From Longimicrobiales bacterium (GTDB lineage Bacteria > Gemmatimonadota > Gemmatimonadetes > Longimicrobiales > Gaopeijiaceae): a DNA stretch of 64,000 nt. Of the stretch, positions 1 through 64,000 are shown in pieces (within the stretch, counting starts at the first letter, position 1; each line of letters opens with the position of its first letter). The notes under the pieces are model-generated. The model had not been told where the DNA came from and searched no databases. It was given only the letters and a program-made list of their open reading frames with translations. The translations under genes were made by a program, and so were the position numbers. The stretch is taken from positions 124,001-188,000 of the forward strand of contig JAQWPM010000022.1 in the NCBI GenBank assembly GCA_029245345.1, in the 5' to 3' direction.

Positions 1-1892
1 CCATCGTCTGATGAAACCCAGAGGTTCCCGTCGTCCGTACCGGCATACAGCTGACCGGCTCGGACTGGCGACTCATTCAGCGATGTGACCGTCGCGAACG
101 TCTCTGCGCCTGTCGCATCCGGCGTGATACCACCCGTTGTCGTCGTGCTGATGCGGATCTTCTCCGCATCGCCCCGCGACATGTCCGGAGAGATCACCTC
201 AAAGTCATCGCCCTGGTTCATCGACTTCATGACCCGGTTGCCGGCCGCATAAACCACATCCGGATTGTGCGGCGACAGGAAGAACGGAGTGTTCCAGTTG
301 TAGCGGATCTGCATGCTGGTGGAATCCGCAGTGGCCATCTCAGTCAGCTCTGCGATCCGAGTCGAGTGCTGAGACGGCATGGGCTGCGTCGAGTCCGGCC
401 ATAGCTCTGCGATCTGGTCCTGAATCTCACGATATGAGTCGCGCCAGTTCGGACGACCGAACGACACGCGCTCACCGGTCGCCAGGTTGGAGCGACCCAT
501 GTTCCCACCCTGGGACTCCGAGTACACGATGTCCGGGTTCCGCGGATCCTGCTGCGTCACGAATCCGTCGCCACCACTCACCTGGAACCAGTCATGGTTC
601 GTGATGCCGCCCTGAGCCTTCCGGCTCGGGCCACACCAGGAGTAGTTGTCCTGGAGTCCGCCGCACACGGTGTACGGCGTCTCCATGCCGTAGCTGATGT
701 TGTAGAACTGGCCCTGAGCAATGTTGTTCGGGAACCAGTAGTTGCCGCCCTTGTCGAAGGAGACCCCGATGCCACCGTCGTTTCCGACGACGAAGCGTTC
801 CGGGTCGTTCGGATCGATCCACATCGCGTGGAAGTCGACGTGGACCTGCTGCGCCGCAGCACCCGCGGTCCGTCCGCCGTCGTCCGAATAGCGGAACGAC
901 GAAAAGTAGACGCGGTCCGGGTTCATCGGGTCGACCCACACACCCGAGTAGTAGAAGGGCCGTGAGTTGTAGCTGTTCACCTTCTCCCAGGTATCGCCCT
1001 CGTCGTCCGAGCGATAAAGGCCGTTCTGGTTCGCATCCTCAGACCCTTCTTCGGGTGCGGCCTCGACCATCATGTACATCACGCGCGGGTAGCTGGGCGC
1101 GAACGCCACCATGAGCCGACCCTTGTCGGTGGTCGGGATGCCTTCGGCTTCGTGGCGCTCCCAGGTGTCTCCACCGTCGGTGCTCTTCCACAGCGCACTG
1201 CCCGGTCCACCGGACTGCAGGTAGTACGGTCCACGAACACGCTCCCAACTGGTCGCGAAGAGTACGTCGGGGTTCCGGGGGTGAATCGCGATGTCGACAA
1301 AGCCGGCACGTTCGCTGACCGACGCAACCTGCGTCCACGTGTCACCACCGTCCGACGTCTTGTAGAGGCCGCGACCGCCACCCTCACGCCACAACGGTCC
1401 GAGCCCCGCCACCCATACGACGTCCGGGTTGGTCGGGTGCACCAGGATCTTCCCAATGTGCTCGGTGTCTTCCAGGCCTTTCAGCTCCCAAGTCAGTCCA
1501 GCGTCCATGGATTTGTAAATCCCACCACCCGGTGAGATCGAGTTCCGTGAGTCTTCCTCACCGGTTCCCGCCCAGATCTGGTTCACGTCGCTCGGCGCGA
1601 TCGCGAGATCGCCCATGGCCGTGACTCGCTCGTCCTGAAAGAGCGGCCGGAACGTGATCCCGTTGTTGGTCGTCTTCCAGATACCACCCGCCGCCTGAGC
1701 GACGTAGAAGGTCTTGGAAGGACCCGGGAGGCCTTCGATGTCCGTGACTCGGCCGGCCATATTGGCCGGGCCGACCGATCGCCACTCAAATCCTTCGAGC
1801 AGTGTCTCGTCGAGCGTCAGTTCCTGGGCAAACGTAGGCGCCGCCGTCAGAAGTGTCGCCACGGTGAGAAGAAAGAAACGTCGGAGCGTCAT
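1..1892 (-). CDS. Exported BNR/sortilin-like beta-propeller protein (C-terminus off the window)
   Basis: The reading frame is open from an ATG at 1892 to the left edge, so the C-terminal part lies outside the window. The first about 20 residues (MTLRRFFLLTVATLLTAAPT..) form a signal peptide ending near FAQ. After it comes an FEWRSVGPANMAGR segment, which I associate with the large VPS10/sortilin-like 'glycosyl hydrolase' propellers common in Gemmatimonadota and Bacteroidota. Asp-box-like repeats recur; at the window edge the frame reads AGQLYAGTDDGNLWVSSDDG. The product is expected in the periplasm or at the surface. No catalytic residues can be assigned and family members rarely have a proven activity. 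It lies 155 bp downstream of the isomerase gene and could be the last gene of that operon or have its own promoter. Confidence 0.8.
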   Translation of the reverse strand, partial: MTLRRFFLLTVATLLTAAPTFAQELTLDETLLEGFEWRSVGPANMAGRVTDIEGLPGPSKTFYVAQAAGGIWKTTNNGITFRPLFQDERVTAMGDLAIAPSDVNQIWAGTGEEDSRNSISPGGGIYKSMDAGLTWELKGLEDTEHIGKILVHPTNPDVVWVAGLGPLWREGGGRGLYKTSDGGDTWTQVASVSERAGFVDIAIHPRNPDVLFATSWERVRGPYYLQSGGPGSALWKSTDGGDTWERHEAEGIPTTDKGRLMVAFAPSYPRVMYMMVEAAPEEGSEDANQNGLYRSDDEGDTWEKVNSYNSRPFYYSGVWVDPMNPDRVYFSSFRYSDDGGRTAGAAAQQVHVDFHAMWIDPNDPERFVVGNDGGIGVSFDKGGNYWFPNNIAQGQFYNISYGMETPYTVCGGLQDNYSWCGPSRKAQGGITNHDWFQVSGGDGFVTQQDPRNPDIVYSESQGGNMGRSNLATGERVSFGRPNWRDSYREIQDQIAELWPDSTQPMPSQHSTRIAELTEMATADSTSMQIRYNWNTPFFLSPHNPDVVYAAGNRVMKSMNQGDDFEVISPDMSRGDAEKIRISTTTTGGITPDATGAETFATVTSLNESPVRAGQLYAGTDDGNLWVSSDD

Positions 1893-1917
1893 GGTGCTAT
1901 CTCGCAGTGGGGTTGGG

Positions 1918-1933
1918 ATGCGCCGCGGCGCAT
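1918..1933. repeat. Perfect 16-bp GC-rich palindrome upstream of the propeller gene
   Basis: The sequence ATGCGCCGCGGCGCAT is its own reverse complement. It lies 26 bases upstream of the ATG at 1892, in the 155-bp gap between the isomerase and the propeller gene. No T-tract follows on either strand, so a rho-independent terminator is unlikely. An operator or a small RNA hairpin at the 5' end of the propeller transcript is possible. Confidence 0.4.
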
Positions 1934-2047
1934 GGTCGTTACCGCATGGGTCTGTACATCAAAGACGTCCGCGGGGATCTGATTGTTGAGGAATCGCGCC
2001 GTATACGCCAGGGTGTGGATCTCGACGCTCGGAGACTCCCGATGGGT

Positions 2048-2977
2048 CTATCCCGGGTCAACCGCCCGGTACGCCTCGATCACCGCAATCTCGCCCGCCG
2101 CCTCAGGCTGCGAATTCCCATGCTCCATGCCGAGAATTCCGTCGAAGCCCTTCGCCTTGATGTGCCGGAAGACGTTGAGGTAGTTGATCTCGCCCGTGGT
2201 CGGCTCTTTCCGCCCCGGATTATCACCAATCTGGAAGTACGCGATCTCGTCCCATGCAGCGTCGATGTTCGGGATGAGATTCCCTTCGGTGATCTGCTGG
2301 TGATACAGGTCATCGAGGATCTTGCACGACGGGCTATCCACGGCCTTACAGATCTGGAACGCCTGCGGGATACCCTTCAGGAACAAGCCCGGGTGGTTCC
2401 GCGGATTCAGCGGCTCTAGGACCATGATGATGTCGTGCGGTTCCAAAATCGCTGAAGCCTGCTTGAGCGTCTCCACCACATTGGCCGTCTGATAGTCTGG
2501 ATGGAGACGCAGGTCGACATGACCCGGCACCACGGTCATCCACTTCGCGTTGGATCGCTTGGCTACCTCGACGGAGGCTCTGATCTCTTCTAAGAACTCG
2601 GCACGCTTGTCGGCATTCCCGGAAGCCATGTTCGGTTCAGTCCAATGAATGGTGTGCGCCACGAAAACACCCATGCGCATGCCCAGTCGGCTCATCTCGG
2701 TGGCGATCTGTTCCTGCTCCGCTACAGGACGGTTCCGCATCTCATTGTCTTCGAGCGACCGGAAACCTTGATCTGCCATGAAGCGGAGCTCGCCCATGAG
2801 GTCACCACCACCGTGATGCCGGAACATCCCGAAATGGGGTGCAAAATCGACGCTGAAGGGTTCGCGAATGGAAGCCGAACTCGGAGCGTCCAAGGACTCG
2901 GCAGCAATCGCCTCAGCTCCAGTCGCTGCCAAAGCGCTAGCCGCCACGGTCGTCCGTACAAAGTCACGTCGTTTCAT
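2048..2977 (-). CDS. Exported hydroxypyruvate-isomerase-like TIM-barrel protein
   Basis: This 309-residue protein starts with a twin-arginine signal (MKRRDFVRTT, then an Ala-rich stretch to about residue 27). The remainder matches the hydroxypyruvate isomerase branch of the AP endonuclease 2/xylose isomerase-like TIM barrels. Visible marks are LEPLN with Glu188, LDDLYHQQ around 222-228, QIGDNPGRKEPTTGEINY around 249-266 and a late Glu285 (GMEHG). The two Glu residues are the expected metal and acid-base residues of Hyi. Canonical Hyi is cytosolic, so Tat export suggests the real substrate is a periplasmic ketose or aldose derivative rather than hydroxypyruvate. Its ATG overlaps the apbE stop by 4 bases (ATGA), so the two are translationally coupled. 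Confidence 0.82.
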   Translation of the reverse strand: MKRRDFVRTTVAASALAATGAEAIAAESLDAPSSASIREPFSVDFAPHFGMFRHHGGGDLMGELRFMADQGFRSLEDNEMRNRPVAEQEQIATEMSRLGMRMGVFVAHTIHWTEPNMASGNADKRAEFLEEIRASVEVAKRSNAKWMTVVPGHVDLRLHPDYQTANVVETLKQASAILEPHDIIMVLEPLNPRNHPGLFLKGIPQAFQICKAVDSPSCKILDDLYHQQITEGNLIPNIDAAWDEIAYFQIGDNPGRKEPTTGEINYLNVFRHIKAKGFDGILGMEHGNSQPEAAGEIAVIEAYRAVDPG

Positions 2978-3945
2978 CGATGCGTTCCTTGAGATTCAAG
3001 CCTACGGGCACCCTCGACACTCGCTAGGAGGTCAGCGCCGTCTTCGGGATCCATAATAGAGAGGGCCGACGCCAGAACGTCGGCTGTCGTGCCGTTCGGG
3101 GCCAGCACTGTCACGGTCGGCACATCGACCACGCCCAACCCGGTCCTCGGGTCCACGATATGCGAGTACTTCACGCCATCGACCTCCAGGTACCGGAACC
3201 GATCCCCGGACGTCGCTACCGCCCCATGGGCCAGTAGCAGGACAGCACCGTTCGAGCCGCTGACACGCCATCCATCAGTACCGGGCGGAGCCGCGCCGGC
3301 TACCAAATCACCACCGGCGTCGATCAACGCCGCCTCGACACCGTAGCCAGCTAAGATGGCCAGCATCACATCGCCCGCGAACCCTTTTGCAATGCCGCCC
3401 AGGTCCAGTGACATGCCTGATCGCACTAACGCCACCCCACCCGAAGGCTCGACACGTAGGCCTTCGAAACCGACTCGGGACTTCGCTTCGTGGAGACGTG
3501 ACGAATCTGGTAGCTCGCCTCGGCGCGCCGACCAACGCCACAGTTTCGTGAGTGGGCCTAGCGTAGGGTCGAACGCTCCGCCACTTCGTTCGGCCCAACG
3601 GACGGCCTCCGTCAGCAAGCTCGTCAGCTCAGGGCTCGCCACGTGCAACGCACCCGAACCGGCCCTCGCCGCGACTTCTGCGATTTCACTGTCATCGCGG
3701 TAGTCGCTGAAGAGCGAGTCGAGGCGGGCGAGTGCCGCGAAGGTCGAACGCGCGGCGGCGTCAGCAGCCTGAGCGCCTGAGGCGTAGAACACGATTCGGA
3801 ACTCCGTCCCCATATGCACTTCGGAGAATTCGAACCGTTCAGGAGTCTGGGCGGCCAGCCCATCCGCCCCCAGCAGTCCGAACACAAATGCGAAAGCCGC
3901 GACCAGACTGGCCACGGCCCTCGCGCTGCTACGTGGAAGAATCAC
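2974..3945 (-). CDS. apbE: FAD:protein FMN transferase (ApbE family)
   Basis: ApbE transfers FMN from FAD to a Ser or Thr of extracytosolic flavoproteins. The 323-residue product has an N-terminal signal (hydrophobic to about residue 32, ending LAAQ). It shows the family hallmarks in order: HMGTEFRI, FDPTLGPLTKLW, SLDLGGIAKGFAGD, LIDAGGDLVAG, VATSGD, HIVDPRTG, and a late TTADVLASALSI segment with the metal-binding Asp. Length is normal for the family. It follows a Tat-exported Gfo/Idh gene after 12 bases and overlaps the Hyi-like gene. No FMN-binding-domain or Na+-NQR/Rnf partner is visible in this window, so its target protein is unknown. Confidence 0.9.
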   Translation of the reverse strand: MILPRSSARAVASLVAAFAFVFGLLGADGLAAQTPERFEFSEVHMGTEFRIVFYASGAQAADAAARSTFAALARLDSLFSDYRDDSEIAEVAARAGSGALHVASPELTSLLTEAVRWAERSGGAFDPTLGPLTKLWRWSARRGELPDSSRLHEAKSRVGFEGLRVEPSGGVALVRSGMSLDLGGIAKGFAGDVMLAILAGYGVEAALIDAGGDLVAGAAPPGTDGWRVSGSNGAVLLLAHGAVATSGDRFRYLEVDGVKYSHIVDPRTGLGVVDVPTVTVLAPNGTTADVLASALSIMDPEDGADLLASVEGARRLESQGTHR

Positions 3946-3957
3946 CAGATTCTCGCG

Positions 3958-5274
3958 CTAGTACGCCCGCGTGACTCCAGGAGTTGGAATCGCGTAGCGA
4001 CCATGCGCGTCGGGCATCACCGGCGGGTTCGCGTCGAATGCATACGTAGTCGGCATGATACTGAGGTCCGAATTCAGTGCCTCTTCCCACTCGATCATCT
4101 GACCGGAATACGTCGCCATCCGACCGAAGATTGCGGTCATGGTGGCGGTCGCACCACGCTCGGCGTCGGCGTACTTGTACTCTCCCGCCGCGATGGCGGC
4201 GAAGAGCTCGTCATGCTCGACCTGATATGGGTTCGGGTCCCCCTCGGCATCGTGTTCGAACAACGTATGCCCGGAGTTCGACTTCAGCAGACCCGGCCTT
4301 GGTGCCGTTCCGTTCGTGCCGTGGAAGGCCTCCGAGACCCGCCGCATCGTGTCCGGCTGGTGCCGGCACTGACTGAGGACACGTGCACCACCTTCGTACT
4401 CCAACTCGACCATGTGATGATCGAAGATCTCGCCGTGGTCGATGCCGTTCCGGATCTGGCGACCACCCTGACCCTGGGCACGGACCGGATGTCCACCAAT
4501 GACCCAGTTGGCGACGTCCAGGTTGTGGATATGCTGTTCCACGATGTGGTCGCCGCACAGCCAGTTGAAGTAGTACCAGTTGCGCATCTGGTACTCCATC
4601 TCCGTCTGGCCTTCTTTGCGTTCGCGGACCCACACACCTCCGTCATTCCAGTAGACCCGGCCGAGGACCACATCCCCGATCATGCCCGCGTGAATCCGAT
4701 CCACCCATTCGGTATACACGGTCTGATAGTGGCGCTGCAGGCCCACAACCACGTTCAGCTTCTGCGCCTTGGCTTTCTCAGCCGCCGCAAGCACGGCACG
4801 GACCCCCGGCGCATCCGTCGCGACCGGCTTCTCCATGAAGATGTGTTTCCCCGCGTCTACAGCGGCGGCGAAATGAATCGGGCGGAACCCAGGCGGTGTG
4901 GCGATGAGAACGACGTCCACGAGCGGGATCAGCTTCTCATATGCATCGAACCCTGAGAAACGGTTGGCTTCGGGCACGTCGACCCGGGGACGGATGTCGA
5001 TCCCGTCTCCCCAGTCATCGCGGTCACCCGTGAGCGTCTGATAGCTCCGTTCGACGTTGTCGGCGAACGCGTCTGCCATCGCGACGAGCTTCACGTCTTG
5101 GCTCGTGCTGAGCGCCTGGAACGCGGCGCCGGTGCCCCGGCCGCCACAACCAATGAGTCCGATCCGGAGAGCATCCGACGTAGGAGCCTGCGCCCGAAGC
5201 GGCGCTACACTGCTCAGCGATAGGCCGCCTACTGCCGCCGCGGTACTCGCTCTCATGAAGTCTCGCCTGTCCAT
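3958..5274 (-). CDS. Tat-exported Gfo/Idh/MocA family oxidoreductase
   Basis: This is a 438-residue NAD(P)-dependent sugar or polyol oxidoreductase of the glucose-fructose oxidoreductase type. A Tat signal (MDRRDFMRASTAAAV) is followed by a Rossmann motif (IGLIGCGGRGTG, about residues 38-49) and the family EKP motif in MEKPVATD. The C-terminal alpha/beta domain carries the substrate site. The start is backed by a strong GGGGGAG Shine-Dalgarno about 6 bases upstream. Tat export implies it folds around its cofactor in the cytosol, as known for Zymomonas GFOR. It sits 62 bases after the FGE-like gene and 12 bases before apbE, within the same minus-strand run. The substrate is not predictable from sequence alone. 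Confidence 0.88.
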   Translation of the reverse strand: MDRRDFMRASTAAAVGGLSLSSVAPLRAQAPTSDALRIGLIGCGGRGTGAAFQALSTSQDVKLVAMADAFADNVERSYQTLTGDRDDWGDGIDIRPRVDVPEANRFSGFDAYEKLIPLVDVVLIATPPGFRPIHFAAAVDAGKHIFMEKPVATDAPGVRAVLAAAEKAKAQKLNVVVGLQRHYQTVYTEWVDRIHAGMIGDVVLGRVYWNDGGVWVRERKEGQTEMEYQMRNWYYFNWLCGDHIVEQHIHNLDVANWVIGGHPVRAQGQGGRQIRNGIDHGEIFDHHMVELEYEGGARVLSQCRHQPDTMRRVSEAFHGTNGTAPRPGLLKSNSGHTLFEHDAEGDPNPYQVEHDELFAAIAAGEYKYADAERGATATMTAIFGRMATYSGQMIEWEEALNSDLSIMPTTYAFDANPPVMPDAHGRYAIPTPGVTRAY

Positions 5275-5336
5275 CTCATCTCTCCCCCGCTGCGATGCGG
5301 GTGCTCATTGTTTCCGATTACCGCGCGCGCAATGTA

Positions 5337-6275
5337 CTACGCGCCCAAAATTTCCGCCCAGTACGCGCGGATCTCATCCATCGTGTGTTCGCCTGACGGG
5401 GTCACCAACCGGAATCCCACATGTGGCGAATCGGTGTTCCACCAGCGGCTTTTCGGCATCTGTGGATCGCGTGCCTTCCATGCAGACGCCTCCGGGAATC
5501 GCTCCGCGCACCGGAGTCGATCGAGCGGATCGTCGAAGGCGCCGCCGCGGACGAGGCCACGGCCACGGGCGGGAGTCCCGTTTAGAGGATCCTGGGCACC
5601 CTCTCCTAGGGAGGCGTACGCATCGGCTGAATAACTGTCCATGACCCACTCGGCGACATTTCCTTGCAGCTCGTGGATCCCCAGACCGTCCGCGGACGCG
5701 GTCCCGGCCGCATGGTACACACCTCCGCTGTTGTTCTCGTACCAGGGCTCCCCCGCCAGCACTCCACCGCCTGCTTTGCAGGCGTACTCCCACTCTGCCT
5801 CAGTCGGGAGTCGATACAGCTGCCCGGTCTTCTCCGACAGCCACCTCGCAAAACGCAGCGCGGAGAGGCGTGTCATGCCCGTCACCGGGAAGCCATTCCC
5901 TCCCATTCCGTGTGCAGGGTCTTCGTACGGCGGGCTAGGCCGGGTGATCGCATCGGCATCGAAGAGCACATCTCCCGGCGCGGCGATGTTGTCGTCCAAG
6001 CGACGGAATCGGAAGACAGCAAAGGCGTCATAGGTGGCTTCCGTGGTGCTCATCCAGAAGGCCGACAGCCGTACCGTGCGCTGGGGGCCCTCATCGTCGT
6101 CGCGGCCGGCCTCGTTGTCTGAAGACCCGATCAAAAATGACCCGGCCGGGACGAACGCGAGATCGAACGTCACCTCAGTGCCCGGGATGCTCTCGGTCCT
6201 GAGATCTCCTGCGCTCTGCGCGCTTACTTGGGCCACGCTGACCACTGAGCACGCCAGGACCAGCGCACTTCTCAC
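5337..6275 (-). CDS. Secreted FGE/SUMF1-fold protein lacking the formylglycine cysteines
   Basis: The 312-residue protein has a signal peptide ([20 protein letters not shown]). It then shows the sulfatase-modifying-factor fold: FVPAGSFLIGS, the RLPTEAEWEYACKAG core, GNVAEWVMD, a LVRGGAF segment and a terminal VGFRLV. True formylglycine-generating enzymes carry two redox cysteines between the RGG and the RCA(A/E)R segments. Here that stretch reads DDPLDRL with no Cys, although RCAER is kept, so sulfatase activation is unlikely. Family relatives without these cysteines do other jobs or act as binding domains. The ATG overlaps the stop of the small membrane gene upstream by 4 bases. No sulfatase is seen in the window. 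Confidence 0.82.
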   Translation of the reverse strand: MRSALVLACSVVSVAQVSAQSAGDLRTESIPGTEVTFDLAFVPAGSFLIGSSDNEAGRDDDEGPQRTVRLSAFWMSTTEATYDAFAVFRFRRLDDNIAAPGDVLFDADAITRPSPPYEDPAHGMGGNGFPVTGMTRLSALRFARWLSEKTGQLYRLPTEAEWEYACKAGGGVLAGEPWYENNSGGVYHAAGTASADGLGIHELQGNVAEWVMDSYSADAYASLGEGAQDPLNGTPARGRGLVRGGAFDDPLDRLRCAERFPEASAWKARDPQMPKSRWWNTDSPHVGFRLVTPSGEHTMDEIRAYWAEILGA

Positions 6276-6586
6276 GCAGGGTCCTCCGCGGGCGGGGCGG
6301 GTTCTGGGGTGGCGGGCTCAATCGCGGAACTGGCAGCACTCGACTTCGCCAACGCAGACCTCGCTTCCGGCGCGTGCAGTTCATTGAAGAAGCTGAGATC
6401 GTCCTCGACCCGCATCAGGCGTGTGGAGACGGCTTCTAGTTCCTCGCGTACGGCATGAAGGAGGAGATCCGAGTTACCGTCGCCACTCTCGATCTCCTTA
6501 TTGCGCCCGAACATGAACCAGCCCAGGCCGATCGAACTCCACACCGCAGTGAAAATGATGAGGATGAAGACTGCAAATTCACCCAT
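6272..6586 (-). CDS. Small membrane protein with a coiled-coil and Pro/Ala-rich tail
   Basis: The 104-residue product has one N-terminal transmembrane helix (about residues 4-26, [14 protein letters not shown]..). A charged helical stretch follows ([23 protein letters not shown]), then an Ala/Pro/Glu-rich tail. I chose the ATG at 6586 rather than an in-frame start 30 codons upstream because the longer version would run deep into the isomerase gene. With this start the overlap is only 8 bases. The layout (one helix then a short coiled coil) resembles PspB-like membrane anchors, but I cannot assign it to a family. It is coupled on both sides, to the isomerase upstream and the FGE-like gene downstream, so it probably serves the same operon. 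Confidence 0.7.
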
Positions 6587-7589
6587 TCTTACCCTCAGCA
6601 AAGGCTGCATCAAAGGCGGCACCCGAAGCTGGGAAGTCCATGGAGTGAACGAAGTCACATGCTTCCTCCGCCCCATGTTCCCGATCCATCCCCGAATCCT
6701 CCCACTCTACAGAGAGCGGGCCGTCGTACCCTACGCGGTTGAGCGCCCTTAAGATTTCCTCGAACGGCACATGCCCGCGACCAAGTGACCTGAAATCCCA
6801 GAAGCGGTCTTTGTGCCCGAACGGGAGGTGCCCCCCGAAGACCCCGGACCGCATGGGCTGATCGGAAAACCACACGTCCTTCATGTGCACGTGGTAGATA
6901 CGCTCTGCGAACGAGTCGATGAATCCGACGACGTCGACTCCCTGATAGGCCAAGTGACTCGGGTCGTAGTTGAAGCCAAACGCCTCTCGATGATCGAGAG
7001 CATCCAGCGCGCGTTCCGCGGTGCTGATGTCGAATGCGATCTCCGTGGGATGCACCTCCAACGCGAACCGGACACCCACTTCATCGAACACATCGAGAAT
7101 GGGGTTCCAGCGATCTGCAAAATCCTCGAACCCCTCGTCGATCATTGCGGGGGTCACCGGAGGAAACGCATACAGGAGATGCCAGATGGCACTGCCCGTG
7201 AATCCGTTCACCACCTCAACGCCCAGATTCGCGGCGGCGCGGGCGGTCAGCTTCATCTCTTCCGCAGCGCGGCCACGCACACCCTCGGAATCCCCGTCAC
7301 CCCACACATGGGCAGGAAGGATCGATTCGTGCCGGTCGTCGATGATGTCGCACACGGCCTGGCCGACCAGGTGATTGCTGATCGCGAATACATCCAGTCC
7401 GTGAGACTGAAGCATCTCACGTTGAGCGACACAGTAGCTGGGATCGTCCGCGGCCCGAACCACATCAAAGTGATCGCCCCAGCAGGCCAACTCGAGGCCA
7501 TCGTATCCCCACGCTGCAGCCTTCTCTGCCAGTTCAGAAAGAGGGAGATCGGCCCACTGGCCTGTGAAGAGTGTGACGGGTCTGCTCAT
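6579..7589 (-). CDS. Cytosolic sugar phosphate isomerase/epimerase (TIM barrel)
   Basis: This is a 336-residue protein of the xylose isomerase-like TIM-barrel family (IolE/IolI/YcjR-type). Marks include [15 protein letters not shown] near the N-terminus, a central [13 protein letters not shown] strand with a metal-binding Glu, [21 protein letters not shown] and a late [12 protein letters not shown]. These supply the expected Glu, Asp, His and Glu metal ligands. No signal peptide is present, unlike its two exported paralogues in this window. The start at 7589 gives a 4-base ATGA overlap with the Gfo/Idh gene; an upstream start would add 12 residues inside that gene. Pairing with a cytosolic Gfo/Idh enzyme is the usual context for oxidised-sugar catabolism. 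The substrate is unknown. Confidence 0.87.
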
Positions 7590-8731
7590 GACGTTGCCGG
7601 TGGTGAATACGCGGCCGCAACCCACTGACCCTCTTTGTGGCTCGCGACCGCGGAGTGAATGAAATGAACTCCGTGGGCTCCGTCTTGTACGGACGGAAAA
7701 TCACCGCCCGTCACACCCGATTCGATCGCGATCGCTGCATTCCGGTACACGTTGGCGAAAGCCTCTATGAAGCCCTCCGGGTGTCCGCCGGGGAGCCGAG
7801 TATGCTCAACCGCCGCCGCAGAGAGATCTCCCGCACCTCGAAACAAGACGCGCTCAGACCCATCCGGACTGATCAAACGCAGGCGGTTCGGATCCTCCTG
7901 TGACCAATCCAAGGCACCTTCGCTTCCGTAGACACGCAGGCGCAGGTGATTTCGTTCACCGGTCGCAATCTGTGAAGCGAAGAGCAGACCGCGCACACCT
8001 CCATCCAACTCCAGAAGAACCGTAGCGTCGTCATCAAGTTCACGACCCTCAACCACCGTACCGAGGTCAGCAAAGAGCCGTTGGACTTCGAGGCCGGTGA
8101 CGTACCGCACGAGGTTGTGCGCGTGCGACCCGATGTCCCCGAGGACCGCAGACGGGCCGCCCTGCTCCGGGTCACTTCTCCACGACGCCTGCTTCTGCCC
8201 TTCCGCTTCAAGAAGCGTGGACAGCCATCCCTGTGAGTACTCGACCACCACCTTCCGTACCGATCCGATTTCACCAGCCTGAATCCGTGCTCGGGCCTCC
8301 TTCACCATCGGATACCCGGTGTAGTTGTGGGTCAGCGCGAATACGAGCCCGCTCTCCGCAGCGAGAGCACACAGGTGCTCCGCGTCGGCAAGAGTCGTCG
8401 TGAGCGGCTTATCACACACGACATGGATACCGTGCTCGAGAAACGTCTTGGCGATGGGATAGTGGAGATGATTCGGCGTCACGATCGCTACGACCTGAAT
8501 GCGACTGTTTGCCCCCAATGCGGCCTCCGCCGTGGCCATCTGTTCATAGGAGCCGTAGACCCGATCCGGACTCAGCTCCAAATCGTCTCCCGTCTCTCGG
8601 GACTTCGTTTCGTCTGAAGAGAATGCACCCGCAACGAGTTCGTACCGTCCGTCGAGCCGAGCTGCCATTCGGTGGACCGCGCCAATGAAGGCCCCTGGGC
8701 CACCCCCTACCATGCCGAGACGGAGCTTCAC
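7586..8731 (-). CDS. Cytosolic Gfo/Idh/MocA family oxidoreductase
   Basis: A 381-residue NAD(P)-dependent dehydrogenase. The Rossmann motif ([12 protein letters not shown]) begins at residue 6, with [14 protein letters not shown] and CDKPLTTT (a DKP variant of the EKP motif) following. The C-terminal substrate domain runs from about residue 140. No export signal is present. It overlaps the MFS gene before it and the isomerase gene after it by 4 bases each, which suggests stoichiometric expression. The likely role is oxidation or reduction of a sugar or inositol derivative imported by the neighbouring permease. Which direction it works in cannot be read from sequence. Confidence 0.9.
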
Positions 8732-10182
8732 CCGTCGGCCTCGATCGACTCGACCCGGTAGCCCCCGGTCCTTCGGTCACGCATATAAAGCGCTCCGAAA
8801 ATCAACATGAGGATGCCACACAACGGGACCATATACCGGAAGGAGATCTTCCCTCCGTAGTTGTCCGCGGGCCCTAGAATCGCTTGCGCCTGTCCAATCA
8901 AATCCGCGTCGGCATCTGAAGCGATAATGGACCGAAGCGCATTCGCGGTAGCCGGCGCGGGAAGCAAACCGGACACTTCAAATTCCTGAACCACCCCTTC
9001 TGCGGCGCTCACCGCCGCCTGGGCATCCGGGTCTTGGCTGTTGCCCAACACCATGGCTGTGCGTTCGAGCACAACAGTGACCTCTGCAGCCGGAATCTGA
9101 TCATGGGCGTACTCGTCTGCGATCCGTCCCATTTGTGGAGCAGCGACGAGTCCGACAGTCGCCATACCCACCGTTCCCATTAGGCCGAGTCCGAGCGCGC
9201 CGCTCTTCGGCACTCTCTCGGAAACAACACCCAGCATGGTCGGCCAGAAGTAACAAACGCCGAGCGCGAACACGGTCGCGGCACCGAAGACGGCGATGCC
9301 GCTCGACACATAGCTCAGCGCGAGCAACCCGACACCGGCCAGCACCGCAGAACCCAACAGCACGCCGGTTGGCGAGAGCTTGTGAACAACCGCCCCTGCC
9401 CGATACCGCATGACTGCCATGAGTCCATTGATCCAGACGAGGACCAAGATCCCGGCCATCCCGCCGGCCTCGAGCACCGCCGGCACCCAACGATTGGGGC
9501 CCAGCTCGACGGAAGCGGTCATGGTCATCGCAATCAGCATGACGAGCATGAGCGGAGTCGTGAACGCGGCCTTGAAGGCCTCACCCAAGCTCACGCCCGC
9601 TTGCACTCCCTCGGTAACCGGGAACGGCTCGCGCAACAGCAGGAAGCCATACGACAAGGTCGGGATCAACACCAACCCAATCTTGACCTGCCAGGCACCG
9701 ACACCGATCGCATCGAGTCCAAAAGCAGCGAGTCCTCCAATCACCACTCCACCCGGGAACCACACATGGAACTGGTTCAGCTTTACCGTCTTGTTGTCAG
9801 GATACAGTGCCGCCACCAGAGGATTGCACGCCGCCTCGACAAGGCCATTCCCCATCGCGATCACGAGCGCGCCCGCGAATAGGGTGGAGAATCCGGTCGC
9901 GAAGATCATGACGAGAGCACCCGCCAGGTGAGCGACGAACGACATTCGCAGCAGCGCACGCATCCCGATGGAATCCGCGAGTGGAGCAAACGCCAGCTGG
10001 GAGAGTGCGAAGCCCCACAACGCAGCCCCTCCGATCCAGCCAACCTCTTCGTTGGTGAGCACGAACTCACGCTTGAGCGCGAGCATAATCGCGCCGACGG
10101 TCGCGAACGCGACGGATGTTGCGACGAGCGCGACACAGCTCCCTAAGAACAGTCGGGAGGAATTCACATTGGAGTCGGTCAT
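8728..10182 (-). CDS. MFS permease, FHS-like sugar transporter
   Basis: The 484-residue protein has about 12 hydrophobic helices. The segment GNGLVEAACNPLVAALYPDNKTVKLNQFHVWFPGG recalls the fucose/glucose:H+ symporter (FHS) branch, where a Gly-x-x-Glu-x-x-x-x-Asn-Pro stretch and a following Leu-Asn motif are typical. It is unusual in having an extra hydrophilic loop of roughly 90 residues before the last helix (DEYAHDQIPAAEVTV to QAILGPADN), probably periplasmic. Genes for cytosolic Gfo/Idh and isomerase enzymes follow with overlaps, so it probably imports their substrate. It starts 24 bases after the small dehydrogenase subunit gene. Assignment to the MFS is firm; FHS is a judgement from motifs. 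Confidence 0.85.
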   Translation of the reverse strand: MTDSNVNSSRLFLGSCVALVATSVAFATVGAIMLALKREFVLTNEEVGWIGGAALWGFALSQLAFAPLADSIGMRALLRMSFVAHLAGALVMIFATGFSTLFAGALVIAMGNGLVEAACNPLVAALYPDNKTVKLNQFHVWFPGGVVIGGLAAFGLDAIGVGAWQVKIGLVLIPTLSYGFLLLREPFPVTEGVQAGVSLGEAFKAAFTTPLMLVMLIAMTMTASVELGPNRWVPAVLEAGGMAGILVLVWINGLMAVMRYRAGAVVHKLSPTGVLLGSAVLAGVGLLALSYVSSGIAVFGAATVFALGVCYFWPTMLGVVSERVPKSGALGLGLMGTVGMATVGLVAAPQMGRIADEYAHDQIPAAEVTVVLERTAMVLGNSQDPDAQAAVSAAEGVVQEFEVSGLLPAPATANALRSIIASDADADLIGQAQAILGPADNYGGKISFRYMVPLCGILMLIFGALYMRDRRTGGYRVESIEADG

Positions 10183-10206
10183 TTTTGTCGGATTGAGAGG
10201 AGGGTC

Positions 10207-10902
10207 CTAAGCGAGCCCCAAATGCTGCAACACTTCCGTCGGCGGTGGATCCCACTGCGTGAGCGGGATGTTTCCGATGTATTCTAGGTCGGTCATCCCT
10301 TCCGTGGTCGTCCAAAAAGCGGTCGACGTGAGAAAGCGCACGCGGTCGAAGAAGCGGGCGCCCGCCTCTAGCCCGTCCGGGGTGTTGGGCAGATAGCATA
10401 TGTCGTCACAGATCGCCGTCTTCTGCGCACCCGACAGATCACGGAAGCGCATTCCTTCGCCGAAACGGGTCGTGGACTCTCGATCGAGCCACACGAGTCC
10501 CCCTCGAATGAGCACACCATCTCGCTCGTTGCCGTCGTACGGGGCGCTCACCCACTCGTCGATAAAATCCTGCGCACCGACAGAACTCGCCGAGGGAGAA
10601 CGGTCATCGGCGGGAATGATGACGTCACAGATCGTGGCCAGACCTTCGAGTTCGTCGTCGGTGAGCGTGCGGTCCCAAGGCACGATCGGGGCGACCAAGT
10701 CCGGGTCCCACGCGTTGCCCTTCGCCTTCGGATTCGTTGGAGGAGCTGGAGCGATGGCCACATCCAGCGATGGTTCACCGGGATCACAACCCGTGATCGT
10801 GGGGACAGCCGCCGCGATCGCCATGATCTTGAGCGCCTGCCGGCGGTCCATATCCATATTCCCAACGATAGGGAGTTCGAAGCGCTTCTTGTCCTTGGAC
10901 AT
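10207..10902 (-). CDS. Gluconate 2-dehydrogenase subunit 3-like protein (Tat lipoprotein)
   Basis: The 231-residue product has a late twin-arginine motif (MDRRQALKIMAIAAAVP) followed by a lipobox (TITGC), so it is probably a Tat-exported lipoprotein. The body matches the small 'subunit 3' family that pairs with GMC-type flavoprotein dehydrogenases (LTDDELEGLATICDVIIPADDRSPSASS, then DLSGAQKTAICDDICY). In this family the small subunit carries the export signal and brings its folded flavoprotein partner along. The GMC gene just upstream has no signal peptide of its own, which fits. The two genes share a TGATG stop/start junction. Confidence 0.85.
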   Translation of the reverse strand: MSKDKKRFELPIVGNMDMDRRQALKIMAIAAAVPTITGCDPGEPSLDVAIAPAPPTNPKAKGNAWDPDLVAPIVPWDRTLTDDELEGLATICDVIIPADDRSPSASSVGAQDFIDEWVSAPYDGNERDGVLIRGGLVWLDRESTTRFGEGMRFRDLSGAQKTAICDDICYLPNTPDGLEAGARFFDRVRFLTSTAFWTTTEGMTDLEYIGNIPLTQWDPPPTEVLQHLGLA

Positions 10903-12686
10903 CAGAGGCTCCTCGACGCGAGTTGTTCGACGATGTAGTCAGAAGCCCGCCACGCGATGGCCATGATCGAAAGCGTCGGATTCTTGTCTGCATTGGACAC
11001 GAATGCACCGCCATCGGTCACGAATAGATTGTCGACCTCCCAAGACTGGCAGTACTCGTTGAGCACCGAGCTCTCGGGTTCCGCACCCATGATGACGCCG
11101 CCCACTTCGTGGATGATCACACCCGGAGCGGCGATGGCGTCCGCTCCGTCCTCCTGAACCGTGCCCGTCACGTTGCCACCCATCGACTCGATGATGTCTG
11201 CGAAGGTGCGCTGCATGTGACGCGCCTGGTTCAGTTCGTGATCCGACCACTTCCAGTGGAATTGCAGTGTTGGAATGCCCCACTGGTCCACCGTCCCGCT
11301 CGGGTCGATCTCGGCGTAACAATCCTCGTTCGGGATCATCTCGCCGCGGCCGGCGAAGTACATAAAGGAGCCGTAGTAGCGACGGCAATCCTCCTTGAAC
11401 TGCGTCCCGTACGAGCCGTCCGTGAAGTCCGCGAGGCCGCCCATGAAGCCGAACCCAGGAGCGCCGCGTCCACCACCGAATTCGATGTGATAGCCACGGG
11501 CGAAATCCAACTCCCCTCGGTCCTGCTGCTGATAGAGCCACCAAGGCATATACAGATGCATGGCTGATGCACCGTCGTTGTTGTGCGGTGGCATGTTCTC
11601 GAGCGCCGGGATCTGTCCACCCAGGCCGGCCCCGACGGTGTCCATGATGTACTTCCCGACGTTGCCGCTGCCGTTGCCGATACCGTCTGGGAACTGACTG
11701 CTCTTCGAATTGAGCAGGATACGCGCGGACTCACAAGCACTGGCCGCCACAATCACGACCCGCGCGCTCGCATGCTCTTCTAATCGCGTCGTTTTATCGA
11801 TGTAGTGCACGCCGGTCGCCTTGCCCTGCGCGTTTACAGTGACCTCACGAACCATCGCGTCTGTGATGATGTCGAGATTCCCAGTCGCGAGCGCCGGAGG
11901 CAGCAGCACCGTGGGCGACTGAAAGTTCGCCTTGATGGAGCAGCCGCGTCCGCACGGCGTTGCGAAGAAGCAGGCGGCACGTGACCGCATGGAGTCAGCC
12001 GTGACACGTTGGGCCAACTGGTTGTTGGGCCACAGGATCTGGGACAACCTGTCCGCGTCTTGGCGTTCGGTGAGAATCGCGAGATGCGCGGGGATGACGG
12101 GGATGTCGAGGTCCTGACAATGATGCTGCGTGAGCATTTCGTTCGCGCGTGCCGCAGGTGCCGGCTGAAGCACGCCAGGCGAAGAGCTCGGCGTGTTCTC
12201 TAAGCCCTCGTTGGAGCCATAGACACCAATCAGCATCTCAGTTTTGTCGTAGTAAGGCTCAACGTCCTGGTACGACATGGGCCAATCGAAGCCGAGTCCG
12301 TCACGCTGGCGGGGCTTGTAGTCGTATTCACCCATGCGCAGGGAGATGCGGCCCCAGTGGTTGGTACGACCACCCAACATGCGTGCGCGCCACCACTGGA
12401 AATCCGTCCCTTCCGCGCTGGAGTAGGGTTCGCCCGGCACCTCCCACCCGCCGTCCACGGTTGCGTCATAGAAGCCGAAGGGCTTCTCCGGGGTGCCAGC
12501 GCCGCGCATGGGAGCATCCTTCGGCATCTGGAACATTGGCGTCTCGGTGACAGGGTCGTAGTCGCGACCCGCCTCGAGCATGAGGACCTTCACTCCGGAG
12601 CACGCCAGGACGTAGGCACACATGCCGCCCGCGGCGCCCGATCCCACGATGATGACGTCGTAGTCTTGCTGGGCCTTTTTACGCAT
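10902..12686 (-). CDS. GMC family FAD-dependent oxidoreductase (large subunit)
   Basis: A 594-residue flavoprotein of the glucose-methanol-choline family. The FAD-binding motif VIIVGSGAAGGMCAYVL lies near residue 11. The C-terminal part has HEVGGVIMG and a terminal NADKNPTLSIMAIAWRASDYI, supplying the expected His-Asn catalytic pair. The start at 12686 is preceded by GAGGCGGT, a better ribosome site than the TTG codon 42 bases upstream. It has no signal peptide and is coupled to a Tat-bearing subunit 3 gene. Characterised relatives oxidise sugars, glycosides (glucoside 3-dehydrogenase) or gluconate in the periplasm and pass electrons to a cytochrome or quinone. The cognate cytochrome is not in this window. 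Confidence 0.9.
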   Translation of the reverse strand: MRKKAQQDYDVIIVGSGAAGGMCAYVLACSGVKVLMLEAGRDYDPVTETPMFQMPKDAPMRGAGTPEKPFGFYDATVDGGWEVPGEPYSSAEGTDFQWWRARMLGGRTNHWGRISLRMGEYDYKPRQRDGLGFDWPMSYQDVEPYYDKTEMLIGVYGSNEGLENTPSSSPGVLQPAPAARANEMLTQHHCQDLDIPVIPAHLAILTERQDADRLSQILWPNNQLAQRVTADSMRSRAACFFATPCGRGCSIKANFQSPTVLLPPALATGNLDIITDAMVREVTVNAQGKATGVHYIDKTTRLEEHASARVVIVAASACESARILLNSKSSQFPDGIGNGSGNVGKYIMDTVGAGLGGQIPALENMPPHNNDGASAMHLYMPWWLYQQQDRGELDFARGYHIEFGGGRGAPGFGFMGGLADFTDGSYGTQFKEDCRRYYGSFMYFAGRGEMIPNEDCYAEIDPSGTVDQWGIPTLQFHWKWSDHELNQARHMQRTFADIIESMGGNVTGTVQEDGADAIAAPGVIIHEVGGVIMGAEPESSVLNEYCQSWEVDNLFVTDGGAFVSNADKNPTLSIMAIAWRASDYIVEQLASRSL

Positions 12687-12771
12687 ACCGCCTCGCCATC
12701 TCGCTGATTCGGAACCCCATCTGGTCAAGATGACAACTTAGGCGTGGGGCGGCGTTACGCTACGCATTCGG

Positions 12772-14007
12772 CTAAGAAATCGGCCTCTGTCCGGGCCAGT
12801 CACCTCGCTGCACGATCACCTTACCGTCGCTCACAACCATCAGCACATCCTGCACGACTCCGATGTCCTCCAAAGGATTACGCTCGAGGACGATGAGGTC
12901 GGCTTGCATGCCCTGGGAGAGCGTGCCGACATCGGTCAACCCGAAGAGTTCAGCGGCCGTGGTCGTTGCCGCACGCAACGCCTCCAGTGGAGACATCCCG
13001 ATACCCACCAATTCGAGGAGTTCGTGCGCCAATGTCGTCGTGCTCTCCGGTCCGTACCCCGTGTCAGTCGCGGCGACGATCTTCACACCCAACCGGTGTG
13101 CATTGGCCGCCATCTCTTGCACGCGTGGAAGCATGTGTCGCCCGCGGATGTTGAGGGGCGCGTTGTCGTAGTCCCCGCCGGGAATCGTCAGATCTCGTAC
13201 GATCGCAATCGTCGGCACGAGGTAAGTCCCTCGTTCGACCATCATCCCGAGCGTCTCAGGGCTTAGGTACGTGCCATGTTCGATGCTCCGGACTCCAGCT
13301 ACGACAGCGTCCCGTCCACCCGCGTCACCGTGGGCGTGTGCAGAGACTCCGATACCCCCTACCGCTGCCTCCTCGACGATCGCGCGTAACTCCGCCTGCG
13401 AGTAGAACTGCTTCCTCGGATCGGTATTGGGCAGACCGGCTCGCTCGGTGGCATTGGTCTTCACGAAGTCCACGCCGCGCGACACGAGAGCTCGGGTCAT
13501 CGCCCGCACCGCAGCATCTCCCTGGATCGGCTTACCGTACAGGTCGCCGAGCTCTGGGTGATCCTGGAAGAAGGCCTCTGCGGCCGGCGGCCTCACGTGA
13601 TATCCAGCTGCCAAATACTGCGGGGCCTCGAGATGTCCGGCCGCCTGTAGCTCACGCATACCCACATCGGCGTAGTGGGAAGTGCCCATGCTTCTCATGG
13701 TCGTCACCCCGGAAAGAAGCGCACGGCGAGCATCGGCCGCGTTCCCGACGTGGACGTGAGCGTCCATCAAACCCGGCGCGATATAACGCCCCATCACATC
13801 GATCACCGTGACACCCGACGCGGGCTGAGCGCCGCCCCTCGTGATGCTGACAATTTGGCCGTCGCTCATGGCCACCGTGGAGAGCGCGCTGACCTCCCCT
13901 GTCACGACGTCCACGACATGGGCGTTGGTGAGTACGAGGTCCTGCGCCGCAAGAGTGCCTACCGAGGCAAGGAGAGAGATCGCGATCAGAAGAGAGGTGC
14001 TGCGCAT
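12772..14007 (-). CDS. Secreted metal-dependent amidohydrolase (imidazolonepropionase/prolidase-like)
   Basis: The 411-residue product starts with a signal peptide (MRSTSLLIAISLLASVGTLAAQ). I chose this start because the preceding 33 in-frame codons do not look coding. The amidohydrolase superfamily ligands are visible in order: HVH in GLMDAHVHVG, a carbamylatable Lys in GVDFVKTNAT, His in SAHAHGD, His in SIEHGTYL and Asp in AATDTGYG. This is the binuclear metal pattern of the Xaa-Pro dipeptidase/imidazolonepropionase-like group. It probably acts on amide or lactam bonds in the periplasm. It stands alone between the GMC operon and the DUF1080 trio, 150 bases from the latter. The substrate cannot be read from the sequence. 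Confidence 0.88.
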   Translation of the reverse strand: MRSTSLLIAISLLASVGTLAAQDLVLTNAHVVDVVTGEVSALSTVAMSDGQIVSITRGGAQPASGVTVIDVMGRYIAPGLMDAHVHVGNAADARRALLSGVTTMRSMGTSHYADVGMRELQAAGHLEAPQYLAAGYHVRPPAAEAFFQDHPELGDLYGKPIQGDAAVRAMTRALVSRGVDFVKTNATERAGLPNTDPRKQFYSQAELRAIVEEAAVGGIGVSAHAHGDAGGRDAVVAGVRSIEHGTYLSPETLGMMVERGTYLVPTIAIVRDLTIPGGDYDNAPLNIRGRHMLPRVQEMAANAHRLGVKIVAATDTGYGPESTTTLAHELLELVGIGMSPLEALRAATTTAAELFGLTDVGTLSQGMQADLIVLERNPLEDIGVVQDVLMVVSDGKVIVQRGDWPGQRPIS

Positions 14008-14159
14008 ATCGGCCTCGGCGTGCAGTGAAGGAACTAAGGAGGGGTTTTTCGTGAGACGAAGATTAGATCCATGACCCCCGCCCAGCGAGACCAGGACGCT
14101 CCTCACGCTCCCTCTACCCCCGCGACCCGCCCCCTAAGATCCAGAGCCGCCGGATCTCG

Positions 14160-14993
14160 CTAGAGGCCTAACGCCTTCACGGCAGCGAAGCTTCTCCGGA
14201 CACTCACCAGGGCATCTGCCGGTCGATCGTGCTCAACGAACTGGTGCGTCAAGCCAAGTGACTCCGCGTGACTCAGGATGGCCGAGAAGTCGATGACGCC
14301 ATCACCCACATCGACCATTTCTCCTGAAAACGTCCGATCCTTCACATGCACACTCGTGATCCGGCCCCGATGGCGATCGAGTTCCGCCAACGCGTCAGCG
14401 CCGCCGTCCACCGCCCAGAAGATGTCCATCTGCCAATCGACGAGGGCAGGGTCCGTGTACTCCATCAGTATGTCGATCGGGCGGACGCCATCGTAACCGG
14501 GCGTGACCTCCCACTGATGGTTGTGGTAGCCGAAGCGCATCCCCGCCGCCTTCGCTGATTCACCCGCTGAGTTGAACTCGTCAGCGATCTTCCTGAGTGA
14601 CTCGGAGTCGCGCTCAGAGCCCGGAAGACTCGGCACGACGATCAGCGCCTGACCGAGCTCCTGCGCCGACTCAAGCGTCGCAGACCACCGATCACGTACA
14701 TCACCAATGCTCACGTGACTTGAGGCAGCTCGAAGCCCCGCATCGTCCAACTGGGTCCGCATCTGACGGCCTGCCAAACCATAGGGGCCAAAGAGCTCCA
14801 CTTCGGTATACCCGATCTCCGCAACAGCGGCGAGCGTCCCGGCGGCATCGGCCGCCATCTCGGTGCGCAAAGTGTAGATCTGGACACCAACGGCATCGAG
14901 GGCGGGGCGACGAACGAGGCCCTCCCCCGCGTAGCGAGCCGCGAGGGCTGCTCCCGGGAACGCGGCCAAGAACGACCGCCTATCCAGGGTCAT
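14160..14993 (-). CDS. Tat-exported sugar isomerase/epimerase (TIM barrel)
   Basis: The 277-residue protein opens with a Tat signal (MTLDRRSFLAAFPGAALAARYA). The barrel follows: VGVQIYTLRTEM, IGYTEVELFGPYG, a central MRFGYHNHQWE, DPALVDWQMDIFWAVDGG, ITSVHVKDRT and a late HQFVEHDRPAD. These carry the usual Glu, Asp, His and Glu metal residues. The chosen start gives an ATGA overlap with the DUF1080 gene; longer in-frame starts would run inside that gene. It is the last gene of a three-gene coupled unit with DUF1080 and Gfo/Idh proteins, a grouping known from 3-keto-glycoside metabolism. Confidence 0.87.
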   Translation of the reverse strand: MTLDRRSFLAAFPGAALAARYAGEGLVRRPALDAVGVQIYTLRTEMAADAAGTLAAVAEIGYTEVELFGPYGLAGRQMRTQLDDAGLRAASSHVSIGDVRDRWSATLESAQELGQALIVVPSLPGSERDSESLRKIADEFNSAGESAKAAGMRFGYHNHQWEVTPGYDGVRPIDILMEYTDPALVDWQMDIFWAVDGGADALAELDRHRGRITSVHVKDRTFSGEMVDVGDGVIDFSAILSHAESLGLTHQFVEHDRPADALVSVRRSFAAVKALGL

Positions 14994-15682
14994 CTCAAGT
15001 CTCGGATCTTCACGTTTCGGTACCAGACACGGTTGCCGTGATCCTGGAATCCGATGTGGCCGCGGTCCGCCTGACCGTACGCCGGCCATTCGTTGAATTT
15101 GCTGTTCGCTACGAGTTCAGACCAACCCGCGCTGCCGAACTCGTACGCGACGATCTTCGTCCCGTTCAGCCAGTGCTCCACGGCTGAACCACGCACGACG
15201 ATCTTTGCCGAATTCCATTCCCCGGCACCATTCACGATGCCACGTGGGGCCGGATAGAGACCATAATTGGATCCGGCGCTGGTCAGAGGATTCTGACCAT
15301 CACGATGGGCGGCATCATCGAGTACCTGCATCTCGGGCGCGCTGTGGTAGACCCACTCTTCCCCTAGCGCGGCTCGGTAAAAGACGCCGCTGTTGCCACC
15401 GGCTTCGACCATCCATTCCAGCGAGAGTTCGAAGTCGGTGTACGCGTCGTCTGTGATGATGTCGCGCCCACCGGAGGTATGGGTCAGCATACCCCCCTCG
15501 ACGGCCCAACCATCGGTCATCGGCTCACCGTCGTACCGGCGCCATCCATCGAGCGTCTGTCCATCGAAGAGCAGCTCCCATCCAGCTTCCCGCTCGGCGG
15601 CATTGAGCGTGTTGTGCGTTTGCGCAGCCGCAGGTGCACCGACCAGCAGCGCCGCCAGGATCGTGAGGAAAACTCTACGCAT
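14990..15682 (-). CDS. Secreted DUF1080 (3-keto-disaccharide hydrolase family) protein
   Basis: The 230-residue product has a signal peptide ([21 protein letters not shown]) and one DUF1080 domain with a concanavalin-like jelly roll. Marks are WELLFDGQTLDGWRRYDG, a central GGNSGVFYRA, EMQVLDD and the terminal GHIGFQDHGNRVWYRNVKIRDL, the family signature. DUF1080 proteins have been shown to cleave 3-keto-glycosides made by Gfo/Idh or GMC dehydrogenases. Start choice: an ATG at 15682 forms a TGATG junction with the gene upstream; one four codons earlier (15694) is also possible. Both neighbours are Tat-exported, so the trio probably works in the periplasm. Confidence 0.88.
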   Translation of the reverse strand: MRRVFLTILAALLVGAPAAAQTHNTLNAAEREAGWELLFDGQTLDGWRRYDGEPMTDGWAVEGGMLTHTSGGRDIITDDAYTDFELSLEWMVEAGGNSGVFYRAALGEEWVYHSAPEMQVLDDAAHRDGQNPLTSAGSNYGLYPAPRGIVNGAGEWNSAKIVVRGSAVEHWLNGTKIVAYEFGSAGWSELVANSKFNEWPAYGQADRGHIGFQDHGNRVWYRNVKIRDLR

Positions 15683-17172
15683 CAGATCGCCCATCCTTCG
15701 CGGTATTCGCGCACGAGGTACTCGTTCGCTTTTTCGGAATTGGTGACGCGCATGTTTTCGGCGTCATATCGGATCTTGAACCCTTGGCCAGTGCGGAGCG
15801 CTACGATCCCAAGGAGCATGGTCTCGGTAAGCGGAGCCGCATAGGAGAACGGGCACGTCGCTTCCCCGATGCCCTTACAGGCATTCGCCCAATTCATCTC
15901 GTGGCTGTCCTCGATGCGGAGGTAGCTCTGTGGCACCGCGGCGGCCTCTTCGTTCAGCGCCTCCGGGTAGAGTCGGGGATTCCGACCGTATGTGTTGTGC
16001 ATCAAGATCCCACGTTCACCGACGAAGATCACACCACCCTCACGGTTCAATCGAACGTCATCCGGCAGGTGTTCCGGCCGCTTCGGCATAAGGCCACCGT
16101 CGTACCAGTGGAGGTCGACCTCGGGGAGCAGACCCCGACGCGGAAACTCGTAGTGCACCTTGGTCGCCATCGGGTATGAGACCGGGTTGTCTTCCGGGCC
16201 ACCCCATGGCGTCGACGTGGCCTCGATCGCAGTCGGCAGGCCGAGATCGAGCGCCCACACGGGGTGGTCGATGAGGTGTGCGCCCATATCACCCAGCGCG
16301 CCGACCCCGAAGTCCGTCCAACCGCGCCAATGGAAGGGATGGTAAATCGGGTGATAGTCCACCGATTGTGCGTTAGACGCCCGATAAAGGTCCCAATCCA
16401 GCCCCGCAGGCACCGCGAAGTCTCCGTGTAGGCCCGTGGCATGAGCGGCCTGGATGGATCCGGGCCACCATGACCGGTCTGTCGAGTTCGGGTCGAAGTC
16501 CTCCGGGAATGGAGCCGGCCGCAACAATCCCTGCGACCAAATCGGTCGATTCGTCCACACGTGGACCTCGTGCACGTTCCCGATCACGCCTGCCTGAATC
16601 CACTCATTCAGAAGTCTCGCGTCGTCGCCGGAGTGTCCCTGGTTCCCCATCTGAGTCACGACACCGGTCGACTCCGCCAACTCCTGGAGGACCCGCGCTT
16701 CGTGAACTGTGTAAGTGAGCGGCTTTTGGCAGTAGACATGTTTGCCCGCACGCATCGCGGCAGCAGCGATCGCTGCGTGCGCGTGGTCAGGCGTTGCAAT
16801 GAGAACCGCCTCGATGTCCGGCATCTCGTCCAACATGACTCGGAAGTCCGAGAACTTCCGGGCAGCATTGAACTGTTCCCGCCAGCGGATGCCCTTCTCG
16901 CGTGGCATCCCCTCTCCGTCGGGCTCGGCTTCTTCGGCCGCCCTGCGCGCGACGAAATCCATATCCACGTCGCAGACGGCGATGATGTTCTCCGAACCCA
17001 ATTCCCGGGCGTTCCCGTTGCCCATCCCGCCAGCGCCTACGATCGCGATGTTGAGCGTGTCGCTCGGGGCCTGGTAACCGACCCCGCCCAGCACCTTCCG
17101 AGGCACGATCATGGCGCCCATCGCGAGCTTGGAACTGCTGGATACAAAGTTTCTGCGTGTTATATCCGTCAT
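15682..17172 (-). CDS. Tat-exported Gfo/Idh/MocA family oxidoreductase
   Basis: A 496-residue oxidoreductase, long for the family. It has a Tat signal ([21 protein letters not shown]), a Rossmann motif ([18 protein letters not shown], about residues 43-60), [16 protein letters not shown] and [13 protein letters not shown], where Gln replaces the Glu of the EKP motif as often seen in exported members. The C-terminal domain from about 175 is rich in Trp and His ([18 protein letters not shown]). The start at 17172 is preferred because the eight codons before it add nothing recognisable. It is first in the trio with DUF1080 and an exported isomerase, and it borders the low-GC patch. Confidence 0.88.
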
Positions 17173-17288
17173 GCGCCCTATCCCCTTGTCTTGCAACGCT
17201 TTAGCATATTCGATGGCATAGGGTCAAGCGGGTTAACACCATGTCTACTGCCAACCAAAGCTCATCCATCTTCATACTACGAGTGGAT

Positions 17289-17507
17289 CTACCCTGCGGC
17301 CACAGATCCACACATTTGGCATTTCTTCGTAGCCCTTCCGACGCCGAGTTCCTTCTTCACTTGGCTATACGTGAATCTGTGTGTTTTCAACAAATATTTC
17401 ACCTTCCTTAGATCATCTGCTTTCTCCTTGGCCACAACGGCTTCCCGCTGCTTTTTCAGGTTCTCAATCTGCGTGTCTAGTTCTTCTAGCATTTTGTTAT
17501 TCGCCAT
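17289..17507 (-). CDS. Small coiled-coil protein, H-NS/HvrA N-terminus-like
   Basis: A 72-residue protein inside a low-GC patch. The start at 17507 is supported by GAGGAG 8 bases upstream and by a promoter at 17557-17584. Residues 5-48 (MLEELDTQIENLKKQREAVV and onward to LLKTHRFTYSQVKKELG) look like the oligomerisation segment plus linker of H-NS/HvrA-type proteins. The AT-hook-like DNA-binding C-terminus of that family is missing; instead it ends KKCQMCGSVAAG with a CxxC pair. It could be a truncated silencer-like modulator or an unrelated helical protein. Resemblance is by eye only. Base composition differs sharply from the flanking genes. Confidence 0.5.
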   Translation of the reverse strand: MANNKMLEELDTQIENLKKQREAVVAKEKADDLRKVKYLLKTHRFTYSQVKKELGVGRATKKCQMCGSVAAG

Positions 17508-17556
17508 CCAACTAACTCCTCGGTTGATAATCATTTGTAAAAGGACAGGCGGCACC

Positions 17557-17584
17557 TTTATAGTGCTTACGTATTTTGCTCCAA
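17557..17584 (-). promoter_or_regulatory. Sigma-70-like promoter for the small coiled-coil gene
   Basis: On the minus strand there is TTGGAG (17584-17579), a 16-base spacer and TATAAA (17562-17557). Transcription would start near 17550, leaving a leader of about 43 bases before the SD and ATG at 17507. Both boxes are close to consensus. Confidence 0.55.
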
Positions 17585-17661
17585 TCCAAAATATCTATAT
17601 GTGGGATTGCATCCAGTTTCTAGGCGTCAGGGGCGTTGCTCTTAGGAAAAGAATGATACGG

Positions 17662-17675
17662 TTCTGATTTCAGAA
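17662..17675. promoter_or_regulatory. Candidate operator palindrome TTCTGATTTCAGAA
   Basis: Two inverted 6-base arms (TTCTGA and TCAGAA) are separated by TT. The site lies 29 bases upstream of the small plus-strand gene and between it and the divergent coiled-coil gene. This is a typical place for a dimeric repressor site. No helix-turn-helix gene is recognised nearby. Confidence 0.35.
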
Positions 17676-17704
17676 TAGGATCACTGCACCTAAGAGCTAA
17701 CACG

Positions 17705-17932
17705 ATGACTTACCCAGCACACATAAATACGAAGCGAGGACTCTGGTATATACCCAGCAAGTACCAATTTGAATCCAAGGCAGAAAAAGATGATCTAATG
17801 AGTATTACTAATCAAGTGATGCTTCTACGCTCTAAACGGCCAAGTCACCTTACTATGATTGAATTCACTCAGTCATGGAACAACGACACAATATTCACAT
17901 TAGTTGAAGACGGTAGAGCAAGAATGATCTGA
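17705..17932 (+). CDS. Small hypothetical protein in the low-GC patch
   Basis: An open frame of 75 codons beginning MTYPAHINTKRGLWYIPSKY and ending VEDGRARMI. It is not hydrophobic, has no signal peptide, and mixes basic and acidic residues. I recognise no family. An AAGAG about 11 bases upstream is a weak ribosome site. A palindrome lies 29 bases before the ATG. The frame is transcribed divergently from the coiled-coil gene. Its base composition (low GC) matches the patch and not the flanks. It may be a real accessory gene or a chance frame. Confidence 0.4.
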   Translation: MTYPAHINTKRGLWYIPSKYQFESKAEKDDLMSITNQVMLLRSKRPSHLTMIEFTQSWNNDTIFTLVEDGRARMI

Positions 17933-18231
17933 AAGAATGAACACACTTGGCTTTCATCATAACTTCATCCCATTTCTGTGTTATTGAAGGACCTGAATCA
18001 GGACCAAGTCAGCTATTGAAGTAGCTAGCTTATGAAAGGGGCCATGCAATCAGTTAGGGGATCCGGCATCATGTATGGAGTCTGTGAGGAGACGAGCAGA
18101 AATCAGACTAGAGATGGGCATCTGGAATCAATAAAGACTGGTGGCACCGTAAGGGTCATCGGTCCACGTTTAGATACATCAGTAAATGTCTGAACGCACT
18201 TATCGTGATGGTGGCTTAGTAAAGCAGGTCT
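17933..18231. other. Low-GC stretch without a convincing gene
   Basis: This 299-base interval continues the low-GC composition. One frame of 53 codons (18032-18193, plus strand, MKGAMQSVRGSGIMYGVCEE and on) is open but has no good ribosome site or recognisable domain. No tRNA, inverted terminal repeat, integrase fragment or direct-repeat att site was seen at the patch edges. Confidence 0.5.
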
Positions 18232-18642
18232 TTATTCTTCTTTTTTCTTCCAAAAGAACTCCAGTACCCGAACCTCCAGATTGAGCGTTCTCCTTTCAAC
18301 CAATTCATTCAAGGCGATCTTGAGGCCGATCGTTCCGCCCTCCCCCATCTTCCACAGGGACCGTCGGTCACCGGTTATGGATTCGGTGAACTCTCCGGCA
18401 GGAGCAGCGTGCTCGATTGCCTTCGCAGCGTCCGTGATCCTCCGCTCGGAAGCTCCGCCGATGTCCTGATACGTCAGAATCCGGCGGAGAACGTTTTCGG
18501 CGACATCACCATGCAGCTCCCAGACCTTCTCCGGCGTCCACGGATCCCACCGCTGGCAAGGGATGTCCACCCAAGACCGCACATCCTCGCCACGAATCGG
18601 ATAGGTCCGCCATCCTAGGTCGTACCGGAGGGCGCGGAGCAT
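18232..18642 (-). CDS. Hypothetical protein, possibly a truncated gene
   Basis: A 136-residue frame beginning MLRALRYDLGWRTYPIRGED and ending VLEFFWKKKEE. It has many Trp and charged residues, no signal peptide and no membrane helix. I recognise no family. In the same frame immediately upstream of the ATG, the codons read stop-Cys-Pro-Tyr-Cys-Lys-Ser-Met, so a CPYC motif sits between a TGA (18663-18661) and the first ATG. Either the true protein starts at 18642 and the motif is chance, or the gene has lost its 5' part. Base composition is intermediate between the low-GC patch and the chromosome. Confidence 0.5.
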   Translation of the reverse strand: MLRALRYDLGWRTYPIRGEDVRSWVDIPCQRWDPWTPEKVWELHGDVAENVLRRILTYQDIGGASERRITDAAKAIEHAAPAGEFTESITGDRRSLWKMGEGGTIGLKIALNELVERRTLNLEVRVLEFFWKKKEE

Positions 18643-18833
18643 ACTTTTGCAGTACGGGCATCACGCACGTGCCAGGCAGCCCAGCCGGAGGCGAGAGCCT
18701 CCATCCCCACGGCAACCCAGAGGTCGGCAGTCCCGACAGCTTTCGTGTCGAACTGGGTTAACGCGGGCTCGCTGATCCGTATGGTGGCGTCACGACCTGG
18801 ACGGGGACGGGACAATTAGGAAGTGACGCGGCG

Positions 18834-19340
18834 TTAGCTCCCCTCAGGAACGGCAGCGATACACTCCACTTCCACTCGCGCATCGAACGCGAGCCCGCGC
18901 ACGGACATCGCTGAGCGCGCGGGCGGATCGGATGGGAAATACTCGAGATACACCTCGTTGAACGGACCATAGTCGACCATGTCCGCCAAGAAGACAGTGC
19001 ATTTCACAACGTCTTCCCAGCCTACTCCTGCGGCTTCGAGACCCACATAGAGATTGTCCATAGCCAGTCGGGCTTCTGGGACGATGCCGCCCTCGATGAG
19101 CGTCGGAGGTAAGACGTTGGGCAAGGCGCCAATCGCGCCGGAGAGGAAGATGAGATTTCCGCTTCGGACCGCAGTGGAGAAAACCGGTAGCCGGGTCACT
19201 CCTTCGGGTTGAATGATCTCCTTCCGGGGCTTCGGGGCGGAAGCGGTTTCACTGTCCCGGTCGGCTCGCTCTTCCACAGTGCATCCTGCGGCGAGCAGTG
19301 CGAAAGCCATCATCCACGAAGTTGCATTCTTGAGCCGCAT
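18834..19340 (-). CDS. RidA-family (YjgF/UK114) lipoprotein
   Basis: A 168-residue protein with a lipoprotein signal (FALLAAGC, Cys at about residue 20) and a short linker. A RidA domain follows: FLSGAIGALP, the EARLAMDNLYVGLEAAGVGWEDVVKCTVFLADM core, PARSAMSVRGLAFDARVEVECIA. The conserved Arg of the PARS segment and the Glu of VEVECIA are kept, so deaminase activity on enamine/imine intermediates is plausible. Classical RidA is cytosolic, so anchoring in the envelope is noteworthy. Its ATG overlaps the stop of the amidohydrolase gene upstream (TGATG), suggesting that it clears a reactive imine made by that enzyme. Confidence 0.88.
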   Translation of the reverse strand: MRLKNATSWMMAFALLAAGCTVEERADRDSETASAPKPRKEIIQPEGVTRLPVFSTAVRSGNLIFLSGAIGALPNVLPPTLIEGGIVPEARLAMDNLYVGLEAAGVGWEDVVKCTVFLADMVDYGPFNEVYLEYFPSDPPARSAMSVRGLAFDARVEVECIAAVPEGS

Positions 19341-21061
19341 CAGTTCCCCCGTCGGTAACGGATCTCGCCACCTAGAATGGTCATGTCCACAAGAGCCCCG
19401 GCCATTTCTGACTCCGGCACCGTCATGATGTCTCGATCCAACACGGCGATGTCAGCGAGTTTGCCGACGGTGATCGAACCCTTGAGATCTTCCTCGAACG
19501 CCGCAAAGGCGTTGTTGATCGTGTAACTCCTCAACGCCTCCATTCGCGTCATCTTCTGGTCCGGGAAGAAGTCGTTCCCGTCTTTGTCCTGCCGGACCAC
19601 GGAAGCTGCGAGCGATGCCATCGGAGAAATGTCCTCGACGGGAACGTCGGTACCGTTGTTGATGACCACACCCGCGTCCATGAACGACCGCCACAGATAG
19701 GCCCCACTCTCAGCCCGTTCCGCCCCTAGGCGTGCGAACACCCACGGCGCATCCGAGGTCGCGTGGATGCCCTGCATCGAGGCGATCACGCCGAGATCGG
19801 CAAAGCGCTGAACGTCGGCGGGGTGCACATGCTGCGCGTGCTCGATGCGCCAACGTCGGTCGGGTGAGGCGGCAGTACCGAACGCGCCTTCATAGACGTC
19901 GAGCACGACACGATTCGCACGATCGCCAATGGCGTGTGTGTTGAGCTGCCACCCCTGTTCGAACGCGATCGCGGCCGTCTCGGCAATGTCATCCGGATCT
20001 TCAACCGTAAGGCCGATGGTTTCCAGATCCTCGTATTCGTCCAGCATCCACGCACCATGGGAACCGAGGGCTCCATCGATCTGACGCTTGATAGAACGCA
20101 CCGTCAGATGGTTGTCTCCGTAGCCGACCATGTAATAGTCACTGAGCCGAGCACGCATCGACTCGTTGCTCTCGTTCCGGACCATCAAGTAGAGGCGGAT
20201 CGGGAGCGCACCTTCGTCCGCCAAGCGCTTGAGAGCATCGATCGTCTCGAAGTTCGGACCGGCCGAGTGGAACGTCGTCACACCTTTAGACAACGCTTCT
20301 TCACCTGCGAGTTGGACGTACCGCACGAATTCGTCCCATTGCTCTTCTTCAGAGCGTTTGGCCTTGGCTTCCGCGATGACGTCAAAAACGAGCGCATCGG
20401 CGTTTTCGCGCAGGAGTCCCGTGGCCTCACCGTTGTTGCCTCGCACGATGGTGCCACCAATCGGGTCAGCGGTGTCTTCGTCGATGCCTGCCATGTCCAT
20501 GGCCATCAGGTTCGCGAACGCGGCGTGTCCACTCGCGTGCGAGAGCATGACCGGGTTCTCAGGAGACACTGCCGTCATCGAGCGATGGGTGGGCACGCCC
20601 TCGACCGATCCTGCCGGGGTCGATGCCCATTTCTCTTGGTGCCAGCCAGCCCCCTCGATCCAGGCGCCAGGAGGTGCTGACGCCACAGCTTCAGCAACAA
20701 TGTCCACCATGTCCTGCCAGCTGGTGGCAACAGTCAGGTCCAGGATGGTCTTCGATTCGCCTAGGCGCACGTAGTGGCCGTGACCTTCGATAAAGCTAGG
20801 GATCGCCAGGCGGCCCTCGAGATCCACCACCTCGGTGTCCTCACCGATCATGGCATCGATTTCCGAGCTCGTACCCACCGCGATGATACGGTCTCCGCTT
20901 ATCGCAACGGCCTCGGCCTCCGGGAGCGCATCGTCCACCGTGACGATCTTCCCGTTGGTCAGCACGAGGTCCACCCCGTCGCGAGAAGCCGTAGACGGGC
21001 CAGCACACGCCATCGTTCCGCAAACCAGCGCGACCATGGACCCACGGCCCATTCGTTTCAT
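19340..21061 (-). CDS. Lipoprotein amidohydrolase (YtcJ-like, amidohydrolase family 3)
   Basis: The 573-residue enzyme has a lipobox-like N-terminus (VCGTMACAG). Then come DLVLTNGKIVTVDD, the metal motif GHGH in IPSFIEGHGHYV, a central NTHAIGDRANRVVLD, EHAQHVHPADVQRF and the metal-binding Asp in NNGTDVPVEDISP. This is the YtcJ/NfdA subgroup, which includes N-substituted formamide deformylases and other amidases. The start at 21061 is preferred over one 13 codons upstream because it begins the basic part of the signal. It is coupled to the RidA lipoprotein. The 174-bp gap to the divergent M20 gene should contain promoters for both directions; I saw no consensus boxes. Confidence 0.87.
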   Translation of the reverse strand: MKRMGRGSMVALVCGTMACAGPSTASRDGVDLVLTNGKIVTVDDALPEAEAVAISGDRIIAVGTSSEIDAMIGEDTEVVDLEGRLAIPSFIEGHGHYVRLGESKTILDLTVATSWQDMVDIVAEAVASAPPGAWIEGAGWHQEKWASTPAGSVEGVPTHRSMTAVSPENPVMLSHASGHAAFANLMAMDMAGIDEDTADPIGGTIVRGNNGEATGLLRENADALVFDVIAEAKAKRSEEEQWDEFVRYVQLAGEEALSKGVTTFHSAGPNFETIDALKRLADEGALPIRLYLMVRNESNESMRARLSDYYMVGYGDNHLTVRSIKRQIDGALGSHGAWMLDEYEDLETIGLTVEDPDDIAETAAIAFEQGWQLNTHAIGDRANRVVLDVYEGAFGTAASPDRRWRIEHAQHVHPADVQRFADLGVIASMQGIHATSDAPWVFARLGAERAESGAYLWRSFMDAGVVINNGTDVPVEDISPMASLAASVVRQDKDGNDFFPDQKMTRMEALRSYTINNAFAAFEEDLKGSITVGKLADIAVLDRDIMTVPESEMAGALVDMTILGGEIRYRRGN

Positions 21062-21235
21062 CAAAGACACTCGTCGATCCTCGGACGTCGGGTTCACCAC
21101 AGCTTTCGAGCGGGCGCGTAACGTGGCCCAGCCTCCGGCGGTCCGCCATCCCAGAGGGGCGCCTCCACCCTCGCAATCGGCTCCCGCTTCGCCGTAGATT
21201 TAGTGCCTTCCTCACTTTCGTCGGAGACTCGACAC

Positions 21236-22684
21236 ATGCGTCGACTGACCCTTGCTGCCCTCGTCGCGTTCGCGGCTGCCCCCTTGGCTGCTCAAGACGC
21301 CAAACAACTCATCACGGATCACGTGATGTCCCACGCCTCCGAGTATGAAGATCTGGCAATGGAGATCTGGGATCTGGCCGAAGTGGGCTATCAGGAGCAT
21401 CGGAGTTCGCAACTCCTGCAGTCCCGTCTGGCCGAGGCGGGATTCGACGTCACCCCAGGTGTAGCCGACATCCCGACGGCATTCACGGCGAGTTACGGCT
21501 CCGGCGAGCCGGTGATCGCGATCCTGGCTGAATTCGACGCGCTGCCAGGCATCACCCAGGACCGGACAGCAGAACGCAACCCGATCGACACGAAGTCGGC
21601 TGGGCATGCCTGCGGCCACCACCTCTTCGGAACAGGATCCACCGCAGCGGCACTCGCCGTGCGTGATTTCCTCGAAAGGACAGGGCAGGAAGGCACGATT
21701 CGCCTCTACGGAACACCTGCGGAAGAAGGCGGCGGCGGGAAGATCTACATGGTGCGGGCAGGACTCTTCGATGACGTCGATATCGTGCTGCACTGGCACG
21801 CGGGCGACTACAACATGGCCGACGCTGTGTCCTCGCTCGCAAACATCTCGACCAAGTTCCGCTTCAGGGGCATCAGCGCCCACGCGGCAGGAGCTCCGGA
21901 ACGTGGACGCTCGGCGCTGGACGGTGTCGAGGCGATGAACCACATGGTCAACCTCATGCGCGAGCACGTCCCAGAGGCGACGCGGATGCACTACGTGACC
22001 ACCTACGGCGGCGCAGCCCCCAACGTGGTCCCCGATTTTACCGAGGTCTACCATTACGTCCGGCACCCTGACGCAGCCGTGGTGCGCGAACTCTTCGAGC
22101 GACTCGTTGACACAGCGGAAGGCGCGGCGCTCGGTACCGAGACCCAGATGGAGTACGAGATCATCAACGGGGTGTACAACCTGCTCCCGAACGTGACCCT
22201 CGCGCAGGTCATCCACGCGAACCTGACCACGGTGGGTGGCGTCGAGTACACCGACGAGGAGATGCGCTTCGCTGAAGTGATCAGGGAATCGCTCCCGGAA
22301 GACGCTAGGCCGATGTCAGCCGCGTCCGAAGTGAAGCCATTCGCTGCCCCGACGGGCGCGCGCCGAGGGGGAGGCTCCACAGACGTCGGTGATGTCAGTT
22401 GGGCAGTCCCGACCGCGGGACTGCGGGCAGCCACTTGGGTCCCCGGCACGTCCTCACACTCATGGCAGGCAGTCGCCGCCGGCGGCACATCCATTGGAAC
22501 GAAAGGCATGCTCGTCGCTGCCAAGACAATCGCCATGAGCGCTGTCGATCTCTTCATGAACCCGGACCTGATTCGACAGGCTCGAGCGGAGTTCGACGAG
22601 AAGCGGGGCCCGAACTACCAGCACATCTCGCTGGTGGGCGACCGGCCGCCACCACTGGACTACAGGGCCAACCCGGGGAACTAG
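21236..22684 (+). CDS. Secreted M20 family amidohydrolase (AbgB-like)
   Basis: A 482-residue metallohydrolase related to the p-aminobenzoyl-glutamate hydrolase subunit AbgB. The signal peptide is MRRLTLAALVAFAAAPLAAQ. Family motifs follow: WDLAEVGYQEHRSSQLL, ILAEFDALPGITQ, GHACGHHLFGTGS (metal ligands), GTPAEEGGGGKIYMVRAGLFDDVD with the catalytic Glu, LHWHAGD, and a late WVPGTSSHSWQAVA. Members hydrolyse N-acyl amino acids or aminobenzoyl-glutamate; AbgB itself is cytosolic, whereas this one is exported. It is transcribed together with the TctCBA transporter 56 bases downstream, which suggests that the transporter takes up the released carboxylate. Confidence 0.88.
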   Translation: MRRLTLAALVAFAAAPLAAQDAKQLITDHVMSHASEYEDLAMEIWDLAEVGYQEHRSSQLLQSRLAEAGFDVTPGVADIPTAFTASYGSGEPVIAILAEFDALPGITQDRTAERNPIDTKSAGHACGHHLFGTGSTAAALAVRDFLERTGQEGTIRLYGTPAEEGGGGKIYMVRAGLFDDVDIVLHWHAGDYNMADAVSSLANISTKFRFRGISAHAAGAPERGRSALDGVEAMNHMVNLMREHVPEATRMHYVTTYGGAAPNVVPDFTEVYHYVRHPDAAVVRELFERLVDTAEGAALGTETQMEYEIINGVYNLLPNVTLAQVIHANLTTVGGVEYTDEEMRFAEVIRESLPEDARPMSAASEVKPFAAPTGARRGGGSTDVGDVSWAVPTAGLRAATWVPGTSSHSWQAVAAGGTSIGTKGMLVAAKTIAMSAVDLFMNPDLIRQARAEFDEKRGPNYQHISLVGDRPPPLDYRANPGN

Positions 22685-22740
22685 GCGCAAACCGACCAAC
22701 CGACGGAGAGGCCGAAGGCGATGACTGGGCGCGTGAACGG

Positions 22741-23727
22741 ATGCTGACGGGCGTCCGGCGATCGGCCGGGGGGGCAACTCTCTTCGTATGTGCCACCTTT
22801 CTCGCGTGCTCCCCCATAGACAGCACCCGTGGATGGGAGTGTATCGCTCCCGCGAACGCGGGCGGCGGATGGGACATGACCTGCCGGTCCATCGCACGCG
22901 TCTTGAGAGATCTCGAGATCTCGCCCGGTGCAGTTAGGACGACGAACCTGCCGGGGGCGGGAGGAGGAGTCGCGTTCGCCCGGACGGTCGCGCAACGGAA
23001 TGAGGATACCGGCCTTCTGGTGGCGGCCTCGACCTCCACAGCTCTACTCTTGGCCCAGGGGCAATACGGCAGCCTGACAGCAGACGACGTGCGGTGGGTG
23101 GGAGCCCTCGGCGCCGAATACGGCATACTCGCGGTGGCCGCCGACTCACCATGGCGAACACTGAACGATCTTATCGCCGACCTGCGAGAGGACCCATCGT
23201 CGGTAGTTGTATCAGGCGGAAGTTCCGTGACGGGACAGGACCACATGAAGGTCCTCCTCCTGGCGCACCAAGCGGGCATCGATCCCCGGACCGTCCGGTA
23301 CGTACCCTTCGATGGAGGCGGCGAGGCGATGACCGCCCTGCTGGGTGGATTCGTTCATGTCTTCTCCGGTGAGGTGTCAGAGGTCGAGGGCCAGGTCGCC
23401 GCGGGCACGCTACGCGTACTCACCGTCATGTCGCCGGAACGGGTGGGCGGCGTTCTCGCGGACGTCCCGACCGCCATGGAGTCTGGACTGGACGTCACCT
23501 GGGTCACTTGGCGCGGCTACTACGTACCGGGCGGAATCAGTGATGAGGAATACCAGCGTTGGGTCGGAGTGCTGACCGATGTCGGGTTGTCTCAAGAATG
23601 GGAGGAGGCCCGTCGCACCGCCGGGATGAACCCCTACTTCTTAGTCGGAGAAACTTTCGAGGCGTTCGTGAACGTCCAAGTCGGGGAGTTCGAGGCGATG
23701 TCTCGAGAGATCGGACTCATCAAGTGA
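22741..23727 (+). CDS. tctC: Tripartite tricarboxylate transporter substrate-binding lipoprotein (TctC)
   Basis: A 328-residue periplasmic binding protein of the Bug/TctC family. A lipobox (ATFLACS) lies near residue 22. The mature start WECIAPANAGGGWDMTCRSIARVL is the classical TctC beginning, with the ligand-binding AGGGWD motif. Further marks are TTNLPGAGGGVAF and VRYVPFDGGGEAMTALLGG. It delivers carboxylates to the TctAB membrane proteins. I selected the ATG at 22741 because it begins a proper lipoprotein signal. TctB begins within its stop codon. The ligand is not predictable, but the flanking M20 hydrolases suggest an amide-derived acid. Confidence 0.92.
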   Translation: MLTGVRRSAGGATLFVCATFLACSPIDSTRGWECIAPANAGGGWDMTCRSIARVLRDLEISPGAVRTTNLPGAGGGVAFARTVAQRNEDTGLLVAASTSTALLLAQGQYGSLTADDVRWVGALGAEYGILAVAADSPWRTLNDLIADLREDPSSVVVSGGSSVTGQDHMKVLLLAHQAGIDPRTVRYVPFDGGGEAMTALLGGFVHVFSGEVSEVEGQVAAGTLRVLTVMSPERVGGVLADVPTAMESGLDVTWVTWRGYYVPGGISDEEYQRWVGVLTDVGLSQEWEEARRTAGMNPYFLVGETFEAFVNVQVGEFEAMSREIGLIK

Positions 23728-24188
23728 CGCAGATCCCGGAAGCGATGCCCAGGAAGAGCACTCGTGTCGCGGGGGCCGTGCTGGTAATCCTCGCGGCGGC
23801 GATCGGTCTCGAAGCCACGACGTTCAACGTCGCCTTCGTGACCGACGCGATCGGGCCCAAAGCGCTGCCCATGCTGGTGGCGCTAATCCTGGGGATTGCG
23901 GCCCTGCGCATGCTCATCGTCCCCGACAGCGACGTTTCCTGGCCGGCCCAGGGGCCAGCCTTGAGGATCGTCGGCGCAGGGGTCGCGTTCATCTTGTACG
24001 CAGGGCTTCTCCCCTGGATTGGCTTCTTCACATGCACGACGGCGGTCGTGTCGATCCTGTCCTTGCTCTACGACGGGCCCCCTAGAAAAAGCCTGCTCGC
24101 CGCCGCAGCCCTCTCCGGGATCTTGTGGCTGCTTTTCGTCGTGTTGTTAGGGCTGGCGCTCCCCATCGGTGAATTATGGATGCGCTGA
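23724..24188 (+). CDS. tctB: Tripartite tricarboxylate transporter small membrane subunit (TctB)
   Basis: The product of 154 residues has four hydrophobic segments (AVLVILAAAIGLEA, LPMLVALILGIAAL, GVAFILYAGLLPWIGFF, LLAAAALSGILWLLFVVLLGLAL), typical of the poorly conserved TctB/DUF1468 subunit. Two starts are possible. GTG at 23724 overlaps the tctC stop (GTGA), and ATG at 23745 begins MPRKSTRVAG. I used the former because coupled 4-base overlaps are common in this genome. Its stop lies 13 bases inside tctA. Together with TctC and TctA it makes a complete transporter. Confidence 0.88.
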   Translation: MTQIPEAMPRKSTRVAGAVLVILAAAIGLEATTFNVAFVTDAIGPKALPMLVALILGIAALRMLIVPDSDVSWPAQGPALRIVGAGVAFILYAGLLPWIGFFTCTTAVVSILSLLYDGPPRKSLLAAAALSGILWLLFVVLLGLALPIGELWMR

Positions 24189-25669
24189 GCCACCTGATCT
24201 CGGGCTTCGGGGTCGCTCTTCAACCGCTGAACTTGGCCCTCGCGTTCGTCGGGACCTTCGTGGGCACGTTCGTTGGGATGCTCCCTGGCATCGGGCCAAT
24301 AAACGCCATCGCGATTCTGGTCCCCGTTACCTACGCATTGGGGCTCCCACCTGCATCTGCGCTTATCCTGCTCGCCGGGATCTACTACGGCTCTCAATAC
24401 GGAAACTCGATCAGCACAATTCTGCTCAACGTGCCCGGCACGGCCTCGGCCGTCGTAACTGCGATCGACGGGCACGCCATGACGAAACAGGGACGGGGCG
24501 GTCCGGCCCTGGCGATGTCCGCAATCGCCTCGTTCGTCGGCGGCACGGTCTCGATCCTTGCGTTGGTCCTGTTTGCACCGATGCTCGCCACCTGGGCGAT
24601 CCGTTTCGGGCCGGCTGAGTACTTCGCCCTTATGGTCTTCGCGTTCTCGGCGCTTTCGAGCTTTGCAGGCGGGAGCTTGGTACGGGGCCTGGCATCCACC
24701 GGCTTCGGACTCTGGCTCGCCACGATCGGACTCGATCCCCAGAGCGCCATTCCACGCTACACCTTCGATTCCCTGCAGCTGCTCGATGGCATGGATTTCG
24801 TCGTCGTCACGATCGGCCTCTTCGCGATCAGCGAAGTCTTCCAGTTACTCGAGGAAACGGACCGAGGACAGGCAGCCTCAACCTCGTATGGCCGGGTGAT
24901 GATCAGCGCGAAGGAACTGGCCTCCTCCGGCTGGACGATGGCGCGCGGCAGCGTGATCGGATTTCTGGTCGGCGTACTTCCAGGTGCCGGTGGTACGATC
25001 GCGTCCTTCCTCGCCTACTCGACGGAGGAACGGATCTCGGGAAGCGATGGGGACTTCGGGAACGGCGACATCCGCGGCGTGGCCGCACCGGAAGCGGCCA
25101 ACAACGCAGCCGCCAACGGCGCCATGATCCCGTTGCTCACATTGGGGGTGCCGGGGAGCGGAACGACCGCCGTGCTCTTGGGTGCGCTGCTCGGTCTTGG
25201 GATCACGCCCGGCCCGCTCCTGATCACGGAAGAGCCAGAACTGTTTTGGGGGCTGGCCGCCTCCATGTACATCGGGAATCTCTTCCTTCTCCTGCTCAAC
25301 CTTCCGCTCGTGGGCGTTTTTGTGAAAGCGCTGACCGCCCCGAGGTGGTTCCTCGTCCCGAGTGTGGCTGCACTGGCCTTCGTGGCGGTCTACGCCGTCA
25401 ACGGCAGTAGCCTCGACCTCGTCATGATGACCGGATTCGGTGTGGTTGGATACTTGATGAGGAAGTTCGACTTTCCATTGGCCCCCGTAATCCTCGGGCT
25501 CGTTCTCGGGCCGATCATGGAGAAAAGCCTTCGGAGGGCAATGGCGCTCTCGGGCGGCGAATGGAACGTTTTGTTCGATTCTCCGATCGCCATCGCTTTG
25601 TGGGTGATGGCAATCCTCAGCCTGATCGCGCCGCTCGTGTTGAAGAGGAAGGACGTTCCCATAGGTTGA
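24176..25669 (+). CDS. tctA: Tripartite tricarboxylate transporter large membrane subunit (TctA)
   Basis: The 497-residue integral membrane protein has the TctA signature at residues 27-45 (GTFVGTFVGMLPGIGPINA) and the paired segment YYGSQYGNSISTILLNVPGTASAVVTAIDGHAMTK (shown here only in outline). A second GVLPGAGGTIASFLAY repeat is near 262-277, and a third (TLGVPGSGTTAVLLGALLGLGI) near 320. About 12 helices are expected. It is the channel-forming subunit driven by the ion gradient. Length and order tctC-tctB-tctA are normal. Four bases separate it from the next M20 gene, so all five genes from 21.2 to 27.0 kb are probably one operon. Confidence 0.93.
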   Translation: MDALSHLISGFGVALQPLNLALAFVGTFVGTFVGMLPGIGPINAIAILVPVTYALGLPPASALILLAGIYYGSQYGNSISTILLNVPGTASAVVTAIDGHAMTKQGRGGPALAMSAIASFVGGTVSILALVLFAPMLATWAIRFGPAEYFALMVFAFSALSSFAGGSLVRGLASTGFGLWLATIGLDPQSAIPRYTFDSLQLLDGMDFVVVTIGLFAISEVFQLLEETDRGQAASTSYGRVMISAKELASSGWTMARGSVIGFLVGVLPGAGGTIASFLAYSTEERISGSDGDFGNGDIRGVAAPEAANNAAANGAMIPLLTLGVPGSGTTAVLLGALLGLGITPGPLLITEEPELFWGLAASMYIGNLFLLLLNLPLVGVFVKALTAPRWFLVPSVAALAFVAVYAVNGSSLDLVMMTGFGVVGYLMRKFDFPLAPVILGLVLGPIMEKSLRRAMALSGGEWNVLFDSPIAIALWVMAILSLIAPLVLKRKDVPIG

Positions 25670-25673
25670 ACCC

Positions 25674-26999
25674 ATGAAACGACGAGACTTCACGCGACTG
25701 AGCGCTGCCGCGCTCACCGGCCTCACCGTACCGCACCCGCTCTGGGCAGCTGGCGGAGGGCATGAGCAACAGAGCCTCTCCATCGATCCCAGTCGGCTCA
25801 CCGAACGCATGCGCACCCTCGCCTCCTTCGGACAAAACGACGCTGGGGGTATCGACCGGGTCGCCTTCAGCGACGCCAACCTCGAAGCACTCGACTGGGT
25901 CTCAGGCCTCCTGGGAGAAGCGGGTTTCTACACGCACGTGGACGTCGCCGGCAACTTAATTGGCCGAAAGGCCGGCACTAACAACACCCTCCTTCCTCTG
26001 ATCTTCGGATCACACATCGACTCGGTACCGGGCGGCGGCAACTTCGACGGACAAGTCGGCTCCATGGGGTCGGTCGAAGTCGCCACGGTACTCGCTTCGG
26101 CAGGCCACACGACCCGGCACCCCATTCAGGTGGCCATCTTTTCCAATGAGGAGGGTGGAAAGACGGGGAGTCGCGCGCTTGCCGGAGAGGTAGAGCCGTT
26201 CGAGCTCGAGATTCAGACCGCGTCCGGTTACACAATCGGAGAAGGTCTGCGCCGTCTGGGGGGCGACCCCGACCGACTGGCTGAGGTACGTCGGGGCGAG
26301 GGGTCACACACAGCGTTCCTAGAACTCCATATCGAACAGGGTGCGGTCATGGACACCGATGGCTACGACATCGGTGTTGTGGAAGGCATCGTCGGCATCA
26401 TGCGCTGGAACGTCACGGTGCGCGGCGCAACGAATCACGCGGGCACAACCCCGATGGACCGCCGCTCGGACGCCATGGTAGGAGCCGCCCGTTTCATTGA
26501 TCTCGCCCATCGCACGGCACGTGAGATGCCGGGCCGACAGGTCGCAACGGTGGGTCGACTCGAGGCCGAACCGGGTGCGCCTAATGTGATTCCAGGCCTG
26601 GTACGCATGACGCTCGAGATCCGCGACCTGACGATGAACGGCATTCAAAACACGTTCGATTCGATTCGGTTGGGAGTAGACTCGGTCGCCGACGAGAGCT
26701 CAGTTTCATTTTCGTTCGAGCGTTTCTACACCAGCCGCGCCGCTCCCACCGACGAACGAATTCGCGACATCATCCAGAACGAGTCCTCGTCTCTCGGCTT
26801 GGATGCCCGACGCATGCCGTCAGGTGCCGGACACGACGCTCAAAGCATGGCTTTGCTCGGACCGGTCGGAATGATCTTCGTGCCATCGATCGCCGGTATC
26901 AGCCACGCCCCTGAAGAGCATACCGCGGACGAGGACATCGCGAACGGAACGCAAGTCCTCTTACGGACCTTGCTGGCCTTGGACGAGCGCGGTCTCTAA
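25674..26999 (+). CDS. Tat-exported M20 amidase (N-carbamoyl-amino-acid hydrolase/allantoate amidohydrolase family)
   Basis: A 441-residue Zn-dependent hydrolase with a Tat signal (MKRRDFTRLSAAALTGL). Motifs of the HyuC/AllC group appear in order: FGSHIDSVPGGGNFDGQVGSMGSVE (His and Asp ligands), IFSNEEGGKTGSRALAGE (catalytic and metal Glu), FLELHIEQGAVMD, GATNHAGTTPMDRRSDAM and the terminal PSIAGISHAPEEHTADEDI with a further His ligand. These enzymes cleave N-carbamoyl or ureido amides to free amino acids or acids, ammonia and CO2. Normally they are cytosolic; the Tat signal places this one outside the inner membrane. It is the last gene of the tct operon. Confidence 0.9.
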   Translation: MKRRDFTRLSAAALTGLTVPHPLWAAGGGHEQQSLSIDPSRLTERMRTLASFGQNDAGGIDRVAFSDANLEALDWVSGLLGEAGFYTHVDVAGNLIGRKAGTNNTLLPLIFGSHIDSVPGGGNFDGQVGSMGSVEVATVLASAGHTTRHPIQVAIFSNEEGGKTGSRALAGEVEPFELEIQTASGYTIGEGLRRLGGDPDRLAEVRRGEGSHTAFLELHIEQGAVMDTDGYDIGVVEGIVGIMRWNVTVRGATNHAGTTPMDRRSDAMVGAARFIDLAHRTAREMPGRQVATVGRLEAEPGAPNVIPGLVRMTLEIRDLTMNGIQNTFDSIRLGVDSVADESSVSFSFERFYTSRAAPTDERIRDIIQNESSSLGLDARRMPSGAGHDAQSMALLGPVGMIFVPSIAGISHAPEEHTADEDIANGTQVLLRTLLALDERGL

Positions 27000-27017
27000 C
27001 AGACGGGCTGCTCTCGT

Positions 27018-28631
27018 CTAACCACCCTCGTCGAACACAAAGAGCGAGTGCCCCAGCACACGGTACGGCACCCGATCTCTCAACGCTGCAAACGGGTCCC
27101 GCCCCTGCAAATACGTCCCGTGCAGATTCGTCGCCGAAACTACGGTGAAGCGCGGGGACTCCTCCGCACCGGATGTTCGGACCATGGGCAAGCGAAAAAA
27201 GCTCGGCAGTGCAACGTATTCGATTCCGTACGCCTCCGGAGGCACACTCCCAAAGTAGGAGAGCCAGACGCTCTGAACCCCCTCTTCTTCCATGAAGGCG
27301 CGGAGCTCGAGCAGTCCTTGGCCCCAATCGAGGTTGGAGTCCACCAGGGCACGATGAGCGTTGTCTCGCCCTCCAGCCCACACGCTCGAGTATGCAAGGA
27401 AATGCGGGTACACGGTCAGCACCGACACCGCCTGCAGCACAACCAGAGTCGGGATCGTCAGGCGAGCGAATCGGGTCCAGCCGCGACGTAGGTCTGCGAC
27501 ACCCACCGCAGCGACGACCGACAGCAGCACGACCGCCGGGAGGGCGTAGCGGAAGCCCGCGTTCAAGTCCGACCGCATCAAAAAGGCCCCGAAGACGAGC
27601 ACCCCGACGACCGCGGATCGGCCTCGCCACTCCAGCGCCGCGGCGACCGAACGCCCACCCTTGTGCCATCGCCAGCCCAGAGCGGCAACCGCGATTCCCG
27701 TTGCCGCCTGGAAAGCCACTGAAGTCTTGAAGAAGAAGGCCACCGGGAAATAGTACCACCACCCATTGGCGTTGGTCTGTCCGAGCAAATAGGCAGGGGC
27801 TTCATGGCCACCGGAGGCGTGCAGCACGGTACGCCAGAAGTTGAAACGAAGCAGCGTGAGCGCGGGGTCTCCCCGGTACAGAAGGACCATCGCCACGTAG
27901 GTCGCGACTGCGCCCACACCGAGCGACACCGCTACATCCTTCCTCCATCCGGCGTCCCCGCGCCGCCCCCATGCCTCCATACCAAGCAGTATCACGAAGA
28001 TCGGCCCGAGTGCGAGCGCACTCAGCTTCATGCCGAACGTTGCCGTGACCGCCAGCGCCGCGATTGACGCACTCATAGGTGAAGGCTTCCTGACCGCGAC
28101 GTCCAAAGCCCATACGGCAAAGAGGAAGGCGGCAGCGAGCGGAAGGTCATTGTACGCGACCCCGCCATGGGCCATCACATCAGGAATCAGCGCCGTAAAG
28201 ATGCCTGCCAACACACCCGCAACAGGTCCGGCGATCCAAAGACCAAACAGCCCGGTGCCCAGAACCACGATCGCGGCAGCACCAGACGCCACGAGCCTGG
28301 CTCGTCCGAGAACCGCATCGCGATCGTTGTTCATCCCAAAGAACAGCAAGCGGGCGTAGTTCCAGCGCTGATCGAAGTCCCAAGCCCGATCCTCCGGCGG
28401 AAACGCCTCAACCGCACCCCTCGCCGCGAGTCCATACGCATACATCGCGAGGGGTGGCTGGTCGGTGACCATGTCCCACCGGCCTTGCTCCAGACCTCGC
28501 ACGCCGCCCGCCACCAGAATGATCTCGTCGAACGTGGCCGACGTCCGACCTGCGGCGAGACGGGTCAGCACCCCGGTCATCAGCGCCACCGCACAGATGA
28601 CAACCACCGCGGTACGTCGTGTCAGGCCCAC
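27018..28631 (-). CDS. GT-C fold glycosyltransferase-like membrane protein (GT39/ArnT type)
   Basis: The 537-residue protein has about 10-11 membrane helices. The first periplasmic loop carries ATFDEIILVAGG, the Asp-Glu pair expected of dolichyl- or undecaprenyl-phosphate-sugar mannosyltransferases (GT39/GT83), and MVTDQPPLAMYAYGLA follows. AYNDLPLAAAFLFAVWALDVA is the next typical helix. The C-terminal domain from about residue 425 is soluble and probably periplasmic. It would transfer a sugar from a polyprenyl phosphate to protein or lipid. It ends convergently, 18 bases from the M20 gene, and starts 1 base after the UMF1-type transporter gene. Confidence 0.8.
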   Translation of the reverse strand: MGLTRRTAVVVICAVALMTGVLTRLAAGRTSATFDEIILVAGGVRGLEQGRWDMVTDQPPLAMYAYGLAARGAVEAFPPEDRAWDFDQRWNYARLLFFGMNNDRDAVLGRARLVASGAAAIVVLGTGLFGLWIAGPVAGVLAGIFTALIPDVMAHGGVAYNDLPLAAAFLFAVWALDVAVRKPSPMSASIAALAVTATFGMKLSALALGPIFVILLGMEAWGRRGDAGWRKDVAVSLGVGAVATYVAMVLLYRGDPALTLLRFNFWRTVLHASGGHEAPAYLLGQTNANGWWYYFPVAFFFKTSVAFQAATGIAVAALGWRWHKGGRSVAAALEWRGRSAVVGVLVFGAFLMRSDLNAGFRYALPAVVLLSVVAAVGVADLRRGWTRFARLTIPTLVVLQAVSVLTVYPHFLAYSSVWAGGRDNAHRALVDSNLDWGQGLLELRAFMEEEGVQSVWLSYFGSVPPEAYGIEYVALPSFFRLPMVRTSGAEESPRFTVVSATNLHGTYLQGRDPFAALRDRVPYRVLGHSLFVFDEGG

Positions 28632-28632
28632 G

Positions 28633-29853
28633 TCAGGTGGTGACCGCCCTTGGGTCGTTCACACGCTGAAGCAATGCCAACCCTAGTATGAAGAGCACAC
28701 TAATCGCTGCGACGGCGAGACGCTGGTTGCCGCCCGTGGTCACCGCGATGTAGCCGAACACAAACGGGCCGATCATCGAGGAACTCTTACCACACAGCGC
28801 ATAGAAGCCGAACATCTCAGCCTCTTTCCCTTCCGGAATCAACGCGGCCATGAAAGCGCGACTGGCGGCCTGCACCGAGCCTAACCCGAATCCTGCTATG
28901 AACGCGAGGGCAGCGAACCACACCTTCGAATCCGGGATGAAGTAGAGGCCCACCGCGACCAGCGTCCACAGGACGAGGACTCCGCTGATGACCTTCTTCG
29001 GCCCAATACGATCGGTCGGCTTCGCGAGTGAGAACGCGCCGATCAAAGCGAAAATCTGTAGGCCGATGTACAGATAGATCCGTTCGTTGTCCGTATACCC
29101 GAACGTGGTCGAGGCCACCGTGCTCGACATGTAGATCGCCGTGAGCACTCCATCGATATAGAAGAAGAACGCGAGCAGGAATCGACTCAGCTCCTTCTCC
29201 TTGAGCACCTCGCCAACGATCTGGCGGAAGCCCGTGATTCCCCACACGGCTGCGCGCCCGACCGACATGTCCCCCTCCTCATCCTTGGGTAGGAACAAGA
29301 AGGACGGGATCGAGAAGACGATGAAGAAGAGCGCGACCATCACCCAGACCAGATCGACACTGGTCGCGATAAGCGGAATGGCGAGGAGAAGGCCGAGAGC
29401 CGATCCCACGTAGCCGATCCCAAAACCCAGCCCCGACACCCACCCCTGTTTTTCTGGCGGCGCGATGTCCGGGAGATATGCGTTGTAGAACACTAGGCAA
29501 CCCTCGAAGCCCACGTTGGCAAAGACGAACACCACAAAGCCCCACGCCACCATGCCGGGGCCCAGCGTCGTGAAGAGTGCAACCCCGGTGACGCAAATCA
29601 TCACGTAAAACGCCAGGAAACGCTTCCGCAGGCCGGCCCTGTCGGCAATCGCGCCCAACACCGGAGAAGTCACGGCCACAATCAAAGCAGAGAGCGAGAC
29701 GGCTCGGCCCCACCACCAGTCGCCCATGCTGTCCGCGTTGCCGACCACGGTCTCGATGTAGAACACCTGGAAGACGACGCTGATGACGACGGCCGGGTAG
29801 ACCGAATTGGCAAAATCGAAGAGCGCCCAGGCGCCGACCTGCTTCTTGTTCAA
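28633..29853 (-). CDS. MFS transporter, UMF1/Atg22-like family
   Basis: The 406-residue product has 12 predicted helices. The N-terminus MNKKQVGAWALFDFANSVY, the loop SPVLGAIADRAGLRKRFL and the segment FYNAYLPDIAPPEKQGWVSGLGFGIGYVGS are characteristic of the UMF1 branch, related to fungal Atg22 vacuolar amino acid effluxers. The second half (KPTDRIGPKKVISGVLVLW, then GSVQAASRAFMAALIPEGKEAEMFGFY) carries the mirrored MFS loop. Substrates of bacterial members are mostly unknown; amino acid export is possible. It precedes the GT-C gene by one base, so they are cotranscribed. Confidence 0.87.
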   Translation of the reverse strand: MNKKQVGAWALFDFANSVYPAVVISVVFQVFYIETVVGNADSMGDWWWGRAVSLSALIVAVTSPVLGAIADRAGLRKRFLAFYVMICVTGVALFTTLGPGMVAWGFVVFVFANVGFEGCLVFYNAYLPDIAPPEKQGWVSGLGFGIGYVGSALGLLLAIPLIATSVDLVWVMVALFFIVFSIPSFLFLPKDEEGDMSVGRAAVWGITGFRQIVGEVLKEKELSRFLLAFFFYIDGVLTAIYMSSTVASTTFGYTDNERIYLYIGLQIFALIGAFSLAKPTDRIGPKKVISGVLVLWTLVAVGLYFIPDSKVWFAALAFIAGFGLGSVQAASRAFMAALIPEGKEAEMFGFYALCGKSSSMIGPFVFGYIAVTTGGNQRLAVAAISVLFILGLALLQRVNDPRAVTT

Positions 29854-29901
29854 GCGAGCTCCCGCTCAGAGGGTCATGGGTCGCTCGACTCTAGCGACCG
29901 G

Positions 29902-30564
29902 TCACACCGCGTACCAGAGGACCGCGAAGAAATGACAGACCGAACCTGCCAGCACGAAGAGGTGCCAAATCAGGTGGCTGTATGGCAGCTGCTTCGCGAG
30001 ATAGAAGCCTGCTCCGGCGGTATAGAATAGGCCACCGGCCACCAGCCAAAGCAGGCCTTCGACCGGCATATTGGCCATCACCGGCCGAACCGCGATGACC
30101 ACCAGCCAACCCATGACCACGTACATAGCAGTCGACAGCCGAGGATAACCCGCACCGGCTTTGAGCTTCGTGCCAATTCCGATGACCGCGGCGCCCCAAA
30201 CGATTCCGAACAGGGTCCATCCCCAGGCCCCGGCCAAAACCCCCAGAGTGAAGGGCGTGTAGGTACCTGCGATGAGCAGATAGATCGCCGAGTGGTCGAA
30301 AATCTGCAGGCGATCCTTCACGGGACCGACAGGGGTCGCGTGCAACCACGTGGAGGCGAGATACAGCAGGATCATCGACGCACCAAAGACGCTGCTCGCA
30401 ACGATGTCGGCCGGGCCTCCATTGCGAACTGCAGCTACCACAAGAATCGGCGTCGCGGCCAAGGCCCCGAGTAGGCCAATCCCATGGCTCACGGCATTCG
30501 CGACCTCTTCCCGTTGGCTCTGAGGTGCCCCCTGAATCAACACTGCGGCCCTGCGATTCGTCAT
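29902..30564 (-). CDS. Hemolysin III / PAQR family membrane protein
   Basis: A 220-residue, seven-helix protein of the progestin/adipoQ receptor-like family (YqfA/HlyIII). The family metal-site residues are visible: His in EEVANAVSHGIGL, Ser and Asp-His in LASTWLHATPVGPVKDRLQIFDHSAIYLLIAGTYTPF (outline only), and HLIWHLFVLAGSVCHFFAVLWYAV near the C-terminus with three His. Eukaryotic relatives act as Zn-dependent ceramidase-like receptors; bacterial members influence membrane lipid homeostasis. The name hemolysin is historical. It starts 119 bases from the divergent SDR gene and lies 48 bases upstream of the UMF1-type gene. Confidence 0.9.
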   Translation of the reverse strand: MTNRRAAVLIQGAPQSQREEVANAVSHGIGLLGALAATPILVVAAVRNGGPADIVASSVFGASMILLYLASTWLHATPVGPVKDRLQIFDHSAIYLLIAGTYTPFTLGVLAGAWGWTLFGIVWGAAVIGIGTKLKAGAGYPRLSTAMYVVMGWLVVIAVRPVMANMPVEGLLWLVAGGLFYTAGAGFYLAKQLPYSHLIWHLFVLAGSVCHFFAVLWYAV

Positions 30565-30683
30565 GTTGTCTTCTCGGCTTCTCAGCGATTAGGACTCCAC
30601 CAATTTGTGCAGGTTGCGCCCCTCCCGCACCGCAGCGAATCTGACCACGTCATCCTACACCTGAACACCTAAAACCACTTCTC

Positions 30684-31457
30684 ATGAATCGACTCGCCGG
30701 AAAACGCGTCCTCATTACAGGTGCCTCCGCCGGAATCGGCGAGGCCTGCGCTCGGTCCCTTGCTTCGCACGGAGCTCACCTCCTTCTCTCGGCGAGACGC
30801 CTCGAGAAGGTCGAAGCCCTCGCGACCGCGTTGAGAGAGGAATACGGCGTTGAAGCCCATGCGGCCGCCGTGGACGTCGCCGACAAGCAGGTCGTCACGG
30901 ATTACGTGGCCAACCTCGTGTCAGAAGGCCTCGTCCCCGACGTTCTTATCAACAACGCTGGGAAAGCCCGCGGCTTCGACAAGTTGCACGAGGGATCGCT
31001 GGACGACTGGGACGACATGATCGACACAAACGTAAAAGGACTCCTCTATATGTCCCGCGCGATCATCCCCCTCATGGTGGAACGCGACTCCGGCCACATC
31101 ATCAACATCGGGAGCATTGCCGGGAGATGGGTCTACCCAAAGGGCGCAGTCTACAATGCGACGAAGTTCGCGGTCTGGGCTCTGAACGAAGGCATGAACA
31201 TCGACCTCGCTGGGACGGCACTCCGCGTTTCGAGCGTGGACCCCGGCCTTACGGAGACGGAGTTCAGCGAGGTGCGTTTCGACGGAGACACGGCGCGGGC
31301 GAGCAGTGTGTACTCGGACACCAAACCTCTTGCTGCCGAGGACATCGCTGACGCCGTCTATTACGTCGCCAACACTCCGGCACACGTCGACGTGATCAAT
31401 CTCGTGATCATGCCGACGGTCCAGCGGCACGCGATGATTCTGCAGCGGGACGGCTGA
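30684..31457 (+). CDS. Short-chain dehydrogenase (YdfG/serine dehydrogenase-like)
   Basis: A 257-residue classical SDR. It has the cofactor motif TGASAGIGEACA (about residues 13-24), NNAGKARG, and a catalytic triad in NIGSIAGRWVYPKGAVYNATKFAV (Ser, Tyr and Lys). The C-terminal HVDVINLVIMPTVQRHA is typical of the YdfG branch, which acts on 3-hydroxy acids such as serine and 3-hydroxypropionate or on malonic semialdehyde with NADP. It is the first gene of a plus-strand pair with the MFS gene 35 bases downstream. The SD region is poor. Confidence 0.9.
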   Translation: MNRLAGKRVLITGASAGIGEACARSLASHGAHLLLSARRLEKVEALATALREEYGVEAHAAAVDVADKQVVTDYVANLVSEGLVPDVLINNAGKARGFDKLHEGSLDDWDDMIDTNVKGLLYMSRAIIPLMVERDSGHIINIGSIAGRWVYPKGAVYNATKFAVWALNEGMNIDLAGTALRVSSVDPGLTETEFSEVRFDGDTARASSVYSDTKPLAAEDIADAVYYVANTPAHVDVINLVIMPTVQRHAMILQRDG

Positions 31458-31492
31458 CCGAGGACTCTTCTCAGCGGGGTTAGCTTCTCGCG

Positions 31493-32701
31493 ATGAAATC
31501 GCAGTCTTCCCCCTATGTGGTGGTCTTCACGCTCTGGCTGCTCGTCTTCTCATCGGCGGGCCAGACGATGATCATCTCGCCGATTCTTCCTCAGATCGGC
31601 GACGACCTCTCCATTGCGGACGCGGTGCTCGGCACCCTCGTGACGGCGTACTCTCTGATGGTCGGGCTGTTCGCGATTCTCTCGGGCCCCATATCCGACA
31701 AGTTTGGACGGCGCCGCATTCTTCTCATCGGGTGCGGCACGATGGCCGTCGCGCTCGGCCTCCATGCCTTCGTAGACAGTTACATCACGTTCCTGGCTGT
31801 TCGGGTCTTCGCGGGTATGGCGGGCGGTATGCTGAGCGGGGCAGCGGTCTCTTACATCGGGGACTATTTTCCATACGACCGGCGTGGCTGGGCCACGGGT
31901 TGGGTCATGAGTGGGGCAGCCTTCGGACAGATCTTCGGCATCCCGATGGGAATCCTCATGGCGGATCGGTGGGGCTTCCGGGCGCCGTTCTATCTGTTCG
32001 GCGTCACGATGGCTCTCACCGTCTTTCTCATCTACTTCCGGATCCCCCAGCCGGACGTACCCCGATCCGAAAACCCTCTGACCGTCCGCAAAGCCGCTTC
32101 TGACTATTGGGCCATGCTCCGTCGCCCTGAAGTGGCTTGGGCAGCGGTCGCGTACTTCGTCATGTTCTTCGGTGTGGCGGTCTTCGTGATCTATCTGCCC
32201 ACTTGGCTGGAGCGGGAAATCGGGGCCACCGGCAACCAGATCGCTCTGATGTTTCTGGTCGGGGGAATCGCCAACGTTCTGACGGGGCCTCAGATCGGAA
32301 AGCTGTCAGACAAGATCGGTCGAAAGAGGATCATCTTGCTGGCCTGTGTCGGTCTTTCCGTCCTGACGCTCCTCACGGTCAAGATCGTGACCACGGTGCT
32401 GGCCGCCTACGTGTTCTTCTTCTTCACGATGGTCCTCGTAGCCATGCGGATCAGCCCGTTCTCGGCGCTCCTGACCGCCCTAGTAGAAGACGAACGTCGC
32501 GGCTCGCTCATGAGTCTTGCCGTGGCCCTCGGCCAACTCGGCTTCGCCCTTGGAGGTGCCGTGTCCGGTCCCATCTTCGCGAAGGTCGGGTTCGGTGCCA
32601 ATACGGCGATCGGGGCGGTCTTTGTCCTCGCGATGGGCCTGGTGGTGTGGTTCTTCATTCCCGAGCCCCCGCCAACACAGAACCGCTTAGCACGGGGCTG
32701 A
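31493..32701 (+). CDS. MFS transporter
   Basis: The 402-residue protein has 12 hydrophobic helices. The family loop 2-3 motif reads LSGPISDKFGRRRILLIG (about residues 63-80), with the mirror GKLSDKIGRKRIILLACVG around 270. The N-terminal SAGQTMIISPILPQIGDDL resembles drug/metabolite H+ antiporters of the DHA1 group. No substrate can be inferred; it follows an SDR by 35 bases and may export or import its product. Confidence 0.88.
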   Translation: MKSQSSPYVVVFTLWLLVFSSAGQTMIISPILPQIGDDLSIADAVLGTLVTAYSLMVGLFAILSGPISDKFGRRRILLIGCGTMAVALGLHAFVDSYITFLAVRVFAGMAGGMLSGAAVSYIGDYFPYDRRGWATGWVMSGAAFGQIFGIPMGILMADRWGFRAPFYLFGVTMALTVFLIYFRIPQPDVPRSENPLTVRKAASDYWAMLRRPEVAWAAVAYFVMFFGVAVFVIYLPTWLEREIGATGNQIALMFLVGGIANVLTGPQIGKLSDKIGRKRIILLACVGLSVLTLLTVKIVTTVLAAYVFFFFTMVLVAMRISPFSALLTALVEDERRGSLMSLAVALGQLGFALGGAVSGPIFAKVGFGANTAIGAVFVLAMGLVVWFFIPEPPPTQNRLARG

Positions 32702-32788
32702 CCAACACCCTGCCCCTGTCGCGGCCCTACGGTCTCCTTATCTTTTTCGGCCCCAGACATTTCTTAAGCGCCCTCGTTCGAGGACCCT

Positions 32789-33700
32789 GTGAGCCCCGAC
32801 CCTGCCAAGACATACCGCGTCCTCCTCGTAGAGGACGCCTTCGACCAGGCTCTGCTGGTGAAAGCGTTCTTGTCGAGCACGGGCGACTACGAGGTTACGC
32901 ACAGCCAAGACGGCGATCACGCGGTCGAACTCCTGCACTCACAGGAGTGGGACATCGTCATCACCGACCTCGATCTGCCGGGCACGGACGGATTCGAGGT
33001 GATTCGCCGGGCGCGCGCGAAGAGTGTAGACCTTCCGGTGCTGGCCACAACGGGGTACACGGGTTCGGAGTTCCACGAGCAGGCGCATCGTGACGGTGCG
33101 AACGACCTCCTTACGAAGCCGCTCGACAAGGAAGAATTCCTGACGCACGTCGCAGTCCTCGTCGGCTCATCCGATCCCGAGGTTGCAGCATCAACGGCGA
33201 TCCTAGCGATCGGCGGGCTGGCCGGTGACGTCGAGATAGCGTGCGGCGGCACCTTGATGCAGGTGGCGTCACGGGGGCAGACGGCAGTCGTCGTTCCGCT
33301 CTGCAACGATGAACTCGATGCGCAGGGACTCGGCCTGAAAGCGTCCAAACAAGCGTGCGATTCGATGGAGGGCCAACTCGTCATCGACAAAGCGGCGTTG
33401 GACGATGGCCATCCGGCTCGTATCGAGGCGCTCCGAGTGGCCCAGTCCGTGACGGGCCCCGTTGAGCGTGTGCCTGAGTATCAGACTACCACCACTGGAC
33501 TCGACCTTAAGCCGACTCATTTCGTAAAAATCGGACGGCAGATGGCGCTCAAGAATAAAGCATTGGCGACCTTCGGAGTCGCCGTATCCGGCCGTATGGA
33601 CCGTACGCCCGTCATGTCAGAGGCGTACGCCCGGTACTGGGGGCGCTACCAGCAGTTCATGGAAGTCGAAGCCTTCGAAATCATCAAAGGGAAGATCTAG
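32789..33700 (+). CDS. Response-regulator receiver domain fused to a degenerate PIG-L/LmbE deacetylase domain
   Basis: The 303-residue protein starts at a GTG. Residues 10-125 are a complete receiver domain: Glu15-Asp16 acidic pair, phospho-acceptor Asp60 in DIVITDLDLPGTDGF, Thr88 and Lys110 (LLTKPLD). Residues 137-303 resemble a PIG-L/LmbE (BshB1-like) deacetylase: AIGGLAGDVEIACGGTLMQVASRG aligns with the family's AIGAHPDDVEIGCGGTL, and the end SEAYARYWGR..MEVEAFEII matches the family C-terminus. The zinc and base residues are lost: HPDD became LAGD (144-147) and the later HPDH became HPAR (208-211). So this is probably a phospho-controlled non-enzymatic or altered domain. No histidine kinase is nearby. 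accA follows after 3 bases. Confidence 0.75.
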   Translation: MSPDPAKTYRVLLVEDAFDQALLVKAFLSSTGDYEVTHSQDGDHAVELLHSQEWDIVITDLDLPGTDGFEVIRRARAKSVDLPVLATTGYTGSEFHEQAHRDGANDLLTKPLDKEEFLTHVAVLVGSSDPEVAASTAILAIGGLAGDVEIACGGTLMQVASRGQTAVVVPLCNDELDAQGLGLKASKQACDSMEGQLVIDKAALDDGHPARIEALRVAQSVTGPVERVPEYQTTTTGLDLKPTHFVKIGRQMALKNKALATFGVAVSGRMDRTPVMSEAYARYWGRYQQFMEVEAFEIIKGKI

Positions 33701-33703
33701 AGC

Positions 33704-34651
33704 GTGCTCGAATTCGAACGCGACATCGTCGAGATTCAAGGACAAATCGACAAACTCAACGACCTGGCGGCCCGCAAAGGCATCGACGTTTCGGACGAGG
33801 TGGTTGTGCTTCAGCGCAAGCTGAGTGATCTGCGAATCGACACGTACGCGAACCTCGTGCCCATGGACCAGGTGTTGGTCGCTCGTCACCCCAAACGCCC
33901 CTACACGCTGGACTACATTGGCCGGGCGTTTACAGACTGGATCGAGCTCCACGGAGATCGGTCCTTTCGGGACGACGAGGCCATCGTGGGTGGCTGGGCC
34001 CGACTGAAAGGCCGCACGGTGATGATCATTGGGCAACAGAAGGGCCGGGACATGAAGGCCAACCTGAAGCGCAACTTCGGCATGCCCCACCCCGAGGGGT
34101 ATCGGAAGGCGCTCCGACTCATGCGTCAGGCTGAGAAGTTCGGACGGCCGATCGTCACCTTCATCGACACACCCGGAGCCTACCCGGGCATCGGTTCGGA
34201 AGAACGGGGAATCGGTGAGGCCATCGCATTCAACCTCCGCGAAATGTCTCGACTGAGAGTGCCTATAGTTTCGGCAGTCCTGGGAGAAGGAATGTCGGGT
34301 GGGGCCCTCGGCATCGGTGTGACGGATCGCATCTTGATGATGGAGCATTCCATCTACTCCGTGATTTCTCCAGAAGGGTGCGCAGCGATCCTATGGCGCT
34401 CTGCGGAGCACCGTAAAAAGGCCGCAACCGCTCTGCGCCTAACCGCCACAGACCTTGTGGAAGCCGGCGTATGTGACGAGATCGTCGCTGAACCTGCTGG
34501 CGGCGCTCATTCGGACTGGGACACAGCGGCGTCCAATTTGGAGGGAGCCCTCGATCGCCACATCGGAGAGTTGAGCGAGTTGTCCACCGACGCCTTGCTC
34601 GAGGCCCGCTGGGCGAAGTACGAGGGCATCGGCTCCTTCAGGGAAGCCTAG
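33704..34651 (+). CDS. accA: Acetyl-CoA carboxylase carboxyltransferase subunit alpha
   Basis: The 315-residue AccA transfers the carboxyl group from carboxybiotin to acetyl-CoA in fatty acid synthesis. The N-terminal helix pair (LEFERDIVEIQGQIDKLNDL) is followed by HPKRPYTLDYIGRAF, FIDTPGAYPGIGSEERGIGEAIAFNL, VLGEGMSGGALGIGVTDRILMMEHSIYSVISPEGCAAILW (outline) and LTATDLVEAGVCDEIV. All canonical segments are present and the length is normal. It uses a GTG start at 33704. The partner accD and biotin carboxylase genes are not in this window. PSP1 follows after 11 bases. Confidence 0.95.
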   Translation: MLEFERDIVEIQGQIDKLNDLAARKGIDVSDEVVVLQRKLSDLRIDTYANLVPMDQVLVARHPKRPYTLDYIGRAFTDWIELHGDRSFRDDEAIVGGWARLKGRTVMIIGQQKGRDMKANLKRNFGMPHPEGYRKALRLMRQAEKFGRPIVTFIDTPGAYPGIGSEERGIGEAIAFNLREMSRLRVPIVSAVLGEGMSGGALGIGVTDRILMMEHSIYSVISPEGCAAILWRSAEHRKKAATALRLTATDLVEAGVCDEIVAEPAGGAHSDWDTAASNLEGALDRHIGELSELSTDALLEARWAKYEGIGSFREA

Positions 34652-34662
34652 GGGCCGCGACC

Positions 34663-35508
34663 ATGACCGGCTTCGCAGAGATCAGCTTCAAGGGCACGCG
34701 TAAGGAGTACTACGCATACAGCTCATTGGAGCTGCTTCCCGGCCAACACGTCATTGTCGAAGCCGACCGCGGTGAAGACCTCGGAGAGGTGACCGCCACC
34801 GGCGCGATCGCCGAGCGGAAGTGTTCTTCTTCGAACGGCGGTTGTGCCACGCCGGCTCCGGAGAAGAAGGTCATGCGCCTTGCGCGAAAGGACGAAGTGT
34901 CGCGAGCTGGGGCTCTACGCTCGGACGAGGACCGTGTGCGGGCGGAAACGCGCAAGCTGGTCACCAAGCATAAGCTCAAAATGAAGGTGACAGAGGCGGA
35001 ATGGCAGTTCGATCGCAACAAGCTGATCATCTACTTCACCGCCGAGAAAAGAGTCGATTTCCGCGAACTGGTCCGAGACCTCGCTCGCAGCTTTCGCGCC
35101 CGCATAGAGCTCAAACAAATCGGGGTTCGAGACGAAGCCGCCTTGCTGGGCGGAGTCGGCCGGTGCGGTCGCGAGTTATGCTGCTCCACGTGGCTCCCGG
35201 AACTGAAGCCAGTGAGTCTCCAGTTGGCAAAGGACCAGCGGCTCTCGCTGAACCCGTCCCAGATCAGTGGCTGCTGCGGTCGACTCATGTGCTGCTTGAT
35301 GTACGAGCACCGCACCTACGTGGAAGCCAGGCGGCGCTTCCCCCGAGAGGGAAAGAAGATCCGCACGGGCCAGGGAGAGGAACGTGTCATCCACATCGAC
35401 ATCTGGCGTGACACCGTCTCGCTTCGAGACGAAGAAGGCGAACGCCGCATAATCACCCTTGACGAGCTGAAAGCCGAACTCGGCCATAGACCGAAGGACC
35501 CATCGTGA
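34663..35508 (+). CDS. PSP1 domain protein (RicT/YaaT-like)
   Basis: The 281-residue protein has the PSP1 C-terminal domain and the RicT hallmark cysteines: GGVGRCGRELCCSTWL (residues about 166-181) and QISGCCGRLMCCLMYEH (about 204-220). In Bacillus, RicT works with RicA and RicF, binds iron-sulfur clusters and steers RNase Y in mRNA processing. A further Cys pair (KCSSSNGGC) is near residue 54. Its stop overlaps the metG start (GTGA). PSP1-metG adjacency is seen in several phyla. The likely role here is RNA maturation, but ricA/ricF are not seen in this window. Confidence 0.88.
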   Translation: MTGFAEISFKGTRKEYYAYSSLELLPGQHVIVEADRGEDLGEVTATGAIAERKCSSSNGGCATPAPEKKVMRLARKDEVSRAGALRSDEDRVRAETRKLVTKHKLKMKVTEAEWQFDRNKLIIYFTAEKRVDFRELVRDLARSFRARIELKQIGVRDEAALLGGVGRCGRELCCSTWLPELKPVSLQLAKDQRLSLNPSQISGCCGRLMCCLMYEHRTYVEARRRFPREGKKIRTGQGEERVIHIDIWRDTVSLRDEEGERRIITLDELKAELGHRPKDPS

Positions 35509-37067
35509 CCGAGCAGAACCGCCGCTATCTCACGACGCCGATCTACTATGCGTCGGGGGATCCCCACATCGGACACGCGTACACGACCATCCTTGCGGAT
35601 GTGCTCGCGCGTTTCTCGCGGCAGAACGGCGCCGATGTGTTGTTCCTCACAGGGACAGACGAGCACGGTCCCAAGATCCAGGACGAGGCAGCACAGCGCG
35701 AGATGACTCCGCTCGAGTTGTGCGACATCATGGCCGCGGGTTTCTCTGCAGCCTGGGATCGGCTCGACATCTCCCACGATCGGTTCATCCGAACCACCGA
35801 AGACGGGCACAAGGCGGTCGTGACCGCCTTCCTCGAGCGCCTGTGGGAACGCGGACAGATCTACGAGGGCCAATACAGCGGCTGGTACTGCATCCATGAG
35901 GAACGGTACTGGACTGAGAAGGACCTCGGCCCCGAGAATGCCTGCCCCGATTGTGGTCGGCCAACTCAGTATCTCGAGGAGAAGAACTACTTCTTCAAGA
36001 TGAGCGAGTACCAGGAGCGCTTGCTCGCGCATATCGAGGCGAACCCGGAGTGGATCGTTCCTGAAGAGCGAAAGAACGAGATCGTGGGATTCCTCCAACA
36101 GCCGCTGGGGGATCTCTCTATCTCCCGCCCAAAGTCGCGGGTGGGATGGGGTATCACGCTCCCGTTCGACGATGAGCACGTCGCCTACGTCTGGGTAGAC
36201 GCGCTCATCAATTACCTGACGGCATCCGGCGCTATCGATCCGAGTGCCGCACCCGACGAGCGGGGCTTCGACGACGTGGCCGAGTCATGGTGGCCCTGTG
36301 ACCTGCACCTAGTCGGGAAAGACATCATCACCACCCACGCTGTGTACTGGCCTACGCTACTCATGGGGGTGGGACTCCCGGTGCCCAGGCAGATCCTCGC
36401 CCATGGCTGGTGGGTCGTCGGGGACACCAAAATGTCCAAGTCGCTAGGAAACGTGATTGACCCGATGGCACTCACCGACGAGTTCGGCTCTGATGCGGTC
36501 CGGTGGTATTTGCTCAGAGAAATGCCAACCGGGTCGGACGCATCGTACACGCCGGAGCGCTTCATGACGCGCTACGAGGAGCTCCAGAAGGTTCTCGGAA
36601 ACCTGGCGTCCCGCGTGATATCCATGATCGGCAAGTACCGAAATGGGGTCGTCCCAGAGGCTGCAGGAGATGGGATGGCGAAAGAGACCGCTCAAACGTT
36701 TCAGGCCGCACGTGACGCGATGGCTCGCTACAAAGTCCATGACGCGTTGAGTGCAGCCATGGAACTCGCCCGCTCTGCCAACGGATACGTGGACGAACGC
36801 CAGCCGTGGTCGCAGGCCAAGGATCCAGCAGCGTCCGGGGACCTAGACGAAACGCTCGCGACGCTGGCTCATGTCCTCGTAGCCCTATGCGCGCTCTTTC
36901 AGCCGGTCGCACCTGAACAAATGTCGAAATTGGCCCGTAGACTTGGTCTAGATGGGATCCCGACACTCGACGAAGCGCTCGCGATTCGGATGGCGGGAGC
37001 CACGGTGGAAAAGGGAGAGGGGCTTTTCCCTCGGATCGAGCCCTCTTGGGCGAAGGATCAAACTTGA
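35505..37067 (+). CDS. metG: Methionyl-tRNA synthetase
   Basis: A 520-residue class I synthetase starting at GTG (coupled to PSP1). The HIGH motif is in GDPHIGHAYTTILADV, and KMSKS is KMSKSLGNVIDP. The zinc knuckle is of the reduced type (CIHEERYWTEKDL and ACPDCGRPTQY). The anticodon-binding helical domain begins about residue 375 with NGYVDERQPW, a typical MetRS segment. The C-terminal EMAPII-like tRNA-binding extension of longer MetRS proteins is absent, which is normal for this length class. It charges initiator and elongator tRNA-Met. Confidence 0.95.
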   Translation: MTEQNRRYLTTPIYYASGDPHIGHAYTTILADVLARFSRQNGADVLFLTGTDEHGPKIQDEAAQREMTPLELCDIMAAGFSAAWDRLDISHDRFIRTTEDGHKAVVTAFLERLWERGQIYEGQYSGWYCIHEERYWTEKDLGPENACPDCGRPTQYLEEKNYFFKMSEYQERLLAHIEANPEWIVPEERKNEIVGFLQQPLGDLSISRPKSRVGWGITLPFDDEHVAYVWVDALINYLTASGAIDPSAAPDERGFDDVAESWWPCDLHLVGKDIITTHAVYWPTLLMGVGLPVPRQILAHGWWVVGDTKMSKSLGNVIDPMALTDEFGSDAVRWYLLREMPTGSDASYTPERFMTRYEELQKVLGNLASRVISMIGKYRNGVVPEAAGDGMAKETAQTFQAARDAMARYKVHDALSAAMELARSANGYVDERQPWSQAKDPAASGDLDETLATLAHVLVALCALFQPVAPEQMSKLARRLGLDGIPTLDEALAIRMAGATVEKGEGLFPRIEPSWAKDQT

Positions 37068-37070
37068 CGG

Positions 37071-37134
37071 TGTATTTGTGACCCTTCTACCTTTCCTTCC
37101 TGTAGACTCCCAGCACGACCTGTACTTGTGACCC
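37071..37134 (+). repeat. Pair of 14-bp direct repeats upstream of the M23 gene
   Basis: TGTATTTGTGACCC (37071-37084) and TGTACTTGTGACCC (37121-37134) differ at one base and are exactly 50 bases apart, about five helical turns. They fill the 83-base gap between metG and the M23 peptidase gene. A TTGACG (37064-37069) overlaps the metG stop and could be a -35 box. A pair of regulator sites is plausible. Confidence 0.45.
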
Positions 37135-37150
37135 GTTACCCAGGCGCTAG

Positions 37151-38083
37151 ATGACCGGAGATCGTTGGACCTTCCTCGTCGTTCGCGGCGAAGGCAGTCC
37201 TGTCCGGCAGTACTCACTCTCATCGCGTGTGCTTCGCTGGGCAATCGGCGGGAGTGCTGTGATGGCGTTGGTATTGGTAGGGGCGGCGTTCACGGTCCTT
37301 TTCGATGGGTATACGCGGCTCAGTGCCCGTAATCTCGAAACGCGTAATGAATCGCTTCGCGCGGAGCTTCAGCGGTTCCAGAGTCGGGTAGACGGTCTTG
37401 AGTCCACGCTCGGCGCGGTGGCAGACAACGACGCACGCTTCCGTAGCATCGCGGGCCTCGAATCGATTGACCCGGAAGTCATGCAGGCTGGTGTCGGCGG
37501 TCCGGGACTCGGCACACCCGAGACCTACCCGCTCTGGTCGGTCGACTCGACGGCATCGAAGACGGCCTTCGCGGTCTCGTACGACCTCAACGCCCTCGAG
37601 CGACGTGCCAAACTCCTCTCCGAGAGCCTCTCGGAAGCCACGGACTCGGTACTGGCGCATCGCGACTTGCTGGAATCGACACCGTCGATCCTGCCCACGG
37701 CGGGTTGGATCAGCAGCAGCTATTCCGAATCTCGCATGCATCCCATCCATAACCGGCCGCTCCCGCATCCGGGCCTGGACATTTCAGCAATCAAGGGCAC
37801 ATCGATCTTGGCTGCCGCGAAGGGTCGCGTGATCCGTTCTGGATGGGTCGTGGGTTACGGACTCACGATCGAGATCGACCACGGATACGGGTATACGACG
37901 CTCTACGGTCATTCTTCGCAGCTCGTGGCCCAGCGCGGCCAGGAAGTAAGGCGTGGCGACATAATCGCTCAGGTCGGCAGCACAGGGATCGCGACCTCGG
38001 CACACCTCCATTACGAGGTGCACATGAACGGTGTCGCTCAGAACCCGGCGAACTTCATCCTACCAGATCAGGTACGAAACTGA
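37151..38083 (+). CDS. M23 family metallopeptidase, membrane anchored
   Basis: A 310-residue envelope protein. A transmembrane helix (about residues 29-52, WAIGGSAVMALVLVGAAFTV) is followed by a coiled coil (LSARNLETRNESLRAELQRF) and a C-terminal LytM/M23 domain. Zinc and catalytic residues are intact: HPGLDIS (His, Asp), LYGHSSQL, and AHLHYEV (His-x-His). It should cut peptidoglycan cross-links or, as in NlpD/EnvC, activate amidases through the coiled coil. It is followed by a good rho-independent terminator, so it closes this transcription unit. Confidence 0.9.
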   Translation: MTGDRWTFLVVRGEGSPVRQYSLSSRVLRWAIGGSAVMALVLVGAAFTVLFDGYTRLSARNLETRNESLRAELQRFQSRVDGLESTLGAVADNDARFRSIAGLESIDPEVMQAGVGGPGLGTPETYPLWSVDSTASKTAFAVSYDLNALERRAKLLSESLSEATDSVLAHRDLLESTPSILPTAGWISSSYSESRMHPIHNRPLPHPGLDISAIKGTSILAAAKGRVIRSGWVVGYGLTIEIDHGYGYTTLYGHSSQLVAQRGQEVRRGDIIAQVGSTGIATSAHLHYEVHMNGVAQNPANFILPDQVRN

Positions 38084-38108
38084 TCGACCTGACACGGCTC
38101 GCAGTCCT

Positions 38109-38135
38109 AAGGCGCCCTCGGGCGCCTTTTCTTTT
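38109..38135 (+). terminator. Rho-independent terminator after the M23 gene
   Basis: A perfect 8-bp stem (AAGGCGCC and GGCGCCTT) encloses a CTCG loop and is followed by TTCTTTTG. It lies 26 bases past the M23 stop and 22 bases before the next ATG. Confidence 0.85.
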
Positions 38136-38156
38136 GCCCGTCACCCACCTACTCAG

Positions 38157-39356
38157 ATGATTCGTATCCTGACCTTCACGTTTCTCCTGGGCTCACTGCC
38201 CAGTGGGGCGACGGCTCAGGACGCCTCACCGTTTCGACCCGACTCAGTGGTTCAAGCCCCGGGCGGGCCCACGATCGTCATGGTGACAGTGAACCCGGGA
38301 GGCACCGCGGCACTGCGCTTATCCGTGCCACTCACAGAGAACGCAGCTGAGGCGGGAGCAGGGTTGGTTCTGGCTCGCCTGGCGTTGAATCGAATGGGCG
38401 GCCCCGCGCGCCAGATCGGTGCCCGCGTCCACGCGGAACGCACCCCTTGGGGCATTGCGTATCGAGTGGAAGGCGCAGAAGCGGACATCGAATACCTGAC
38501 ATACCTGCTGAGGTTGGCCGCACAAGAACCGGCATCCGAGCCACATGTCCGTGCAGCGATAAGAGACGAGCTCGCGTCGGACCTCAAGGCTCGAGCAGAG
38601 GCCCCGCTCGAGCGGATTCTCAGCGACCTGGTCACCGATGCTGCCCCCGCGGAAATCTCAACTGGCGGGACACTGGAGACACTCGCCGAGCTCAGAGCCG
38701 CCCGTCTTCAAGAGGTATGGAGTCGCAGCCATCGTTCCGCACGAATGTCCGTGGTCGCAGTGACGGGGCTAGATTCAGAGGTACTCCTCGCCGGCCTGGA
38801 TCGGCTGGGAGCGACGGGCGACACTGCGCGTTCCTTGGGCAGCCCCCCGGCTCCCCAAGCGTCCGAAATTCCGGTTCCGGCGGCTCTACGAACCTGGCAC
38901 GGCCTGGCTTGGACCGACGGCTCTAAGCTCGACCCTCATGCCGAGGTACTCGCGACGCTCATGACCGGCCACCTAGAAGCTGGCGCTTCCGAGACAGAAA
39001 TGACGGTGCGTCGGCGGCAACTCTCCGACCGTTCGATGCTCGTACTAGCTGGCGGGGCCTACGCCAGAAACTCGGCAGGGATGCGAACACGTCTCCTGGA
39101 TCTTCTCCCAGCCGTCAGGGCATCGATCGACGGTCCGTCCGTGACGGCCGCACGCATGCAGGTCGCACTCGCGCTCGCTCGGGCAGCAGGCGACAGCGGT
39201 GGCCTCGCCGAGCACATCGGCTGGGGCTTCGAGGCCACCGGAAACCCCTTCGCTGCGGTAGCCCACTACGACGCACTGAGTGCGGTGACAGCGAGAAGCC
39301 TGACCGAGTACATCGACACGCTGACAGGCCCCCTGACGGCATCGGTGACCCGATGA
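38157..39356 (+). CDS. Secreted M16-like (insulinase fold) protein without zinc motif, first of pair
   Basis: The 399-residue product has a signal peptide (MIRILTFTFLLGSLPSGATAQ). The body follows the M16B half-molecule plan: an N-terminal strand (IVMVTVNPGGTAALRLSVPL), the helix where the HxxEH zinc motif should be (here EAGAGLVLARLALNRMGG, no His), the ARVHAERTPWGIAYRVEGAEAD strand pair, and the EEL-helix region (AAIRDELASDLKARAEAPLE). The catalytic residues are lost. It is coupled by an ATGA overlap to a second protein of the same plan. M16 heterodimers usually have one active partner. The start at 38157 begins the signal; upstream in-frame codons overlap the terminator. Confidence 0.7.
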   Translation: MIRILTFTFLLGSLPSGATAQDASPFRPDSVVQAPGGPTIVMVTVNPGGTAALRLSVPLTENAAEAGAGLVLARLALNRMGGPARQIGARVHAERTPWGIAYRVEGAEADIEYLTYLLRLAAQEPASEPHVRAAIRDELASDLKARAEAPLERILSDLVTDAAPAEISTGGTLETLAELRAARLQEVWSRSHRSARMSVVAVTGLDSEVLLAGLDRLGATGDTARSLGSPPAPQASEIPVPAALRTWHGLAWTDGSKLDPHAEVLATLMTGHLEAGASETEMTVRRRQLSDRSMLVLAGGAYARNSAGMRTRLLDLLPAVRASIDGPSVTAARMQVALALARAAGDSGGLAEHIGWGFEATGNPFAAVAHYDALSAVTARSLTEYIDTLTGPLTASVTR

Positions 39357-40564
39357 ATCGCCGTCGGCCCTTCGTGTGCGCGACCTGGGCGGCCCTGGCC
39401 ATCCTGATCGGGAGCTCCGCTGGGCACGCCCAACTCACGACGTATGCCGCGACAGCGACACGTGGCGTCGAAAGAGCCACCGTCGTGGCGGGCACGGTCC
39501 TCCTACCGGCCGGCTCTCGCCACGATGGAGCGACGACTGCAGGATCCGCGTGGCTCGCCGGGCACAGCATCGCAAGCCACGCGAACGCGACGCTGGCCGG
39601 ATCTGGGGCGACTGTGTCGGTATCCGTCGCACGTTCCACGACCGCGTTCACCCTTACGGCGGTGCCGGAGTCCTGGGCAACCGCGTGGGCGACACTCGAC
39701 ACCTTGATCTTCGATGCGCCCATCGACCCCGCCACCTTCGATGTAGAGCGGCGACTGGCTACCACTCAACTGGCATTTCGGGTCGGCTCCCCAGTTACAG
39801 ATTTCCAGGCGGAAGCTTTCGCGCGGTTGGCGCCACCGTCGGACCCTTGGGCACGGACACCGGTCGGAAGCCTCGAATCGCTCGGCGTCATCACCCCCGA
39901 AGACGCAGAGGCTCTGCGCGCCCAGCACTACCGACGGGGAAGCTCGGCCGTCGCGATCGTCGGGGCCGTCGACGACGTCTCGACTCCGAGCGGATCGCGT
40001 AGTTCAATTCCTGCGGCAACGCCTGCCTGGCTGAGCGGAGACCGGACGGTGCTCAAGCAGGATGTGACAAGCGCCTGGATCTCCGTCGCCTACCCGGTGC
40101 CGGCGAGCATCGACCGCACGACACTAGAGTTCCTGGTCGACATCATCCAAGACGCACTCGATCCGGTGCCTCCCGACCCGGAACGGTACAGCGTCGACGT
40201 CCGCATCGAAGAAGCGCCAGGGGGAACCACGGTCGTCGTACAAATCGCGGTCATACCAGATGCGGCAGATCGGTGGGAGGCTCGCACAGTGAACGCCGTG
40301 GCCGCCCTACCGGAGGCACCGCCTACCGGCGAGTTCTTCGACTGGGCGCGCCGCCGATTCCGCTCGAGGCGGCTCCTCGCAGAAGGGGGTGCTGAGCAAA
40401 GCAGTGCCCGAATGGCGGCCGACCTTCTTCGTGACGGAGAGGTCCGAGACCTCGACGAGAACATCTGGGCGCTGACCGAAGCCGGTGTCGCCGCCGCATT
40501 CCGTTCCTTTGGCGACGCCCGAATACTCCGACTCGGGCCAGATCTCGGACTCTCTGGGAGATAA
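39353..40564 (+). CDS. Secreted M16-like protein without zinc motif, second of pair
   Basis: A 403-residue protein with a signal peptide (basic MNRRR, then ATWAALAILIGSSAGHAQ). It repeats the M16-type order: ERATVVAGTVLLPAGSRHDG, the helix position TTAGSAWLAGHSIASHA (no HxxEH), ATVSVSVARSTTAFTLTAVPESW, and later VGSLESLGVITPEDAEALRAQHYRRGSSAVAIVGAV, which matches the segment joining the two halves of an M16 domain. Zinc ligands are missing here too. It overlaps the first M16-like gene by 4 bases. The pair may form a chaperone-like or binding clamp, or a chamber for another protease. Confidence 0.68.
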   Translation: MNRRRPFVCATWAALAILIGSSAGHAQLTTYAATATRGVERATVVAGTVLLPAGSRHDGATTAGSAWLAGHSIASHANATLAGSGATVSVSVARSTTAFTLTAVPESWATAWATLDTLIFDAPIDPATFDVERRLATTQLAFRVGSPVTDFQAEAFARLAPPSDPWARTPVGSLESLGVITPEDAEALRAQHYRRGSSAVAIVGAVDDVSTPSGSRSSIPAATPAWLSGDRTVLKQDVTSAWISVAYPVPASIDRTTLEFLVDIIQDALDPVPPDPERYSVDVRIEEAPGGTTVVVQIAVIPDAADRWEARTVNAVAALPEAPPTGEFFDWARRRFRSRRLLAEGGAEQSSARMAADLLRDGEVRDLDENIWALTEAGVAAAFRSFGDARILRLGPDLGLSGR

Positions 40565-40648
40565 TTCACTCCGGCGAATGGTCTGTCATTGTGCGCCAGC
40601 CCCTGCCCAGGGAGCGCAACCCGGATTACTTTCTGTTCGCCCGTAAGG

Positions 40649-40675
40649 TTGATGCATGTTTTGGCCCACTATACC
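40649..40675 (+). promoter_or_regulatory. Candidate promoter of the coiled-coil lipoprotein gene
   Basis: TTGATG (40649-40654) and TATACC (40670-40675) are separated by 15 bases, shorter than the optimal 17. It lies in the 156-base gap between the M16-like pair and the lipoprotein gene, giving a leader of about 40 bases that contains the SD. Moderately plausible only. Confidence 0.3.
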
Positions 40676-40720
40676 TTCGGTCGCTTGTTCCCTGAGGAAA
40701 CCGATGGACGGAGTAATATT

Positions 40721-41506
40721 ATGAGGCGATGGTCCCTTCCGTTTGCCATGAGCCTGATCCTGGTCGCAGGAGCGTGCAGCTCAGCCAGCGTCGTGGTGAC
40801 GATGGAGATCGACATCGATAACCCCGATGGAGACGGCATGATTACCCGTGCCCTGTCGGACATCGAGGTCCAGATGCTCCCCTACGACCGTGATGCGGTC
40901 TTCGACTCGATGACGACCGCGTTCGGCAGTTCCGAGCCACCGGTCCCCGCCGAGCTCGTCGCGGCCCGTGGCGAGGTTCGTGCGGCGCAGGAAGAATGGC
41001 AGGTGTCGCAGAACCGGTGGAATACGATTCGCGACACATTGCAGAAGCTCAACACTGCCATGGAGCAGTACAACCGTGGCGAGGCCCGCTACGTTGCGCT
41101 CTTCCGTGAGTGGGGCGACTTCGATGCGGAACTGAGCGGAGTCGAGCGCGAGATGGAGCGGTCTTTCGACCGCTTCAACGAACTGCAGCAGGGTACGATT
41201 CGGGCTTCCGACTCCATACGCATCCTCCAGGAGAACTGGGCGGATGAAGCGTTCGTGGGCGTCGGCGAGGTATTCGTCGCGAAAGCGCGTATGGCCGGCC
41301 GCACGCCTGTCATCGACACGACCGACGCTTCCGGCATCGCACGAACCCACTTCCGCGGCATCAAGCCAGGGACGTACTGGGTGCACGCACGCTACGAACT
41401 CGCCTACACGGAGATGTATTGGAACATCGAGGTCGAGGTCGTCAAAGGTGAGCCTCAAGAGGTCCGCCTGACGCGAGCGAATGCCACAGAGCGCATGAAG
41501 ATGTAG
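40721..41506 (+). CDS. Coiled-coil lipoprotein of unknown function
   Basis: A 261-residue lipoprotein: signal MRRWSLPFAMSLILVAGACSS with a lipobox (VAGAC). The start at 40721 has GGAG 7 bases upstream. Residues about 75-165 are a long charged helical region (ARGEVRAAQEEWQVSQNRWN through VEREMERSFDRFNELQQG). The C-terminal part (about 180-250) looks like a small beta-sandwich of the carboxypeptidase-regulatory or transthyretin-like kind (VFVAKARMAGRTPVIDTTDASGIARTHFRGIKPGTYWVHARYEL, outline). No family is certain. It may bridge outer membrane and periplasm. A strong terminator follows, so it is a single-gene unit. Confidence 0.72.
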   Translation: MRRWSLPFAMSLILVAGACSSASVVVTMEIDIDNPDGDGMITRALSDIEVQMLPYDRDAVFDSMTTAFGSSEPPVPAELVAARGEVRAAQEEWQVSQNRWNTIRDTLQKLNTAMEQYNRGEARYVALFREWGDFDAELSGVEREMERSFDRFNELQQGTIRASDSIRILQENWADEAFVGVGEVFVAKARMAGRTPVIDTTDASGIARTHFRGIKPGTYWVHARYELAYTEMYWNIEVEVVKGEPQEVRLTRANATERMKM

Positions 41507-41527
41507 TTGGCCCGATGCCAGCAAAGG

Positions 41528-41568
41528 AGCCGCCCCGCCACCATCGTGTGGCGGGGCGGCTTTCTTTT
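41528..41568 (+). terminator. Strong rho-independent terminator after the lipoprotein gene
   Basis: A 14-bp perfect stem (AGCCGCCCCGCCAC and GTGGCGGGGCGGCT) with a 6-base loop (CATCGT) runs into TTCTTTTG. It starts 22 bases after the stop codon. Confidence 0.92.
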
Positions 41569-41618
41569 GTGCATCAGACGAACAAATTGAGGTACTTCTT
41601 CAACGCCCCGAGCCGTCC

Positions 41619-43796
41619 GTGACCGAATCCACAGCCAACGCCCAAAGCCCATCACTCCGGATCGACTCGGACGAATTGGGTTGGATCACCTTCGACGATC
41701 CGGATCGCCCTGTGAACGTTCTGAGCGAACCCGTCATGAGGCGGCTCACCGAAACGCTCGATGAGGCCAGAGCTGCGAGTCGTGAGGGTCGGATCAAAGC
41801 GCTGGTCCTCAGCAGCGGTAAGCCGGGCTCGTTCATCGCCGGCGCCGACGTCGACGAGATCGCAGACTTGGAAGATCTGGACGAAGCCGAAATGAAGATC
41901 CTACTCGGCCAAGCCATCTTCATGCATTTGGAGACGATGCCCGTGCCGACCATCGCCGCCATCGACGGAGTCTGCGTCGGGGGTGGACTCGAGATGGCCC
42001 TGGCATGTTCCCATCGAGTCGTTTCAGACTCCAAGCGAACGCTCATTGGGCTCCCAGAGGTGATGCTCGGCTTTCTTCCAGCTTGGGGAGGCACGACGCG
42101 CCTTCCCCGGCTGGTCGGGCTGCAAGCCGCCTTGGATCTACTGTTGACTGGCAAGCAGATCGACGCCGAAAAGGCGAAGCGGATCGGCCTGGCTGACGAG
42201 GTCTTTCCAAACGGTCTGTTCGGGGAGAAGGTCCGCAGCTTCGCCCTCTCGGCCGGGACGCGACCACGCGGCTCTTCACGGAAACGGAGAACACTCCTGA
42301 CTCGTGCCCTGGACGACACCCTGCCCGGACGGAGAATCGTCCTCAGCATGGCCCGAAAGAAGGTTATGGCGAGCACCGGCGGTCACTATCCGGCTCCGCT
42401 CCGCATCTTGGATCTGCTCGGAAAGCACCTTGGTGGGTCGGTCGACGCGAGCCTGGCGGCCGAAGCTCGCATCGGTGCGGCGCTCGTGGTGTCCACGATC
42501 AGCAAGAACCTGGTGCACGTGTTCCACATGCGTGAAGCCTCCCGCAAAGGCAAAGGCGTTGCCCAGAAGGACGTCGCGACGGCTAGTGTTGATACGCTCG
42601 GAGTCGTCGGAGCGGGCGTCATGGGCGGAGGAATCGCGCAGCTCGCTGCGTACCGTGGTGCTCACGTCTACATGAAGGACATCCACCACGAAGCTGTGAC
42701 CGGAGGGCTGCAACACGCACGTGGGCTCTTCGACAAGGCGGTGAAGCGTAGGCGCTTGAGCCGACGCAACGCAGACCAACACATGGAGCTGATCTCTGGC
42801 GGACTCGAGTATCACGGCTTGTCAGGCGCGGACCTGATCGTTGAAGCGGTGGTGGAGCGCCTAGATGTGAAGCGCTCCGTTCTCGCCGAAACCGAAGAAA
42901 ACGTCAGAGCCGAATGTATTATCGCGACGAACACGTCGTCTCTGTCCGTGAATGACATGGCTCAGGCGCTGCAGCGCCCCGAACAATTCTGTGGCATGCA
43001 TTTCTTCAACCCGGTGCACCGCATGCCGCTCGTGGAAGTGATCCGCGGCGCAAGCACGAGCGACGAAGCGATCGCCACCGTGTATGCGTTTGCGCTACGA
43101 CTCGGGAAGGTGCCAGTGGTCGTTGGCGACGGCCCGGGTTTTCTGGTCAACCGCGTCTTGGGCCCCTACCTGAACGAAGCGGGCTTCCTTCTCGGTGACG
43201 GCGCGTCTGTGGAACAGATCGACAAGGTCGCGAGGAAGTTCGGGATGCCTATGGGGCCGCTCCGGCTGATCGACGAGATCGGGATTGATGTCTCGGCGCA
43301 TGCGGGCGCGAGCCTCCACGAGGCGCTCGGCGACCGGCTCACACCCTCTCCCGTTCTGACCGCAATCTCCTCCGTCGGGCATCTCGGCAAGAAGGGAGGT
43401 CAGGGTTTCTACACGTACGAGAAGGGTCGCGAGACCGGCGTTAGCGAGACGATCTACTCCGAACTCGGTACTGCCGCGCCAGCACAGCGCGTAAAGATGG
43501 AAGACCAAGACATTCGCATGCGCCTCATTCTACAGATGATCAACGAGGCGTCTCGCACCTTGGAAGAAGGCATCGTCCGTTCGGCTCAAGAAGTGGATCT
43601 GGCCATGATCATGGGCACCGGATTTCCGCCCTTCCGCGGAGGCCTTCTGCGCTTCGCAGATACTGTGCATCCCAGAGGCGTCCTAGATCGCCTAAAACGC
43701 TTCGAGAACGAGTGCGGTGACCGCTTCACCCCCTCACCTATCTTGGAACGTCTCGCGGCCGAGGACAGGTCTTTCTACAGGGCGTTCCCCACTTGA
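41619..43796 (+). CDS. fadJ: Fatty-acid oxidation multifunctional enzyme (enoyl-CoA hydratase / 3-hydroxyacyl-CoA dehydrogenase)
   Basis: The 725-residue FadB/FadJ-type fusion starts at GTG. The crotonase half (about 1-200) has SGKPGSFIAGADVDEI for the oxyanion hole, GGGLEMALACSHR and LPEVMLGFLPAWGGT with both catalytic Glu residues. The dehydrogenase half has GVVGAGVMGGGIAQLAA (about 328-344), NTSSLSVND, FNPVHRMPLVEVI and GPGFLVNRVLGPY. It performs two steps of beta-oxidation. A separate thiolase gene is not seen. It runs on with a TTGA overlap into a MocA-like gene, an odd partner for fatty acid oxidation. fadJ versus fadB naming is a choice by length. Confidence 0.92.
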   Translation: MTESTANAQSPSLRIDSDELGWITFDDPDRPVNVLSEPVMRRLTETLDEARAASREGRIKALVLSSGKPGSFIAGADVDEIADLEDLDEAEMKILLGQAIFMHLETMPVPTIAAIDGVCVGGGLEMALACSHRVVSDSKRTLIGLPEVMLGFLPAWGGTTRLPRLVGLQAALDLLLTGKQIDAEKAKRIGLADEVFPNGLFGEKVRSFALSAGTRPRGSSRKRRTLLTRALDDTLPGRRIVLSMARKKVMASTGGHYPAPLRILDLLGKHLGGSVDASLAAEARIGAALVVSTISKNLVHVFHMREASRKGKGVAQKDVATASVDTLGVVGAGVMGGGIAQLAAYRGAHVYMKDIHHEAVTGGLQHARGLFDKAVKRRRLSRRNADQHMELISGGLEYHGLSGADLIVEAVVERLDVKRSVLAETEENVRAECIIATNTSSLSVNDMAQALQRPEQFCGMHFFNPVHRMPLVEVIRGASTSDEAIATVYAFALRLGKVPVVVGDGPGFLVNRVLGPYLNEAGFLLGDGASVEQIDKVARKFGMPMGPLRLIDEIGIDVSAHAGASLHEALGDRLTPSPVLTAISSVGHLGKKGGQGFYTYEKGRETGVSETIYSELGTAAPAQRVKMEDQDIRMRLILQMINEASRTLEEGIVRSAQEVDLAMIMGTGFPPFRGGLLRFADTVHPRGVLDRLKRFENECGDRFTPSPILERLAAEDRSFYRAFPT

Positions 43797-44401
43797 TCGT
43801 AGGCGTTGTGCCCTGTGCAGGAGCGTCCGTGAGGATGGGCCGACCTAAGGCGCTACTCGAGATCGAGGGCCATACTTTTCTAAGCCTCGTGACAGACGCG
43901 CTTCGCGACGGCGGTTGTGATCGGGTCATTGTCGTGGTGCCAGAAGACACCCCCCTTCAGGAGGCTGCAGAAGCGGCCGGAGCTCAGGTCATTACGAATC
44001 CCGATCCGGGCGAAGGACCCATCACCTCACTTCGTCTCGCAATCCGGGAGTCGGGCCCGGATACCCAAGGCGTACTCTACCACCCGGTGGATCACCCGCT
44101 CGTGCTGAGTTCGTCAGTCGCTGCTGTGGTGCAAGCCGCAAAACCGCGCCCACTGCTTGTCGTGCCGATGTTGGGTAATCAGCGTGGACACCCCACCTAC
44201 TTCGACGCCCAACTCTTCGCGGAGTTTCTCGACCCCCACCTAGAGGGCGGCGCACGGACCGTGGTCCACCGGCACCTCGACGATGCGGTGCTCCTGTCAC
44301 TCGATGATGAGGGCATTCGCGCCGATATCGACACACCCGCGTTGTACGCTGAGGTCGTCGAGAGTCACACCGACAGACCGGCTGAGGCGAGGAGCCAGTG
44401 A
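43793..44401 (+). CDS. MobA-like nucleotidyltransferase (MocA, molybdenum cofactor cytidylyltransferase type)
   Basis: A 202-residue GT-A-like nucleotidyltransferase starting at TTG. It has the substrate loop GVVPCAGASVRMGRPKALLEIEG, TNPDPGEGPITSLRLAI and a metal motif in YHPVDHPLV. These match MocA, which joins CMP to molybdopterin for xanthine-dehydrogenase-family enzymes, although glucose-1-phosphate or other nucleotidyltransferases share the fold. The neighbouring xdhC genes make MocA the best reading. It overlaps fadJ by TTGA and xdhC by GTGA. Confidence 0.8.
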   Translation: MIVGVVPCAGASVRMGRPKALLEIEGHTFLSLVTDALRDGGCDRVIVVVPEDTPLQEAAEAAGAQVITNPDPGEGPITSLRLAIRESGPDTQGVLYHPVDHPLVLSSSVAAVVQAAKPRPLLVVPMLGNQRGHPTYFDAQLFAEFLDPHLEGGARTVVHRHLDDAVLLSLDDEGIRADIDTPALYAEVVESHTDRPAEARSQ

Positions 44402-45234
44402 GCCTGCACGCCGCCGACGCAGCCGCACTGCTCGTCCAGACTGCAGAGGCGGGCGGTACCGCAGCAGTCGGAGTCGTAGTCGGAGCCGGGAACAGCGACG
44501 CGACCGGCAGACGTATCGCTCTCGTTGCTTCGACCGACGGCGTCGTTGCGGTGCACGGTTCGTTGGGCCACGAAGAGATCGACGCAGAAGCTCGGGCTGT
44601 CCTTGAAGCCATGATTGCCGATCCCCGCGCCAAAGATGGCATCAGGATGGTCGGCACCAGTGACGAGAGTGTCGAGTTGTACGCCGAAGTTCGACGACCC
44701 GTCCAAGAACTCGTGGTCGTAGGCGCCGGCCACATAGCACAACCGCTCACGCACATCGGCGCACTTCTCGGCTATCGCGTGACCGTCATCGACGACCGGC
44801 CGGACTTCACGACCCGCGAACGCTTCCCCGAGGCCGAGCGAGTAATCAGCGTCGACTTCGATGACCCATTTGCGGACGTCCCACTTCACGGTCGTTCCCA
44901 CGTTCTCTTAGTGACGCGTGGGCACAAGTATGACTACGCATGTCTCATACGCGCCCTCCGTATGGACCCAGCTCCAGCCTACATCGGCATGATTGGCAGT
45001 CGCAGGCGCATTCGGGCGACGTATGTCCAACTCCTCAAGGATGGGGTCGAACGAGAACTCCTCGACCGAATCCACGCCCCCGTCGGGTTAGACATCGGCG
45101 CGGAAACGCCCGAAGAGATCGCAGTAGCCGTCGCCGCTGAGTTGGTCCTGGTACACCGGGGCGGCACCGGGTCACTCCTCAAGAACCTCGAACGGGTTGC
45201 TGAACGGTTCTTCCCCGACGAGGATCCGGCATGA
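44398..45234 (+). CDS. XdhC/CoxI family molybdenum hydroxylase maturation protein
   Basis: A 278-residue XdhC-type protein starting at GTG. The C-terminal Rossmann domain is clear: ELVVVGAGHIAQPLTHIGALLGYRVTVIDDRPDF (outline), LLVTRGHKYDYACLIRAL, YIGMIGSRRRI and IHAPVGLDIGAETPEEIAVAVAAELV. The N-terminal domain (about 1-100) is diverged; the usual Cys of the XdhC_CoxI domain is absent here and is instead found in the next gene. XdhC binds molybdenum cofactor, protects it and passes it, sulfurated, to xanthine-dehydrogenase-type enzymes. Confidence 0.88.
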   Translation: MSLHAADAAALLVQTAEAGGTAAVGVVVGAGNSDATGRRIALVASTDGVVAVHGSLGHEEIDAEARAVLEAMIADPRAKDGIRMVGTSDESVELYAEVRRPVQELVVVGAGHIAQPLTHIGALLGYRVTVIDDRPDFTTRERFPEAERVISVDFDDPFADVPLHGRSHVLLVTRGHKYDYACLIRALRMDPAPAYIGMIGSRRRIRATYVQLLKDGVERELLDRIHAPVGLDIGAETPEEIAVAVAAELVLVHRGGTGSLLKNLERVAERFFPDEDPA

Positions 45235-45569
45235 CACACGATGATGACAAGAACCTGACCGAAGCGCTCCTGGCCGCCCGCGCCGCAGGTCGCCGCTGTG
45301 CGCTCGCCACGATCGTCGGCACCAAGGGCTCTACGCCCCGAAAGGTCGGTGCTCGCATGTTGGTCGACGCCGCACGCGGACTGGTCGGCACTGTCGGCGG
45401 AGGCTGTGGAGAGGCCGAGGTCATCGACGCCGCAATGGACGTGATGGAATCGGGTGCGCCACAGCGCGTCCGAGTGGACCTCACGGACAACTTCGTTTCT
45501 TGGAGCCCTGCGGTCTGCGGTGGAGTGATGGACGTTTTTGTGGAGTCCGTGGACCACCACAACACTTGA
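45231..45569 (+). CDS. Stand-alone XdhC_CoxI N-terminal domain protein
   Basis: The 112-residue product holds only the XdhC_CoxI N-terminal domain: RCALATIVGTKGSTPRKVGARMLVD, GTVGGGCGEAEVIDAAMDV with the conserved GGGCGE cysteine motif, and a terminal CGGVMDVFVES. It overlaps the preceding xdhC gene by 4 bases. Split arrangements, with this domain on one polypeptide and the Rossmann domain on another, occur in CoxI-type accessory sets. Together the two genes probably form one functional Moco chaperone. Confidence 0.88.
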   Translation: MTHDDDKNLTEALLAARAAGRRCALATIVGTKGSTPRKVGARMLVDAARGLVGTVGGGCGEAEVIDAAMDVMESGAPQRVRVDLTDNFVSWSPAVCGGVMDVFVESVDHHNT

Positions 45570-46096
45570 GCGCCCCCGAGCGCGTTCAGATCCACTACAA
45601 ACGCCCACCGGACCGCGAGCAGATCTTTGACCAAGCCGTGGTCCACGAGGACGTGGACGTCATCGTCACGCTGGCCGAAGCGATGGACTTCGATCCACCC
45701 AAGCGTATCCAGGGCGAGATCGCCCTCGAGACCGGCTCTTCCGTTGTCTGGTTCACCTTCCCCGGCATGTGGCACGACATCGGCCGCTTCCACCGTGCGG
45801 ACAGCACCTTCACCGGTCTGTACGCGAACGTGCTGACCCCTCCAGAGATCGACAGGCGCACCTGGCACACAACGGACCTCTACCTCGACGTGTGGCTCTC
45901 CACGACGGGCGAGGCGCTCCTGCTCGACGAGGATGAATTCCAAGAGGCCGTAGGACGCGGCCTGATCGATGAGAAGACGTCCACACGAGCACGCTGGGAA
46001 GCAGACTCAATCCTGGAGCGTGTGAAGGATGGATCTTGGCCCCCCGCCATCGTCCATGAGTGGACACTTGATCGAGCACGGGCAGCTATCAAGTGA
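45566..46096 (+). CDS. DUF402 domain protein (FomD/Ntdp-like phosphatase fold)
   Basis: A 176-residue protein beginning at TTG (TTGA overlap with the xdhC-N-domain gene). The segment VVWFTFPGMWHDIGRFHRAD, YANVLTPPEI, TDLYLDVWLSTTGEALLLDEDEFQEAV matches DUF402. Its Asp-x-Asp-x-Asp and later Asp-Glu-Asp-Glu clusters bind metal in nucleoside tri/diphosphatases (Ntdp) and in FomD, which hydrolyses cytidylyl-phosphonates. Its place after a MocA-like CTP-using gene suggests a link to cytidylylated compounds, but that is inference. Confidence 0.78.
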   Translation: MSAPERVQIHYKRPPDREQIFDQAVVHEDVDVIVTLAEAMDFDPPKRIQGEIALETGSSVVWFTFPGMWHDIGRFHRADSTFTGLYANVLTPPEIDRRTWHTTDLYLDVWLSTTGEALLLDEDEFQEAVGRGLIDEKTSTRARWEADSILERVKDGSWPPAIVHEWTLDRARAAIK

Positions 46097-46166
46097 CGCT
46101 GGGGACCCTATTGGCCGGCGCCCTAGGTCACATTTTTCGGGCAGTGATCCCCGGCGGATGGAGTAC

Positions 46167-46364
46167 TTACTCCACCAAATAGGCTGCGCACAGCCGATCC
46201 ACATCCACGTGCATCTGCTTCAGCACGGCCGGATCCTCACGCATACAGTCGATGAGTCGATCGTACTCTTCCAGCGAAGCCGCTGGGACGTCGACCTCTT
46301 CGTGGTGATACGAACCTTCGTCCACGAAGAGTAGGCGGACCTTGGCCTTCTTGTCTTTGCTCAC
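46167..46364 (-). CDS. Small hypothetical protein coupled to VKOR
   Basis: The 65-residue product begins MSKDKKAKVRLLFVDEGSYH and continues HEEVDVPAASLEEYDRLIDCMREDPAVLKQM. It is soluble, acidic, with a predicted beta-strand start and helical end, and has two Cys. I recognise no family. Its ATG overlaps the VKOR stop by 4 bases, so it is the last gene of the DsbA-VKOR unit. Confidence 0.65.
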   Translation of the reverse strand: MSKDKKAKVRLLFVDEGSYHHEEVDVPAASLEEYDRLIDCMREDPAVLKQMHVDVDRLCAAYLVE

Positions 46365-46849
46365 GAATCCTGCTCCCGGAGACGCGACACCTCAGGAAGA
46401 GCCGCGAAGAAAATCAACGTGATGATGATCGCAGAAGCCACGCAGTACTGGCACCACGCGTGGATCACTGCGGCTTCGAGATAGGTCAGATAGGCAGAAA
46501 ACAGCGCACCGCCGGCGGCACCGCCTAAGAGCAGGCCCCCGATCAGCTTGGAATTACGTCGTCCCGGCTGAAGCCCCATGAAGGACAAGGTGAGTAGAGC
46601 CACATACCCGGCAACGCCGATCACGGAGACCGGGACCGGACCAATCGTCGCGTACTGGCTCGACTGGACCGTCGCGCAGTCTCCCACACCACAAACGATG
46701 GGACCGGTGAGTCCCAGGTTGTGCGCGAACAGGTAGAGCGCGACGAAGAAGCCAACGAGGGCCAGAACCGCGATCACCATACGATTCATGGGCGGCGCGC
46801 CCTCTGGCGCGCCGCCCATGTTTTCGGACTCGTTCAAGTCTTCGACCAC
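46361..46849 (-). CDS. VKOR family thiol oxidase partner (membrane)
   Basis: A 162-residue bacterial VKOR homologue with four helices. The loop cysteines are VCGVGDC (about residues 52-58) followed by ATVQSSQYATIGPVPVSVIG, which carries the conserved Ser. The CxxC active site is CQYC (about residues 133-136). Bacterial VKOR replaces DsbB: it reoxidises DsbA using quinone. Start choice is open: a GTG at 46849 with GGGAAT upstream, or an ATG at 46790 (MNRMVIAVL) lying at the foot of a long hairpin. The dsbA-like gene ends 4 bases upstream of the GTG. Confidence 0.9.
   Translation of the reverse strand: MVEDLNESENMGGAPEGAPPMNRMVIAVLALVGFFVALYLFAHNLGLTGPIVCGVGDCATVQSSQYATIGPVPVSVIGVAGYVALLTLSFMGLQPGRRNSKLIGGLLLGGAAGGALFSAYLTYLEAAVIHAWCQYCVASAIIITLIFFAALPEVSRLREQDS
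46788..46819 (-). promoter_or_regulatory. 14-bp perfect RNA hairpin at the VKOR translation start
   Basis: On the minus strand ATGGGCGGCGCGCC, loop AGAG, then GGCGCGCCGCCCAT form a perfect 14-bp stem, almost entirely G-C. The alternative VKOR ATG is the last three bases of the second arm. No U-tract follows, so it is not a standard terminator. It could tune VKOR translation or protect the dsbA mRNA 3' end. Confidence 0.6.
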
Positions 46850-46853
46850 CCGG

Positions 46854-47600
46854 TCAATTCCCGGCGGCGGCAGACTCTTCGATCGCGATCATCGCAGCTT
46901 CGATTCCTTGGAAGCTGTTGTTTCCGGCACGGCGAAGTTGGCCGTATCCCTGGACCATGATCGTCGGCGTCCCGCTCACACCAAGCTCGTATCCGAGACG
47001 GTAGTTCGCCGATACTACATCAGCATGACGGTCGCTCTTCACGCATGACTCGAAAGTCTCACCCTCGAGACCGAGGTCCTCGCCGTACCCGACGAAGGTG
47101 CCCACGACATTCTGCTGACCGGACCACGAAGACTGATTCCTGAAGAGCACCTCGTGGTACTCCCAGAATTGGCCCTGGTCTTCGGCGCACCGGGCAGACC
47201 GGGCCGCGAGAAACGCATGTGGGTGAATTTCGGTGAGCGGGAAGTCATAGAAGATGAACTGCGCTCTACCGGACTCGACCAGCCTCAACTCGACCTGAGG
47301 CTTCACGCTCAACGCAAAACCGCCACAGCCGGGGCACTGGTAGTCACCGAACTCGATGATCGTGAACGGGGCGTCTTCGTCACCCTTCGTGACGCCCTGC
47401 GCGATCTCAGCCAGAACCTCCATGTCGTCGAGGCCGTCGACTTCGACCAATTCAGTGGAGGGCGTCCCAAACGAGTTGCTGCCCACCGAATAGCCTACGG
47501 CTCCGATCCCGAGGACGGCGATCACGGCAAAAATGACATAGAATTTCTTCATATTCGAGCCACCCTCGCCTGCTTTTTTCCGTTCTTCACTTCTAGACAC
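46854..47600 (-). CDS. DsbA-like thioredoxin-fold oxidoreductase, membrane anchored
   Basis: The protein has a short basic cytoplasmic tail, a membrane helix (KKFYVIFAVIAVLGIGAVGY) and a DsbA/thioredoxin domain. The active site is CPGC in EFGDYQCPGCGGFAL, and the cis-Pro is in GVSGTPTIMVQGYG. It forms disulfides in exported proteins and is recharged by the VKOR encoded just downstream. I chose GTG at 47600 because GGGAG lies 6 bases upstream; ATG at 47552 is a shorter alternative. A TATAGT on the minus strand (47680-47675) could be a -10 box. Confidence 0.9.
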   Translation of the reverse strand: MSRSEERKKAGEGGSNMKKFYVIFAVIAVLGIGAVGYSVGSNSFGTPSTELVEVDGLDDMEVLAEIAQGVTKGDEDAPFTIIEFGDYQCPGCGGFALSVKPQVELRLVESGRAQFIFYDFPLTEIHPHAFLAARSARCAEDQGQFWEYHEVLFRNQSSWSGQQNVVGTFVGYGEDLGLEGETFESCVKSDRHADVVSANYRLGYELGVSGTPTIMVQGYGQLRRAGNNSFQGIEAAMIAIEESAAAGN

Positions 47601-47750
47601 GCTCAACTCCCGTGTACGCCCGCTCTAGCGGGTCATGGTGCGTATGACGGCGACGCTCAACTCGCAACGCTCGCACTATAGATGCGTTCAACTCTGGAAC
47701 ATGTTTCCGCTCTGAGACCCAATCAAGCGACCGACTGGTTGTCCAGCTCT

Positions 47751-48434
47751 CTATTGGGTCAGCAAAGAGAGTACTTCATCGGTGTCCGAGAGGTCCCCGA
47801 TCACGTGATCAGCCCCGGTTCGACTCAATTCCTCGAAGCTGTAGTTTCCCGTTGCGACCGCCAGGGTGCGGGTTCCCCCGGCCTGACCACAAGAGACGTC
47901 ACTAGGCGTGTCTCCGACGACGATGGCGTCTCGTGGAGTCAAAGACTCCCTCCAGGTCGCTCGCGCCCGCTCGAGCGCGATGGCAGGAAGCTCATCACGC
48001 TCCTCGTGGTCCGAGCCATAACTCCCCAAGGTGAAGCGCTCCCAGAGACCCGCCGAGTCGAGCTTCAATTGAGCACCGCGCACGATGTTTCCCGTGAGAA
48101 GTGCCACACCGATATCGTCAACTTCGGCGAGGGCGTCCAATAGGGCATGGACTCCGGGCAATACCGTGACAGGATCATCGCCCAAACGTGCTTCGAGCCT
48201 CGATGTGTATCCTTCGAAGAGCGCTGGCAGACCCGTTCGTATCTGATCTCTTGCGAAGCCGTGGCCCTCCAACAGCTCACGCGCGATCTGTGGGTCCGTC
48301 TTGCCGCCGAAGCTCACATTCTCGATGTCACCGACGGTCCCGTATGTCTCCACCATCGCCTCGCAAAAGGCGCCCTTGGCCGGGCCACCCCATACGAGCG
48401 TCCCGTCGATGTCGAAGAGAATGAACCTGCGCAC
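47751..48434 (-). CDS. HAD superfamily hydrolase (phosphoglycolate-phosphatase-like)
   Basis: A 227-residue HAD phosphatase. Motif I is FDIDGTLVWGG (nucleophile and acid Asp), motif II is LLTGN, the Lys/Arg motif III is less clear, and motif IV is VVGDTPSDVSCGQAGG. The cap inserted after motif I is helical, as in Gph/beta-phosphoglucomutase types. The substrate is probably a small phosphorylated metabolite. The ATG shares one base with the threonine dehydratase stop (TGATG), making gyrA, dehydratase and HAD one transcription unit. Confidence 0.85.
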   Translation of the reverse strand: MRRFILFDIDGTLVWGGPAKGAFCEAMVETYGTVGDIENVSFGGKTDPQIARELLEGHGFARDQIRTGLPALFEGYTSRLEARLGDDPVTVLPGVHALLDALAEVDDIGVALLTGNIVRGAQLKLDSAGLWERFTLGSYGSDHEERDELPAIALERARATWRESLTPRDAIVVGDTPSDVSCGQAGGTRTLAVATGNYSFEELSRTGADHVIGDLSDTDEVLSLLTQ

Positions 48435-49411
48435 TACGCGAGGCCCGCCAGCAACATGGGATCGAGGTTCCCGCCGCTGACGATCACCGCGACTCGCAGT
48501 CCTTCCACATCCACGGCCTGGGACAAAAGTGCAGCGGTCGTGGCTGCTCCCGAGTACTCCACGATCAGCTTGTGTCGATTGACGAGCATTTCGGTCGCCT
48601 TCTTGATGGAGTCGTCAGTCACGGTAACGACATCGTCCATCAGGTCCCGGGCGTGTTCGTAAGTGAGTTCGCCCGCGATCACAGGACACAGGCCGTCTGC
48701 AATCGTGTCGATCTCTCCGAGCAACGCCGGGTGGCCTTCGTCCAGCGCCTTCCGCATGGACGCTGCACCCTCGGGTTCGACACCAATAACCGACGCGTGC
48801 GGGATCATGCGCTTCACCGCAGCCGCGACACCGCTCGCCAGTCCACCGCCCCCGATGGGTGCCAAAACGAGATCCACGTCATCCCAATCACGAGCGATCT
48901 CTAGCCCAACTGTGCCCTGGCCCGCAATGATGTGCCGGTGATCGAATGGAGGCACGATCACCAGACCTTCCTTCGCAGCGATCTCTTCGGCTAGTGCCCT
49001 CCGTTCCACGGAGGTCGTGCCCTCGTAATAAACCTGGGCACCCAGGCGCTCTGCGCCATCCCTCTTCACCTTGGGAGCCGTCGTCGGCATCACGACCACG
49101 ACGCGGAGCCCTCGGAGCTTTCCCGCAAGCGCCACAGCCTGCGCATGGTTGCCTGACGAGTATGTGATGATGCCCGCCCCGACCTGATCGTCGGACAGCT
49201 GCGACACAAAATTGTATGCACCTCGGATCTTGAACGACCCGGCGCGCTGCAAGTTCTCGCACTTCAGACGAACCTCGGCAGCCCCGCAGGCTTCGGTCAC
49301 GGCATCTGCCGGCAGGAGCGGTGTCGGCACCGCGACCCCGGCCAGCCTGCGGCCAGCCGACTCGATCTCGGTTAACCCAACGAGTCCTTCGCCCTGAACG
49401 ACATCACTCAT
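48434..49411 (-). CDS. Threonine/serine dehydratase (PLP fold type II)
   Basis: A 325-residue PLP enzyme. The Schiff-base Lys is in [14 protein letters not shown], the phosphate-binding Gly loop is [13 protein letters not shown], and [17 protein letters not shown] and a terminal SGGNLDPM are conserved. The C-terminal ACT/regulatory domain of biosynthetic IlvA is missing, which puts it with catabolic TdcB-type threonine ammonia-lyases or serine racemase-like enzymes. It produces 2-oxobutyrate (or pyruvate) and ammonia. It overlaps gyrA by ATGA, an unusual partnership. Confidence 0.9.
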
Positions 49412-52005
49412 TCTTCAGCCTCCTCGGCCCCGCCTGCCTCTTCACCTTCATCAGCCTCAGAATGCGTACCGTCGACTGCGCCTTCATCTGCCGTCTCCAC
49501 CTCGATCGGATCACCGTTCTCGTCGAACTCGATGTTCTCTTCGTCGTCCTCGATGATGACCCGAGCGACGTCGACCACAGAATCACCCTTGTCGAGGTTC
49601 ATGAGCCGCACACCCTGAGTAGCTCGCCCGATGGTCCGGATCTCCGAGACCCGCTGCCGATTCACGACACCCTTCCGGGTGATCATCATCAGCTGCTCGT
49701 CTTCCTGAACCGCCTTGATGGCTACGACCAAGCCTGTCTTGTCCGACGTCTTGAGATTGATGACTCCCTTACCGCCACGCTTCTGCAACCGGTAAGCGTC
49801 GACGTCGGTACGCTTGCCCATTCCGTTCTCGGAAACAACGAGCAGGCTGGCATCTTCTCTGGCGACGACCATGCCGATCACGAAGTCGTCTTCGCGGAGG
49901 TCGAGCCCACGGACCCCGGCAGTCGCTCGGCCCATTTGGCGCGTGTCCTGCTCCTTGAAGCGGATCGCCTTGCCTTGCCGGCTTGCGAGGATGATCTCGT
50001 CCTCGCCCGACGTGATCTGGACGTCGATGAGTTCATCACCGGGCCGGATGTTGATCGCGTTGAGGCCAACGGCTCTCACGTTTCCGTAGGCCGCCAAACT
50101 GCTCTTCTTGATCACACCAAGGCGCGTCGAGAACATCAGGTTCCGGTCCTCAGAGAACTCCCGCACCGGCACCACGGAGGCGACGACCGCTTCGTCAGAG
50201 AGATTCAGAAGGTTGATGATCGGCTTGCCGCGCGACGTCCGTCCGCCCACCGGAAGCTCCCAAACCTTCAGCCAATAACACTGACCCTGTCGGGTAAAGA
50301 TCATCATGTAGTCGTGTGTGGACGCGACGAAGAGGTGTTCCACCCAGTCCTCGTCTTTCGTGTCCATACCGCGCAGGCCACGACCGCCGCGCTTTTGTGC
50401 CCGATACGTGTCGAGAGCCAGTCGCTTCACGTAGCCCTGACGGGACACCGTGATGATCATGTCCTCTTCGACAATCAGGTCTTCGACGTTGAACGCACCC
50501 ACGGCCCCGATGATCTCGCTCCGCCGGGGATCGCCGTACTTGTCGCGAATCTCGCCGAGCTCACCCTTGAGGATCTGCTCTCGGCGCTCGCGAGAGGCGA
50601 GGATGTCCCGCAGGTCCTCGATCGTCGCCCGTACCTCAGCCAGCTCAGCTTCCAACTTGTCGATCTCGAGCCCGGTGAGACGCGAGAGGCGCATCTCCAG
50701 GATCGCCTTCGCCTGACGTTCCGAAAGATCGAACGTGGATTGGAGCTGCTCCGAGGCCGACGTAGTGTCCTTCGAACCCCGGATGAGTTTGATCACTTCG
50801 TCGATGTTGTCGACGGCGATCTTGAGACCCTCGAGGATGTGCTCTCTGTCGAGCGCCTTCGCGAGGTCGAATTCGCTCCGCCGCACGATGACGGTATGAC
50901 GATGGTCGATGAAGTGCTGTAACATTTCGCGCAGAGACATCACCTTCGGCTCGCCGTTCACCAGGGCGAGCATGATCGTCCCGAACGTCGACTGCATCTG
51001 CGTGTGCTTGTACAGACGGTTCAGTACGATCTCCGGCACCGCGTCCCGCTTCAATTCGATGACGACCCGCATGCCGTCGCGATCCGACTCGTCTCGCATG
51101 TCGCGGATGGAGGTCAGTTTCTTGTCGCGCACGAGCTGAGCGATCTGCTCGATCATGCGGGACTTGTTCACCATAAACGGGATCTCGGTGATGACGATCC
51201 GATCCGAATTGGCGTCCACCGGCTCGATCTCGGCGCGCGCCCGCATAACGACCCGGCCCCGGCCGGTGCGGTACGCATCACGGATGCCTTCGCGACCGCA
51301 GATAAATCCGCCGGCCGGGAAGTCGGGGCCCGTGACGATCTGCTCGAGTTCTTCCTGCGGCAGGTCCACGTTGTCGATCATTGCGACTGCAGCGTCTACG
51401 ACCTCACGCAAATTGTGCGGCGGGATGTTCGTCGCCATACCGACCGCGATACCCGATGAGCCGTTGACGAGCAGGTTCGGGAAACGCGTCGGCAGGACGG
51501 TCGGCTCTTCTTTGCTGCCATCGAAGTTGGGAGCGTAGGCGACGGTCTCCTTATCGATGTCGGCGATCAACTCCATGGCGAGAGCGGTGAGCCTCGCCTC
51601 GGTATACCGGTATGCTGCCGCTCGATCTCCATCGACCGAGCCGAAGTTGCCCTGCCCGTCGACCAGTGGATTGCGAAGCGAGAAGTCCTGTACCATGCGG
51701 ACCATCGAGTCGTAGACCGCGGAATCACCGTGCGGGTGGTACTTACCGAGCACGTCACCAACAACCGTCGCACTCTTCTTGTAAGCGCGACCCGGGCTGA
51801 GCCCCATTTCACTCATCGCATACAGAATGCGACGGTGGACAGGCTTCAGGCCGTCTCGGACGTCAGGAAGTGCACGCTGCACAATCACGCTCATCGAGTA
51901 ATCGATGAACGATTCGCGCATCTCGTCTTCTAGCAGCCGCGACAGAACCTTCTGGCCGCCTTCTTCCCCGTCGCCGTCGCCTACGAGGTCGAGTTCGTCA
52001 CTCAT
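49408..52005 (-). CDS. gyrA: DNA gyrase subunit A
   Basis: The 865-residue type II topoisomerase subunit starts [18 protein letters not shown]. The catalytic Tyr is in [13 protein letters not shown]. The quinolone region [17 protein letters not shown] keeps Ser and Asp at the positions where resistance changes occur. The breakage-reunion domain runs to about 500. The C-terminal beta-pinwheel has the GyrA-box AQKRGGRG (about 548) and a second LQKRGGKG, so this is gyrase rather than ParC. The acidic tail (about 815-865) is rich in Glu and Asp. gyrB is not adjacent. The gene leads an operon with a dehydratase and a HAD hydrolase. Confidence 0.96.
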
Positions 52006-52048
52006 GCCTTCGTCCTTCCCAAAATGATTCAGGTCGCCAGCAGGGCGA

Positions 52049-52438
52049 CTAGTACTTCAGCGCCAACCCAGACCAGTCGCACTCTTTGCACTGACGCCGT
52101 GATAGCTCCTGGCCCATCAGCGACGACACGACCTTGTGGATGGGTCGGCGCTTGGCCCGGTGCGTCTCGGAACGACACTGCGGGCACCAATCGCCACGAC
52201 TCGTCATGCGGCGCTCCGCGCGATCGACCCAAGAGAAAAGCGCCGTGCTCAAGACCCCCACGGCCAGTAGTGTGACGCCCACCACGAAACGCATCGTCGA
52301 GACGTGGAATTCGAGTCCTCCGGCAACCGCGGAAAAGCCGGACATGAGCCGGCCGAACGTCAACGAAACCATCTTCGTGGACATCTCGATTCCCAGCAGA
52401 GCCAAGGCGAGAGAAAAGAGCAAAGCGAGGCGCCGCAT
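52049..52438 (-). CDS. Membrane protein with C-terminal zinc ribbon
   Basis: The 129-residue product (start at ATG 52438) has two or three hydrophobic segments ([16 protein letters not shown] and [22 protein letters not shown]). A basic linker with a [20 protein letters not shown] segment follows, and then CKECDWSGL near the end. The paired CPQC and CKEC motifs should bind one zinc. I recognise no named family; the layout suits a small membrane sensor or assembly factor. It lies 43 bases upstream of gyrA on the same strand and may share its transcript. Confidence 0.68.
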
Positions 52439-52587
52439 CAGCGTGAAACCCTGGTGACCAGGCGGTACATCGAGGCGCAACAAGCGTCGAACAAACGGTC
52501 ACTCCATCAGGACTCGGCAGGGTCTCTCGGAGACGCACGGACAGTGCCTCCTGAGACTCTGAAAAATAGCCTTTTTCGGCCCCTAAA

Positions 52588-53601
52588 TCACGCCATCAGG
52601 ACGAAGTTCTTCAGTTCTTCGAGGCCCGCCCCGGAGAGGATGTCACGGAGTTGCTCTCTGACCCCTTTTTGCCCTACAGAGCCGAGGTGAAAAACCCCTG
52701 TCATTGCTAGAGATTGTGCGGTGTCGAGCACCGGCGCGTCGTGAATCTCTTGGCCGATCTTACGTGGATTCACCTCGGCAAACGCACGCACCGGCACCCC
52801 CTCTTCCGCCAGCGCCCGAGAAAGTGACTTTCCAACGGGCCCCGCCCCCCAAATCACAACACCTCCGGAGAGGCTAGGAAACGACCTGACCAGGTGGTGT
52901 ACGCGGCACCTTCGGAACGCATCGGGTGCATAGCGCGGATCGATTCGGGACAGCCGATTGGGCCCCTCTCGCCATCTCAAGAGAAGCTCTGGCACCTTTC
53001 CCAGCCCCCATCCCGCGCGCCACAGCCTCAGCACAAGATCGTAATCCTCGGGCCACCCTAAATCGCGGTACCCGTCCACCTCAGCGACAGCCGATGCTCT
53101 CATGAAGAACGCTGGATGCGCGAGCGGACATTCGACAAAGATCTCACGCTCAATGTCGTGCGGAGTGATCGGAGTATTCATCCACGCTTCATACCGAAGC
53201 GCTCCGTCACGGACTGAGTCTCGTGGGAAGTACTCAACACCACACCCCACGATGGCCAGATCCTGCCGTGCCTCCAGCAGATCGAACTGGGCCTGGAACC
53301 TGTTCGGCTCAGAAATGTCATCCGCGTCCATACGGGCCAGGTACCTCCCTTTGGCATCCGCGCGGGCCTGCTCCAGCGCACCCACGATCCCGGTCGGGGC
53401 GGCCTTCAAAACGTGTACTCTCTCATCTCGTGAAGCCCAGGCGCTCAGAATCTCGTAGGTGCCATCGGTCGAGCCGTCGTCGACCGCAACCACCTCGAAG
53501 TCTGCGAAGGACTGTTCTTCGATGGATGCGATCGCCTCCGGGAGGTGCTCGTCCCCGTCACGGACAGGGAGGAGAACGGAGACGGGTGGGGAAGCGGGCA
53601 C
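52588..53601 (-). CDS. Family 2 glycosyltransferase with C-terminal Rossmann-like domain
   Basis: The GT-A domain begins VSVLLPVRDGDEHLPEAIAS, with AVDDGSTDGTY and a metal-binding DADD in LARMDADDISEPNRF (about 100), and WPEDYDLVLRLWRAGWG as the acceptor segment. After about residue 240 a second domain appears: GGVVIWGAGPVGKSLSRALAEEG, a nucleotide-binding-like motif with further VLDTAQSLAM. This fused tail recalls FdtC/CoA-binding-like domains and is uncommon in GT2 enzymes. No ATG fits; a GTG at 53601 (PASPPVSVLL) is the likeliest start and keeps clear of the divergent gene. Probable role in cell-surface glycan synthesis. Confidence 0.8.
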   Translation of the reverse strand: MPASPPVSVLLPVRDGDEHLPEAIASIEEQSFADFEVVAVDDGSTDGTYEILSAWASRDERVHVLKAAPTGIVGALEQARADAKGRYLARMDADDISEPNRFQAQFDLLEARQDLAIVGCGVEYFPRDSVRDGALRYEAWMNTPITPHDIEREIFVECPLAHPAFFMRASAVAEVDGYRDLGWPEDYDLVLRLWRAGWGLGKVPELLLRWREGPNRLSRIDPRYAPDAFRRCRVHHLVRSFPSLSGGVVIWGAGPVGKSLSRALAEEGVPVRAFAEVNPRKIGQEIHDAPVLDTAQSLAMTGVFHLGSVGQKGVREQLRDILSGAGLEELKNFVLMA

Positions 53602-53758
53602 GACGGCACGGGGATGCGGGGTGGACGACCGAAGGGGAGCGCAGAAAGATGATGGGATGACCGAGATAGAATGAAGCGGCGGCGAAGCGAGCGGCAAGCT
53701 CTGGAGAAAACACGGACGAGGTTACTACGCCCTCGTCGCTGTAGGCACGTTCCTGTAC

Positions 53759-54031
53759 ATGGCAGTCACGAGCTTCATCGACTTCTTCAACACAGCCGAA
53801 GGGGTCGAGGCATTCGTCAACTCCGAGTGGATGCAAGCGATCTTCCCCTTTGGGATCGAGACGATCATCAACTCCTTCCTGGCCGGAATCTGGCCATTCA
53901 TGTGGATCAGCTGGATGGGTCTTACGACCGCCCTGGCCTACGCGGGCGACGGATATGTGCTCTGGCCCGTGATCCTGGCGATGGCGCTGTCCAGGCGAGA
54001 ACAGGCCGTGAAAAGGGACCTAGGGCTCTAG
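53759..54031 (+). CDS. Small integral membrane protein, N-terminus uncertain
   Basis: From the ATG at 53759 the product is 90 residues with helices near FLAGIWPFMWISWMGLTTALAYA and YVLWPVILAMALS. The frame stays open upstream to 53675 and there encodes KLWRKHGRGYYALVAVGTFLYMAV, which looks like a genuine first transmembrane helix, but it offers no standard start codon. An ATG at 53657 is in frame, five codons before a TGA at 53672. The ATG at 53671 is out of frame. A frameshift, a sequencing error or an unusual start could explain this. No family recognised. The DEAD-box helicase gene follows after 31 bases. Confidence 0.6.
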   Translation: MAVTSFIDFFNTAEGVEAFVNSEWMQAIFPFGIETIINSFLAGIWPFMWISWMGLTTALAYAGDGYVLWPVILAMALSRREQAVKRDLGL

Positions 54032-54062
54032 ACGGGGCTTCCGCCGTTATCATTCGGTCATT

Positions 54063-55742
54063 ATGAGCCCCACATCATCACCCGCCGCGAACGAAGCATT
54101 CGCCGAACTCGGTCTCGGGCCCGAGCTGCTCCAAACCCTGTCGTCTCTCGGGTACGAGGAGCCCACTCCCATCCAGCGCACTGCGATCCCGCACCTCCTT
54201 CAGGGGCGGGACGTGATGGGACTGGCAGCCACAGGCACCGGAAAGACGGCAGCCTTCGCACTCCCGATCCTCCAGCTGATCGAAACCGGCGGCAAGACCC
54301 CCTCGGCTCTGATTCTGGCGCCGACGCGTGAATTGGCGGTCCAGGTCGCGAGAGCGGTGCACAAGTACGGCAAGGAAATGAAGGTCACCGTGCTGCCGAT
54401 CTACGGCGGTCAGCCGTTCCAGCAACAGCTCAAGGTCTTGAAGCGCGGCGTGGATGTTGTCGTGGCGACCCCGGGCAGAGCGCTGGATCACATCAGGCGG
54501 GGCACCCTTCAACTGGGAGGCATCAAAGTCCTGGTGCTCGACGAAGCCGACGAGATGCTGGATATGGGCTTCGCGGAGGACCTCGAAGCCATCTTGGCCG
54601 AAGTCCCCGAGCAAAGACAGACCCTTCTCTTTTCGGCCACGCTCGGCAAACGCATCGAGACCATAGCGGCCCAGCACCTCAACAATCCCGTTGAGGTCAA
54701 AATCGCGGCCGACGCAGGTGCAGAGGTCCCACTGGTCCGACAGACTGCCTACCTGGTACGCCGGCCCCACAAGCTCGCCGCACTGGGCAGAGTCCTCGAC
54801 CTGGAGGCGCCTGAAGCAGCGCTCGTGTTCTGCCGCACGCGGAACGACGTGGACGAGCTCGTCGAGGCACTCAACGGTCGCGGCTATCGAGCAGAGGCGA
54901 TGCATGGCGGCATGTCTCAGGAAGAGCGTGAGCGCGTCATGAAGAAGCTCCGTGCGGGAAGTGTCGACCTACTCGTCGCCACGGATGTGGCGGCACGCGG
55001 GCTGGACATCCCCCACCTCACGCATGTGATCAACTACGAGATCCCTGCCGCGCCCAAGTCCTATGTGCACCGCATTGGACGTGTGGGCCGGGCCGGCCGT
55101 GAAGGCGTAGCGATTACACTCGCGGAGCCTCGTGAACACTCGCTCCTTCGCAACATCGAGCGACTCACGAGACAGAAGATCGACGTCAGCTCCCTTCCAA
55201 CTGTCGCCGACCTGAGAGCACGCCGCCTAGAACTGACCCGGGCCTCCGTCCGTGAATCAATCCTCGAAGGCGAGCTTGGCCAGTTCCGCGTTGTAGTCGA
55301 GTCATTGTCCGACGAATTCGACCTCTTCGACATCGCACTCGGTGCGGTGAAAATGGGCCACGAAGCGACGGTGACCGGTGGCGACGGCGACGAAGAAGAA
55401 ATTCCCGAAGCGAAACCGTTCCGCGAGAAGCCGAAGGGCGGCAAGTCCAAGGGCGCCCAAGGTGCGGGTGTAGGCAGGAAGCCCCGCGGGCAACTCACCG
55501 ATGTCGGCCGCATCTTCATCGGGATCGGTCGTGCAGCGGGAGTGCGCCCGAAGGACCTGGTGGGCGCGATCACCGGCGAGGCCGGAATCCGTGGCGATCA
55601 GATCGGTGGCATCCAAATCGCTGAGCGTTTCACCCTTGTTGAAGTCGCGGCCGACGTCACGGATCATGTGATGCAGGCGCTTCGTCAGGGCAAGATCAAA
55701 GGCAAGAAGGTGAAGGTGCGACGCGACAAGGGTCGCACCTAG
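54063..55742 (+). CDS. DEAD-box RNA helicase with DbpA-type RNA-binding domain
   Basis: A 559-residue ATP-dependent RNA helicase. Motifs in order: Q-motif (YEEPTPIQRTAI), Walker A (ATGTGKTAAF), PTREL, DEAD in LVLDEADEMLDMGF, SAT, VFCRTRNDVDEL, ATDVAARGLDIPH and HRIGRVGRAG. After the helicase core (to about 365) come a helical region, a Gly/Lys-rich linker (about 445-475) and a C-terminal DbpA RNA-binding domain (GRIFIGIGRAAGVRPKDLVGAI through TDHVMQALRQGKIKGKKVKV). This is the CsdA/DeaD architecture, used in ribosome assembly and cold response. Confidence 0.94.
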   Translation: MSPTSSPAANEAFAELGLGPELLQTLSSLGYEEPTPIQRTAIPHLLQGRDVMGLAATGTGKTAAFALPILQLIETGGKTPSALILAPTRELAVQVARAVHKYGKEMKVTVLPIYGGQPFQQQLKVLKRGVDVVVATPGRALDHIRRGTLQLGGIKVLVLDEADEMLDMGFAEDLEAILAEVPEQRQTLLFSATLGKRIETIAAQHLNNPVEVKIAADAGAEVPLVRQTAYLVRRPHKLAALGRVLDLEAPEAALVFCRTRNDVDELVEALNGRGYRAEAMHGGMSQEERERVMKKLRAGSVDLLVATDVAARGLDIPHLTHVINYEIPAAPKSYVHRIGRVGRAGREGVAITLAEPREHSLLRNIERLTRQKIDVSSLPTVADLRARRLELTRASVRESILEGELGQFRVVVESLSDEFDLFDIALGAVKMGHEATVTGGDGDEEEIPEAKPFREKPKGGKSKGAQGAGVGRKPRGQLTDVGRIFIGIGRAAGVRPKDLVGAITGEAGIRGDQIGGIQIAERFTLVEVAADVTDHVMQALRQGKIKGKKVKVRRDKGRT

Positions 55743-55772
55743 CACCTCTGGACTCGGCAGCTGAGCGGAACC

Positions 55773-58613
55773 TCAGCCCTTGGCGAATTCCGCAGCCAAG
55801 TAACGCCCGGTTTCACTCCCCGGGATGCTCGCGACGGTCTGCGGTCGCCCCATGGCCACCACCTCGCCGCCCCGGACTCCAGCGCCTGGCCCCATGTCGA
55901 TCACCCAGTCGGCGACCTTGATCACGTCGATGTTATGCTCGATGAGCAGCACGGTGTTGCCGGCGTCGACGAGCCTGCCGAGTACCCCGAGCAGTTTGGC
56001 GACATCTTCTCCGCTCAGACCCGTTGTGGGCTCATCCAAGATGTAGAGCTTACGCCCCTTCTTGCCCGCAACCCCCGCGAACTCGCGCGCGATCTTGAGT
56101 CGCTGGGCCTCTCCACCCGATAGGGTAGTGGCCGACTGGCCAAGCCTCAGGTACCCGAGACCAACCTGCTGGAGATGCCAAAGCATCTTCCCGATCTTTC
56201 GCTCACGAATGAAGAACCGGATCGCCTCGTCTACGGTAAGGTCGAGTACCTCGGAGATGTTCTTGCCACGCACCTTCACCTCGAGAACGTCCCGGGAGTA
56301 GCGCCTACCTCGACACCCGTCACACGGTACGGAAACGTCCGCCATGAAGACCATCTCGATTTCGACCCGTCCGGCGCCCTTGCACTCCTCACAGCGTCCG
56401 CCCTCGACATTGAAGCTGAAGTGTCCCGGGCCAAACCCCTTCTCTCGCGCGATCCTCTCCATCGAGAACATCTTCCGGACCTGATCCCACGCCTTGATGT
56501 ACGTGACCGGATTCGAACGCGGGGTACGGCCAATCGGTGACTGATCCACGAGCACGACACTTTCGAGGTTTACCAACCCTTTGAGTGCCTCGTACGCGCC
56601 CACAGATTCACCTAGGTGTTCCTTCGCCGAGGTTTCTCCACCCAGTTCCCTCTCCGCGGCTCGATAGAGAACGTCGTGCACCAAGGTCGACTTGCCCGAT
56701 CCCGAGACACCGGCCACGACGGTGAAGGTGCCAAGCGGGACCTCAACGTCGACGCCTTGCAGGTTGTGGAGTCGAGCACCGCTGAGGGACAGCGACGGGC
56801 CATCAACGTTACGGCCTTTCTCAGGCACATCGATCGTAGTGCGGCCGGACAAGTATCGACCTGTGGCCGTGTCCTGCTCGGGGAGGGAGTCAGGTGGCCC
56901 CTCGTACACGATCTGCCCACCGTGTTCTCCGGACGCGGGGCCGAGTTCCACGATGTGATCCGCAGCCAGGATCGCCTGGGAATCATGCTCGACGACCACA
57001 ACCGTGTTGCCGGCGTCCCGAAGCTTATGGAGCAGGCTCAGCAGGGCCCCCGTGTCCCTGGGGTGCAGCCCGATGGTCGGCTCATCCAACACGTACAGCG
57101 TGTCCACCAGCGCGCTCCCGAGCGAGTTGGCAAGGTTGATACGCTGTGCTTCGCCACCGGAAAGCGTGCGGGTCTGTCGACTGAGCGTGAGGTATCCCAG
57201 CCCGACGTCGACAAGGAACGTGACTCTCGCCTTGATCTCTCTCAAGATCGTCTCGGCGATATGTGTCTCCATCTCGCTCAGTTCCAGCTGTTCGACCCAC
57301 TCCGCAAAATCTTCCAGCGGCAGGTCCGAGACATCCGAGACGGTTCGGCCACCGACCTTCACGTACAAAGCCTGAGGCCGAATACGCGCACCGCCACATT
57401 CTCGGCACACCTTGGGAGCCTGGTACTGCCGCAGAAACACGCGGATGTACTGCTTGTACCGCTTATTCTCCTTCGAGACGAGAAAGGGCACGATACCCTT
57501 GAAGGCATTCACGGTCTTCGTCTTCTTCGCGCCGTACAGCACAGCCTCGCGGAACACCTCAGGCAGTTCCTCCCATGGCGAGTAAAGCGACACGTTCTGG
57601 CCTGACGCGAAGGCCCGGAGCTTGTCTCGTTCCTTGTGATACCGTGGCTTCGACCACGGATCGATCGCTCCGTCGCTCAACGATTTCTGATGGTTCGGAA
57701 CGATCAACTCAGGATCGTAGTCGAGCGTCGCGCCGAAGCCTGTGCACAGCTGGCAGGTGCCGTACGGGTTGTTGAATGAGAAGAGCTGCGGAGTAGGATC
57801 GAGGAAGTCGATCTCGGGATGGTCCGGGCACCGGAAGTGCTCGGTAAAAAGCAGCCTCTGCTCGTTCTGACCGGCCACGACGACGATGGCTTCCCCCTCG
57901 CCTTCCACGAAGCATGTCGCGATCGAGTCGGCGAGTCGTTCCCCCGTCTCGGCACCTCTGCCCGTCTTCAAGCGATCCACGACCACGAGGATTTCCTGCG
58001 CGCTCCCTAATTCGGCTCCCAACTCCTCCGGGTCCTCCGCTTCCGGTCCAGCGAGGTCGACGGTTTCGCCGTCTACCAACACGCGCACAAACCCCATTGA
58101 TCTCAGGTTGGCGACGATCATCTCATGAGTGATCTCACCACTACGCGGCAACGGAAACGTGACTTGGATTCGCAGCCCATCGTCGAGTGCCATCGTCTGA
58201 TCGACCGCACCCGACACAGTATCAGGCCGTACGTGCCGGTCACACTCGGGGCAGTGCGTACGCCCTACTCGGGCCCACAAGAGGCGCAGGTAGTCGTAAA
58301 CTTCCGTGGCCGTCCCGACCGTCGATCGACTCGACTTCGTCGGATTCTTCTGCTCGATAGCGACAGCCGGAGAGATCCCTTCCACCGAATCGACATCCGG
58401 CTTCTCCATCCGCTCCAGAAACTGTTTCGCATACGTCGACAACGACTCGACATATCTGCGCTGGCCTTCAGCGAAGAGTGTATCGAGCGCGAGCGAGCTC
58501 TTTCCGGAACCCGAAGGTCCGGTGATGACCGTGAGGCAGCGCCTGGGAATATCCAGGTCGATACCCTTCAGGTTGTGCTGGCGAGCACCGCGAATGCGGA
58601 TGGGGGTGTCCAT
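55773..58613 (-). CDS. uvrA: UvrABC excision nuclease subunit A
   Basis: The 946-residue damage-recognition ATPase has two ABC modules. Walker A sites are GPSGSGKSSLALDT (about 31) and AGVSGSGKSTLVHDV (about 630). The signatures LSGGEAQRINLA and LSGGEAQRLKIA are present, and the Walker B segments are VLDEPTIGLHP and ILDEPTTGL. The second zinc finger is intact (CEECKGAG with CDGCRGRR). In the first, the ligands read CPDH and CQLC, so His replaces one Cys. I use ATG 58613 (MDTPIRIRGARQHNLKGID), the canonical UvrA start, instead of one 36 codons upstream. uvrB and uvrC are not in this window. Confidence 0.95.
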   Translation of the reverse strand: MDTPIRIRGARQHNLKGIDLDIPRRCLTVITGPSGSGKSSLALDTLFAEGQRRYVESLSTYAKQFLERMEKPDVDSVEGISPAVAIEQKNPTKSSRSTVGTATEVYDYLRLLWARVGRTHCPECDRHVRPDTVSGAVDQTMALDDGLRIQVTFPLPRSGEITHEMIVANLRSMGFVRVLVDGETVDLAGPEAEDPEELGAELGSAQEILVVVDRLKTGRGAETGERLADSIATCFVEGEGEAIVVVAGQNEQRLLFTEHFRCPDHPEIDFLDPTPQLFSFNNPYGTCQLCTGFGATLDYDPELIVPNHQKSLSDGAIDPWSKPRYHKERDKLRAFASGQNVSLYSPWEELPEVFREAVLYGAKKTKTVNAFKGIVPFLVSKENKRYKQYIRVFLRQYQAPKVCRECGGARIRPQALYVKVGGRTVSDVSDLPLEDFAEWVEQLELSEMETHIAETILREIKARVTFLVDVGLGYLTLSRQTRTLSGGEAQRINLANSLGSALVDTLYVLDEPTIGLHPRDTGALLSLLHKLRDAGNTVVVVEHDSQAILAADHIVELGPASGEHGGQIVYEGPPDSLPEQDTATGRYLSGRTTIDVPEKGRNVDGPSLSLSGARLHNLQGVDVEVPLGTFTVVAGVSGSGKSTLVHDVLYRAAERELGGETSAKEHLGESVGAYEALKGLVNLESVVLVDQSPIGRTPRSNPVTYIKAWDQVRKMFSMERIAREKGFGPGHFSFNVEGGRCEECKGAGRVEIEMVFMADVSVPCDGCRGRRYSRDVLEVKVRGKNISEVLDLTVDEAIRFFIRERKIGKMLWHLQQVGLGYLRLGQSATTLSGGEAQRLKIAREFAGVAGKKGRKLYILDEPTTGLSGEDVAKLLGVLGRLVDAGNTVLLIEHNIDVIKVADWVIDMGPGAGVRGGEVVAMGRPQTVASIPGSETGRYLAAEFAKG

Positions 58614-58770
58614 GCCATAAAAATAAAACCGCAGTCCAGGCCCGGAGAGTGTTCGCTGCGGTGACCGCAAAGAGCCGGCACGAAGTCCTAGTTTCGATCG
58701 GCTCACCCGGTCCGGCCCCACCTTCCGTACATTGGAAGCGCGACACCCACCTTAGAGCCACTGCCCATCT

Positions 58771-60573
58771 ATGGCGGAAGCCGACACCTACCAAGAAGAA
58801 GAAGCGCTCGGAAAGGCTTACGACGCCCGTCTGATGCGGCGCCTCATTCAGTACCTCATGCCCTACAAGTGGCATGTAGCGCTCGCGATTTTCATCCTGG
58901 TGCTGGCCTCAGCCGCAGCCATCGTCGGCCCGTGGCTGACACAGATCGTGATCGACGAGGCCATCCCCCAAGGAGACACACGGCTCCTCGCGCTTGTGGT
59001 CTCCGGGTACATCGCCGCAGTCGTCATCGGCTTCGTCCTGCACTACGCCCAAGCGGTCATAACGACCTGGCTGGGACAGTCCGTGATGTACGACCTGCGC
59101 ATGGAGATCTTCGAGAAGCTCCAGCGTGCCGACCTCAAGTTCTATGACAAGAACCCAGTCGGCCGGCTGATGACACGGATCACCAACGACGTCGAGACCC
59201 TGAACACGCTGTTCAGCTCAGGTCTCGTGACAGTTTTTGGCGACATCTTCACGCTGACGTTCATCGTGGCCGCGATGCTCCGCATGAATTGGCAGCTCGC
59301 ACTCGTGTCATTCAGCGTCCTGCCGCTCGTGTTCTTCGCCGCGTTCCTGTTCCGAGCGAAGGTCCGCACCGCGTATCGCGACATCCGAGTACGCATCGCC
59401 CGAATGAACGCCTTCATTCACGAGCGCTTCACCGGAGTGCGCGTGGTGCAGCTGTTCAACCGCGAGGAGGCCGACGCAGCAAAACACGACGAGATGAACC
59501 GGGACTACTTGGAGGCTCACCTCCGCTCCATCACGTACTACGCGCTCTTCTTTCCGGTCATTCAGTTCTTCACTGCGCTCGCCCTCGCGTTGATCATTTG
59601 GTACGGCGGAGCCAAGAGCATGGACGGAGTGATTACCGTCGGAGTCGTGGCCGCCTTCCTTCAGTACGCACAACGTTTCTTTCGCCCCATCCAGGACCTC
59701 TCCGAGAAATACAACCTCCTCCAGAGCGCGATGGCTTCGTCGGAACGGGTCTTCCAATTGCTCGATGAAGAGATCGTCATTTCAGATCCAGAGGACCCTA
59801 TTCCGCTCCCTGCTCAGACCGAGGGCCGCATCGAATTCCGAGACGTGCATTTCGCATACGGCAGCAAGGAGAACGGAGAGCCGGACTGGGTGTTGAGGGG
59901 CGTCAGTTTCGTCGTGGAGCCAGGCGAAAAAGTGGCAGTGGTTGGTCACACTGGGGCGGGCAAAACAACGCTCATCAACCTGCTGATGCGCTTCTACGAT
60001 GTGGGCCGAGGAGAGATCCTCCTCGACGGAGTACCCATCAGTCGCGTGGCAGTGGACGATCTACGTGGGCGCATCGGACTCGTCCTCCAGGACGTGTTCC
60101 TATTCAGCCAAGACCTTGCCTACAACATCCGTCTTGGTTCCCCTGAGATCGACGAGGCCCGGATCCGCAGCGCCGCAGAGAAGATCGGTGCGGCTCCGTT
60201 TATCGATCGACTCGAGGGCGGATACGAGCAGGCCCTCGGAGAGCGCGGGAGCTCGCTGTCGGTTGGCGAGCGACAGCTCGTCAGCTTCGCCCGAGCCCTG
60301 GCTTTCGATCCCGAGATCCTGGTCCTGGACGAGGCCACCAGTTCGGTAGACTCAGAGATCGAGGCACAGATCGAAGCGGCAACAGATGCGCTGCTGAAAG
60401 ACCGCACTTCGCTCGTCATCGCGCATAGGCTCTCCACGATCCAGAACGCAGATCGCATCATCCTCCTGCATCACGGACTGCTTCACGAGCAGGGCACACA
60501 CGCTGAGTTGCTCGAGACGGGTGGGCTGTACGCGAAGCTGCACGAACTCCAGTTCGCAGTAGCCGCGGGATGA
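58771..60573 (+). CDS. MsbA-like ABC exporter (fused membrane and ATPase domains)
   Basis: A 600-residue half-transporter. Six helices cover about residues 30-320 (first AIFILVLASAAAIVGPWLTQ), with the family coupling segment FYDKNPVGRLMTRITNDVE. The ATPase domain has Walker A VGHTGAGKTTLINLLMRF, the Q-loop LVLQDVFLFSQD, a signature LSVGERQL (a known LSGGQ variant), Walker B ILVLDEATSSVDS and the switch His in VIAHRLST. It should work as a homodimer exporting lipid A, lipids or drugs. It is divergent from uvrA across 157 bases. The gene is alone on its strand here. Confidence 0.92.
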   Translation: MAEADTYQEEEALGKAYDARLMRRLIQYLMPYKWHVALAIFILVLASAAAIVGPWLTQIVIDEAIPQGDTRLLALVVSGYIAAVVIGFVLHYAQAVITTWLGQSVMYDLRMEIFEKLQRADLKFYDKNPVGRLMTRITNDVETLNTLFSSGLVTVFGDIFTLTFIVAAMLRMNWQLALVSFSVLPLVFFAAFLFRAKVRTAYRDIRVRIARMNAFIHERFTGVRVVQLFNREEADAAKHDEMNRDYLEAHLRSITYYALFFPVIQFFTALALALIIWYGGAKSMDGVITVGVVAAFLQYAQRFFRPIQDLSEKYNLLQSAMASSERVFQLLDEEIVISDPEDPIPLPAQTEGRIEFRDVHFAYGSKENGEPDWVLRGVSFVVEPGEKVAVVGHTGAGKTTLINLLMRFYDVGRGEILLDGVPISRVAVDDLRGRIGLVLQDVFLFSQDLAYNIRLGSPEIDEARIRSAAEKIGAAPFIDRLEGGYEQALGERGSSLSVGERQLVSFARALAFDPEILVLDEATSSVDSEIEAQIEAATDALLKDRTSLVIAHRLSTIQNADRIILLHHGLLHEQGTHAELLETGGLYAKLHELQFAVAAG

Positions 60574-60585
60574 GCTAGCCCGCTT

Positions 60586-62055
60586 TTACCGCGTGCCGCC
60601 ACCTATCGTGTCGACGGGAATCGTGTCGACACGAATCGTCGTCGCTGCCGTATCGACGACTTCCGCCGCCAGCTCCTCAGGCACCGCCGGGACCGTATCG
60701 GTCAATTCGTACCTCTGCGAGGCAGGAATAAGTTCGTTCCCGACACGAATGATCGGATCGGTCACGAATCCACCGATCGGTTCTAAAGCGTCTTCGGTGT
60801 AGTGACTCCCCGGATTCCACAGGATCCACTCGTGGAGACCGGCGTCGTACGTCGCCTGGATTTGCGCTCGAACTTCGGGGGCCTCGTACCGCGGGGCCCC
60901 GAGCGTAAAGTCCTGGAGCCATGGACGAGTAATCCCAGCCCCCTCAATGTCCGCGGAGCGCTTCACGGCATCACGGAGCGCAGCTTTCACGATCTCATAC
61001 GGGTACGCGTTCGGTGTATCGATACCGAAGCTTCCCTCCCAGTAGTGACTGGGGTACACCATGGGGAGCGCGACGTCGACCACGTCGATGAAGGACTCCC
61101 ACACCTGCCCGATCCCCACGTCCCGCCGCGCAGTAGTGGTCACACCGAAGACGTCGGCCGTGACCGCGACACCTAGCTCGGCCAACTCCTGCCTGCTGTA
61201 GTCCAGGAAGGCCCGGATCGCATCGGCTTTGGATCCATTTTCTCCGGGATATGTGGCCCTCGCATGGTCCGAAGCCGGCGCGTCAGCAAAGCGGACGTAG
61301 TCCCACTGGATCTCGGGGAAGCCCATTTCTGCGACCTCACGTGCGAGATCGACGTGGTAATCCCAAACATCCTTGTTGTAGGGATTGAGCCACACGATGC
61401 CCTTACTGTCCGCCCAGGCTCCACCCGCCATGTCCTGGACAGCGTAATCCGGCTTCGCGGCCGAGAGCAACGGATCCTTCACAATCACGATCCGAGCGAT
61501 GGGATAAATGCCCGCCGAGTCCAGGCGATTCAACAAGCCTGGCAGGTCACGGATCCGGACCTCTTCGGTCGCCCCCACTTCCACGGCAACGGGGAGGTCC
61601 GTCGGGTGGCTGATGTATCCCGACGCGTCCTTGATATCAATGACGAAGGAATTGACCTCTGTCTGCGCCGCCAGTTCGAGCAAGGCGTTGACCCTGTTCC
61701 TCGAACCAGACGCCCACGCGTTCAGGTAGATACCCCGCACGTGTTCGGGACGTGGGAAGCGTCCGTCCGCCATTGCCGGGCTCGGCGCACGAGGGCGAGG
61801 AGTACTCACTTCCGCGTCCACACCTTCCTCGCCAGCCGACTCCTCGGAAACGACGGCGGCCGAGTCCACGTCGGGCCCGACGGTCGCCGGGTCCAATAGA
61901 GCGATCGAGGGTGTGTCGACGAGAGTGGCCACGGCGACCGAATCAGGCACAGAGTCTCCCTCCACCGAACCAACGTTATCGAACGCGGACGGTCCCGCCT
62001 TGCACCCCGCCACGAACGCGACGGCGAGGAGCATCCCAACGAAGCGGGTCACCAA
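60586..62055 (-). CDS. Lipoprotein with putative glycoside hydrolase domain (DUF4015)
   Basis: A 489-residue lipoprotein with lipobox FVAGC at about residue 18, an acidic Ser/Val-rich linker to about 100 and a TIM-barrel DUF4015 domain. Marks: VRGIYLNAWASGSRNRVNALL, EVNSFVIDIKDASGYISHPT, VWLNPYNKDVWDYHVDLAREV, IQWDYVRFADAP and LPMVYPSHYWEGSFG. The Asp residues in IDIKD and QWDYVRF are candidates for catalysis. The family is annotated as a putative glycoside hydrolase and activity is not established. It ends convergently with the ABC exporter and is followed upstream by rhodanese and kdtA genes on the same strand, so cell-surface polysaccharide turnover is plausible. Confidence 0.85.
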   Translation of the reverse strand: MVTRFVGMLLAVAFVAGCKAGPSAFDNVGSVEGDSVPDSVAVATLVDTPSIALLDPATVGPDVDSAAVVSEESAGEEGVDAEVSTPRPRAPSPAMADGRFPRPEHVRGIYLNAWASGSRNRVNALLELAAQTEVNSFVIDIKDASGYISHPTDLPVAVEVGATEEVRIRDLPGLLNRLDSAGIYPIARIVIVKDPLLSAAKPDYAVQDMAGGAWADSKGIVWLNPYNKDVWDYHVDLAREVAEMGFPEIQWDYVRFADAPASDHARATYPGENGSKADAIRAFLDYSRQELAELGVAVTADVFGVTTTARRDVGIGQVWESFIDVVDVALPMVYPSHYWEGSFGIDTPNAYPYEIVKAALRDAVKRSADIEGAGITRPWLQDFTLGAPRYEAPEVRAQIQATYDAGLHEWILWNPGSHYTEDALEPIGGFVTDPIIRVGNELIPASQRYELTDTVPAVPEELAAEVVDTAATTIRVDTIPVDTIGGGTR

Positions 62056-62077
62056 TGCGAAGCCCGTGGCGACCCGG

Positions 62078-62416
62078 CTAATAGGAGCGCAGAGACGGAT
62101 CTACCTCAGCCCTCCAGCCCAAGACGCCACCGGTCATGTTCAACACGCGTTCGTGACCATGTCGCATCAGAAGCGTTGCCGCCCATTCGCTCCGCTGCCC
62201 GCTGCGGCAATAGAGAACGACCTCCTGACTCGGATCGATCTCAGACATGCGCTGCATGAACTCGCCGGTCGGGATCCGAAGCTGGCCGTATTCGGGGAGG
62301 TCGGCGATCGCGAGTTCGAAGGATTCTCGCACGTCGACGAGAAGAAGAACGTCTCCATTGTCGAGCCTCGCCTTGAGGTCGGTCGGGGAGATCACGGGTA
62401 CGTCGATTTCGTTCAT
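62078..62416 (-). CDS. Single-domain rhodanese-like protein
   Basis: The 112-residue product is one rhodanese domain: LLLVDVRESFELAIADLPE, then the active-site loop YCRSGQRSEWAA with the catalytic Cys at about residue 71, and GVLGWRAEVDPSL at the end. It has no signal peptide. It carries a persulfide from thiosulfate or cysteine desulfurases. It sits 8 bases after kdtA and 22 bases before the DUF4015 gene, probably in one operon. Confidence 0.92.
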   Translation of the reverse strand: MNEIDVPVISPTDLKARLDNGDVLLLVDVRESFELAIADLPEYGQLRIPTGEFMQRMSEIDPSQEVVLYCRSGQRSEWAATLLMRHGHERVLNMTGGVLGWRAEVDPSLRSY

Positions 62417-62423
62417 CGATCGA

Positions 62424-63713
62424 TCACGAGGTCATGAGGTCCGCCAGCAGGTCAGCGGTGCGTTCCGCCGCCCCTCGATGGGCGTCAATATAGCCGAAGG
62501 CGCGCTTGCCGGCGTAGTCGCGGGCAGCCTTGTCTCGCAGCCACTCTAGCACCGTTTGTGCCAACTCCTCGGCATCGTTCGCCACCTTTGCAGCCTGAGC
62601 CTCTATAAGATCTTGAGCCGCGTGCGTATTAGTGTGAGCGGGCCCGAAGATCACTGGGATGCCTGCCGCGGCAGGTTCGAGAACCGAGTGAAGACCGTCC
62701 TCGTGATAGCCTCCTCCTACATAAGCCATGTCGCCGATCGTGTAGAGGTGAGCGAGAACTCCAACCCGATCAACGACCACCGCGTCGACCCCCTTAGCGC
62801 CATCCCGTTCGACCTCCATCAGCGTGCGCGCTTCGCCCAGTTCTAGCTGAAGCATCTCCACAAGATCCACGACGATGCCGGGCTCTGGTTCATGAGGTGC
62901 AACGATCACACGTAGCTCGGGCGCCTCATCGAGTACCCGTTTCAATGCGGGGATCAAGACCGACTCATCCGACGGCCACGTCGAACCGGCGACTAGAGTC
63001 GGCCTGGGCTCCTCACGAAAGCGCGCCAAGTAAGAGGCGCTCGAATCGCATTTCCGTGCCCGAAACGCAGCTGAGTCGACCCCAGGGTCTCCCGTCGTCC
63101 GCACGACCTTCGCACCCAAGGACCGGAACCGAGCAGCATCCTTCTCACCCACGGCAAACACCCAATCGAGCCGCGCCCAAGTCTTCCGGAGAAAAATGCG
63201 GGCAGGCAACCGGAGTCGTCCGGCGTTCTCCGGAAGGGTCCCAGCCACGAGACAGACTTTAGCGCCTCGCCGCCTCGCCTGTTCCACGAGGACAGGCCAA
63301 ACCTCAGTCTTAGTGAAGACGACCAGGTCGGGTTGCAGTGCATCGAGTACCGGCGCGATCACCGATTCGAGGTCCCACGGCAGGTAGGCGGTCACGTCCG
63401 CTGACATCTCCTTCTCGATGCTGAGTGCCGAAGGAGAGAAATAGGTGAAGACGAACTGTGCGGTGGGGCGTGCGGCCTTCAAAGCATCCATCACAGCACG
63501 AGCCTGGAGGCCCTCTCCAACGGACGGGGCATGCACCCAAACCGTAGGGCGGCCGAGGTCCCGTGTCGACCTACCCCACGCGATGAGTCTCTCGTGCGCG
63601 GCCTCACGACCGCGCATCCCGACGGCGAACTTCGACGACCCCGACCGAAATAAGGGCGTCCCTCTGCGAAGGACCGCCAAGGCCGCGGAATAGAGGAGGT
63701 GGGTGAGACTCAT
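62424..63713 (-). CDS. waaA: 3-deoxy-D-manno-octulosonic acid transferase
   Basis: A 429-residue KdtA/WaaA, GT30 family. It has an N-terminal membrane-associated helix (LLYSAALAVLRRGTPLF), then WVHAPSVGEGLQARAVMDAL with the conserved Glu, FTYFSPSA, YLPWDLESVI, FTKTEVWPVL, VAGSTWPSDESVL and YVGGGYHEDGLHSVLEPAAAGIPVIFGP (outline). It adds KDO to lipid IV-A, direct evidence for lipopolysaccharide. The start at 63713 is chosen because the 83 codons before it overlap the divergent operon and look non-coding. Confidence 0.94.
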   Translation of the reverse strand: MSLTHLLYSAALAVLRRGTPLFRSGSSKFAVGMRGREAAHERLIAWGRSTRDLGRPTVWVHAPSVGEGLQARAVMDALKAARPTAQFVFTYFSPSALSIEKEMSADVTAYLPWDLESVIAPVLDALQPDLVVFTKTEVWPVLVEQARRRGAKVCLVAGTLPENAGRLRLPARIFLRKTWARLDWVFAVGEKDAARFRSLGAKVVRTTGDPGVDSAAFRARKCDSSASYLARFREEPRPTLVAGSTWPSDESVLIPALKRVLDEAPELRVIVAPHEPEPGIVVDLVEMLQLELGEARTLMEVERDGAKGVDAVVVDRVGVLAHLYTIGDMAYVGGGYHEDGLHSVLEPAAAGIPVIFGPAHTNTHAAQDLIEAQAAKVANDAEELAQTVLEWLRDKAARDYAGKRAFGYIDAHRGAAERTADLLADLMTS

Positions 63714-63757
63714 AGAAGGAGGATAGATGGGCGCACGTGCAGCCGGTAGATTGCGGG

Positions 63758-63958
63758 ATGAACTTCCAAGTGACGGCCCGCTATGGCGGACGCTCCCAGC
63801 GCTATCACACATTCGTGGTAGACGCGCCCGATGCGAAGGCTGCCCTTCTCTCCGCTGCCGATGCGTTACCGCCTGAAATCGCTCCTGAGACGGATCTGAT
63901 CGAGATTCGTGTCGCGGTGGATCCCGACAAGCGGAGTTACATGGAGGAAGGCCAATGA
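63758..63958 (+). CDS. Small conserved-looking hypothetical protein
   Basis: A 66-residue protein from ATG 63758: MNFQVTARYGGRSQRYHTFV, then DAPDAKAALLSAADALPPEI and a terminal acidic tail. The pattern suggests a beta-alpha-beta mini-domain and no export signal. Its stop overlaps the next ATG by 4 bases, which supports translation. I recognise no family. It is divergent from kdtA. Confidence 0.6.
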   Translation: MNFQVTARYGGRSQRYHTFVVDAPDAKAALLSAADALPPEIAPETDLIEIRVAVDPDKRSYMEEGQ

Positions 63959-64000
63959 CCAAGCGCCGCGTCGTCCGAGCGTCCTTGGGCGTGGTGGCCG
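63955..64000 (+). CDS. Start of the next gene (truncated by the window edge)
   Basis: ATG 63955 overlaps the preceding stop (ATGA). The 15 visible residues, MTKRRVVRASLGVVA, look like the basic and early hydrophobic part of a signal peptide or membrane anchor. Nothing more can be said. Confidence 0.5.
   Translation, partial: MTKRRVVRASLGVVA

Follow-up and report, generated by a model that had tools for sequence, protein, structure and literature searches.

An AT-rich remnant of probable foreign origin in a Longimicrobiales genome, with one possibly expressed coiled-coil frame

Composition and extent of the island

The AT-rich island characterized here is best explained as a foreign piece of DNA that is now mostly a functionless relic and from which one coiled-coil protein of 72 residues may be expressed, a reading to which we assign a probability of roughly 60%. 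The island lies within a 64-kb window taken from contig 22 (bases 124001-188000); the genome totals 3.79 Mb in 30 contigs and is 98.03% complete and 3.74% contaminated; all positions given below are those of the window. The G+C content of 17200-18240 is 43.4%, compared with 61.8 ± 1.6% (sd) and a minimum of 57.8% in the other 1,040-base segments. The drop is single and sharp, with the lowest-G+C segment of this length in the 64 kb beginning at 17221, so that the low-GC island of a preliminary description of this DNA is real and lies beyond chance. Its right end had been placed at 18640, which is too far by about 400 bases of ordinary composition (59-66% G+C in 18300-18640); the island ends at about 18231 (Table 1).

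Island DNA is present in one copy only in its own genome. Searches against plasmids and phages returned merely matches of 31-35 bases (E 0.3-1). No 7-mer is common to the two edges (17150-17260 and 18180-18290) in either direct or inverted orientation, no tRNA was found in the 64-kb window, and neither a donor nor flanking repeats were found for the island. No mobility family scored over its cut-off in the 72-, 75- and 53-residue frames, PADLOC defence models gave 0 matches to the same three frames at E <= 10, and the one Rfam match in 17000-18900, at E 2.8, is noise. Orphan AT-rich insertions at rearrangement breakpoints form a general class with low G+C, orphan frames confined to a single species and no recognised mobility gene. 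The island is like these insertions, and its sole distinguishing feature is one possible H-NS-like frame.

Table 1. Features of the island and its flanks (positions in the window; strand left as a dot where the feature has none)
Feature	Position	Strand	Basis or remark
Gfo/Idh/MocA oxidoreductase gene, left border	15682..17172	-	ATG picked within ORF 15682-17196; family-conserved
AT-rich island, about 43% G+C	17200..18231	.	composition; proteins without match in relatives; single copy
72-residue coiled-coil frame, possibly H-NS N-domain-like	17289..17507	-	H-NS profile, model, ribosome-binding site
AGGAG, ribosome-binding-site-like, of 72-residue frame	17516..17520	-	8 bases before ATG
Promoter-like TTGGAG-16-TATAAA, 8/12	17557..17584	-	chance level
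Imperfect inverted repeat, 13-nt arms, 85% complementary	17582..17609	.	overlaps -35-like hexamer
Imperfect inverted repeat/hairpin, core TTCTGA-TT-TCAGAA	17635..17701	.	folding z, shuffles
75-residue open frame	17705..17932	+	no gene evidence: no SD-like site, codon phase, pLDDT
53-residue open frame, unusual codon phase	18032..18193	+	SD-like site not seen by eye
Decayed fragment of longer gene	18232..18642	-	3' end cut near island edge
RidA-family gene (Ribonuc_L-PSP), right flank	18834..19340	-	

Gene order at the island

The Gfo/Idh/MocA protein on the left is 84% identical to its counterpart in G001, a genome of the same genus, and 65-79% identical to those of the seven further members of the family for which the match was long. 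On the right, the protein of the decayed gene is 67% identical to the G001 copy, which by eye extends further at both ends and is itself interrupted by a stop codon. An intact paralogue of 342 residues is encoded elsewhere in the genome (contig 19, L048; 41% identity over 95 residues). The decayed copy as a whole spans 18232-18815, and by eye its product has CxxC motifs and probably a segment that lies in the membrane. In comparison with G001, the protein alignment reaches the last residue of the fragment and the local nucleotide alignment stops near 18314; because the two end differently, the right edge of the island is placed between about 18231 and 18314.

Gene order was compared in 14 stretches from 11 genomes. 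The preliminary description had named presence of the island in all relatives as evidence against its interpretation; no copy was found in the relatives examined, and the lowest 400-base G+C content across 11 relative stretches is 56.2%. RidA lies within 1 kb of Gfo/Idh, with no AT-rich insert, in three of the nine Gfo/Idh stretches from relatives: the two alignments are at most 20 bases apart in G008, one gene separates them in G009, and the gap of about 960 bases in G006 has 65.4% G+C. The ancestral gene order is not certain, because no RidA was seen in the Gfo/Idh stretches examined from the other six. In G001, RidA and the decayed-gene side are on contig 42, which runs on into other genes, and Gfo/Idh starts close to one end of contig 74, preceded by other genes. 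The two flanks are thus on different contigs amid other genes, and gene order therefore changed at the island.

Deviant composition together with absence from close relatives, the combination by which acquired DNA is recognised, is found here. The earlier proposal that the island arrived by transfer agrees with its foreign-looking composition, the lack of a copy in relatives and the changed gene order. With a broken gene at its right edge, a composition and gene order that differ, and no copy in relatives, the island is probably a foreign remnant, an ordinary scrap of acquired DNA; its foreign source is what we infer from these observations. In the scheme that we propose, an AT-rich piece of about 1.03 kb would have entered the lineage where gene order changed, between the decaying gene beside RidA and the Gfo/Idh gene, and most of it would now be relic sequence without function.

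Coding potential of the small frames

The 72-residue frame has an ATG and an AGGAG site and, judged from these, is probably translatable. The frame is as the preliminary description had it; the CxxC that was placed at its very end is a CQMC six residues short of the C terminus. An SD-like site is present at the 72-residue frame and absent at the 75-residue frame, and 8.3% of random frames (at least 60 residues) have one. For codon phase, 3495 random frames free of stop codons, each 60 codons or longer, served as the null. The score of the 72-residue frame was reached by 14% of these, that of the 75-residue frame by 27%, and that of the 53-residue frame by 0.9%, a figure that flatters the last frame because shorter frames vary more and the null frames are longer. 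These values replace earlier ones (p = 0.0475, 0.077 and 0.0075 for the 72-, 75- and 53-residue frames), for which the null had allowed stop codons. The longest ATG frame of the island, which is the 72-residue frame begun at an ATG further upstream, has 81 codons, and the second longest has 75. Of 300 dinucleotide-shuffled islands, 89 contained an ATG frame that reached 75 codons or more, and 15 also a second one of 72 codons or more; the lengths of the 72- and 75-residue frames are near chance. The predicted model of the 75-residue frame has a mean pLDDT of 49.8. What had been called a divergent 75-residue gene is confirmed as an open frame only; with no ribosome-binding site and a chance-like codon phase, it is not supported as a gene.

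Relatives of the 72- and 75-residue proteins were found in none of the 38 near relatives and in none of the 394 other genomes of the phylum (a set that overlaps the 38). No relative was confirmed in viral contigs and GTDB genome contigs, where the scans reach close relatives only; the 53-residue frame likewise had none in viral contigs. Phages and plasmids gave nothing better than E 0.2 for the small proteins, and no small frame scored over a curated cut-off in Pfam, NCBIfam, PHROGs or PADLOC. Weak matches were seen to PF06673 (with an 88-residue reading from a GTG start at E 0.0023, with the 72-residue reading at 0.018), to Relaxase_C with the 72-residue protein (E 0.032, 14.9 bits; cut-off 30) and, in NCBIfam, to TIGR01209 (E 0.025). 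There were also 12 weak PHROG matches, which include phrog_14131, annotated 'DNA binding protein', with the 88-residue reading (E 0.0077), and a DNA transposition protein (E 0.086). The 75-residue frame had a weak match to a TNF family (E 0.091) and none to PDB sequences at E <= 10.

It is also possible, though unlikely, that the island holds no gene at all and is a non-coding AT-rich relic in which the 72-residue frame arose by chance in a purine-rich strand. Frame lengths within those of shuffled islands, a codon phase that 14% of random frames reach and the failure to find a relative of the frame are all consistent with this explanation. Against it, both the AGGAG at a fitting distance, with SD-like sites at 8.3% of random frames, and the result of the H-NS profile described below are uncommon by chance.

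Resemblance of the 72-residue protein to H-NS

For a comparison with H-NS, a profile was built from 12 H-NS N-domains taken from plasmid-collection records. Two of five loci contributed to it (L073 and L075; L074 and L077 are absent and L076 is under the cut-off), together with 10 further sequences, which are 10 of 40 listed matches and were all used. The 72-residue protein scored 16.0 bits without bias correction on this profile; with 12 or 15 real N-domains in the profile, its score was 16.0-16.6 bits. None of 3000 composition shuffles and none of 3000 helix-only shuffles scored as high as 16.0 bits, and 1 of 3000 heptad-preserving shuffles did; slightly different shuffles gave 0, 0 and 1 of 2000. 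With bias correction, its 13.9 bits (E 0.0095) placed the protein first among 3780 open frames, drawn from the window and from large loci; the next frame scored 4.9 bits. The alignment to the H-NS N-terminal coiled-coil pattern covers residues 8-58. Three real H-NS N-parts from the phylum, identified through their PF00816 domain, scored much as the protein did, with 16.6-22.0 bits on the 12-sequence profile, and the profile members, left out in turn, scored 46.2-88.8 bits, far above the 16.0 bits of the 72-residue protein.

Other comparisons were less favourable. A profile made only of the three phylum sequences gave the protein 3.2 bits, and 121 of 3000 composition shuffles did as well; BLAST against the three phylum N-parts returned no match; both results speak against kinship with H-NS. 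BLAST against one plasmid-collection H-NS gave E 0.42. Pfam H-NS_N did not match the protein; one real H-NS receives E 0.02 from this model, and another is not listed by it. A genome-wide search was performed with an alignment of 10 of the 12 N-parts, from which two near-copies had been left out. It did not report the 72-residue protein (41 candidates, 15 scored in its own genome) and found some match at E <= 1, of up to 19.9 bits, in 216 of 395 genomes. The resemblance to H-NS/HvrA that had been noted by eye is therefore better than that of shuffled sequence, yet marginal and within chance on the scale of whole genomes, as the profile, BLAST and genome-wide results together indicate.

A partner was searched for with PF00816, a search outside which Lsr2, MvaT and Rok fall. 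PF00816 had 0 matches in the 98.03% complete genome. Over its cut-off, it matched 3 of 395 phylum genomes and none of the other 392. The three proteins (L108, L109 and L110, from G262, G065 and G193) have long lysine/alanine-rich linkers, and their genomes belong to a single genus, which falls in a different family of the same class. The H-NS C-terminal DNA-binding domain scored at best 0.1 bits over the six frames of 17000-18300, which also ruled out a frameshifted H-NS C-terminus after the stop codon of the 72-residue frame (C-terminal profile <= 0.1 bits). The N-terminal coiled-coil pattern of PF00816 silencers (those of Burkholderiales-type plasmids and of the three phylum genomes) is what aligns with the 72-residue protein; the silencers differ in having a C-terminal DNA-binding domain of their own, which was found in no frame of 17000-18300.

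H-NST, from the serU/IE3 and EARL islands of E. coli, is a short relative of H-NS that pairs with resident H-NS (PMC7074111). By analogy, the 72-residue protein would be a genuine N-domain of H-NS, able to form heterodimers with an H-NS of the host and to relieve silencing, an explanation that we regard as very unlikely. The profile score with its shuffles and the first rank among 3780 frames argue for it, as do the AT-richness of the island and the precedent of H-NST itself, which is likewise a short protein that resembles only the dimerisation/oligomerisation part of H-NS and is encoded in acquired DNA (PMC7074111). Against it are the lack of PF00816 in the genome and its presence over cut-off in so few genomes of the phylum, the genome-wide N-domain search that passed the protein over, and the 46-89 bits of real members when left out. 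The two cases also differ in that H-NST acts on resident H-NS from islands of more than 20 kb (PMC7074111), whereas the present island measures about 1 kb, no H-NS was found in its genome, and the protein is only marginally similar to H-NS in sequence. The frame is one possible H-NST-like gene. The preliminary description had suggested a dominant-negative modulator of silencing; with no PF00816 partner in the genome and no H-NS C-terminal remnant in the island, such control is left without a known target.

Under the favoured reading, a foreign relic with one possibly expressed protein, the 72-residue protein may go back to a silencer of the H-NS type that the donor element carried, of which it would be the oligomerising N-terminal half. 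According to a single-sequence prediction, it would dimerise as a helical coiled coil through residues 3-42. With no H-NS found in the genome, the protein at present most likely plays no part in silencing. If it is active at all, its partners might be H-NS-type proteins that incoming elements encode, in the way that H-NST pairs with H-NS in E. coli. That it is an H-NST-like relative of H-NS, free of a DNA-binding domain, which from incoming AT-rich DNA disarms the silencers of competitors in a host without H-NS, in a phylum in which H-NS is rare, is a highly speculative extension to which we give hardly any weight. If the protein did work as a pairing domain of the H-NS type, this would point to anti-silencing proteins in a lineage in which no H-NS was found.

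Predicted structure and helix-turn-helix signals

The single-sequence prediction for the 72-residue protein has helices at residues 3-42 and 47-54 and a mean pLDDT of 77.6; confidence drops after about residue 50 and is below 50 beyond residue 60. No H-NS entry was listed among the structure matches of the model. Foldseek placed a DeoR DNA-binding domain first (E 3.8), all other matches having E 3.8 or worse, and VIA-align gave a best Z of 5.8 to the Hop2-Mnd1 coiled coil, a value that is not meaningful for long helices. The best PDB sequence match by phmmer was the helix-turn-helix protein 9iaq (E 0.3). Weak tblastn matches, at E 0.2 and up, fell on the helix-turn-helix tips of sigma-54-regulator-like frames and on a protein annotated helix-turn-helix. 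These other signals weakly indicate a helix-turn-helix tip rather than H-NS.

An alternative in line with them, which we consider improbable, is a self-regulated module in which the 72-residue protein, a coiled-coil and helix-turn-helix repressor, would act on the repeats at 17582-17609 and 17635-17701 between divergent genes. The residues KELGVGRAT of the protein resemble helix-turn-helix tips, the weak matches from tblastn, phrog_14131, 9iaq and DeoR point the same way, and inverted repeats do lie between the frames, with hairpin z-scores down to -7.2 (below). None of these helix-turn-helix signals is significant in its own library, however, and Pfam lists no helix-turn-helix family; the second predicted helix has only eight residues, followed by the stretch of low confidence. 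The palindrome is not beyond chance once corrected for choice of the best place, and the 75-residue frame is unsupported as a gene.

Promoter-like site, inverted repeats and hairpins

The near-consensus promoter of the preliminary description matches 8 of 12 positions, which is at chance level. A scan for 9 of 12 positions, a threshold below which this site falls, found 2 other sites, compared with 2.0 expected from shuffles.

The TTCTGA-TT-TCAGAA palindrome is present between the frames, at 17662-17675, as the core of the longer repeat at 17635-17701. Against shuffles of its own 76 bases, the hairpin has a z-score of -4.9 as DNA and of -5.4 (+ strand) and -7.2 (- strand) as RNA. When whole islands were shuffled, 30 of 300 matched the island's best 76-base hairpin in stability, although the shuffled islands were scanned at coarser steps; the palindrome, confirmed as a sequence, is therefore at or near chance. 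With a promoter at chance as well and a 75-residue frame unsupported as a gene, the self-regulated module that had been described is not supported.

Among 170 sliding 80-base segments of 17000-18700, ten had z-scores below -2.5, with -4.28 at 18120-18199 and -3.63 at 17620-17699, whereas 200 control segments of the same length from 2000-14000 reached -3.19 at most. This contrast favours some real structure. The codon phase of the 53-residue frame and the two structured stretches exceed what a pure relic needs, and count against the explanation that we favour. As the evidence stands, the island is an orphan AT-rich scrap, and mainly illustrates the ease with which AT-rich DNA gives rise to short frames, promoter-like sites and palindromes.

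A second folded stretch, 18125-18245, has z-scores of -3.0 to -3.5 by itself; it was set aside as a candidate, since 207 of 300 shuffled islands held a 121-base stretch equally stable. In integron attC sites the arm order is the reverse of GTT...AAC. The arms of the hairpin run GTT...AAC by eye, and an attC site was rejected on this ground. The 53-residue frame overlaps the most structured 80-base segment of the region, that at 18120-18199. The shorter repeat, CAATCC...GGATTG, sits on the -35-like hexamer of the 72-residue frame, the sort of place where a putative repressor site would lie.
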